Assembly (NCBI RefSeq): GCF_023897065.1
Contig: NZ_JAMHIV010000005.1
Span: forward strand, 186,001-250,000
Length of the DNA stretch: 64,000 nucleotides
Direction: 5' to 3'
Source: Crossiella sp. SN42
GTDB lineage: Bacteria; Actinomycetota; Actinomycetes; Mycobacteriales; Pseudonocardiaceae
The notes beneath the pieces are model-generated. The model had not been told where the DNA came from, did not search any database, and worked only from the letters and a program-made list of their open reading frames with translations. This document shows positions 1 through 64,000 of the stretch, in pieces. Position 1 is the first letter of the stretch, and every line of letters starts with the position of its first letter. The translations under genes and the position numbers were made by a program.

Positions 1-1175
1 ATCTTGATCACGCCGCCGACCCCGGCCGCGGCCTGGGTGTGCCCGATGTTCGACTTCAGCGACCCCAGCCACAACGGCGTCTCCCGGTTCTGCCCGTAGG
101 TGGCCAAAACCGCCTGCGCCTCAATGGGATCGCCCAGCACGGTCCCGGTGCCGTGCGCCTCCACGACGTCGATGTCGGAGGTGGTCAGCCCCGCGTTGGC
201 CAGCGCGGTGCGGATCACCCGCTGCTGCGCCGGACCGCTCGGCGCGGTCAGCCCGTTGGACGCGCCGTCCTGGTTGACCGCGCTGCCCCGGATCACCGCG
301 AGCACGTTGTGGTTGTTGCGCCGGGCCACCGACAGCTTCTCCAGCAGCACCAGGCCGACGCCCTCGCTCCAGGAGGTGCCGTCCGCGGCGTCGGCGAAGG
401 ACTTGCACCGCCCGTCCTTGGCCATCCCGCGCTGCAACGAGAACACCACGAACGCCCCCGGCGTGGCCATCACCATCGCGCCACCGGCCAGCGCCATCGA
501 GCAGTCACCGTTGCGCAGCGCCTGGATCGCCCAGTGCATGGCCACCAGCGAAGAAGAACAGCCGGTGTCCACGGTGACCGCGGGCCCTGCCAGGCCCAGC
601 GAGTAGGAGATCCGGCCCGAAGCCACGCTGTTCGCGCTGCCGGTGGCCAGGTAGCCCTGGTACTCGTCCAGCACGCTGTCCGCGTTCATCGAGTAGCCGT
701 TGGTGGCCACCCCGGTGAACACGCCGACCTCGCTGTCCCGCAACGAGGTCGGGTCGATCCCGGCGTCCTCGAAGGTCTCCCAGGCGGTCTCCAGCAACTG
801 CCGCTGCTGTGGATCGGTGGCCATCGCCTCCTTGGGCGACATGCCGAAGTGCGGCGCGTCGAAGTCCCCGGCCCGGTCCAGGAACCCGCCCTCGCTGCAG
901 TAGCTCTTGCCCACCGCGTCCGGGTCCGGGTCGAACAGGTTGGACAGGTCCCAGCCGCGGTCGGTGGGGAACGGGGTGATCGCGTCCCGGCCCTCGGCGA
1001 CCAGCTGCCACAGGTCCGCCGGCGAGGCCACGCCACCGGGGTAGCGGCAGGCCATGCCGACGATCGCGATCGGCTCGTCGACCGCCGACTCCGCCTCGCG
1101 CAGCCGCTGCCGGGTGGTGTGCAGCTCGGCGGTGACCTTCTTGAGGTAGGAGAGGACCTTGTCGTCGCTGGTCAT
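1..1175 (-). CDS. Type I polyketide synthase PKS A, N-terminal part only (docking helix + KS); continues beyond the left edge
   Basis: About 391 codons are visible. Residues 1-30 form a charged coiled-coil N-terminal docking helix beginning [19 protein letters not shown], which should receive the chain from PKS B. From about residue 34 a ketosynthase begins ([15 protein letters not shown]). It has the active-site Cys in DTGCSSSL (about nt 550-570) and the His motif EAHGTGT (about nt 150-165), so it looks competent for decarboxylative condensation. The second His (NIGH) is present close to the edge. The ATG at 1175 is chosen because GGAG lies 7 nt upstream and the docking helix starts directly at it. 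The gene follows PKS B by 48 bp in the same operon. AT and all later domains lie outside the window, so its extender and reduction level cannot be read. Confidence 0.95.
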
Positions 1176-1182
1176 CGGTGAT

Positions 1183-1186
1183 CTCC
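1183..1186 (-). promoter_or_regulatory. Ribosome binding site of PKS A
   Basis: The minus strand reads GGAG 7 nt before the ATG at 1175. It supports that start in the 48 bp gap after the PKS B stop codon. No promoter-like sequence or terminator is evident in this gap (1176-1223), so A is probably read from the operon transcript. Confidence 0.7.
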
Positions 1187-1223
1187 AGGATTGGTTGGGC
1201 GGGCGTGAGCGGGGCGGGGGCGG

Positions 1224-4200
1224 TCAGTCGCCGCCCAGCTCCGAGTCGATGAAGGCGAGGACGTCCTCGGCCGAGGCGGATTCCAGGGTGTCGGCCACCG
1301 AGGCCGGGGCGGTGCCCGCCAGGTTCTCGGTGAGCCTGGCGGTGAGGCGGTGCAGCCGGGCGGTGATCTTCGCCTGTTCGACGGCTTCCGCGGGCAGTTG
1401 CAGCAGGCTGGCTTCCAGCTTTTCCAGCTGTGCCTGCACGTACTCCAGCGAGTTGCTGTCGGTGTGGCCGAGCTCGGTGCGGATCCGCTTGGCCAGCGCG
1501 CTGGCCCTGGGGTGGTCGAACACCGCGGTGGCCGGCAGCCGGACCCCGGTGCGCTTGTTGAGCCGGTTGCGCAGTTCCACCGCGGTCAGCGAGTCGAACC
1601 CGATGTCCTTGAACGCGCGGTCCTCGATGGTGGCGCCGTCCCGGTAGCCGAGCACCGCGGCGGCCTCGGTCTGCACCAGCTCGGTGAGCAGCTTGTCCTG
1701 CTCCGCCGCGGTGAGCCCGGCCAGCTTCCCGGCGAACTCCGACTCCCCTGGCGCGGCCGAGGTTTCCGGTGCGAGCAGCTCGACCACCTCGGGCAGGCCG
1801 TTGAGCAGCGGGCGCACCCTGGCCAGGGTGTAGCCGGGGGCGAACCGGGACCAGTCGATGTGTGCCAGGATCCGGTGCGGCGCATCGGTTCCGGCCGCCT
1901 GGGCCATCGCCCTGGTGGCCCGCTCCGGGTCCAGGGTGTGCAGGCCCATCCGGCGCAGCTGTTCGGCGGCCTCGGCGTCGACCATGCCGGAGTCGCCACC
2001 CCAAGCGCCCCAGGCGATCGCGGTCGCCGCCTCGCCCCTGGCCCGGCGGGCATGGGCCAGGCCATCGAGGTAGGCGTTGGCCGCGGCGTAGGCCAGCTGG
2101 CCGCTGCCGCCCCAGGTCGCCGCGCCGGAGGAGAACAGCACAAACGCGTCCAGCTCGTGTCCGCGCAACAGTTCGTCCAGGTGCCGGGCGCCCTCGATCT
2201 TGGCCTGGCCGATCTCGTTGAGCTCGGCGGCTGGCATCTCCGAGATCGGGGTCTCCGTCCTGGCCACGCCCGCGGCGTGCACCACCGCGGTCAGGTCCGG
2301 GATGTCACCGAGCACCGCGGCGAGCTGGTCACGGTCGGCGACATCGCAGGCCCGCACGCTCACCCTGGCGCCGATCTCGTTGATCTCGGCGGTCAGCTCG
2401 GCCACACCGGCGGCGTCCGGACCATTGCGGGACAACAACACCAGGTGTTCAGCTCCGTTGGTCGCCGCCCAGCGGGCGATGTGCGCGCCGAGCGCGCCGG
2501 TGCCGCCGGTGACCAGCACCGTGCCGCGCGGCTGCCAAGCCGTTGCCCCGGACAGGCTTTCCCGGCGCAGTCGCCGACCGAAGGCCGCCGACTCCCGGAT
2601 CGCCACCTGGTCCTCACCATCGGTACCGGCGAGCACCGCGACCAGCCTGCCGAGCGCGGCCTCGTCCAGCCGTTCCGGCAGGTCGACGATGCCGCCCCAG
2701 AGCGCGGGCCGGTCCAGACCGAGCACGATGCCCATGCCCCACAGCTCCGGCTGGTGCGCGCTGGTCACCTCGGCCGGGTCGGTCACCGCGACCGCGCCGC
2801 TGGTCAGGCACCACAGCGGTGCCGCGAGCCCGAGCCGTTCCACGGTCTGCACCAGGGCGAGGGTGTCGGCCGGCCGCTCGTCCCAGGCCAGCAGGGACAG
2901 CACACCGGCGTAGTCCTCGGTGGCCTCGATCGCGTCCAGGGTGGTCACGATCGCCTTGGCCCCGTGCGTGTTCAGGCCGTCGACCACCGCGTTCACCGGC
3001 GCGTCGCCGTTGGCTGGCGCGAGGACCAGCCAGGTGCCGGTCAGCTCGGCCGGGCCGGTGGGCAGCGGTTCCCAGCCGATCCGGTAGGACCACTCGTCGG
3101 CCGCGGTGGCCTCCTGGTGGCGGCGTCGCCACGAGGTCAGGCCGGGCAGCACCGGCGCGAGCGCGGCCTCGTCCACACCGAGCGAGCCGGCCAGCGCGCT
3201 CGCGTCGCCCTGTTCCACCGCGGTCCAGAACGCGCTGTCCGCGACCCCGGCCACCGCCTGCTCCGGTTCGGCCCAGTAGTTCTCGTGCTGGAAGGCGTAG
3301 GTGGGCAGCGGGATCCGCCGCGCGCCCGCGCCGAGGAACAGCCGGGCCCAGTCCACCGCGACGCCGTGCACGTGCAGCTGGGCCAGGCTCAGCAGCAGCC
3401 GGTCCGCGCCGCCGTCGTCCCGGCGGAGGGTGCCGGTGACCACGGTGTCGTTGAGCGCCAAGGTGTCCAGGGTGTCCTGGATGGCGGCGGTGAGCACCGG
3501 GTGGCTGCTCACCTCGACGAAGGCCGCGTAGCCGCTCTCGGCCAGCGCGCGCACCGCCTGCTCGAACCGCACGGTCTGGCGCAGGTTGCGGAACCAGTAG
3601 TCCCCGGCCACCTCGGCCGGGTCCAGCCACTGACTGTCCACAGTGGACCACCAGGGCACCTGGCCCTCGCCGATGACCACCCCGGCCAGCACCTCGCGCA
3701 GCTCCGCCTCCAGGGAGTCGACGTGCGCGCTGTGCGAGGCGTAGTCCACCGGGATCATCCGCGCCCGGTAGCCGCGTTCCTCGCTCCAGGCGGCCAGTTC
3801 CTCCAGCGCGGCCACCTCACCGGCGAAGACCGTCGCGGACGGACCGTTGATCGCGGCCACCGACACCTGGTCGGCCCAGCGGCTGACGTCGATCTCCGCG
3901 GCAGGCGCGGCCACCGACAGCATGCCGCCCAGTCCGGCCAGCCCCTGCGCGATCGCCTTGCTGCGCAACACCACGACCTTGGCCGCGTTCGCCAGCGACA
4001 GCGCACCGCTGACACAAGCCGCCGCGATCTCACCCTGCGAATGCCCGATCACCGCGTGCGGTCGCACTCCGGCCGACTCCCACACCGCGGCCAGCGACAC
4101 CATCATCGCGAAGGAGGCGGGTTGCACCACGTCCACCCGGTCCAGCTCACCACCACCGGAGATCACGTCCAGCAGCGACCACCCGGTCAACGGATCCAGC

Positions 4201-5892
4201 GCCGCGGCCACCTCGGCCAGCCGCGCCGCGAACACCGGGGACGCCTTCAACAGCTCCGCGCCCATGCCGACCCACTGCGCACCCTGACCGGGGAAGACGA
4301 ACACCGTTCGCCCGTCCACCACAGCCTGCCCGGTCACCGCGAACGGCGACGGCTCCTCGGCGGCCAGCGCGCCGAGCGCGGCCACCGCGTCCTGGCGGCT
4401 GGGCGCGACCACCACGGCCCGGTGGTCCAGCGAGGCCCTGGTGGTGGCCAGCGACCAGCCCACATCGGCCGGTTCGGTGTCCTCGGCGACCCGTGCGGCC
4501 AGCCGGGCGGCCTGCCCGCGCAGCGCGGCCGGGACCGCCGCGGAGAGCACCCACGGCACCACGCCACCGGAGGCGACCAGCCCGGAACCGTTGGCGGACA
4601 CCGGCTCGGCGACCTCCGGGGCCTGCTCCAGGATCACGTGCGCGTTGGTGCCGCTGACCCCGAAGGAGGACACCGCCGCGCGCCGCGGCCGGTCCAGCTC
4701 AGGCCAGTCCCGCGCCTCGGCGAGCACCTGCACCGCGCCCTGGGACCAGTCCACCTTGCTGGAGGGCGCACTCACGTTGAGCGACTTGGGCAGCACGCCG
4801 TGCCGCATCGCCTGCACCATCTTGATCACACCGCCGACACCCGCGGCGGCCTGGGTGTGCCCGATGTTGGACTTCAGCGACCCCAGCCACAGCGGGGTCT
4901 CCCGGTTCTGCCCGTAGGTGGCCAGCAGCGCCTGCGCCTCGATCGGGTCGCCGAGGGTGGTGCCGGTGCCGTGCGCCTCCACCACATCGACGTCCGAAGT
5001 GGACAGTCCGGCATTGGCCAGCGCGGCGCGGATCACCCGCTGCTGGGCCGGTCCGCTCGGCGCGCTCAGTCCGTTCGACGCGCCGTCGGAGTTGATCGCG
5101 CTGCCGCGCACCACGGCCAGGATCCGGTGCCCGTGCCGCTTGGCGTCGGAGAGCCGCTCCAGCACCAGCACGCCGACACCCTCGCCCCAGCCGACGCCGT
5201 CGGCGTCATCGGAGAAGGACCGGCAGCGCCCGTCCGGGGACAGCGCCCGCTGCCGGGAGAACTCCACGAACCCGGCCGGAGTGGACATGATCGTCACGCC
5301 ACCGGCCAGCGCCAGCTGGCATTCGCCCGCTCGCAATGCCTGGGCCGCCAGGTGCATGGCGACCAGCGAGGAGGAGCAGGCGGTGTCCACGGTGACGGTC
5401 GGCCCCTCCAGCCCGAGCGTGTAGGCCACCCTGCCGGAGGCGACGCTGGCCAGGCCACCGGTGGCCTGGTGCCCTTCATATTCCTGGCCGAGCAGGTTCG
5501 GGTAGTCGTTGCAGCTCAACCCGGTGAACACGCCGGTCGCGCTGCCGCGCAGCACCCGCGGGTCGATCCCGGCGTCCTCCAGGGCTTCCCAGGAGGTCTC
5601 CAGCAGCAGCCGCTGCTGCGGATCGGTGGCCACGGCCTCACGCGGGGACATGCCGAAGAACCCGGGGTCGAACTGCCCGGCCTCGTGCAGGAAGCCGCCG
5701 CGCTTGGTGTAGCTACGGCCCTTGCGGTCCGGGTCCGGGTCGTAGAGGTTGGCCAGGTCCCAGCCGCGGTTGGCCGGGAACTCGGTGGTCGCGTCGATCC
5801 CGTTGAACACCAGGTCCCACAACGCGTCCGGCCCGTCCACGCCACCGGCGAACCGGCAGCCGATGCCGACGATCGCGATCGGCTCATCCACC
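1224..5892 (-). other. PKS B module 4: KS-AT(methylmalonyl)-KR(A type)-ACP and C-terminal docking
   Basis: KS (~4064-4484) has [10 protein letters not shown] (~4591-4894) has GHSQGE and YASH (methylmalonyl). KR (~5184-5364) has TGGTGALG, the Lys, Ser, Tyr and Asn residues, no LDD motif, and the Trp eight residues before the catalytic Tyr, which marks A-type ketoreductases. This differs from B1 and B2. ACP (~5464-5534) has GFDSL. A helical docking region of roughly 80 residues follows and ends at the stop. Confidence 0.88.
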
Positions 5893-8800
5893 GCGATCGG
5901 CCCCTGCGCCCGCGCCGGGGAGCCGGTGCCGCCGTTGAGCTCGCGCTGCAGGAACTCGGTCAGGTCGGCGACCGTCGGGTAGTCGAAGGCCAGCGTCGCG
6001 GGCAGCGCCAGCCCGGTGGCCGCGGACAGCCCCCTGGACAGCCGCAACGCGAGCAGCGAGTCAAAGCCCAGCTCCTGGAACGGCCGCTCGGCGGGCACCT
6101 TGCCCTGGTGGCCGAGCACGGCCGCGACCCGCTCGCTCACCAGCTCGCGCACCGAACGGGCCTGGTCCTCAGTGGCCCGGTCCAGCACCACCGGCTCCGT
6201 CGGTGCGACCAGCTGCGGCGCCTGCGCCTGCTGCCCGTCCGGCCAGAACCGGCGTCGCTGGAAGGCATAGGTCGGAATGTCCACAAAGGACCCAGCGGGC
6301 AACAGCCGCGACCAGTCCACCTCGACCCCGGCCACGTGCAACTCGGCCAGTCCGCGCAGCAGCGACCGGTGCTCATCCGGCTGTTCCGCGTGCAGCAACG
6401 AGGTCACCGCCGCGTCCACGGGCAGCGCCTCGGCCGCGGGCACGCCGAGCGAGGCACCCGGTCCCAGCTCCAGCACCGCCCGCACCCCGGACTCGGCCAG
6501 CGCCGCCATCGCGTCGCCGAAGCGCACCGGCTCGCGCACCTGCCGCACCCAGTAGTCCACCGAGTCCAGCTCCGCGCCCAGCGCGCCGGTCCGGGTGGAC
6601 ACCACCGGAATCCGGGCCTCGCCAAAGGAGATCCCGTCGATAGCCACCGCGAACTCGGCCAGCATCGGATCCATCCGCGCCGAGTGGAACGCGTGGCTCA
6701 CCGGCAGCTGCTTGGTCCGGACCCCCTGCGCGGCCAGGACCGCGGCCACCCCGGCCACCGCCTCCGCCGCGCCGGAGAGCACCAGCGCCTCGGGCGCGTT
6801 GACCGCGGCGATGGACACCTCGGCCCGGTCCCGCACCAGCGGTTCGACCACCGACTCCGGCGCCCCGACCGCGATCATCGCGCCACCGCTGGGCAACGCC
6901 TGCATCAGCCGCGCCCGCGCGGAGACCACCGCGCACGCGTCGGCCAGCGACAGCACCCCGGCCACGTGCGCGGCGGCCAGCTCGCCGATCGAGTGCCCGG
7001 CCACGAAGTCCGGGGTCACGCCCCAGGACTCCACCAGCCGGAACAGCGCCACTTCCAGCGCGAACAGCGCGGGCTGCGCGGCCCCGGTCTCGTTGAGCGC
7101 GGAGGCGTCCTCACCCCACATGACCTCGCGGACGTGCTCGCCCAGTTCGGCGATCACCGCGTCGAAGGCCTCGGCGAAGACCGGGAAGCGTTGGTACAGC
7201 TCGCGTCCCATGCCCAGCCGCTGCGATCCCTGACCGGAGAAGACGAACGCGGTCTTCCCAGGCGCGGCAACACCACTGGCGACCACAGCGCCGTCGAGGA
7301 GGACGGCCCGGTGGGCGAAGGTGGTGCGGCGGGTGGCCAGCGAGTGGGCGAGGTCGGCGACGGGAGTGTGCGCCAGAGCTGCGGAGATCCGGTCGAGCTG
7401 GGCCGTCAATGCCGACGCGGACTTCCCGGAAACCAGCAGCGGAACCGGGGCCCCGGCTGGGGCCGGCTCGCCGGTGGCTGTCGCGGTCTCGGCGGCGAGC
7501 TGTGGCGGCTGCTCCAGGATCACGTGCGCGTTCGTCCCGCTCACCCCGAACGCCGACACCGCGGCCCGCCGCGGCCGCCCGGCTTCCGGCCAGGCCACCG
7601 GCTCGGTCAGCAGCCGCACCGCACCCGCGGCCCAGTCCACCCGCGAGGACGGCTCGCGCACGTGCAGGGTCCTCGGCACCACCCCGTGCCACATCGACTG
7701 CACCATCTTGATGATCCCGGCCACCCCGGCCGCGGCCTGGGTGTGCCCGATGTTCGACTTCAGCGACCCCAGCAGCACCGGCTCTTCCCGGTCCCGCCCA
7801 TAGGTCGCCAGCAACGCCTGCGCCTCGATCGGGTCGCCGAGCCGGGTGCCGGTGCCGTGCGCCTCCACCACATCAACGTCCGAAGTGGACAGTCCGGCGC
7901 TGGCAAGGGCTTCCTGGATCACCCGCTGCTGGGCCGGTCCGTTCGGTGCGGTGAGGCCGGTGGACGCGCCATCGGAGTTGACCGCGGATCCCTTGACCAC
8001 CGCGAGGATCCGGTGTCCGTTGCGCTGTGCGTCGGAGAGCCGTTCCAGCACCAGCACGCCGACGCCCTCGGACCAGCTGGTGCCGTCCGCGTCATCGGAG
8101 AACGCCTTGCACCGCCCGTCCTGGGCGAGCGCGCGCTGCCGGGAGAACTCCACGTGCGCGGCCGGCGTCGACATCACCGTCACCCCGCCGGCCAGCGCGA
8201 GCGAGCACTCCCCGTTGCGCAGCGCCTGCATCGCCAGGTGCAGGGCGACCAGCGAGGAGGAGCAGGCGGTGTCCAGGCTGAGCACCGGGCCTTCCAGCCC
8301 GAACAGGTAGGCGACCCGGCCGGAGGCGACACTCGCGATGCTGCCGGTGGAGCGGTGTCCCTCGTACTCCGCGCCGAGCAGGTGGCCGTAGTCGGTGGCG
8401 CTCACGCCGGTGAACACGCCGGTCTTGCTGCCGCGCAACCGCTGCGGCGGGATGCCCGCGTGTTCCAGTGCGGCCCAGGTGGTCTCCAGCAGCAGGCGCT
8501 GCTGCGGGTCGGTGGCGGCGGCCTCGTGCGGGGACATGCCGAAGAAGTCCGCGTCGAAGGTGGCCGCCTCGTCCAGGAAGTAGCCGGAGCGCACGTAGAC
8601 GGTGCCCGGGTGGTCCGGGTCCGGGTGGTAGAGCGAGTCCACCGGCCAGCCGCGGTCCGCCGGGAACGGGCTGCGCGCGTCGCCGCCCACCTCGACCAGG
8701 TCCCACAGCGCCTGCGGGCTGTCGATACCACCGGGGAAGCGGCAGCCCATGCCGACGATCACGATCGGATCGGACTGGTCAGCGGAGGCGGTCACCGGCG

Positions 8801-11800
8801 CGGATTCGGTTGTGCCGCCGGAGAGTTCGCGGTGCAGGTAGTCGGCGAGCGCGGTCACGCTGGAGTAGTCGAAGGCCACCGTGGCGGGCAGGTTCAGCCC
8901 GGTCGCGGCGGAGAGCGCGCGACTCAGTTCCACCGCGGTCAGCGAGGTGAAGCCCAGGTCGCCGAACAGGGTGTCCTCGGCGATGCCCTCGGTGTAGCGG
9001 AGCACCGCGGCGACCCGCTCCCCCACCAGTTCCCGCAGCTGCGCCAGTTCCACCCGGGCGGCGGCCGGAGCCGTCGTGGTCACCACGGGCGCGGCGGCCG
9101 GGGCCAGCTCGCGCAGGGCCGCGGGCAGATCGGCCGCGTGGGCGAGCGCCGCGACGTCCAGCGCCGCACCGGCCACGTACGGACTCTGCGCGGCGACCGC
9201 CCGGTCGAACAGGGCCAGGCCCTGGGACTCGGACAGCCCGGACAGCCCGTGGTAGGCCAGCGCATGCCAGTCCTCGGCGGACAGGTCGGTGGCCATGCCC
9301 ACCGTCCACGGCCCCCAGGCGATGGACAGTCCGGGCAGTCCAGCGGCCCGTCGTCCACGGGCCAGCTCGTCCAGCGCCGCGTTGGCCGCGGCGTAGCTGG
9401 CCTGCCCGCGCGCGCCCACGATCCCGGCCAGCGAGGAGAAGACGACGAACCCGGCCAGGTCCAGTTCGCGGGTGGCCTCGTGCAGGTGCCAGGCCACATC
9501 GACCTTGGCCCGCAACACCGCGGCCAGCCGTTCCCCGGTCAGCGACTCCAGCAGCCCGTCGTCCACGAAGCCCGCGGCGTGCACCACCGCGCCCAGCTCC
9601 GGGATGCCGGCCACCAGCTCGGCGACTGCCGACGGGTCGGTCAGGTCGCAGGCCACGATCCGCACCTCGGCGTCCAGTCCGGCCGCCCACTCGGTGATGC
9701 CCTCGACCGCCGGGCCGCGGCGGCTGGCCAGGACCAGTCGCCGGAAGCCTTGGCGGGACAGGTGTTCGGCCAGCGCCCGGCCGATGCCGCCGGTGCCGCC
9801 GGCGAGCAGCACGGTGCGCTCGCGGTCCCAGCCTGCGGTGGCCGGACGCGGTGCCAGGGGTGTCAGGCGGGGCGCGAGGACCCGGGAGTCGCGGACCAGC
9901 AGACTCGGTTCCGCACTGGTCAGGTAGGGCGTGGCGAGTTCGACCTCGGCGGCGGAGTTCGCGGCCAGGTGCAGGAAGCGGCCGGGATGTTCGGCGGCGG
10001 CGGAGCGCACCACACCGGCCACCGCGGCGGCGGCCAGTCCCTCAATGGGAGTGTGCACGACCAGGCGGGCAGCGGACTCGTCGGCCAGCCAGCCCTGCAC
10101 CAGTTCCAGCGCGCGGCTGGCCTCGGCGAACACGGAGGCAGGCTCGTCCCCTGCCCGCCCAGCCTCCACGATCTCCACCGCGGCCTGGGCCTCGCCCGCC
10201 CCGGCGATCTCCGCCGCCGATCGGACCGCCCCTGCCGCCGCGGCGACCGGCCGCCACTCCACACCGAACAGCCGCCCCGCGCCACCCGACTCCACCGACG
10301 GCCAGTACCGCTTGTGCTGGAACGCATACGTCGGCAGCTCCACCACCGAACCCCCTGGCAGCAACCGGGTCCAGTCCACCGCGACCCCGGCCACGTACAG
10401 CCCGGCCACCCCGGCCAGCACCGACTCCGCCTCATCCGGCCGGTCCGCGCGCAGCAGCGCGGTCACCACCGCCCGCTCGGGCAACGACTCCGCGGCGGCC
10501 GCGCACAACAGCCCGTCCGGCCCGACCTCCAGCACGGCCCGCACCCGCGCGGCCGCCAAACCGCCGATCGCGTCGGCGAAGCGCACCGGCTGCCGCACCT
10601 GCCGCACCCAGTAGTCCACCGAGCGCAGGTCCGTGCCCTCGGCGAGCGCGCCGGTGACCGTGGACACCACGGGAATGCGCGGCTCACGGAAGCCGATCCC
10701 GGCCAATGACTCCGCGAACTCGGCCAGCATCGGATCCATCAGCGGCGAGTGGAAGGCGTGGCTGACCGCGAGCAGCTTGGTGCGGCGGCCACGTCCGGCC
10801 AAGACCTCCTTGACCTCGGCCACCGCCTCGGCCGACCCGGCCACCACGATGTTGCGCGCGGCGTTCACCGCCGCGATCGAGACCGCCGGCCGGTCGGCCA
10901 GCAGCTCGGTGACCTCGGCTTCTTCGGCGTCCACGGCCAGCATTGCGCCACCTGTGGGCAGCGCCTGCATCAGCCTGGCCCTGGTGGTGACCAGTGTGCA
11001 CGCGTCGGCCAGCGACAAGATGCCGCTGACGTGCGCGGCGGCGATCTCCCCGATGGAGTGCCCGACCAGGTAGTCCGGTCGCACGCCCCAGGACTCCAGG
11101 AGCCGGAACAGCGCCACCTCCACCGCGAAGATCGCGGGCTGGGCCCAGCCGGTCTGGTTCAGCCGGTCGGCGTCCTGGCCCCACATCACCGCGCGGATCG
11201 GCTCGGTGAGTCCGGTGTCCAGCTGGGTAGCCACCGCGTCCAACGCTTCGGCGAAGACCGGGAACCGCTGGTACAGCTCGCGTCCCATGCCCAGGCGCTG
11301 GGCGCCCTGGCCGGAGAAGACGAACGCGGTCGCGCCCTCGCTGACAGTTCCCCTGGCGATCTCCGCGCCGTCCAGCAGCACCGCGCGGTGCTCGAAGGCG
11401 GTGCGGGTGGTGGCCAACGAGTACGCGATGTCCACAGTGGACAGTTTCGAGTCCAGCAGCGGGCGGATGCGGGCGAGCTGCTCGTCCAGCGCGGTCGCGC
11501 TGCGGCCGGAGACCGGCATCGGCACCAGGTCCGCGCTGGGGGTTTCGACGCGCTCCTCCGCCGGGGCCTGCTCAAGGATGACGTGCGCGTTGGTGCCGCT
11601 GATGCCGAAGGAGGACACCGCGGCCCGGCGCGGCCGGTCCACCGCGGGCCACTCGACCTCTTCGGTGAGCAGCCGGACTTCGCCGCTGGACCAGTCCACC
11701 TGTTCCGACGGCGTGGTCAGGTGCAGGGTGCGCGGCACCACACCGTGCCGCATGGCCTGCACCATCTTGATCACACCGCCGACCCCGGCCGCGGCCTGGC

Positions 11801-14800
11801 TGTGGCCGATGTTCGACTTCAGCGAGCCGAGCAGCAGCGGGTGTTCCCGGTCCTGGCCGTAGGTGGCGAGCAGTGCGCGGGCCTCGATCGGGTCACCGAG
11901 CGAGGTGCCGGTGCCGTGCGCCTCCACCACATCGACGTCCGAAGTGGACAGTCCGGCGGAGTTCAGCGCGGCCCGGATCACCTTGCGCTGCGCGGTGCCG
12001 TTGGGCGCGGTCAGGCCGTTGGAGGCGCCATCGGAGTTGATCGCCGAACCCTTGAGCACGGCCAGCACCCGGTGCCCGTTGCGCCGCGCGTCGGAAAGCC
12101 GTTCCAGCACCACGACGCCGACGCCCTCGGACCAGCCAGTGCCATCGGCCTCGTTGGCGAAGGCCTTGCAGCGGCCGTCGGCGGACATCACCCGCTGCCG
12201 GGAGAACTCCACGAACGCGGTGGGCGTGGACATCACGGTCGCGCCACCGGCGATGGCCAGCGAGCACTCCCCGGTGCGCAGCGACTGGGCGGCCAGGTGC
12301 AGCGAGACCAGCGAGGAGGAGCAGGCGGTGTCCACCGAGACCACCGGGCCCTCCAGGCCCAGGGTGTAGGCGACCCGGCCGGAGGCGACGCTGTGCGTGC
12401 TGCCGATGCTCTGCTCACCCTCGAACCCGGCGTCCAGCAGCGGCCCGTAGTCGGTGTAGATCACGCCGACGAACACCCCGGAGTCGCTGCCGCGCAACGA
12501 CCTCGGCTCGATCCCCGCGCGTTCCAGCGCCTCCCAGGTGGTCTCCAGCAACAGGCGCTGCTGGGCGTCGGTGGCCATCGCCTCGCGCGGGGACATGCCG
12601 AAGAACCCGGCGTCGAACTCGGCCGCGTCGTGCAGGAACCCACCCGCGCGCACGTAGGTGGTGCCGCGCCGGTCCGGGTCCGGGTCGTAGAGGCCGGCGG
12701 TGTCCCAGCCGCGGTCGGCCGGGAACTCGGTGATCGCGTCCACCCCGTCGGAGACCAGCTGCCACAGGCCATCCGGGTCGACCACGCCGCCCGGGTAGCG
12801 GCAGCCCATGCCGACGATCACGATCGGATCCGAGTCGTCGACCTGGCGGGCCCGTTCCTGGACCGGCTCGTCGGAACCGGTCAGCTCGGCCAGCAGGTGG
12901 TCGGCGAGCGCGATCACGTTGGGGTGCTCAAAAACCAGGGTGGTGGGCAGCGGCAGCTTGGTGGCCGCGGACAGCGCCCGGCTCAGCTCCACCGCGGTCA
13001 TCGAGTCGAAGCCCAGCTCCCGGAAGGCCCGGTCCACCGGCACCTCACCGGTGTAACGCAACACAGCCGCGACCCGCGCCCGCACCAGCTCGCGCAACGC
13101 GGCCACCTGCTCCGCCCTGGACCCACTGGCCAGCACCCCGGACACCGCGGCCACCGCCGCCGTGCCCCGGCGCAGCACCGCAGGACCCGATCCGGCCAGC
13201 TCGCGCAGCACCGGCGCGATCACCGGCTGACGGCGCACCGCGGCGAGGTCGATGGGCAGCACCAGCGCGGAGGCCAGCTCCGAGGCGGCCAGCCGGTCGA
13301 ACGCGGCCAGCCCGTCGGCCACTGCCAGCTGCCGGAACCCGGCGGCGACCAGCCGCTGCCGGTCCGCCTCGCTCATCCCGGCCGAGAGCCCCGCCTCCCA
13401 AGCGCCCCAAGAGATGGCCAGTCCCCGGTGGCCGTTGGCACGCCGGGTCTGGACCAGCTCGGTCATGGCCGCGTCGGCCGCGGCGTACGCGGCCTGGCCC
13501 GCGTTGCCGAAGACACTGGCGGCCGAGGAGTAGACCACAAAACCGGCCAGGTCCCGGGTGGCCTCGTGCAGGTGCCAGGCGGCATCGATCTTCGGCCGCA
13601 GGACGGCGGAAAGCCGTTCGGGCGTCAGGGATTCGACCACGGCGTCATCGAGGACGGCCGCGGTGTGCACGACGACGTTCAGGTTGCCGATGCCGTCGAC
13701 CAGCCCGCGCACCGAGTCCATTGTGGACAGATCGCAGGCGGTCGCGGTGGCCTCGGCACCCAGTTCGCGGAGTTCGGCGAGGAGTTCAGCGGCACCGGGC
13801 GCGTCGGGCCCCTGGCGGCTGGCCAGGACGAGGTTGCGGAAGCCGTTGGCGGCCAGGTGCCGGGCGAGCTCGCTGCCCAGCCCGCCGGTGCCACCGGTGA
13901 TGAGCACGGTCCCATCCCGGTCCCAGCCAAGCTCAGCCGCTCCCGGCTCGACCCTGCGGAGCCGGGGTGCGAGGACCTGGCCATCCGCGATCCGCAGCCA
14001 GGTCTCGTCACCCACGTACGGCGCGGCCGACGCCGGGTCAACCCCGGACGGCACAGCCAGATGTGTGAAGCGGCCCGGATGTTCCGCGACCACCGATCGG
14101 AGGAACCCGCCCACCGCGGCCGCCGCGGGACCCGAATCCGGTGTCACCACAACAAGCCGGGCGGTGTTCTCCCCGGACAGCCACTCACGCACCAGCTCCA
14201 GTGCCCGCGCGGTGGCCTCGTGCACCGCGGCCAGGTCGGCCCCGGCGCCGATCTCGACGAAGACCGCTTCCGGCGCTTCGGGTGGGTCGGTCAGCGGGAT
14301 CCAGTCCAGCGCAAACAGGCCGTCGACGGGGAGTTCGACCGGGCGCAGGGTCACCGAGCGGGCGGTGAGCACCGGCGCGCCGGACGGATCGGTGGCGCGC
14401 AGCTCCCACTCGTCCTGGGCGAGCGGGGTGAGCTGCACGCGCAGGGTGGTGGCGCCGGTGGCGTGCAGGGTGACGTCCTGCCACTTCACCGGCAGGGTGC
14501 CCTCGGCCACGGTCAGGATGGCGGACTGGAGCAGCGTGGGGTGGATGCCGAACGCGCCGGGGTCGGTCACCGACACCTCGGCGATCTGGCCGCCTGCACG
14601 GTTTTCCGGCAGCTCAAGGGCATTCTTGGCCAGCTGGCCGGAGGCGTGCCGGGTCCAGTCGGCCAGCGAGTCAGCGGCGCGGGCGTGCACCGAGACCGTG
14701 CGGCGCTCGTCAGAGCCAGCCGGGCCGACCACGATCTGAATTTGCGCCCCGCCCTCGGGCAGCACCAGCGGGGTCAACTGGGTCAGGTTGGCGACCCTGG

Positions 14801-17800
14801 CGTAACCGACCTCGTCGGCGGCGCGCACCACCAGTTCCAGCAGCGCGCTGCCCGGCACCACGGGGTGATCGGCCAGCCAGGGATGGGTGTCGGCGGCCAG
14901 GCGTCCGGTGAGCACCACCCCGGAGCCATCGCCCAGCGGCACGGCCGCGCCGAGCACCGGGTGCCGGGTCGGGGTAAGCCCAAAGGCGGAGGCGTCGCCG
15001 GCGATTCGCGGGGCGGGCCAGTACTTCTGCCGCTGGAAGGCATAGGTGGGCAGATCGACCACCCGCGCGCCGGACCCGGCGAACCAGGCCGACCAGTCCA
15101 CCTGACCGCCGCGAACCCACCACGCGCCAACGGATTCCAGGAACCGCCGCGCGCCACCTTCGTTGCGGCGCAAGGTCCCGGTGACCACGCCCTCCACACC
15201 GAGCCCGTCCAGCGTCGCCTGGATCTCGGCCGCCAGCACCGGATGCGGGCTGACCTCGATGATCCGGTTGTGGCCAGAGTTGATCAGCGCCTGCATCGCC
15301 GGGAAGAAACGCACCTGCTGGCGCAGGTTCCGGAACCAGTAGCCGCCATCCAGCTCGGCGGTGTCCAGCCAGCCCCCGGTCACCGTGGAGTAGAACGGAA
15401 TCTCCCCGCTCCGCGGCTGAACCGAGGCCAGCAACTGCCCCAGTTCGGTCTCCAACTCGGCCACGAACTCCGAGTGCGAGGCGTAGTCCACCGCGATCCG
15501 CTTGACCCGCACCCCATCGGCCTCGCAGCCGCGAACGAACTCCGCCAGCGCCTCATCCTCGCCGGACACCACCACGGCGGCCGGCCCGTTCACCGCCGCG
15601 ATCCCCACCCCGTCGCCAAGCCGCGCCTGAACCTCCGCCGCGGGCAACGCGACCGAAGCCATCCCACCCCGGCCGGCCAGCACCCGAGCGATCAACTGCG
15701 ACCGCCGGGCAACCACCAACGCCCCATCCGCCAACGACAACCCGCCAGCCACCACCGCCGCGGCGACCTCCCCCTGTGAGTGGCCGACCACTCCCTCCGC
15801 CACCACCCCCATCGACTGCCACAACGCCGCCAACGAGACATTGACGGCCCAGTTCACCGGCTGCACCACATCAACGCGAGCCAGCAACTCCTCATCCGCC
15901 AAAGCATGAGTGATAGACCACTCAACATGCGGCGCAAGCGCCTCGGCACACTCAGCAAAGCGAGCGGCGAACACCGGCGAGTCAGCCAGCAGTTCCCGGG
16001 CCATGCCAACCCACTGCGAACCCTGCCCCGGGAAGACGAAGAGCGAGCGACCACCGGCGAGCACCGTGCCGGCCACAACGCCCCCGGCCTCGGCGAATCC
16101 CGCGTCGGCGAACTCGCGCAACAGGCGGGGCAGGTCATCACCGACCACGACGGAGCGCACGGGCAAGTTCGCCCGGGAGGTGACCAGCGAGTGGCCGATG
16201 TCCAGGGCGGAGTCGGCGGCGAGAGCGTCGGCCAGCCGCGCGGACTGGCCGCGCAGAGCGGCTTCGGACTTGGCGGAGAACACCAGCGGAACGGCCAGCG
16301 GCGTCACACCCAGCCCAGCGGACCGCTCACCAGGGACCCGCTCAGCTCCGTCGACCGGGAGCCGCTCGGCCCGATGTGCTCCGTCGGCAGAGAGCCGCTC
16401 GGCCTGCTGCGCACCGTCGGCCGGAAGCTGCCGAGCGCCAGGCGCTACCTCGGCCAGAGGCCGTCCAGCGGCCCGCGCCCCCTCGACCGAAGGCCGCTCA
16501 GCACCCAATGCTCCCTCGACCGCGAGCAGCTCAGCGCCCCGTGCTCCACCAGCCGCGAGCCGCTCAGCGCCCTGCGCCCCCGTGACCGCGACCGCCTCAG
16601 CGCCGCGTGCCCAATCGGCCACCCGCCGCTCAGCGCCGCCTGTTTCCTCGACCGAACGCTGGCCAGCGCTCTCTACCCCAGTCCCCTCTGCCCCACCAAT
16701 CGCGCCCCGCCCCGAACTCGCCCCCGAGTCCTCCACCGGCGCCTGCTCGATCACAATATGCGCGTTCGTCCCACTAACCCCGAACGAGGACACCGCCGCC
16801 CGCCGAGGCCGATCCACCTCCGGCCACGGCACCGTCTCGGTGACCAGCTCCACCGCCCCCGCCGACCAGTCCACGTGCGACGAGGGCTCAGTCACGTGCA
16901 AGGTCTTCGGCACGATCCCGTGCCGCACCGCCTGCACCACCTTGATCACACCCGCGACCCCGGCCGCGGCCTGCGTGTGGCCCAGGTTCGACTTGATCGA
17001 CCCCAGCAGCAGCGGCCGTTCCCGCCCCTGCCCATAGGTGGCCAGCAGCGCCTGCGCCTCGATCGGGTCGCCGAGCGTGGTGCCGGTGCCGTGTGCCTCT
17101 ACCAGGTCAACGTCCGAAGTGGACAGTCTGGCCTCGCGTAGCGCGTCCTGGATGACCCGCTGCTGGGACGGGCCGTTCGGGGCGGTCAGGCCGTTCGACG
17201 CGCCGTCCTGGTTGGTCGCGCTGCCGGTGATGACGGCCAGGATCCGGCGGCCGTTGCGGCGGGCGTCGGAAAGGCGTTCCAGCACCACGACTCCGACGCC
17301 CTCGCTCCACGCCGTGCCGTCCGCGGAGTCGGAGAAGGCCTTGCAGCGGCCGTCGGGGGCCAGGCCGCCCTGGCGGGTGAACTCGATGAACGCGGTCGGC
17401 TGGGTCATGATCGACGCGCCGCCGGCCAGGGCCAGGGTGCACTCGCCGGTGCGCAGGGCGTTGATGGCCAGGTGGATGGTGATCAGCGAGGAGGAACAGC
17501 CCGTGTCCACGGTGACCGCGGGACCTTCCAGGCCCAGCGCGTAGGACACCCGGCCGGAGGCGACGCTGGGCGCGCTGTTCAGGCTCAGGTAGCCGCGGGA
17601 GTCCTCCGGATCGAGCAGGTCGCCGTAGTCGCCGTAGACCAGGCCGGTGTAGACGCCGGTGCGGCTGCCCTTGAGCTTCTCCGGGTCGATCCTGGCGTGT
17701 TCCAGGGCCTCCCAAGAAGTCTCCAGCAGCAGGCGGTGCTGGGCGTCGGTGGTCAGCGACTCCCTCGGGGACATGCCGAAGAACTCGGAGTCGAACAGCG

Positions 17801-18080
17801 CGGCGTCGTCCAGGAAGCCGCCGACCCTCGGGTAGTCCACCCCGCTGGTCGGCCAGTTCCGGTCGGCGGGCACCGCGGACATGACATCGCGTTCGGACCG
17901 GACCAGCTCCCACAGGTCTTCCGGCCCGCGCACGCCGCCGGGGAACCGGCAGCCGATGCCCACGATCGCGATCGGCTCCCGGCCCTGCGCCTCGAGCTCC
18001 TCGATGCGCTGGCGTGCCCGGCGCAGGTCGACCGTGACCTTGCGGAGGTAGTCGACAACCTTGTCCTGCTGTTCTGGCAT
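1224..18080 (-). CDS. Type I polyketide synthase PKS B, four extension modules
   Basis: The protein has 5618 residues with order: docking helix, KS-AT-(eroded DH)-KR-ACP, KS-AT-KR-ACP, KS-AT-ACP, KS-AT-KR-ACP, C-terminal docking domain. The four modules are described separately. The start at 18080 ([16 protein letters not shown]) is preferred because the docking helix begins there, as in PKS A, and an AGG-type ribosome site lies 8 nt upstream. An alternative ATG at 18116 overlaps the PKS C stop codon (ATGA) and would add 12 residues; it has no properly spaced ribosome site. The reading frame stays open up to 18947, but that part is antiphase to PKS C coding sequence. The C terminus has a helical docking tail ending in a [13 protein letters not shown]-type acidic motif, expected to hand the chain to PKS A. 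There is no thioesterase. The protein probably follows PKS C in the assembly line. Confidence 0.95.
5893..8784 (-). other. PKS B module 3: KS-AT(malonyl)-ACP, no reduction
   Basis: KS (~3099-3518) has [11 protein letters not shown] (~3604-3908) has GHSIGE and HAFH (malonyl type). About 60 residues after the AT end ([13 protein letters not shown]) the ACP begins (~3974-4047, GFDSL), so there is no room for any reductive domain, not even a structural KR half. The module should leave a beta-ketone, which sits between hydroxyls set by B2 and B4 and could form a hemiketal in the product (inference). Confidence 0.9.
8785..12844 (-). other. PKS B module 2: KS-AT(malonyl)-KR-ACP
   Basis: KS (~1748-2168) has [10 protein letters not shown] (~2251-2554) has GHSIGE and HAFH, the malonyl signature. 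No DH is present: the post-AT linker goes straight into the structural KR subdomain. KR (~2754-2931) has the AGGTGGIG nucleotide motif, a VDD motif in the B-type position, Ser/Tyr and YAAAN. The ACP (~3011-3084) reads GFTSL, so the Asp normally before the phosphopantetheine Ser is Thr, while the Ser itself is present. Expected unit: acetate with a B-type hydroxyl. Confidence 0.87.
14867..16050 (-). repeat. Intragenic duplicate block, copy 1 (module B1 AT to DH start); pair of 21601-22784
   Basis: This block encodes the end of the KS-AT linker, the methylmalonyl AT and the first part of the DH. It aligns with PKS C module 2 at a constant offset of 6734 bp with no indel at the points checked (14867, 14911, 14981, 15688 and 16041), including a 56 bp identical run at 15688-15743. 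Inside it, Leu TTG, Val GTT, Ala GCT and Asp GAT appear where neighbouring modules use CTG, GTC, GCC and GAC. Homology fails at the DH active-site motif, where B1 lacks five residues. Confidence 0.85.
16338..16634 (-). repeat. Nine tandem 11-residue repeats in the KS-AT linker of PKS B module 1
   Basis: The encoded linker contains nine in-frame 11-residue units with consensus close to AERLxxxGARG. Examples are [22 protein letters not shown] and [11 protein letters not shown]. The repeat period is 33 bp. The units are imperfect at DNA level, so the array is not a very recent slippage product. The 11-residue period would suit an amphipathic helix (inference). The array stays in frame, and KS and AT on either side look intact. 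Confidence 0.9.
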
Positions 18081-18112
18081 CCGGTGTACCTGCCCGTCGG
18101 CTACAGAGCTCG

Positions 18113-21100
18113 TCATTCCTGCGGTGCGGTGAAGTTCTCGTCGATGAGGTCGAACAGTTCCTCCACTGACACCGAGTTGATGTCGTCGTCGGTCGGTCCG
18201 CCCTCGTGCTGGTCGGCCCGCCGCAGTCCGGCGGCGAGGTCCTCCAGTCGCCGGAGCAGCGCGCTCCGGTCCTCCCGCGCCGCGGCCGGGTCGGCCAGCA
18301 GCGATTCCAGCTGTCCCAGCAACTCCAGCGGGGTGCCGGTGGGCGCCGGGTCGCCGAAGTCGAACTCGGCGAGCAGGTGCCCGGCCAGCGCGGTGATCGT
18401 CGGGTAGTCGAAGACCAGGGTGGCCGGCAGTCGCCTGCCCAGCGCGGCGCCCAGCTTGTTGCGCAGCTCGACCGCGGTCAGCGAGTCGAAGCCCAGGTCC
18501 TTGAAGGTGCGCTCCGGCGCGACCGCCTCGGCGCCGGCGAAGCCCAGCACCGCGGCCACGTGTTCCCGGAGCACCGAGCTGAGCAGCTCGCGCCGTGCCT
18601 CCGGAGCCATGGTGGCCAGCCTGCCCAGCAGTCCGTCCGCGGTCTGGGTCGCGGCGACCGCGGTGCGGCGGTCCTTGCGCCCCAGCTCCCGCAGCACCGG
18701 CGAGAGGTCCGGGTCCGCGGCCAGCGCGTTGCGGTCCAGCACCAGTGGCAGGGTGAGCGGGCGGTCGGTCGCCGCGGCCGCGTCGAACATGGCCAGGCCC
18801 TGCGCCACCGAGAACGGCACGATTCCCTTGCGCCGCAACCGGTCGTGGTCGACCTGGCTGAGGTGCCCGGTCATCCCGGTGGCCTGCGCCCACGCCCCCC
18901 AGGCCAGCGACACACCGGCCAGGCCCTCGGTCCGCCGCCGCTGGCACAGCGCGTCCAGCCAGGCGTTCGCGGCCGCGTAGTTGGCCTGCCCCGCGGTGCC
19001 GAGCACGCCGGTGGCCGAGGAGAACACCACGAACCCGGCCAGGTCCAGCTCGCGGGTGGCCTCGTGCAGGTGCCAGGCCGCGTCGATCTTCGGCCGCAAC
19101 ACCCGGTGCAGCTGCGCCGGCGTGAGACTGTCCACTGTGGCGTCATCCAGCACCCCGGCGGCGTGCACCACCGCGGTCAGCCCGCCGCGCGCGGTGAGGT
19201 CGGCGACCAGGCCGTGCACCGCGTCCCGGTCGCTGGTGTCGCAGGCGACGATCTCCGCCCGGCAACCGGACCCGGCCAGTTCCGCGGCCAGTTCCGTTGC
19301 CCCGTCGGCGTTCCCGCCGCTGCGGCTGGCCAGCACCAGCCAGCCGAAGCCCTGACCGGCCAGGTGCCGGGCCAGCTCGCGGCCGAGTCCGCCGGTGCCG
19401 CCGGTGATCAGCACAGCCTTGCCGGTGTCCCAGGTGCGCGGGATGGTCAGCACCAGCTTGCCGGTGTGCTTGGCCTGGCTCATGAACCGGAAGGCCTCCA
19501 CCGCGCGGCGCAGGTCGTAGGAGCGGGTCGGCAGCGGGGTGAGCACCTGCCGCTCGAAGAGCTCGACCAGCTCGGTCAGCATGCCCTTGGTGCGCTCCGG
19601 GCCGGCCTCGTCCACGTGGAAGGCGTGGTAAACAACGCCGGGCCACTTGACAAGCTGGTCCGCCGTGCGCACGTCGTTGACGCCCATCTCGGCGAACCGC
19701 CCGCCCGGGTTGAGCAGGTCCAGCGAGGCGTCCACGAACTCGTTGGCCAGCGAGTTGAGCACCACGTCGACCTTGGGGAACTTGGTGGCGAAGTCCAGGC
19801 TGCGCGAGGAGGCGATGTGGTCCTCGGGCACGCCGAGCTCGCGCAGCACGGCCCACTTCGGCTCGCTCGCGGTGGCGTAGACCTCCGCGCCCAGGTGCCG
19901 GGCGAGCTGGATCGCGGCCATGCCGACCCCGCCGGTGCCGGCGTGGATGAGCACCTTCTCGCCGGGTTTGAGCGCGGCGATGTCGACCAGGCCGTAGTAG
20001 GCGGTGAGGAAGGCGGCGGGCACGCTGGCGGCCTCGATGTCGTGCCACCCGGCCGGAATCCGCACCAGGTGCCGGTGGTCGACCACCACCACCGGCGCGA
20101 ACCCACCGTCCACCACACCAAGAACCCGGTCACCGGGAGCCAGATCCTCAACCCCAGGACCGGTTTCCAGCACCACACCGACGGCCTCGGCGCCCATCAG
20201 ACCGGCCGAGACCTCCAGCTGGTCGAGCACCTTGCCGTACCCGAGGGTGCCGAGCACGTCCCGGAAGTTCATGCCGGCCGCGGTGACACCAAGCCGAACT
20301 TGGCCCGCGGCAAGGGTTTGCGCAGCGGCCGTGGTGGGCACAAAGCCGAGCCCGTCCACCGAGCCGGGTTCGACCGCGTCCATCCGCCAGTCGCGGCGGT
20401 GCACCGGCGCGAGCAGCCTGCTCTGGTCCGCGGCCAGTCGCGGCACGCACACCTGGCCGTCGATCACCGCGAGCTGCGGCTCGTCGCCCGCCGCGATGTG
20501 CGGCAGGGCAAGGGAAACGTCCTCAGCACGGTCCACGTCGAGCAGCCCGAAGCGGCCGGGGTTCTCGGTGAGCGCGGTGCGCACCAGGCCCCAGGCGGTG
20601 GCCGCGGCCAGGTCCCGGCCGGTCCGCGCGCCAGTGGTGACCAGCACCAGCCGCGACGCACTCCCGCTCAGCCAGCGCTGCACCAGGGCGAGCACCTGCT
20701 CGGAGGTCTCGTGCGCGGCGGTCACCGGATCGCCGGGCGCGGTGGCCAGCGGCAGCACCACGGTGGCCGGGCTGTCCGGGATCTCGGCCAGGTCAGTCAC
20801 GGTGATCAGGTCGGCCGGGTCGGCGCCCGTGCCGCTGACCGGCGTCCAGTCCACTGTGTACAGAGAAACCGGCTCGGTCCGGGCAATGCCCCCGGCCGCG
20901 GCGCGCAGCCGCAGTGACCGGGTGGTGAACACGACCGCGCCGGTGGCATCGGCGACGGTCAGGGCCACCAGAGTGTCCTCGCCGTCCGCGCCGAGGTGCC
21001 GCAGCCGGGCCCGCAGCGCACTCGCGCCGGTGGCATGCAGCTCCGCCTGCTCCCAGGCGAAGGGCAGCGCACCGGCCGCGACTTCCTGCTGGGACAACAG

Positions 21101-24100
21101 CACCGTCTGCAGCGCCGCGTCCAGCAACGCCGGGTGCAACCCGAACCCGGTGACCGAAACCCGTTCCGGCAACGCGACTTCGGCGAACACCTCGCCGTCG
21201 ACGTGCCAGGCCCGGCTGAGCCCACGGAAAGCGGGCCCGTACTCGTACCCGGACGCGGCGGCCTCGTCGTAGAAGGCGGTGAGGTCGATCTCCACCGCGC
21301 CGCTCGGCGGCCACACCGAGCCCAGCCTCTCGGCCGGTTCGGGCGCGCCGGGGGCCAGCACACCGGTGGCGTGCCGGGTCCAGGCGGCGTCGGCCCCGGG
21401 CCGGGCGTGCACGGCCAGCGAACGGCGACCGTCCTCGTCCGGCGCGTCCACCTTGACCTGGACCTCCACCTCACCGTCCAGCACCAGCGGCGCGCCCAGG
21501 ATCAGCTCCTCGACCCGCGCGCAGTCCACCTCGTCACCCGCCCGCACGGCGAGTTCGACAAAGGCGGTCGCCGGCAAGATCGCGGTGCCGTTGACCTGGT
21601 GATCGGCCAGCCAGGGCTGGGTGTTCCCGGACAACCGCCCGGTCAGCACCACCCCGGACCCGTCGCCCAGCGGCACCGCCGCGCCCAGCACCGGGTGGTG
21701 GGTCGCGGTGAGGCCAAAGGCGGAGGCGTCGCCGGAGATGCGCGCCGCGGGCCAGAAACGCTGGTGCTGGAACGGATAGGTGGGCAGGTCGACAACCCGC
21801 GCACCAGACCCGGCGAACCAGCCCGACCAGTCCACCTGACCACCGCGAACCCACCACGCGCCAACGGATTCGAGGAAGCGACGCGCGCCACCCTCGTTGC
21901 GGCGCAACGACCCGGTCACCACACCCTCGACGCCGGCACCGTCCAAAGTGGCCTCAACCTCGGCCACCAGCACCGGATGCGGACTGACCTCGATGATCCG
22001 GTTATGACCGGCCTGGATCAAAGCCTGCATCGAGGAGTGGAAGTGCACCTGCTGCCGCAGATTCCGGTACCAGTAGCCACTGTCCAGCTCTGCGGTGTCC
22101 AGCCAGTCCCCCGTCACCGTCGAGAAGAACGGAATCTCGCCCGACCGAGGCTGGACCGAGGCCAGCACCTGCGCGAGCCCGTCCTCCAACTCTTCGACGA
22201 ACTGCGAGTGCGAGGCGTAGTCCACCGCGATCCGCTTGACCCGCAACTCCTCGGCCTCGGCCGCGGCCACAAACTCCGCCAGCGCCCGCTCCGCACCCGA
22301 CACCACCACGGCCGCCGGCCCATTCACCGCCGCGATCCCAATGCCTTCAGTCAATCGCGGCAGCACTTCCTCAACCGGCAACGCGATCGAAGCCATACCA
22401 CCGCGCCCGGACAACACCCGCGCGATCAACTGCGACCGCCGGGCAACCACCAACGCCCCATCCGCCAACGACAACCCCCCGGCCACCACAGCCGCGGCGA
22501 CCTCCCCCTGTGAGTGGCCGACCACTCCTTCCGGCACAACACCCAGCGACTGCCAGAGCGCGGCCAGCGCGACATTGACCGCCCAGGTCACCGGCTGCAC
22601 AACATCGACCCGGGCCAACAGCTCCCCATCCGCCAAAGCATGAGTGATAGACCACTCAATGTGCGGCGAGAGGGCCTCAGCACACTCGGCGAAGCGGGCG
22701 GCGAAGACCGGGGACTCGTCCAGCAGTTGACGGGCCATGCCGACCCATTGGGAGCCCTGGCCGGGGAAGACGAAGAGCGAGCGGCCGCCGGCGAGGACGG
22801 GGGTGGGTTCGAGCGGGGCGTGGAGGAGGGAAGGCAGCTCGTCGGGGGTGCCCACGAGGACGGACCGGACGGGGAGAGCGGCGCGGGCGGTGGCCAGGGT
22901 GAACCCCGCGTCGACCGCGCTGGCGGCGAGGGCCGAGGGCCGGGCGGCAGGCACACTGGTCGGCTGGTCCGAGGACCTGGCGGCAGGCGCGCTGATCGGA
23001 TGGTCCGCGTGCTCGGTGATGAGGACACCGCCGGTGTGCTCATCGTTCCCGCTGGCGAGCGCACCGACCGAACTGTCCGCGTTTCCGGCAGCGAGCGTAC
23101 TCGCCGATCGATCGGGGCTCGTGGCGACGAGAGCTCCGACCGCACCATCCGCGGTCCCGGCAGCGAGCACACTCGCCGAGCCATCAGGACTCCCGGCGAC
23201 CAAAGCCTCAACCGCACCATCGGCGTTCTCACCGGCAGACGCGCTAGCCAGACGGCCCCCGGTCCCGGCGATCACGTCCGCCAGCCGAACGGCCTGGGCG
23301 CGCACCGCCTCCGCCGACTTCGCCGACAACACCAGCGGCACCACCGCCGGCACCCGCACCGGCTCCGCGACCTCCACCGGAGGCGCCTGCTCAATGATCA
23401 CATGCGCGTTCGTCCCACTGGCCCCGAACGACGAAACCCCAGCCCGCCGCGGCCGATCAACCTCCGGCCACGGCACCGTCTCGGTGAGCAGTTCCACCGC
23501 TCCCGCCGACCAGTCCACATGCGACGAAGGCTCAGTCACGTGCAGCGTCTTGGGCGCGGCGCCGTGTTCCAGCGCCTGCACCATCTTGATCACACCGGCG
23601 ACACCGGCCGCGGCCTGCGTGTGGCCGATGTTCGACTTGATCGAGCCCAGCAGCAACGGCTGTGCGCGGGACTGCCCGTAGACGTCCACCAGCGCCTGGG
23701 CCTCGATCGGGTCACCCAAGGTTGTGCCCGTGCCGTGGCCCTCGACCACATCGACGTCCACAGTGGATAGACCCGCATCAGCGAGCGCGGCGCGGATGAC
23801 CCGTTGCTGGGACGGGCCATTCGGGGCGGTGAGGCCGTTTGACGCGCCGTCCTGGTTGACCGCGGTGCCCCGGACGATCGCCCGGACCCGGTGGCCCAGG
23901 CGGCGAGCGTCCGACAGGCGTTCCAGCACAAGCACTCCCACGCCCTCGCCCCAGCCGGTGCCGTCGGCGGAGTCGGAGAATGCCTTGCAGCGGCCGTCGG
24001 TGGCGAGGCCGGCCTGGCGGGAGAACTCCACGAACAGGCTTGGCGTGGACAGCACCGTGACGCCGCCGACCAGGGCCAGCCTGCACTCGCCGGAGCGCAG

Positions 24101-27100
24101 CGAGCGGGTGCCCAGGTGCAGGGCCACCAGCGAGGAGGAGCAGGCCGTGTCAACCGTGACGGCGGGGCCTTCCAGGCCCAGGGCGTAGGCGACCCGGCCG
24201 GAGGCGACGCTGGGAGCGCTGCCGGTGGACTGGAAGCCCTCGAACTCGCCGCCGCCGAGCAGGGTGGCGTAGTCGCTGTACATGACGCCGGCGAAGATCC
24301 CGGTGTCGCTGCCCTTCAGCGTGCCGGGGTCGATGCCCGCGTGTTCCAAGGCCTCCCAGGAACTTTCCAGCAGCAGGCGGTGCTGGGCGTCGGTGGCCAT
24401 GGCCTCGCGCGGGGACATGCCGAAGAAGGCGGCGTCAAAATTGCCTGCGTCGTAAAGGAAACTGCCGACCCGGGTGTGGGAAGTGCCGAGGCGGCCGGGG
24501 GTTGGGTCGAACAGGCGGGCCAGGTCCCAGCCTCGGTCGGTCGGGAAGTCGGCGACGGTTTCGGTGCCCTCGGCGACCAGGTTCCACAGGTCGTCGGGGC
24601 CTGCCACGCCGCCGGGGAAGCGGCAGGCCATGCCGACGATGACGATGGGGTCGTCGTCCAGGTCCGCGGCTTGTGGGCGCGGGGTGGTGGTCGTCGTCTC
24701 GCGGGGGGTCAGTTCCAGCACGGTGGCCAGGCGGCCCGCGATGGCTTCCGGAGTCGGGTAGTCGAAGGCCAGGGTGGAGCTGAGGGTGGCGCCGGTGGCG
24801 GCGGTGAGCTTGCGGCGCAGCTCCACCGCCATCAGCGAGTCGAGCCCTCGGGACACCAGGGGCTCGTCCACCGGCAGGCCGGCCAGGTCGGTGATGCCGA
24901 GCACCGCGGCCGCCTCGCGCACCACGATGGTGGTCAGCTCGGCGAGCTGGCGGTCCCTGGGCAGTGCCAGCAACCGGTCGCGCAGGGACTCGGGTTCGCC
25001 GGTGTTGCGGGCGGCGGCCTGGCGCGGGGTCAGGCGGACCAGGGTGCGCAGGACCGCGGCGAGGTGGCCGCCCTGCTCGGCCTCCTGCCGCGGTCCGCGC
25101 AGATCGAGGCGAACCGGCACCAGCGCCGGTTCGTCCAGCCGCAGCGCGGTGTCCAGCAACCGCAGGCCTTCGGCGACGGGGAAAGCGACAATGCCCTGCC
25201 TGCGCATGCGGGACAGCTCCGCCGTGCCCAGGTGGCTGGTCATGCCGTCGGAATCGGGCTGCCACAGTCCCCAGGCGAGGCTGGTCGCGGGCAGTCCGGC
25301 CTGGCGGCGCTGCATGGCGAGCTCGTCGAGCACGGAGTTGGCTGCGGCATAAGTGCTCTGGCCCGCGGTGCCGAGGACGCCGGCGGCCGAGGAGAACAGC
25401 ACAAACGCGGTGAGATCGCGGTCGCGGGTCAGCTCGTCCAGGTGCAGGGCGGCGGCCTTGGGCGCGAAGACATTGGCCAGGCGGTCGGCGTCCTGGTCCA
25501 GCAGCAGGCCGTCGTCAAGCACCCCGGCCAGGTGCACCACCGCGGTGAGGTCGGGAATCCCGGCGAGCAGGTCGGCCAGTGCGGCGCGGTCGGTGATGTC
25601 GCAGGCCACGATCCGGGTGTCCACGCCCAGCTTCTCGCGGAGCTCCGGCGCGCCGGGGGCGTCCGCACCACGGCGGGAAGTGAGCACGACCTTGCGCGCA
25701 TTGTGCTGGCGCACCAGGTGTTCGGCCACCGCGGCGCCGAGCTGGCCGGTGCCGCCGGTGACCAGCACGGTGCCGTCGAGGGTGAGCTCGCCGGTGGCGT
25801 CCTCGGTGACCTTGGCCAGGCGGGGTGCGAACACGCCGTCGGCGTTGACCACCAGTTCGGGTTCGTCCAGCGCCAGCGCGGCCTCCGGCACCGGGCCGTC
25901 GACGCCGATCCAGCGCAGCACGCGGTCCGGGTGCTCGGTGCGGGCGGTGCGCAGCAGGCCGCGCACGGCCGCGCCGGTCAGGCCGCTGCCCAGCCAGACC
26001 AGTTCGGCCTCGGGCTGTTCGGTGATGATCCGCTGGACCTTGGTCAGCGCCTCGGCGGTGGCCTGGGTGACCGGGAGGTCCTGGGCGGTGGCGTCCACCA
26101 CGACCCGGTTCGCCGAAGTCGTTGCGCTGGAGGGCAGGGTGACGCGCTGAAGCTCCACGCGGTAGAGGTCCTGGGCGCGGCCGGTGGCCTGGAACTGCTC
26201 GGGTTTGGCCGTGCGCAGGTCGAGCCGCTGCACCCTGGCCACTGGAGCCCCGGTGCCGTCGGCCAGCCACACGGTCAGCCGCCGCCCGCCGGAGGCCGCC
26301 TCGGCCTCTACCCGGACCCGCAGTTCGCTGGCCCCGGTGGCGTACAGCTCGACCCCGGACCACTCGAAGGGCATCTGCACGTGGTCGGCGTCCTGGCCGC
26401 CGTCCGCGCAGGCCCGCATCACGTTCAGCGCGCCGTCCAGCAGCGCGGGGTGCAGCGCGTAGGGTGTGCCGTCCACGTCCTCGGGCAGCCGGACCGTGCC
26501 GTAGCCGACGCCGTCGCGCCGCCACAGCGCGGTGGTGGTCATGAAGCCGGGACCGTAGTCCACACCCTGGTCGGCGAACCGGTCGTAAAGTCCAGTCAGG
26601 TCAACGGGTTCCGCGCCCGGCACCGGCCACTCGCGCAGGTCGGCGAACCCGTCGGCACCGGTGTCCGGCTGCGGGACCTCGCCGAGCTCGCCGGTGGCGT
26701 GCAGGGTCCAGTCCCCTTCGCCGCCAACGGGTTTGCTGTGGATGGCCACCAGCGGACGCCCGTCCACCGGCGGGGTGAGCGAGACCTGGACGCGCACCGC
26801 CGAGTGCTCCGGCAGCACCAGCGGGGAGATCATCACCAGCCCGGCGACCTGGCTGAGCCCGAGTCGCTGGGCGGCTGCGATGGCCAGCTCCATCAACCCG
26901 GTCCCGGCCATCACGATGTGCCCGTGCACCACGTGGTCGGCCAGCCACGGGTGGTCGGCGACGGAGAGCCTGCCCGCGAGCACGTGGCCCGCGCCGCCCG
27001 CGAGCGCCGGTTCCACCATCAGCCAGGGGTGGTCGACCTCGGTGAGCTCCAGCGCGCCACCGGCCGCGGTGGCCTTCGGCGTGACCCAGAACCTGCTGCG

Positions 27101-29830
27101 CTGGAACGGATACGTCGGCAGGTCGATCACCCGCGGCCGGTGTCCGGCGAACACCGCGGCCCAGTCGACCTCCACGCCGTGCGCGTGCGCCTCGGCGAGC
27201 CCGGTGAGCACGGCCTCGGCCTCTGGCCGGTCCCGGCGCTGCGCGGCGATCACCGCGACCCGTTGGCGGGCCTCGGCCACGCAGTCGCCGACCATGGCCG
27301 CACCGGAACCGTCCGGGCCGAGTTCCAGGAAGCGGGTGACCCCGGCCTCCAGCAGGGTGGTGACGCCCTGGGCGAAGCGCACGGTGGAGCGGACGTGGCT
27401 GACCCAGTAGCCGGGGTCGAGCACCTCGGCGCTGATCAGGCCGCCGGTCACGTTGGACACCAGGCCGATCTCCGGTTCGCGCGCGGTGGCCCTGGCGGCG
27501 ACCGCGGCGAACTCGGGCAGCATCGGCTCCATCAGCGGCGAGTGGTAGGCGTGGTCCATGGCCAGCCGCTTGACCTCGCGGCCCTCGGCGAGAAGCTGTT
27601 CGGTGGCCTGCTCGATGGCCTCGACGGTGCCGGAGAGGATCACCGAGTTCGGCCCGTTGACCAGTCCGGCCACCAGCTCGTGCTCGCGGTTCTCCAGCAG
27701 CGGCAACAGGTCCTGCTCGGCGGCGCGGACCGCGAGCATCGCGCCGCCCGGCGGCAGCGACTGCATCAGCTGGCCACGCGCGGCCACCAGCGCACAGGCG
27801 TCCTCAAGCGACCAGACCCCGGCGACGTGTGCCGCGGCGAGCTCGCCGGTGGAGTAGCCGAGCACGTAGTGCGGGGTGACGCCCCAGGACTCGACCAGCC
27901 GGTAGAGCGCGACCTGGAAGGCGAACAGCGAGGGCTGGGTGAAGCCGATCTGGTTGAGCAGCGCGGCTTCCGGGGTGTCCGCGGGCGCGAAGGTGATCTC
28001 GCGCAACGGGCGGGGCAGCAGCGGGTCCAGGTGTGCGCAGACCGCGTCGTATGCCTGGGCGAAAGCGGGGAATGTGCGGTACAGCTCGGCGCCCATGGCC
28101 GCACGCTGAGCGCCCTGGCCGGGGAAGACGAAGGCGGTCTTGCCGGGCAGCACCGCGCCGGTGACCACGCCGGGGGTGGGTTCGCCGGTGGCGATGGCGC
28201 GGAGTCCGGCGAGCAGCTGTTCGGTGTCGGCGCTGATCACGGCGGCGCGGCGCTGGTGGCGGGCGCGGGTGGTGGCCAGGGACCAGGCGAGGTCGACGGG
28301 CCGGGCGGTGGCGGCGGTTTCGGCGAGGTTGGTGGCCTGGGCGCGGAGGGCGGCCTCGGTGTGGCCGGAGAGCACCACGGGCACGAGCGGCGCGCCTTCG
28401 GGCACGGCGGCGAGCGCGGCGCGTGCGGGCTCGTCCGTGGCGGATGCGGGTTCCGGTGCCGGTGCCTGTTCCAGGATCATGTGCGCGTTGGTCCCGCTGA
28501 TCCCGAACGCCGAGATGCCGGCCCGGCAAGGCCGATCCCCCGCCGCCAGCTCCCGGTGCTCGGTGACCAGGCTGATCCCGCCGGTCGACCAGTCCACCCG
28601 GCTGCTCGCCGTCTCCGCGTGCAGCGTCCGCGGGGCTTCACCCCGCCGCAGGCTCTCCACGACCTTGATGAACCCGGCGACCCCGGCCGCGGCCTGGGTG
28701 TGCCCGATGTTGGACTTCACCCCGCCCAGCAACGCCGGTTCGCCGCCCGCGTGCGCCTTGCCGTAGGTGGCCAGCAGCGCATGCGCTTCAATCGGGTCAC
28801 CGAGGCGGGTGCCGGTGCCATGCGCCTCCAGCAGGTCCACCTCGCCGGCGTCCACCCCGGCGTCGGCCAGCGCGGCGCGGATGACCCGCTGCTGCGAGCT
28901 GCCGTTGGGCGCGCTCAATCCGTTGGACGCGCCGTCGGAGTTGACCGCCGAGCCGCGGATGACCGCCAGGACCTGGCGGCCCTGGGCCAGTGCTTCGGAC
29001 AGTGGTTGCAGCAGCACCAGGCCGCTGCCCTCGGCGAAGCCGGTGCCGTCGGCGTCCTCGCTGAACGCGCGGCAGCGACCATCCGGCGACAGCCCGCCCT
29101 GGCGGGAGAACTCGATCAGCAGCTGCGGCCCGGCCATCACCGTCGCGCCACCGGCCAGCGCCAGTGAGCACTCGCCTGCGCGCAGCGCGCGGACCGCGTT
29201 GTGCAGCGCCACCAACGAGGACGAGCACGCGGTGTCCAGGGTGACCGAGGGGCCTTCCAGGCCGAGCACGTAGGAGATCCGGCCCGCGAGCACGCTGGCC
29301 GCGCCGCCGGTGAGCGCGTGGCCCTCGGAGTCGCCGCCCGCGGTGGTGAGTCCGGCGTAGTCCTGGCCGTTGGTGCCGATGTAGACGCCCACGTCCTTGC
29401 CGCGCAAGGACTCCGGCACGATGCGGGCGCGTTCCAGTGCCTCCCAGGCGTTCTCCAGCAGCAGCCGCTGCTGCGGGTCCATGGCCAGCGCCTCGCGTGG
29501 GGCGATGCCGAAGAAGGCCGGGTCGAACTCGGCCGCGTCGCTGAGGAACCCGCCTGCTCGCGCGTACAGCGTGCCGGGGTGGTCCCGGTCGGGGTGGTAG
29601 AGGCCGTCCAGGTCCCAGCCGCGGTCGCCGGGCAGCGGGCCGATCGCCTCCTCGCCTGCCGCCAGCAGCCGCCAGAAGTCCTCCGGGGAGTTGATGCCGC
29701 CGGGGAAGCGGCAGCTCATCGCGAGCACCGCGATCGGTTCGCTCGACCGGGCGCGCTCCTCGCGCAGCGCGTTCAGCTCGCTGGTGGCCCGCTTGAGGTA
29801 CTCGCGCAGCTTCTGTTCGGTCGCCGTCAC
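18113..29830 (-). CDS. Type I polyketide synthase PKS C, two extension modules (the second fully reducing)
   Basis: The protein has 3905 residues: docking helix, KS-AT-DH-KR-ACP, KS-AT-DH-ER-KR-ACP, C-terminal docking domain. The GTG start at 29830 overlaps the PKS D stop codon (GTGA) and has a strong GGAGG site 5 nt upstream; the docking helix ([19 protein letters not shown]) begins right there. The N-terminal helix should receive the chain from PKS D, whose tail ends in an ELFDLID motif. PKS C itself ends in a very similar EELFDLID tail, to pass the chain to PKS B. Its stop lies 32 bp before the preferred PKS B start. The tight coupling and order D-C-B-A suggest colinear use. It has the only complete DH-ER-KR set in the window. 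Confidence 0.95.
21601..22784 (-). repeat. Intragenic duplicate block, copy 2 (module C2 AT to DH start); pair of 14867-16050
   Basis: This is the counterpart of the module B1 block at a constant +6734 offset. The 56 bp identical run is at 22422-22477. The copy ends at an intact DH active-site motif, so C2 is the better-preserved member. The unusual codon set seen in B1 (Leu TTG and related) occurs here too, which shows the codon bias belongs to the block rather than to one gene. Confidence 0.85.
23045..23224 (-). repeat. 24-residue tandem repeat in the KS-AT linker of PKS C module 2
   Basis: Two full 24-residue units and a 12-residue partial third are encoded. Each unit begins ADGAVxALVAxSPD (the third [11 protein letters not shown]), followed in the full units by [10 protein letters not shown]-like residues. 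The period is 72 bp. The sequence is unrelated to the 11-residue array of module B1, although both stand at the same place, between KS and the duplicated methylmalonyl AT block. A longer low-complexity insertion continues on the AT side. Confidence 0.8.
24665..29830 (-). other. PKS C module 1: KS-AT(atypical)-DH-KR-ACP
   Basis: KS (~29-454) has [11 protein letters not shown] (~564-878) is unusual: the nucleophile motif reads GYSTGE instead of GHSxGE, and the specificity motif reads HAYH instead of HAFH; the active-site Ser is kept. Overall it resembles malonyl ATs. DH (~957-1204) has HxxxG with the catalytic His, but Ala where Pro is usual. It has YGP and the catalytic Asp in [10 protein letters not shown], so it is plausibly active. 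KR (~1354-1534) has [11 protein letters not shown] and YAAAN. ACP (~1621-1694) has GLDSL. Expected outcome is an alkene from a malonate-like extender. Confidence 0.82.
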
Positions 29831-32800
29831 GTATTCCTCCGGCTCATGGTGATGCTGTCGATGAGGTCGAACAGTTCGTCGTCGGAGACGTCCGCCATCG
29901 GCTCGGCGGCCGGGGCTTCTTCCGGCGCGGACTCGTCCAGGTCGAGCTGGTCCAGCAGGTGTTCGGCCACCGCGGCTGGGGTCGGCTGCTCGAAGACGAG
30001 CGTGACCGGCAGGCGCACCCCGGTTTCAGCGCCGAGCCGTTTGCTCAGGTCGGCGCCGGTGACGCTGTCGATGCCGAGGTCGCGGAAGGTCCTGGTCTCC
30101 TCCGGCCGGTCGCCGCGCCGGTAGCCGAGCACGGCGGCGGTGTGCCGCAGCACCACGTCGAGCACCAGCTCCGCGCGGCGGCGGGCGGGCAACGAGGCCA
30201 GCCGGTCAGCCAGGTCTGGCTCGGTCGCGTTTTCCGTTGCGCCACTGGACTTGCGAGCATCCGGCAGGTCAGCCAGCAGCGGGCTCGGGCGCAGCGCGGT
30301 GAGGGTCGGGGCGAACCGCTCCCACTTGATGTCGGCCACCACCTGGCTGGCCCGGCCCCCGTCGATGGCTTCCTGCAAGGCTTTCAGCGCGAGCTCGGGG
30401 GCCATCAGGTTGATGCCGTGGCGTTCCAGGGTCGGGCGGACCGCGGTGGTGGCCAGGCCGTCGCCGTCCCAGGCGCCGAAGGAGACCGCGGTGGCGGGCA
30501 GGCCCTGGGCGCGGCGGAGCTCGGCCAGGGCGTCCAGTGCGGCGTTGGCCGGGGCGTAGTTGCCCTGGCCGGGGATGCCGACGGTGGCGCCGAGCGTGGA
30601 GAAGAGCACAAACGCGGACAGGTTCTGCTCGGCGGTCAGCTCGTGCAGGTGCCAGGCGCTGACCACCTTGGCGCGCTGGGCTTCCGCGACCTGCGCCAGG
30701 CTCAGCGCGCGCAGCGGGGAGTCGGCCAGCACGGCGGCGGTGTGCACCACCGCGTCCAGCTCGCCGACCCGCGCCAGCAACTCGCGCACCTGGTCGCGGT
30801 CGCTGACATCGCAGGCCTCGATCCGCACGTCCGCGCCCAGCGCGGCCAGCTCGGCGTGCAGTTCCGCGGCACCCGGCGCGGCCGGGCCGCGGCGGCTGAC
30901 CAGCACCAGTTCGCGGGCGCCGCGTTCGGCCAGCCAGCGGGCCACGTGCGCGCCGAGCGCGCCGGTGCCGCCGGTGACCAGCACGGTGCCCTTGGGCCGC
31001 CACTCCCCCGCCTCCGCGCGGTGTGCCGCCGGTCGGACCAGTCGGCAGGCCAGGGTGCCGAAGGGCCGCAGCGCCAGCTGGTCCTCGCCGTCGGTGCGGG
31101 TGAGCGCGGCGGCCAGCTGCCGCCAGCTGCCCTCGCGCGGCTCGGCGGGCAGGTCGATCAGGCCGCCCCAGCGGTCGTGGTGCTCGTGCCCGGCCACCCG
31201 GCCCAGGCCCCACACCATGCGCTGGTCCGGCCGGACCTCGCGGTCGCCGGGGTCGGTGATCATCGCGCCGCTGGTCACGCACCACAGCGGCGCGCCGATT
31301 CGGGCATCGCCGAGTGCTTGCAGGGCAAGGAGAGTGGCCGCGTACCCGGCTGGCACACCGGGGTGGTCCACCCGCTCGCCAGGGATCAGCGCGAGCAGGG
31401 AGAGCACGCCGGTGACGTCGGCGGGAACCGCGGCGGCGCAGGCAGTGGCCAGTTCGTCGCGACCGGGGTGGTGCTCGCACTCCACCGCGACCAGCCGCAG
31501 GCCCTGCCGAGTCAGGCCGGACACCGCGTCGGTCCAGGGACCTTCACCCTTGGGCACCAACACCAGCCAGCTGCCGGTGGCCGTGCGCGCCGGGTCGGCC
31601 ACCGCGCGCCAGGCGGTGGCGTAGCGCCAGTCCTCGATCAGCCTGGCCGCGTTCTCCCTGCGGTGCCAGCCGGCCAGCGCGGACACCAGCTCGGGCAAGG
31701 TCGCGCTCTCGGAGACCGCGAGCAGGCGTTGCAGGGACTCGACATCGGCCTGGTGCACCAGGCGCCAGAACGCCTCGGACTCCGGCTTCGCGGTCGTGGT
31801 CGCGGGCGAGGTGGTCTCCAGCCAGTAGCGCTGGTGCTGGAAGCGGTAGGTGGGCAGGTCGACCAGGCGGGCGCCGGGGTAGTCCCAGCGCACCGGCAGG
31901 CCGTGCGCGTGCGCCTGGCCCAGCGAGGTCAGGAACCGTTGCGGGCCACCGTCATCGCGGCGCAGGCTGCCGAAGGCGAGCACGTCCGGACCGGCGTCCT
32001 GGATGCCCGCGGTGAGCACCGGGTGCGGGCTCACCTCGATGAAGGTGCGGTGCCCCGCCTCGATCAGCGCGGCCACGGTGGCCTCGAACTCCACCGGGGA
32101 GCGCAGGTTGTCGTACCAGTAGGCGGCGTCAAGGCCGAGGGTGTCCAGCGGTCCGGCGGTCACCGTCGACCAGAAGGCGGCCTCGGCGGTGCGCGGACGG
32201 ACCGGGGCCAGCGCGGTAAGCAGCTCGCCGCGGATGGCTTCCACGTGGTCGGAGTGCGAGGCGTAGTCCACCGGCAGGTGCCGGGCGCGCACGCCGTCGG
32301 CCTGCACCTTGGCCACGAACTCGTGCAGGGCCTGGGGATCGCCGGAGATCACGGTGGCGGCCGGGCCGTTGGCCGCGGCCAGCGACAGCCTGCCGTCCCA
32401 TTCGGTCAGCCGGGCCAGCGCCTCGGCCCTGGGCAGCGTGGTGGAGACCATGCCGCCGTGCCCGGCCAGCGCCTGCGCGATCTCCTGCGAGCGCAGGGCG
32501 ACGATCCGGGCACCGTCCTCAAGGGACAGTGCGCCGACCGCGCAGGCGGCGGCGATCTCGCCCTGGGAGTGCCCGACCACCGCGGCCGGGCGGATGCCGT
32601 GCGCGGACCACAGCGCGGCCAGCGAGACCATCACCGCCCACAGCGCGGGCTGCACCACATCGACCCGGCGCAGCGCCTCCTCATCACCCAGCGCCTCGGT
32701 CAGCGACCAGTCCACGTACGGCGTCAGGGCTCGCTCACACTGCGCCAGCGCCTCGGCGAAAACCGGTGTGCTGTCGGCGAGTTCCAGTGCCATGCCCACC

Positions 32801-35796
32801 CACTGCGAGCCCTGGCCGGGAAAGACCAGTACCGGCCCCGGCCCGGCCTGCGCCCGGCCGACCACCAGTCCCGGCGCGTCCTCGCCCGCGGCGAGCGCGG
32901 ACAGGCCGTCCAGCAGGTCCCGCCGGTGGCCCACCACCACGGCCCGGTGCTCGAACGCGGTCCGGGTGGTGGCCAGCGACAGGCCGATGTCCGCGACCCC
33001 CAGTGCGGGCGCGGATTCGGCGTGTGCGCGCAGGGCTGCGGCCTGGGCGCGCAGTGCGGACGGGGATTGCGCCGACAGCGGCCAGGCCACCGGCTGCCCG
33101 GTGTCCCCGCCCCAGTCGACGTCGACACCCTCTGTCCACAGTAGACCGAGCAGGTCGGTGAGGGTCTCGGTGCCGGGCCGGTGCCGGCGGCAGGTGGCGA
33201 GCACCTCGGTGTCCAGGGTCCGGCCGATCGGGACGCGCAGCACCGGGTGCGGGCTGACCTCCACGATCCGGCAGCCCGGCGGCAGCGCGCGGACCGCGTC
33301 GACCAGGCGCATCGGCTGGCACATGTTGCGCGCCCAGTAGGCCCCGTCCAGCTCGGTCCCGGCCAGCTCGCCGCCGGTGACGGTGGAGAGGAACGGAATC
33401 CTGGTGGCGGCCGGGCGGATGTCGCTGAGCAGCTCGGTCAGCTCGGCGGCGAGAGCGGCCAGTTCGCGGCTGTGCGAGGGGTAGTCGATGGCCACCCTGA
33501 CCGCGCCGATCCCGGCCTCGGCCAGCTCCTGCTCAAAGTCGTCGATCGCCGCGGTGGCACCGGAAACGCACACCTGTCCCGGCGAGAGCTCACCGGCCAC
33601 GGTCAGCCGGTCACCGGCCTGCCTGGCCGCTTCCGCCACGTCCAGGTCGCAGACCAGCACGGTCCCGGTGCCGGAGGCGCGCTCCGCGATCAGCCGGGAC
33701 CACCGGCCGATGACCTGAGCGCCCTGGGCCACGGTGAGCGCACCGGCGGCCACCGCGGCGGCCACCTCGCCCACGCTCTGCCCGAAGACCACCTCCGGCG
33801 TCACGCCACGGGCGGCCAGCGTGCGGAACAGCGCGACCTGCACCGCGAACAGCGCGGGCTGCACCACATCGGCCCGCTCCAGTCGCCGCTCCTCCAGCAG
33901 GTCGGCCAGCACCGACCGGCCGAGCACCGAAGTCAGCTCGCCGTCCACTTCGGACATGGCGGCGCGGAACTCCGGTTCGGTCAGCAGGTCCCGGCCCATG
34001 CCGGTCCACTGGCTGCCGTGGCCGGAGAAGCAGAAGGCCAGCGCGGGCGCGGTTTCAGCCACGCCGACCTCGGCCAGCGCGAGCAGGTTGACCAGGTCGG
34101 CGGGCCGCTCCAGTGCGGCAAAGGCGCGGTGCGGGCCGGATCCGGTGCTCAGCACGGGTGCCAGCGGACCCCTGGCCGTGGCCGCGATGCTCTTCCACAG
34201 CTCTTCCGCGGTGTCCGCGCCCAGTGCCACCAGGGTACGGGGGCTGGCGGGCGCCTGGCCCAGCGCGAGGTGCACGTTGGTGCCGCCGAAGCCGAAGCCG
34301 CTCACCCCGGCGTACCGGTGCCCGGCGGGCCAGGGGCTGCGGGCGGTCACCACCTGGAGCTGTTCGGCGGCGAAGTCGATGTTCGGGTTGGGCTCGTCGA
34401 AGTGCAGGCTGGCGGGCAGTTCCCCGTGGTACAGCGACAAAGCGGTCTTCATCAGGCCGAGCACGCCGGCGGCCGGTTCCAGGTGGCCGAAGTTCGTCTT
34501 GGCCGAGCCGATCCGCAGTGGTTCGGCGCGGCCGGGGCCGAACACCTCGCCGAGCGCGGAGGTCTCGATCACGTCGCCGAGCTTGGTCCCGGTGCCGTGA
34601 GCCTCCACATAGGACACTTGACCGGTCGGTACCCCGGCCTCCTGCCAGGCCGAGCGGAGCACGTCGACCTGGGCTTCGGGGTTGGGCGCGGTGAGGCCGT
34701 TGGAGGCGCCGTCGTTGTTCATCGCGCTGCCCAGCAGCACCGCGTAGACCCGGTCGCCGTCCCGCAGCGCGTCGGAAAGCCGCCGCAGCACAACGACTCC
34801 GCAGCCCTCGCTGCGCACGTAGCCGTTGGCGCCGGCGTCGAAGGCGCGACACTGGGCGTCGGGGTTGACGCCGCCGAACTTGGTCATCGCGACCGTGGTG
34901 TGCGGGTGCAGCATCAGGCTGATGCCACCGGCCAGCGCCAGGTCGGACTCGCCGCGGCGCAGGCTGTGCGCGGCCAGGTGCACCGCGGCCAGCGAGGAGC
35001 TGCACGCGCTGCCCACCGACACCGCGGGCCCTTGCAGGCCAAGGGCGTAGGCGACCCTGGCCGGGATGATCGAGGTGTCCCAGCCGACCGCGGACTGCGA
35101 GCCCACCGCGTTCGGGTCCGCGCCGGTGGCCAGGTAGTACTCCTGCCACATGGTGCCCAGGAAGACGCCGGTGCGGCTGCCGGTCAGGCCGCCGGGCACG
35201 ATCCGGGCGTCCTCCAGCGCGGACCAGGCCACCTCCAGGGTGATCCGCTGCTGCGGGTCGGCGTGCTCGGCCTCGGCGGGGGACATCCGGAAGAAGGCCG
35301 CGTCGAACCCGGCCACGTCGTCCAGGAAACCGCCGCGGCGGGTGGTGGTCTTGCCGGGGCTGGTGACGTCGGCGTCGTACCACTCCTCGGCGTGCCAACG
35401 GTCCGCGGGCACCGGCCCCACCGCGTCCACCTCGGCCAGCAGCGCGTCCCAGAGCTGACCGGGCGAACCGATGCCGCCGGGCAGCCGGCAGCCGAGGCCG
35501 ACGATCGCGATCGGCTCGTGCCGCGTCGCCTCGGCGGCCTGGCTCGCCCGGCCGGTCGGCCTGCCGTCCAGGAACGCCGCCAGCGCGGCCACCGTCGGGT
35601 GCCGGTAGGGCGCCCAGGCTGGCACCGGACGACCGAGTCGCCGGGACAGCTCCTGGGTCAGCCTGGTCAGCCCGGCGGAGTCGGCGCCGAGCTCACGTAG
35701 CGCCACCTCCACCGGCAGCGCGTCCGCTGGTGTGCCCAGCAGCGCAGCCGCGGCACTCCGCACGTGTGACAGACACGTATCAGCCTCACTCCGCAT
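29827..35796 (-). CDS. Starter-type polyketide synthase PKS D: ACP-KS-AT-AT-KR-ACP
   Basis: The 1989-residue protein starts with an ACP (~3-80, LGADS motif) and has no N-terminal docking helix, as expected for the first protein of an assembly line. A KS follows (~93-519, Cys in GSACSSSL, His in EAHGTGT, and a GFGFGGTN segment unlike the other KSs). Then come two ATs in tandem. AT-a (~589-889) has GQSVGE, Trp in the position of the carboxylate-binding Arg, and YPSH. AT-b (~986-1303) has GHSQGE, ALRSQ and YASH, typical for methylmalonyl. KR (~1600-1786) has TGGTGALG, an LAD motif and Thr in the catalytic Ser position. ACP (~1880-1946) has GIDSV, then an acidic docking tail (DELFDLID). Inference: AT-a loads a monocarboxylic starter on the N-terminal ACP, and KS/AT-b/KR/ACP form extension module 1. 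The ATG at 35796 is chosen for its AAGGTGG site 5 nt upstream. Confidence 0.93.
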   Translation of the reverse strand: MRSEADTCLSHVRSAAAALLGTPADALPVEVALRELGADSAGLTRLTQELSRRLGRPVPAWAPYRHPTVAALAAFLDGRPTGRASQAAEATRHEPIAIVGLGCRLPGGIGSPGQLWDALLAEVDAVGPVPADRWHAEEWYDADVTSPGKTTTRRGGFLDDVAGFDAAFFRMSPAEAEHADPQQRITLEVAWSALEDARIVPGGLTGSRTGVFLGTMWQEYYLATGADPNAVGSQSAVGWDTSIIPARVAYALGLQGPAVSVGSACSSSLAAVHLAAHSLRRGESDLALAGGISLMLHPHTTVAMTKFGGVNPDAQCRAFDAGANGYVRSEGCGVVVLRRLSDALRDGDRVYAVLLGSAMNNDGASNGLTAPNPEAQVDVLRSAWQEAGVPTGQVSYVEAHGTGTKLGDVIETSALGEVFGPGRAEPLRIGSAKTNFGHLEPAAGVLGLMKTALSLYHGELPASLHFDEPNPNIDFAAEQLQVVTARSPWPAGHRYAGVSGFGFGGTNVHLALGQAPASPRTLVALGADTAEELWKSIAATARGPLAPVLSTGSGPHRAFAALERPADLVNLLALAEVGVAETAPALAFCFSGHGSQWTGMGRDLLTEPEFRAAMSEVDGELTSVLGRSVLADLLEERRLERADVVQPALFAVQVALFRTLAARGVTPEVVFGQSVGEVAAAVAAGALTVAQGAQVIGRWSRLIAERASGTGTVLVCDLDVAEAARQAGDRLTVAGELSPGQVCVSGATAAIDDFEQELAEAGIGAVRVAIDYPSHSRELAALAAELTELLSDIRPAATRIPFLSTVTGGELAGTELDGAYWARNMCQPMRLVDAVRALPPGCRIVEVSPHPVLRVPIGRTLDTEVLATCRRHRPGTETLTDLLGLLWTEGVDVDWGGDTGQPVAWPLSAQSPSALRAQAAALRAHAESAPALGVADIGLSLATTRTAFEHRAVVVGHRRDLLDGLSALAAGEDAPGLVVGRAQAGPGPVLVFPGQGSQWVGMALELADSTPVFAEALAQCERALTPYVDWSLTEALGDEEALRRVDVVQPALWAVMVSLAALWSAHGIRPAAVVGHSQGEIAAACAVGALSLEDGARIVALRSQEIAQALAGHGGMVSTTLPRAEALARLTEWDGRLSLAAANGPAATVISGDPQALHEFVAKVQADGVRARHLPVDYASHSDHVEAIRGELLTALAPVRPRTAEAAFWSTVTAGPLDTLGLDAAYWYDNLRSPVEFEATVAALIEAGHRTFIEVSPHPVLTAGIQDAGPDVLAFGSLRRDDGGPQRFLTSLGQAHAHGLPVRWDYPGARLVDLPTYRFQHQRYWLETTSPATTTAKPESEAFWRLVHQADVESLQRLLAVSESATLPELVSALAGWHRRENAARLIEDWRYATAWRAVADPARTATGSWLVLVPKGEGPWTDAVSGLTRQGLRLVAVECEHHPGRDELATACAAAVPADVTGVLSLLALIPGERVDHPGVPAGYAATLLALQALGDARIGAPLWCVTSGAMITDPGDREVRPDQRMVWGLGRVAGHEHHDRWGGLIDLPAEPREGSWRQLAAALTRTDGEDQLALRPFGTLACRLVRPAAHRAEAGEWRPKGTVLVTGGTGALGAHVARWLAERGARELVLVSRRGPAAPGAAELHAELAALGADVRIEACDVSDRDQVRELLARVGELDAVVHTAAVLADSPLRALSLAQVAEAQRAKVVSAWHLHELTAEQNLSAFVLFSTLGATVGIPGQGNYAPANAALDALAELRRAQGLPATAVSFGAWDGDGLATTAVRPTLERHGINLMAPELALKALQEAIDGGRASQVVADIKWERFAPTLTALRPSPLLADLPDARKSSGATENATEPDLADRLASLPARRRAELVLDVVLRHTAAVLGYRRGDRPEETRTFRDLGIDSVTGADLSKRLGAETGVRLPVTLVFEQPTPAAVAEHLLDQLDLDESAPEEAPAAEPMADVSDDELFDLIDSITMSRRNT
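29836..29840 (-). promoter_or_regulatory. Strong ribosome binding site of PKS C inside the PKS D 3' end
   Basis: The minus strand reads GGAGG 5 nt before the GTG at 29830. It lies within the last codons of PKS D and shows that C is translated from the same transcript, probably by translational coupling through the GTGA overlap. Confidence 0.8.
33130..34030 (-). other. Probable starter-loading AT (AT-a) embedded between KS and extender AT of PKS D
   Basis: The domain has the AT opening motif FSGHGSQW and a nucleophile motif GQSVGE (Gln instead of His before Ser). It reads GRWSRL where extender ATs have xLRSxx or xRRSxx, so the Arg known to bind the free carboxylate of malonyl-type substrates is replaced by Trp. 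Loading ATs that take monocarboxylic CoAs commonly lack that Arg. The specificity motif is YPSH rather than YASH or HAFH. The fold appears complete in length (~300 residues). The actual starter acid cannot be read from the sequence. Confidence 0.75.
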
Positions 35797-35928
35797 CCGG
35801 ACCACCTTGCCGCCGTGAATCAGGGGATTCCCGAGGCGACGGTACAAACGGCGAACTGCGGATTCCCCCAGACAGAGCGGTCGGAATCTCTAGCAAATTC
35901 CGGGCTGCCCGCCCCCCACCCTGTGGGC
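35797..35928. promoter_or_regulatory. Divergent intergenic region between PKS D operon and glycosyltransferase operon
   Basis: These 132 bp separate the starts of PKS D (minus) and the glycosyltransferase (plus), so promoters for both directions are expected here. The region is less GC-rich than its surroundings (for example AAATTCC and GGTACAAACGG). The octamer GGATTCCC occurs twice as a direct repeat, at 35825-35832 and 35860-35867. A possible -10 for the plus strand is TAGCAA near 35891, and one for the minus strand lies near 35841-35848 (TACCGT). Both are weak matches and no -35 is convincing. Confidence 0.5.
35802..35808 (-). promoter_or_regulatory. Ribosome binding site of PKS D
   Basis: AAGGTGG stands 5 nt before the ATG at 35796. 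It decides that start over an in-frame TTG at 35847, which has no comparable site. Confidence 0.75.
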
Positions 35929-37329
35929 ATGGCAGAGCTCGCTGAGCACCCGCGGAAGCCGATCATGCTGGTCAGCCTGCCCGCGGCCGGCCTGGCCAAC
36001 CCGATGCTGGTGCTGGCGGGTGAACTGGCCCGGCGCGGCGTGCAGGACGTGTTCTTCGCCAGCGACGAGCCCCGGCGCGCCGACGTCGAGGCGCTGACCG
36101 CGGCCAGCAAGATCGAGTTCATCTCCCTCGGCGAACCGGTGCCCGAGCTGTCGCCCACCACCTGGGACGAGCCGACCTACCGGGCGGTCACCCAGCCGTC
36201 GCGGTTCAAGGCCTTCCGCGCGTTGCTGCGGCACAACTTCAAGCCCGAGATCACCGTCCCCAAGTACCAGGCGCTGGCGGCCGCGGTCGAGCAGCACCGG
36301 CCCGCGCTGATGGTGATCGACGTGATGTGCAAGCACGCCATCGACCTGGCCATCACCAAGGGCATCCCGTACGTGCTCAGCTGCCCGTTCGTGGCCAGCA
36401 ACATCGTCAGCCTGGTCACCCCGTTCGGCAAGTCCTACACCCCCAAGGACTTCCCGACCCCGCGGTCGGCCCTGCCGTACCCGATGACGGCTAGCCAGCG
36501 GCTGCGCAACCAGCTGTTCCGCTGGCGCACCCTGCTGCACTTCCTCAACCCGGAGACGAACAAGCGGGTCCAGGCCCAGGCCAAGATCCGCGCGGAACTG
36601 GGCATCTCCGCCGAGACCACCAAGTCGCTGGCCGCCTTCGAGCAGGCCGAGCGGGTGCTGTGCTACTCGCTGCCGGAGCTGGACTACCCGTTCGACGTCC
36701 CGGACAAGTTCACCTTCGTCGGCGCGATGGTGCCGCCCCTGCCACAGGCGCCGGCCGACGAGCTGACCGACTGGCTGGACGGCCGGGATTCGGTGGTGTA
36801 CATGGGCTTCGGCACCATCACCCGCCTCACCTCCTCCGATGTGGCCGCGCTGGTCGAGGTCGCACGTCGGCTGGACGGCGAGGCCGACGTGCTGTGGTCG
36901 CTGCCCAAGTCCCAGCAGCCGATGCTGCCCGCGGACCTGCCGCCAAACCTGCGGGTCGAGGGCTGGGTGCCCTCGCAGCTGGACGTGCTGGCCCATCCCA
37001 GCGTCAAGGTCTTCGTCAACCACGGCGGCGGCAACGCCTTCCACGAGAGCGTGTTCTTCGGCAAGCCGCAGGTGGTGCGACCGCTGTGGGTGGACTGCTA
37101 CGACCAGGCGGTCCGGGTGCAGAGCATGGGCCTGGGCCAGGCGGTGGACCGCCCCGCGACGATCGACGCCGACGACCTCACCGGCAAGGTGCTGCCGGTG
37201 CTGACCGAGCAGTCCTACACCGAACGTTCCCGGCGGTTCGCCGCCGCGATGTCCAAGGCCGGTGGCCGGGCGGCCGCCGCCGACGCTCTGCTGTCCCTCC
37301 CGCAACTCACCGAGACGAGCAACGCATGA
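35929..37329 (+). CDS. GT1-family glycosyltransferase (UDP-glucuronosyl/glucosyltransferase type)
   Basis: The 466-residue protein probably transfers an activated sugar to the polyketide in the cytoplasm. It has a GT-B layout: an N-terminal acceptor half starting LPAAGLANPMLVLAGELARR, and a C-terminal donor half with HGGGNxxxES, then a P-L-W-V-D-x-Y-DQ segment (about residues 360-400), the nucleotide-sugar binding signature of UGT-like enzymes. An oddity is that the usual GHxNP at the N terminus reads GLANP (Leu22), so the His that acts as general base in many GT1 enzymes is missing. The start at ATG 35929 is likely, with GTG 35923 an alternative; a further upstream in-frame GTG at 35815 would overlap the PKS D promoter and 5' end. 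The stop overlaps the next start (ATGA at 37326), so the aminotransferase is co-translated. It may glycosylate the finished polyketide; its partner sugar is probably the aminosugar implied by the next gene. Confidence 0.88.
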   Translation: MAELAEHPRKPIMLVSLPAAGLANPMLVLAGELARRGVQDVFFASDEPRRADVEALTAASKIEFISLGEPVPELSPTTWDEPTYRAVTQPSRFKAFRALLRHNFKPEITVPKYQALAAAVEQHRPALMVIDVMCKHAIDLAITKGIPYVLSCPFVASNIVSLVTPFGKSYTPKDFPTPRSALPYPMTASQRLRNQLFRWRTLLHFLNPETNKRVQAQAKIRAELGISAETTKSLAAFEQAERVLCYSLPELDYPFDVPDKFTFVGAMVPPLPQAPADELTDWLDGRDSVVYMGFGTITRLTSSDVAALVEVARRLDGEADVLWSLPKSQQPMLPADLPPNLRVEGWVPSQLDVLAHPSVKVFVNHGGGNAFHESVFFGKPQVVRPLWVDCYDQAVRVQSMGLGQAVDRPATIDADDLTGKVLPVLTEQSYTERSRRFAAAMSKAGGRAAAADALLSLPQLTETSNA

Positions 37330-38384
37330 GCTACCGGTACCACGTCTCCAAGCCGGTCCTGTCCGGGCGCGAGCTGGAGTACGTCACGGACGGGATCCAG
37401 CGAGGGTGGATCTCCTCGCTGGGGCCGCACGTGCGCCAGTTCGAGGAAGCTTTCGCCAGCTACAACCAGATGTCCAGCGCGGTGGCCTGCTCCTCCGGCA
37501 CGGCCGCGCTGACGCTGGCGCTGCGCGCACTGGGGGTCGGCCCAGGCGATGAGGTGATCGTCCCCGAGTTCACCATGATCGCCTCCGCCTGGGCCGTCAC
37601 CTACACCGGAGCCACCCCGGTGTTCGTCGACTGCGCGGACGACCTGAACATCGACGTCACCAAGATCGAAGAGAAGATCACCCCGCGCACCAAGGCGATC
37701 ATGCCGGTGCACATCTACGGCCGCCGCTGCGACATGGACCCGATCATGGAGCTGGCGCACGAGTACAACCTCCGCGTGGTCGAGGACTCCGCGGAGTCCC
37801 ACGGCGTCCGCCCGGTCGCGCACATCGCGGCGTTCTCCCTGTACGCCAACAAAATCATCACCAGCGGCGAGGGCGGCATCTGCGTCACCAACGACCCGGT
37901 GCTGGACGCCCAGATGCGCCACCTGCGCGGCATGGCCTTCAGCCCCGACCACTCGTTCCTGCACCGCAAGCTGGGCTACAACTTCCGGATGACCGACATG
38001 CAGGCCGCGGTCGCCCTGGCCCAGACCGAGCAGCTGGACACCTTCCTGGCCGCCCGCAAGGAGATCGCGGCCCGCTACGACGAGGGCCTGGCCGGTATCG
38101 AGGGCATCACGGTCATGCCGCCCCGCGACGTGCTGTGGATGTACGACGTGCTGGCCGAGGACCGGGAGTCGCTGCGCGCACACCTGGCCGCCGAGGGCAT
38201 TGAGACCAGGCGGTTCTTCAAGCCGATGAGCCAGCAGCCGCAGTACTTCGACCCGGAGTGGCCGAAGCTGAACGCGGCCAAGTACGCGGCTTCCGGGTTC
38301 TACCTGCCGACGTACGTGGGGCTGACGGCGGAGGACCAGGAGTACATCGTGGGCAAGGTGCGGGAGTTCTACCAGAAGCGCTGA
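37326..38384 (+). CDS. DegT/DnrJ/EryC1-family PLP aminotransferase, perosamine-synthase-like (NDP-4-keto-6-deoxyhexose 4-aminotransferase)
   Basis: The 352-residue protein is a fold type I sugar aminotransferase. Lys176 in the YANKIITSGEGG motif is the PLP Schiff-base lysine. This motif, the GYNFRMTDMQAAVALAQ segment and the C-terminal TRxFFKPMSQQP region match RfbE/perosamine synthase type enzymes, which aminate C4 of NDP-4-keto-6-deoxy sugars using glutamate. VVEDSAESHG (about 151-160) holds the PLP-ring Asp. Between this and the lysine the protein is about nine residues shorter than usual, lacking the typical VGSFGD turn. The start is set by the ATGA overlap with the glycosyltransferase. 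The pair suggests a 4-amino-4,6-dideoxyhexose on the product. The exact sugar and nucleotide are not shown, and no other sugar genes are in the window. Confidence 0.85.
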   Translation: MSYRYHVSKPVLSGRELEYVTDGIQRGWISSLGPHVRQFEEAFASYNQMSSAVACSSGTAALTLALRALGVGPGDEVIVPEFTMIASAWAVTYTGATPVFVDCADDLNIDVTKIEEKITPRTKAIMPVHIYGRRCDMDPIMELAHEYNLRVVEDSAESHGVRPVAHIAAFSLYANKIITSGEGGICVTNDPVLDAQMRHLRGMAFSPDHSFLHRKLGYNFRMTDMQAAVALAQTEQLDTFLAARKEIAARYDEGLAGIEGITVMPPRDVLWMYDVLAEDRESLRAHLAAEGIETRRFFKPMSQQPQYFDPEWPKLNAAKYAASGFYLPTYVGLTAEDQEYIVGKVREFYQKR

Positions 38385-38399
38385 GGCGAGCACATCAGG

Positions 38400-38434
38400 A
38401 ACCCGGGCGGGACTCGACCGCCCGGGTTTCTTTT
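38400..38434 (+). terminator. Rho-independent terminator of the glycosyltransferase-aminotransferase operon
   Basis: An 11 bp perfect stem (AACCCGGGCGG with CCGCCCGGGTT, loop GACTCGA) is followed by TCTTTT, 15 bp after the aminotransferase stop. This is a textbook intrinsic terminator for the plus strand. Confidence 0.92.
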
Positions 38435-38567
38435 GTGTACTGGGAGGCCGCCCTCGCACAGCCAACTCCGCTCAAGGCGAGCCACTCACCCGAAGCGGCA
38501 AGAACCCTCTTGACCGCGAACCTGATGACCGAACTCGAACCAGCAGGGTCGCCGGCGATCTGCGCGC

Positions 38568-38604
38568 GCAGCCCGCACCGTTGGGTCGCAACGGTGCGGG
38601 CTGC
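38568..38604 (-). terminator. Hairpin terminator downstream of PKS E
   Basis: A perfect 15 bp stem (GCAGCCCGCACCGTT with AACGGTGCGGGCTGC, 7 nt loop) lies 9 bp after the PKS E stop. No T tract follows on the minus strand, as is common for actinomycete hairpin terminators. Between this hairpin and the plus-strand terminator (about 38435-38567) I see no gene or other structure. It closes the F-E operon, so E is the last gene of its transcript. Confidence 0.75.
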
Positions 38605-38613
38605 CTGGCGAGC

Positions 38614-53849
<15,236 letters not shown>

Positions 53850-53853
<4 letters not shown>

Positions 53854-56800
53854 GCCCTCGGCCCCTCTTCCTCCGTGCCGGCGCCCAGCGCCAGCCGCAC
53901 CAGGTCGTCGACGTCGAGTGCGTCGATCTCGCCGGTCTCGTGGTGCTCGCCCGCGTTGGCTGGCGAGTGGTCCTCGTCGGGTTCGGCATCCGGATCGCCG
54001 AGCAGTTCGGCCAGCAGGTGCTCGGCCAGCTCCACCGGGGTGGGGTGGTCGAAGGCCAGCGTCACCGGCAGGTCCAGCCCGGTCGCCGCGCCCAGCTGGT
54101 TGCGCAGGTCCACCGCGGTGAGCGACTCGAAGCCGAGCTCGCGGAAGGCCCGGCCGGCCTCCACCAGTTGCGCGCCGGGCAGGCCCAGCACGTCGGCGGC
54201 CCGTTCCCGGACCAGCTCGACCAGCACCGGCAGCCGCTCCTCCCCCGGCAGTTCGGCGAGGCGGGTGCGTAGTTCGGCCGCGGCGGTGGCGCTGTTGCGG
54301 CTTTCCCGTTGCGCCTCGGACAGTGCGGCGCGCACCTCCGGCACCCCGGTGAGCAGCCGGCTCTGGCGGTTGGCGGTGAAGGCCGGGGCGAACTTGGTCC
54401 AGTCCACCTCGGCCACCACCACCGAGCTCGCGCCGGCGGCGACCAGGCCGCGCAGGGCCGAGACCGCAGCGAGCGGGTCGACCGCGAGCAGGCCGTTGGC
54501 CTCCAGGTGCCGCACCAGGTCGGAGTCCTGGCCGCGCCAGGCGCCCCAGGCGGCGGTGGTGGCGGCCAGGCCCCGACGGCGACGTCGTTCGGCCAGCGCC
54601 TCCAGGTGCGCGCCCGCCGCCGCTTCCACCGCGCGTCCGGCCGCGCCCCAGGTGGCCGAGATCGGCGCGCAGTAGACGAAGGCGTCCAGTTCCCGATCAT
54701 GGAGGAGTTCATCCAGCCGGGTGGCGGGCGCGATCGCGTCGGTAACGCTGTCCGCGGCGGCCACCGAGACCACGGCCGCGGTGAGCGGCTGGTCCTCGGG
54801 CACCGACTCCAGCGCGACCTCCAGGGTGTCCCGGTTGGCCGGATCGCCCGCGAGCTGGGTCAGGCCGACCCCGCGTGCGTCCAGCTCGGCGGCCAGCGCC
54901 GAGTCGATCTCCGGGCCGACCAGCACCACGTGGCCGGCACCCGCTGCGGCCAGCTGCCTGGCCAGTTCGACGCCGTGCGCGTCGACCACCAGCACCGTGC
55001 CGCTGGGTATCCACTGCTGGTCGCCGAGCTGGGCGCGGACCAGTCGCCGGGCGTGCGCACCGTTGGCGCGCACCGCGGCCTGGTCCTCCTCGCCGGTCAG
55101 CGCGGCCAGCAGCGCCGGGGCCAGACTCGGCTCGAACCGCGCGGGCAGGTCGACCAGGCCGCCCCAGCCCTGCGGGTTCTCCAGCGCGGCCACCCGGCCA
55201 GCGCCCCAGCGGGCCGCTTGGGCCGCAACGGGTTCGGCGTCCTGCTCGTCCACGCTGACCGCCTGCCGGGTGATCCACCACAGCGGGGCCGGCGCGTCCG
55301 GGCAGTCCTGGCCGAGCAGGGACACCACGCCGGTGAGGCCCTCGGGCAGGCTGGCCGGCCCGGTGTACTCCACCGGCGTCACCGCCTCGCCCAGGGCCGC
55401 CACCACCGCGGCGCACCACTCGTCCTTGGCCCAGTCCGCGGGCACCAGCGCCGCCCACCGGCCGGTCAGCGCGGCCTCGGCGACGGGGGCCAGCGGGGTC
55501 CAGGCGACCTGGTAGCACCAGGAGCGGGCGGCCAGCTGGTCGCGCCGCTTGCGCCGCCAGGCGGTGAGCGCGGGCAGCACCGCGGCCAGCGCCTGCTCGT
55601 CCAGGCCGAGGGTGCCGGCCAGTCCGGTCAGGTCGCCCTCGTCGACGGCGGACCAGAACTCGCTGTCGGCCGGGGCGTTCGCGGTGGGTTCGGGCGCGAG
55701 GATCTCGGGCCAGTAGCGCTCGTGCCGGAAGGCGTAGGTGGGCAGCTCCAGCGCGGCCGAGCGCGGTGAGCCGAAGTACGCGGCCCAGTCCACTGTGGAC
55801 CCATGGGCGTGCACCCGGCCGAGCGCGGTGAGCAGCGTGCGCTCCTCGTCCCGGTCGCCGCGCAGCACCGGGGTGATGAGCGCGGACCGCTCGCGCAGGG
55901 TCTGCTCGGCCATCGGCGTGAGCACCCCGTGCGGGCCGACCTCGACGAAGGTGCGCGCGCCCAGGTCGTACAGGGTGCGCACGGCGTCGGCGAAGCGCAC
56001 CGCCTCCCGCGCCTGCCGGACCCAGTACTCCGGCGAGCACAGCTCCTCGGCGGTGGCGACCTGCCCGGTCAGCCCGGACACCACCGGGATGCGCGGCCGC
56101 CGGTAGTCCAGCTTCGCCGCCACGGCCCGGAGCTGGTCCAGGATCGGGTCCATCAGCGCGGAGTGGAAGGCGTGGCTGACCTGCATGGTCGTGGTGCGGC
56201 GGCCCATCCCGGCGAGCTTGCCGGCCACGTTGTGCACCGCGTCGGCCTCGCCGGAGAGCACCACCGAGCCGGGGCTGTTCACCGCGGCCACCGAGACCCG
56301 CCCGTTGACCAGGTCGGCGACCTCGTCCTCGGCGGCCTCCACCGCGACCATCGCCCCACCGGCGGGCAGCGCGGCCATCAGGCGGCCGCGGGCCGAGGCC
56401 AGCGCGCAGGCGTCGGCCAGGGAGAACACCCCGGCCACGTGCGCGGCGGCCAGTTCACCGATGGAGTGCCCGGTGACGAAGGCCGGGGCCACGCCCCAGG
56501 ACTCCAGCAGCCGGAACAGCGCCACCTCGATCGCGAACAGTGCCCGCTGCGCGTTGTCGGTGCTGGTCAGGGCCTCGGCATCGGTGCCCCAGAGGATGTC
56601 GCGCAGGTCCTCGCCGAACTCGGCGACCACCGCGTCGAAGGCCTCGGCGAAGACCGGGAACCGCTGGTGCAGCGTGCGTCCCATGCCCAGGCGCTGGGAA
56701 CCCTGGCCGGTGAACAGGAACGCGACCTCGCCGGGTGCGGCGGCGGTGTCCCTGGCCACCTCGGTGAGGCCGTCGGGGGTGCTGAGCATCACCGCGCGGT

Positions 56801-58249
56801 GGCGCAGCGCGGCCCGGCGGGTGGCCAGCGCGTGGCCGATCTCGGTGCGGGAGAGGCCGGGGTTTTCCTTGGCGTAGGCGGAAATGCGCTCGATCTGGGC
56901 GGGCAGCGCGGCGGCGGTCGCGGCGGAGACCAGCCACGGCACGACGTCCCGCTCCTCGATCCCGTCGACCGGTTCCGCGGCCGGCGCCTCCTCGATGATT
57001 ACGTGCGCGTTGGTGCCGCTGATGCCGAAGGCGGACACCGCGGCCCGGCGCGGCCGGTCCGTCACCGGCCACTCGGTGTTCTCGGTGTTGAGCGCCAGCG
57101 AACCGGCCGACCAGTCGATGTGCGGCGAGGGCTCCTCCGCGCCGAGAGTCTTTGGCAGCAGGCCGTTGCGCAGCGCCAGCACCATCTTGATCACCCCGGC
57201 GACGCCCGCCGCGCCCTGGGTGTGGCCCAGGTTCGACTTGACCGAGCCCAGCAGCAGCGGAGTGTCCCGGTCCTGACCGTAGGTGGTCAGGAGTGCCTGT
57301 GCCTCAATGGGATCGCCCAGGGTGGTGCCGGTGCCGTGCGCCTCCACCGCGTCAACGTCCGAATTGGACAGTCCGGCATCGGCCAGCGCGGCGCGGATGA
57401 CGCGTTGCTGGGCCGGTCCGTTGGGCGCGGTGAGGCCGTTGGAGGCGCCGTCGGAGTTGATCGCCGATCCGCTGACCACCGCGAGCACCTCGTGCCCGTT
57501 GCGCCGGGCGTCGGAAAGCCGTTCCAGCACCAGGATTCCGGCGCCCTCGGCCCAGCTGGTGCCGTCGGCGGCGGCGCCGAAGGGCTTGCAGCGCCCGTCC
57601 GCGGCCAGCCCACCGGCCCGGCTGAACTCGATGAACGAACCCGGCGTGGACATCACCGACACGCCGCCGACCAGGGCCAGCGAGCACTCGCCGTCGCGCA
57701 GCGCGCGCCCGGCCCAGTGCAGCGCGACCAGCGAGGCCGAGCAGGCGGTGTCGACGGTGATCGCCGGGCCTTCCAGGCCGAAGGTGTAGGCCAGGCGGCC
57801 GGACATCACGCTGGCGGTGTTGCCGGTGGCCACGTGCCCGCCGAGGCGTTCCAGGTCGGAGTGCCGCAGCAGGTCCAGGTAGTCCTGGCCGTTGGTGCCG
57901 ACGAAGACCCCGGCGTCGGTGCCGCGCAAGGAGTTCGGGTCGATCCCGGCCCGCTCCAGCGCCTCCCACGCGGTTTCCAGCAGCAGCCGCTGCTGCGGGT
58001 CCATGGCCAGCGCCTCACGCGGGGAGATGCCGAAGAACGGGGCGTCGAAGTCGCCAACCCCGGCGAGGAAGCCGCCCCGGGTGGTGGCGGAGCCGGCCTC
58101 GGCGAGCTGTCCGAGGTCCCAGCCGCGGTCGGCCGGGAACTCCACGATGCCGTCCCGGCCCTGCACCAGCAGCTCCCACAGCTGTTCCGGCGAGCGGACG
58201 CCACCGGGCAGGCGGCAGCCAATGCCGATCACCGCGATCGGCTCGTCGG
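53850..58249 (-). other. PKS F module 2: KS-AT(malonyl)-KR(inactive)-ACP and C-terminal docking
   Basis: KS (about nt 58250-56990) has DTACSASL, one Ser changed to Ala after the active Cys triplet. AT (about nt 56720-55750) has GHSIGE and HAFH. The KR (about nt 54990-54530) keeps its overall length but has lost its chemistry: TGGTGxLG reads VDAHGVEL, and by alignment the catalytic Ser is Pro, Tyr is Glu and Asn is Gly. ACP (about nt 54210-53990) reads GFESL. The module should leave a ketone. Confidence 0.86.
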
Positions 58250-61200
58250 TCCTGGCCGCGGTCAGCGCGGGCGCGGAGCTGGTGCTGTCGCCGAAGAGCT
58301 CGCCGAGCAGGAAGGCGGCCAGCTCGCGCGGGGTCGGGTGGTCGTAGACCAGGGAGGCGGCCAGTTTCAGGCCGGTGGCCGCGGCCAGGCCGTTGCGCAG
58401 CTCCAGGGTGGTCAGTGAGTCGAAACCGAGGTCGCGGAAGGGAAGTTCCACGTCCACGGTGTCGATCCCGGTGTGCCCTAGCACCATCGCGACCTGGGTG
58501 CGGACCAGTTCGGCCAGCCGCCGCTGCCGGGCGGGGCCCGAAACCTCGGCCAGCTCTTCGCGCAGCGTGGCCACTGGCTCGGCCTCGACCGGCGCGGTGG
58601 TCCCGTGCAGGTCGGCGAACAGCGGCATCGGCCGGGCCGCGGCCAGTGCCGGGGCGAACCGCGACCAGTCCACATCCGCCACGGTCAGCACGGCTTCCGC
58701 CCCGCCGATCGCACCGGCCAGCGCCTCGATCGCCCGGGACGGCGGCAGCGGGAACAGGCCCGCGCGCCGCATCCGTTCGGTGGCCGCACCGGCCTCGGCC
58801 GCCATGCCCGCACCGGCCCACGGACCCCAGGCCACTGCGGTCGCGGGCAGCCCGTCGGCGCGGCGGGACCGGGCCAGGGCGTCCAGGTAGGCGTTGGCGG
58901 CGGCGTAGTTGGCCTGCCCGGCCGCGCCGATCACCCCGGCGGTGGAGGTGAACAGCACAAACGCGTCCAGGTCCGTGGTGAGCTCGTGCAGGTGTTGTGC
59001 GGCAGCGCATTTCACGGCCAGCACCCTGGCGAAGGAGTCCGGGGTGAGGCTGTCGATCACGCCGTCGTCGAGCACGCCCGCGGCGTGGAAGACCGCGTTG
59101 GGCGGGTGCGCCTCAAGAAGTTCGGCGATCGCGGCGCGGTCAGCGACGTCGCAGGCCAGCACGGTGACCTGGGCGCCGAGTCCGGTGAGCTCGGTGGTGA
59201 GCTCGGCGGCACCGGGGGCGTCCGGGCCGCGGCGGCTGGCGAGCACGAGGTGGCTCGCGCCTTCGCGGGCCAGCCAGCGGGCCACCTGCGCGCCGATCCC
59301 GCCCGTGCCGCCGGTGACGAGCACGGTGCCGGCGGGCTGATACTCCGGCGTCGCACCGGTGCCGACGGCGTAGCCAGCTCCCGGGGCGCGGACCAGCCTG
59401 CGAGCCGCCACCCCCTCCCGACTCACGAAGAGCTGGTCCTCGTCGCCAAATCCGCCGGTGACCACAGCAGCCAGGCGGGCAAGAACTGCCTCGTCCACCT
59501 CCTCCGGCAGGTCGGCCAGCCCGCCCCAGCTGTCCGGGTACTCCAGTGCCGCGACCCGGCCGAAGCCCCACACCGCGGCCTGCTCCGGATCGCGGTCCGC
59601 GCCCTGGGTCAGGCACCACACCGGCGCGGTCACACCCGCGTCCGCCAGTGCCTGCAAGGAAACCGTGGTCAACGGCAGCGAAGGCGCGGTCAGGCAGAGC
59701 ACCCCGCGTACCGGGGATTCCAGCGCCCGCAAGCGTTCTGCCAGCGCGGCGCGGTCCGGGATCGCGGTGACCGGCTCGGCCTCGGTGCCGACGAGGCCGA
59801 GCAGGCCCGGCAACCACTCCGGTTCGGCCCCGGCCGCCAGCGCCAGCCAGCGACCGTCCGGCGCCGGGGCAGGCGCTTCGGTGAGCGGACGCCAGTCCAC
59901 CCGGTAACGCAGGTCGTCCACAGTGGACACTCGGGCCGGAGTCGCCGGACCGGGCCAGAAGCGCTCCCGCTGGAAGGCGTAGGTGGGCAGCTCGACCCGC
60001 TCCGCGCCGGTGCCGGCGAAGAACGCGGACCAGTCCAGCTCGACCCCGCGCACGTGCAGCGCGGCGATCGCGCCGAGGGTGCTGGTGACCTCGGGGCGGT
60101 CCTTGCGCAGCAACGGGATCCGCAGTGCGTCCGCGTCCTCGGGCAGGCAGCCCTGGACCAGGCCGGAGAGCACGCCGTCCGGGCCCAGTTCGACGAAGTT
60201 GGCCACGCCCTGCGCGGCGAGCCAGGCGATGCCCTCGGCGAACCGGACGGCCTGCCGGGCCTGGTCGACCCAGTACTCCGGCGAGCACAGCTGGTCGGTG
60301 CTGGCAAGCGTGCCCGTCAGGTTGGAGACCACCGCGACGGCCGGGGCGCGGTAGGTCAGGGTCCGGGCGACCGCGGCGAACTCGGCCAGCATCGGGTTCA
60401 GGTGCGCGGAGTGGAAGGCGTGGCTGACGTTGAGCCGCGAGGTCCGGCGGCCGGCTGCCTTGAAGTGCGCGGCGACCTCCGCCACCGCGTCGGCGTCGCC
60501 GGAGACCACCAGCGAACGCGGGCCGTTGACCGAGGCCAGCGAGACCCGATCCGCCGCCAGTTCCAGGAATTCCGCTTCGGTGGCCTCGATCGCGGCCATC
60601 GCGCCACCGTCCGGCAGCGCGTCCATCAACCTGGCCCGAGCCGCCACCAGCGCGCAGGCGTCCGACAGCGAGAACACCCCGGCCACGTGCGCGGCGGACA
60701 GCTCGCCGATCGAGTGCCCGGCCACGTAGTCCGGTGTGACGCCCCAGGATTCGAGCAGCCGGTACAGCCCCACCTCGACCGCGAACAGCGCGGGCTGGGC
60801 GAAGCCGGTCCGGTTGAGCAGCTCGGCCTCCGGGGTGCCGGGCTCGGCGAAGAGGATCTCGCGCAGCGGGCGGTCCAGCTCGGTGTCCAGGTGCGCGATC
60901 ACCTCGTCCAGGGCCTCGGCGAAGACCGCAAAGCGTTGGGCCAGTTCGGCTCCCATGCCGATCCGCTGGCTGCCCTGGCCGGTGAACAGGAAGGCGGTCC
61001 GGTCGCCCCGGGTGCGGCCGGTGACCAGCCCGGGCGCGGGCCGGCCGGCGCTCAGCTCGCGCAGGGCGTGCCGCAGTTCGTCGCGGTCGGCGGCGATCAG
61101 GGCGGCGCGGTGCTCGAAGGACGCCCGGTGCACGGCCAGGGTGGCCGCGAGGTCGACCAGCTCCACTCCGTCCACAGTGGACAGAATGCGGTCCGCCTGC

Positions 61201-64000
61201 GCCCGCAGCGCCTGCGGGGTGCGGCCGGAGACCAGCACCGGCATCGGACCGTCGGCCTTCGGGACCGGTTCCGCCGCAACGGTTTCCGGTGCCTGTTCCA
61301 GCACCACGTGCACGTTGGTGCCGCTGAGCCCGAAGGAGGACACCCCGGCGCGGCGGGGCCGGTTCACCTCGGGCCACGGGGTCTGCTCGTGCAGCAGGTT
61401 GATCGTGCCCGAGGACCAGTCGATGTGCGTGGACGGGGTGTCCGCGTGCAGGGTGCGCGGCAGCACGCCGTGGCCGAGGGCCTGCACCATCTTGATCACG
61501 CTGGCCACGCCGGAGGCCATCTGGGTGTGCCCGATGTTGGACTTCACCGAGCCCAGCAGCAGCGGCCGCTGCCGGTCCCTGCCGTAGGTGGCCAGCAGCG
61601 CCTGCGCCTCGATCGGGTCGCCGAGCGCGGTGCCGGTGCCGTGGCCCTCCACCGCGTCCACCTCGTCCGGGCGGACCTTCGCGGCGGCCAGCGCGTCCAG
61701 GATCACCTGCTGCTGGGCCGGTCCGCTGGGCGCGGTGAGGCCGTTGGAGGCGCCGTCGGAGTTGGCCGCGGAGCCGCGCAGCACGGCGAGCACCCGGTGC
61801 CCGTTGCGCTGGGCGTCGGAGAGTCGTTCCAGCAGCACCAGGCCGACGCCCTCGGCCAGGGTCATGCCGTCGGCCTCGTCGGAGTAGGCCTTGCAGCGGC
61901 CGTCCTTGGCCAGCACCCGCTGGCGGCTGAACCCGATGAAGGCATTCGGCGTGGACATGATCGCCACGCCGCCGGCCAGGGCCAGGCTGCTCTCGCCGGT
62001 CTTGAGCGAGCGGGCGGCCAGGTGGATGGCCATCAGCGAGGAGGAGCAGGCGGTGTCCAGGGTCAGCGAGGGGCCCTCGAAGCCGAACAGGTAGTTGATC
62101 CGGCCGGAGATGATGCTGGGCAGCGCCCCGGTGACCAGGTGCCCGGTGACGTCCGCGCCACCGGTGTCGGCCGCGGCGGCCGCGGCGGCGTTGTAGTCGG
62201 TGTAGCTGGCGCCGACGAAGGTGCCGGTCTTGCTGCCGCGCAGGGTGTGCGGGTCCAGTCCGGCGCGTTCGAAGGCCTCCCAGGCGGTTTCCAGCAGCAG
62301 GCGCTGCTGCGGGTCCATGGCCAGGGCCTCACGCGGGGAGACGCCGAAGAAGCCGGGGTCGAACTCGGCTGCCTCGTGCAGGAACCCGCCCTTGACCGAG
62401 TAGCTGCGGCCGTACTCGGCCGGGTCGGCGGCGTAGAGGCCGTCGATGTTCCAGCCGCGGTCGGCGGGCAGGCCGGTGATCGCGTCCACCCCGTCCACCG
62501 CGAGCTGCCAGAGCGCCTCCGGGGTGTTCGCGCCGCCGGGGTAGCGGCAGGCCATGCCCACGATCGCGATCGGGTCCTCGTCGAGCGCACCGGTATTACT
62601 GGTGGCCACCGGTACAAGCGGTGCGGCACCGGTCAGTTCGGTGACCAGGTGTTTGGCCAGTGCGCTCGGGTTTGCGTGGTCGAACACCAGGGTGGCGGGC
62701 AGGGTCAGGCCGGTGGCGCGGCCGAGGCGGTTGCGCAGGTCGACCGCCATCACCGAGTCGAACCCGGCCTCGCGGAAGGCGCGGTGGTCGGGCAGCGCGT
62801 CGGCGGTGCTGTGTCCCAGCACGGTGGCCGCCTCGGCCCGCACCAGCTCCAGCACCTTCTGCTCCCGCTGCACCGGCGGCAGCGCGGCCAGGGTGGCCGC
62901 CAGCTCGCCGGTGGCCGCGACCGTGCTGCTCGCGGCCTCGGCCACGGGCCGGCGGATCGCCGGGATCTCCTCGAACAGCGTGCTGGCGCGGGCCGCGGTG
63001 TAGACCGGGTAGTAGCTGGCCCAGTCCACGTCGGCCACCGCGATGGCGGTCTCGTCGGCGTCCAGGGCCGCGCGCAGCCCGGTGAGGGCCAGTTCGGGTT
63101 CCATGAAGGTCAGGCCGCTGCGCACGATCTGGCTGGGGTCGACCCGGCCGAGCTCCTTGTCATCGGCCCAGATGCCCCAGAACACCGCGGTGGCGGGCAG
63201 TCCGGCGGCCCGACGGCGTTCGGCCAGGGCGTGCAGGTAGGCGTTGCCCGCGACGTAGGCGGCGTGCCTGCCGGTGCCCCACAGTCCGGCGACCGAGGAG
63301 AACAGCACGAACCGGTCGAGTTCGACCTCGGCGAAGACCTCGTCCAGGTTGGCCGCGCCGGCCACCTTGGCGGCCAGCACCCGGTCGAGTCCGGCTGGGT
63401 CGGTCTCGGCGATCGAGGCCAGTTCGATGGTGGCCGCGGCGTGCAGCACGGTGCGCACCGGACGGCCCTGTTCGGCGAGCCGGTCGCGCAGCGCGGTCAG
63501 CGCCGCCTTGTCGGTGACGTCGCAGGCCACCGCCTCGGCCCGCTCGCCCAGCTCGGCGAGCAGCGCGACCGAGCGTGGGTGTTCCGGACCGCCGCGGCTG
63601 AGCAACACCAGGTGCTCGACGCCCTGGGCGAGCGCCCAGCGGGCCACGTGCGGGGCCAGCGTGCCGGAGCCGCCGGTGATCAGCGCGGTGCCGCCGGGCT
63701 GCCAGCGCCGCTGGTGGCCAGAGGGGGTCGCCGGGACCACGCGGCGGGCGTAGAGGCCGCCGGCGCGCACGGCCAGTTGGTCCTCGCCGGTGCCGCCGGT
63801 GAGGGCGAACACCAGGGCGTTGCCGGTGGCGGCGTCCAGTTCGCCGGGCAGGTCGAGCACGCCGCCGAAGCGGTCCGGGTGTTCCAGGGCCGCGGTCCAG
63901 CCGAAGCCGCTGACCATGGCCTGCACCGGGTTGGTCACCTGGTCGGCGCCGCCGATCGCGGCCGCGCCGCGGGTGAGCAGCCAGAGCGGGGCGTCGAGGC
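53850..64000 (-). CDS. Type I polyketide synthase PKS F, C-terminal part (end of one module and two full modules); 5' end beyond the right edge
   Basis: The frame is open to the window end, so the start is not visible; the first in-window GTG at 63938 lies inside a KR structural subdomain and is not a start. About 3380 residues are seen: KR-ACP of an upstream module, KS-AT-KR-ACP, KS-AT-KR(inactive)-ACP, and a C-terminal tail rich in Asp/Glu ([16 protein letters not shown]). Both complete ATs are malonyl type. The stop overlaps the GTG of PKS E (GTGA), so F and E are co-translated and probably consecutive in the assembly line. Confidence 0.95.
58250..62585 (-). other. PKS F module 1: KS-AT(malonyl)-KR(B type)-ACP
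   Basis: KS (about nt 62575-61290) has [11 protein letters not shown] (about nt 61000-60020) has GHSIGE and HAFH. No DH is present; the structural and catalytic KR halves follow directly. KR (about nt 59330-58800) has [11 protein letters not shown], Ser/Tyr and YAAAN. ACP (about nt 58520-58290) has GFDSL. A B-type beta-hydroxyl on an acetate unit is expected. Confidence 0.87.
62586..64000 (-). other. PKS F module 0 (partial): KR(A type)-ACP
   Basis: The structural KR half ([11 protein letters not shown]) runs off the right edge. The catalytic KR (about nt 63690-63150) lacks LDD and has Trp eight residues before the Tyr, so it is A type. Ser, Tyr and Asn (YVAGN) are present, and the nucleotide motif is GGSGTLA. 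ACP (about nt 62860-62640) has GFDSV. KS and AT are outside the window. Confidence 0.82.

Follow-up and report, generated by a model that had tools for sequence, protein, structure and literature searches.

A predicted tandem-acyltransferase starter module with the domain order ACP-KS-AT-AT-KR-ACP in a Crossiella polyketide synthase cluster

The window, by which we mean the whole 64,000-nucleotide stretch analyzed here (C45:186001-250000 in the 9.7 Mb genome of Crossiella sp. SN42), covers part of a cluster of eight polyketide synthase (PKS) genes that hold 5, 3, 1, 2, 4, 1, 4, and 1 modules, 21 in total. PKS A, a five-module gene (C45:239850-262634) whose C-terminal part lies in the window at 53850-63998, and the three-module PKS B (38614-53853) are followed by the single-module PKS D and, as the next gene after D, by the two-module PKS E (18113-29830), all on the minus strand. 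The last PKS gene of the cluster has, by eye, a thioesterase-like end. PKS D is a single open frame running from ATG to TGA on the minus strand at 29827-35796 and encodes 1989 residues. A Pfam search of this protein returned two PP-binding domains, one KS in its N- and C-terminal parts, two Acyl_transf_1 domains (E 1.3e-153 for the whole protein), and one KR, confirming the order ACP-KS-AT-AT-KR-ACP, with a lone N-terminal ACP and two ATs after the KS, that an earlier note on this DNA had described. We refer to the first and second ATs as AT-a and AT-b and to the N- and C-terminal ACPs as ACP1 and ACP2.

Slices of PKS D were chosen by hand (ACP 1-75, KS 93-522, AT-a 571-860, AT-b 989-1300, KR 1599-1790, ACP 1876-1950), and all features given here are on the minus strand. 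ACP1 (residues 1-75, 35572-35796), which is predicted to carry the starter acyl group, has its serine in LGADSAGL and no docking helix ahead of it as judged by eye; the GxDS serine is present in both ACPs. The KS (residues 92-521, 34234-35523) is of the condensing type, with the active-site Cys (VGSACSSS) and both His motifs (EAHGTGT and KTNFGH) intact. AT-a (residues 571-860, 33217-34086), a predicted starter AT, carries GQSVGE with Ser674, the diagnostic Trp699 (codon TGG, 33700-33702), and YPSH. The interval between the two ATs holds a second, full linker of the KS-to-AT type (32842-33159), with CurL-like and RhiE-like linker Pfam matches at residues 906-971, and is followed by AT-b (residues 989-1300, 31897-32832), a predicted methylmalonyl extender AT with GHSQGE and YASH. 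The post-AT linker motif LPTYRFQHQRYW (residues 1314-1325, 31822-31857) is found downstream of AT-b and not downstream of AT-a. Pfam places the KR at residues 1603-1777 (30466-30990) and also finds ACP2 (residues 1876-1950, 29947-30171). An acidic C-terminal tail behind ACP2 has, by eye, the look of a docking element.

In PKS D, a single protein combines ACP-KS-AT-AT-(reducing domains)-ACP, the arrangement that defines a tandem-AT starter module. It is neither a KSQ loading module, which has Gln in place of the active-site Cys, nor a canonical AT-ACP didomain, in which the AT stands directly before the N-terminal ACP. The ACP-KS-AT-a stretch has matches of 96, 81, and 81% identity in three of the four other genomes of the genus, within open frames of 2011-2020 residues; the fourth (G002) gave only a 47% match of a different kind. 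The full domain order was also read in Crossiella sp. S99.2 (L045), and five Streptomyces plasmid records carry a near full-length relative (58.5-59.0% identity, 97% coverage), two of which were read and have the same order. Given these open-frame relatives and the recurrence of the order in L045 and the two plasmids, an assembly error is unlikely to account for the architecture.

The carboxylate-binding Arg of ATs, which we take to be Arg117 of FabD, is present in 21 of the 22 ATs of the cluster, and AT-a alone has Trp (Trp699) at this position; the five HMMER alignments to solved extender ATs that were listed place Arg in this column as well. In PMC12199272, this Arg is described as interacting with the carboxylate of the malonyl unit. 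We scanned genomes with an AT-a alignment and two peptide patterns derived from the PKS D domain, which gave 368 confirmed loci; the best 80 were kept, and 20 of these have tandem ATs. At the Arg column, the 20 AT-a domains have W in 15, R in three, L in one, and Q in one, with W in 15 of the 16 actinobacterial rows, while the AT-b domains have R in 17/17 (three of the 20 being too short to count). Single ATs among the relatives have R in 66/68, and the two with W (L056 and L057) are AT-a domains cut by contig ends. The three AT-a domains that keep Arg, L067, L070, and L104, are all non-actinobacterial, so loss of the Arg is no marker of every tandem module. As a control, 25 ATs encoded on seven further contigs of this genome were read: 23 have R, one, in a different kind of protein on C13, has F, and W occurs once, in an AT-ACP-KS protein on C15, where it belongs to the loading AT. 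The AT-ACP loaders L157 and L162 likewise have W, as do therefore all three AT-ACP loading didomains read. Both KSQ loaders (L163 and L165, Gln confirmed in the KS) have Arg in the AT, as expected because such ATs take dicarboxylic units; of the KS-AT-ACP rows L164 and L167, the KS of L164 has Cys and L167 gave no pattern match. Within the sets compared, reading this single residue as Arg or Trp is enough to tell starter from extender ATs, and such a test may aid genome mining for starter modules missed by standard didomain rules.

AT-a is very probably a starter AT, judged by its Trp for Arg and its failure to group with extender ATs, and the proposal that it acts as the loading AT is to this extent borne out. 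AT-b retains the Arg, groups with the YASH-type extender ATs of the cluster, and shows no inactivating defect in its motifs; under the YASH motif rule for methylmalonyl (given in PMC10646177), it looks like a methylmalonyl extender AT.

To place both ATs, we built a careful tree of 90 rows, from which all rows of L067, L135, L138, L139, L140, L097, L109, and L137 and some plasmid extender ATs were dropped. A branch supported at 100/99 separates its 25 AT-a rows (of which 22 are tandem, two are cut by contig ends, and one is a free-standing AT) from all other rows, the AT-a domains of L067, L135, and L140 being excluded. In a first tree, in which long-branch rows were kept, these three fall outside the AT-a clade, with the L135 AT-a beside its own AT-b. 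The earlier note had taken clustering of AT-a with ordinary extender ATs as the outcome that would speak against a loading role; AT-a does not cluster in this way. AT-b behaves differently, as seven of 19 AT-b rows are malonyl-type (HAFH) and twelve lie together with ATs of the methylmalonyl type, and a single clade of AT-b rows is rejected (p-AU 3.5e-75). By this assignment, AT-b is malonyl-type in some members of the family and methylmalonyl-type in others. In the KS tree, 27 tandem KS rows (25 of them different) and two contig-cut rows make one 29-row group (SH-aLRT 97), which is separate from the 20 other KS domains of the cluster and takes in the Myxococcota modules L063, L070, L104, L135, and L140. 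On these trees, the KS and AT-a of PKS D belong to tandem-AT module lineages. Evolutionary distances across 21 modules correlate better for KS and AT-a (r 0.92) than for KS and AT-b (0.63); among the 15 actinobacterial modules, the values are 0.73 and 0.77, so that distances alone fail to show more exchange of AT-b than of AT-a, and the claim of AT-b exchange is based on the tree.

The linker domain (LD) is short before AT-a and full before AT-b. The post-AT motif was not found after AT-a in the window or in any of the 20 tandem loci. The window and 16/20 loci have it after AT-b (13 by pattern, with three variants in L049, L070, and L104), and in the remaining four the frames end earlier, at a contig end in L052, L054, and L058 and at a break inside AT-b in L055. 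Because the motif follows AT-b only, the region looks like a KS and an ordinary LD-AT-linker block with an additional LD-AT unit, that of AT-a, inserted between the two. An AlphaFold2 model of KS-AT-a-AT-b, spanning the region without the post-AT-b linker, has good AT domains in an unsure arrangement (mean pLDDT 82.1, pTM 0.48). The modeled LD-AT-a superimposes on the solved AT 8jpu with Z 51.1 and 2.0 Å over 378 residues, and the model differs from the KS-AT didomains listed by ~22-26 Å rmsd.

We looked for a separate loading protein elsewhere in the cluster, which the earlier note had named as evidence against its reading, and found none. All seven other PKS proteins of the cluster open with a docking-like helix (by eye) and a KS, among them PKS A and PKS B, whose helix is followed by a Cys-type KS and which are not loaders; D alone lacks such a start. 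The active-site Cys is present in 21/21 KS domains of the cluster, a search of C45:140-285 kb with one AMP-binding motif pattern for CoA ligases gave no match, and no discrete AT is among the C45 matches listed. Since the other proteins have docking-like helices, all KS domains have Cys, and there is no AMP-binding match, PKS D is the only loader recognized in this eight-gene, 21-module cluster; the recognition covers C45:140-285 kb on one contig, with docking helices judged by eye. In the trees, the first KS of PKS E and its first AT cluster with their counterparts from the gene that directly follows the tandem-AT gene on the plasmids of S. canus and S. durmitorensis (SH-aLRT 100 and 98), a finding that supports transfer from D to E.

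How AT-a came to lie inside the module can be read in another way. The earlier note held that the loading AT appears to have moved into module 1, a reading in which AT-a is an ordinary AT-ACP didomain loading AT relocated from before ACP1; this would leave a lone ACP at the N terminus, as is seen, and AT-a does have the same Trp as canonical loaders. However, a single clade of AT-a and the three canonical AT-ACP loaders is rejected (p-AU 0.011, log-likelihood 46 lower), in a test that had only three such loaders, one from the genome studied here, and that was set up after a tree containing one of them had been seen. The three loaders instead fall in a 29-row set with methylmalonyl-type ATs. 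With AT-a set apart from them, we consider the relocation unlikely. Another reading denies AT-a a catalytic role altogether: it would be an inactive or structural domain, and ACP1 would be charged in trans, the route assumed for azalomycin-type loading ACPs that stand alone at the N terminus (PMC8944477). Gln replaces the His of GHSxG in AT-a and the Asn of its NGP motif is missing, which means that the sequence does not prove the domain to be active, and an ACP standing alone at the N terminus would be compatible with charging in trans. Yet GQS[VI]GE is present in 19/20 tandem AT-a domains and 50 columns are invariant across 17 AT-a rows, a degree of conservation unexpected for dead domains, C45:140-285 kb gave no match to the CoA-ligase motif pattern, and the C45 matches listed include no discrete AT; we therefore hold this reading to be improbable.

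The position of PKS D in the line could also be questioned, as genes A and B lie upstream of it on the same strand and the five-module gene A, or a protein encoded outside the contig, might start the chain and leave D in mid-line. This sits poorly with the way A and B open, with a docking-like helix and Cys-type KS where D opens with an ACP, and with the lack of any other recognized loader in C45:140-285 kb; we give it very little credence. Equally hard to credit is a use of both ATs for one step with alternative units, as proposed for Kid13, whose two ATs are reported both to influence the primer (PMC10646177), for Kid13 is AT-KSQ-AT-ACP without an N-terminal ACP, and AT-a of PKS D has lost the extender Arg.

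The reading of PKS D as a tandem-AT starter module, as first suspected, is upheld by its domain order, the AT-a signature, the KS lineage, and the lack of another loader. At the level of sequence, the order of the domains is given, the catalytic residues are intact by motif, the Arg is lost in AT-a alone within the cluster, and no other loader is recognizable; from these features, we infer the acyl transfer steps, the ACP served by each AT, the order D to E, and the kind of starter. PKS D is highly likely to both start the line and perform the first extension, with AT-a loading ACP1 and AT-b charging ACP2. AT-a would take a monocarboxylic starter acyl-CoA and transfer its acyl group to the N-terminal ACP1, from which the KS would receive it, and AT-b would charge ACP2, most likely with methylmalonyl. 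The KS would then condense the two, the KR would reduce the product, and the diketide would pass to PKS E.

The PKS D architecture is already known from myxobacteria and Streptomyces, and we regard the Crossiella protein as a new example and not a new kind of machine, a view that is well supported. MiuA, of the miuraenamide synthase from 'Paraliomyxa miuraensis', has the identical string ACP-KS-AT-AT-KR-ACP, and its first AT is said to load an acetyl starter, with the KS separating this AT from its ACP (PMC10051162); in contrast to PKS D, MiuA is myxobacterial and has a proposed starter, and the likeness is drawn from its description. JomP1, of the jomthonic acid synthase from the actinomycete Streptomyces caniferus, also has the identical string, ACP-KS-AT1-AT2-KR-ACP; its authors think that AT2 is inactive and that the module only loads, and name StiA of stigmatellin as the closest relative (PMC6117699). 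Again compared by description, PKS D differs in that its AT-b has no evident defect in its motifs. A reading like ours is thus on record for MiuA and, as far as the starter step is concerned, for JomP1 (PMC10051162, PMC6117699). Soraphen, myxothiazol, myxalamide, and chondramide are listed as the same loading type in PMC10051162, bearing out what the earlier note says of soraphen-type tandem-AT modules in myxobacteria, and soraphen, myxothiazol, and myxalamid are also named in PMC6117699. These modules are likened to PKS D by description, the sequence comparison being with other Myxococcota (L063, L070, L104, L135, and L140). Kid13 shares with PKS D two ATs in the starter protein, and further dual-AT loaders with an N-terminal ACP are named in the same source (PMC10646177). 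Among the open-access papers listed in our searches, none was found that deals with the phylogeny of AT-a or with a Trp signature of tandem modules.

The 20 tandem loci comprise 16 from actinobacteria (Crossiella, Amycolatopsis, Actinophytocola, Saccharopolyspora, Streptomyces, Actinokineospora, and Micromonospora), three from Myxococcota, and one from Acidobacteriota; this share is no census, since the AT-a of PKS D supplied the patterns and only the 80 best of the 368 loci were retained. In genome samples, a close AT-a was found in 6/120 genomes of the family at E 1e-75, including the own genome and one of the same species (up to 17 candidates scored per genome), and in 1/396 genomes of the phylum at E 1e-65, the own genome (up to five candidates scored). 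A profile search in the phylum of Enhygromyxa found 3/235 genomes at E 1e-86 or better (up to nine candidates scored), among which the named myxobacterial producers were not identified. A close AT-a is rare in the sampled genomes. The suggestion that such modules are uncommon in actinomycetes holds only in part, given the 16/20 actinobacterial loci and the published JomP1 string (PMC6117699).

Tentatively, and with somewhat less than even confidence, we suggest that the KS and AT-a are an old starter cassette common to Actinomycetota and at least some Myxococcota (L063, L070, and L104) that did not come from AT-ACP loaders. The Trp would then have arisen separately in both kinds of starter AT, AT-b would be exchangeable, and AT-a may be a plug-in LD-AT unit. 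This reading is weakened by those Myxococcota and Acidobacteriota AT-a rows that fall outside the clade. If AT-a is indeed detachable, it would be a candidate for starter-unit engineering, movable between synthases, and the conserved actinobacterial set offers material for asking how one KS serves two ATs and two ACPs.

With regard to the product of the cluster, the aculeximycin cluster was considered and rejected; it also has eight PKS genes, 21 modules, and no recognized loader (PMC4210621), but its first genes, with three modules each and a fully reducing first module, do not fit. The gene order of the Crossiella cryophila methylpentaene cluster fits better, as the sugar genes at C45:262778-270130, where the methylase and 2,3-dehydratase were recognized by eye, stand in the order given for it: 4-aminotransferase, methylase, GT, 3-ketoreductase, GT, and 2,3-dehydratase (PMC8944477). 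On this gene order, the cluster is probably an ortholog of the methylpentaene cluster, for which section 10.6 of that source does not describe the starter module. Ten accessory proteins, a subset of those in the cluster surroundings, were searched and comprise a P450, a YCII protein, a DegT aminotransferase, an aldo/keto reductase, two glycosyltransferases, a GDP-mannose dehydratase, an asparagine-synthase-like protein, a thioesterase, and one protein without a match.

In PKS D, the first AT of the tandem (AT-a) carries GQSVGE and has Trp699 at the position of the carboxylate-binding Arg. In the tandem-AT modules of two Enhygromyxa salina loci (L070 and L104), AT-a has a GQSIGE motif and retains the Arg, which could reflect either loading of a dicarboxylate or a stage preceding Arg loss. 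The AT-a clade of the AT tree also includes an AT from Streptomyces sp. CB02400 (L136, G519:C8:176042-176989) that lies in a free-standing 553-residue frame, where the Trp is retained and GASIGD replaces GQSVGE; it is possibly a starter AT that has become detached or has decayed. The same contig also encodes a tandem-AT PKS.

Tandem ATs may also originate by local duplication, as the two ATs of the module at L135 (G742) are mutual neighbors in the tree. A plasmid of Embleya sp. NBC_00888 (L164) perhaps presents a further dual-AT arrangement, read from domain calls as KS-AT-ACP-KS-AT-AT-ACP, with a first KS of the Cys type.

The Crossiella genome encodes, on contig C41, another PKS beginning ACP-KS-AT but with one AT only (L029, a frame of 2398 residues). 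Across the KS region it shares 52% identity with PKS D, and PKSs of this kind were matched in all five of the genus genomes searched, G001-G004 included.

Within the cluster, PKS B and PKS D are separated by plus-strand genes for a macrolide-type glycosyltransferase and a DegT-type aminotransferase (window 35815-38384), which, together with a GDP-mannose dehydratase gene on the same contig (C45:278071), suggest mycosamine. The long frame of PKS F (window 1224-18947) is over-called at its 5' end, since its docking-like helix, recognized by eye, starts approximately 290 residues into the frame, past the end of PKS E.
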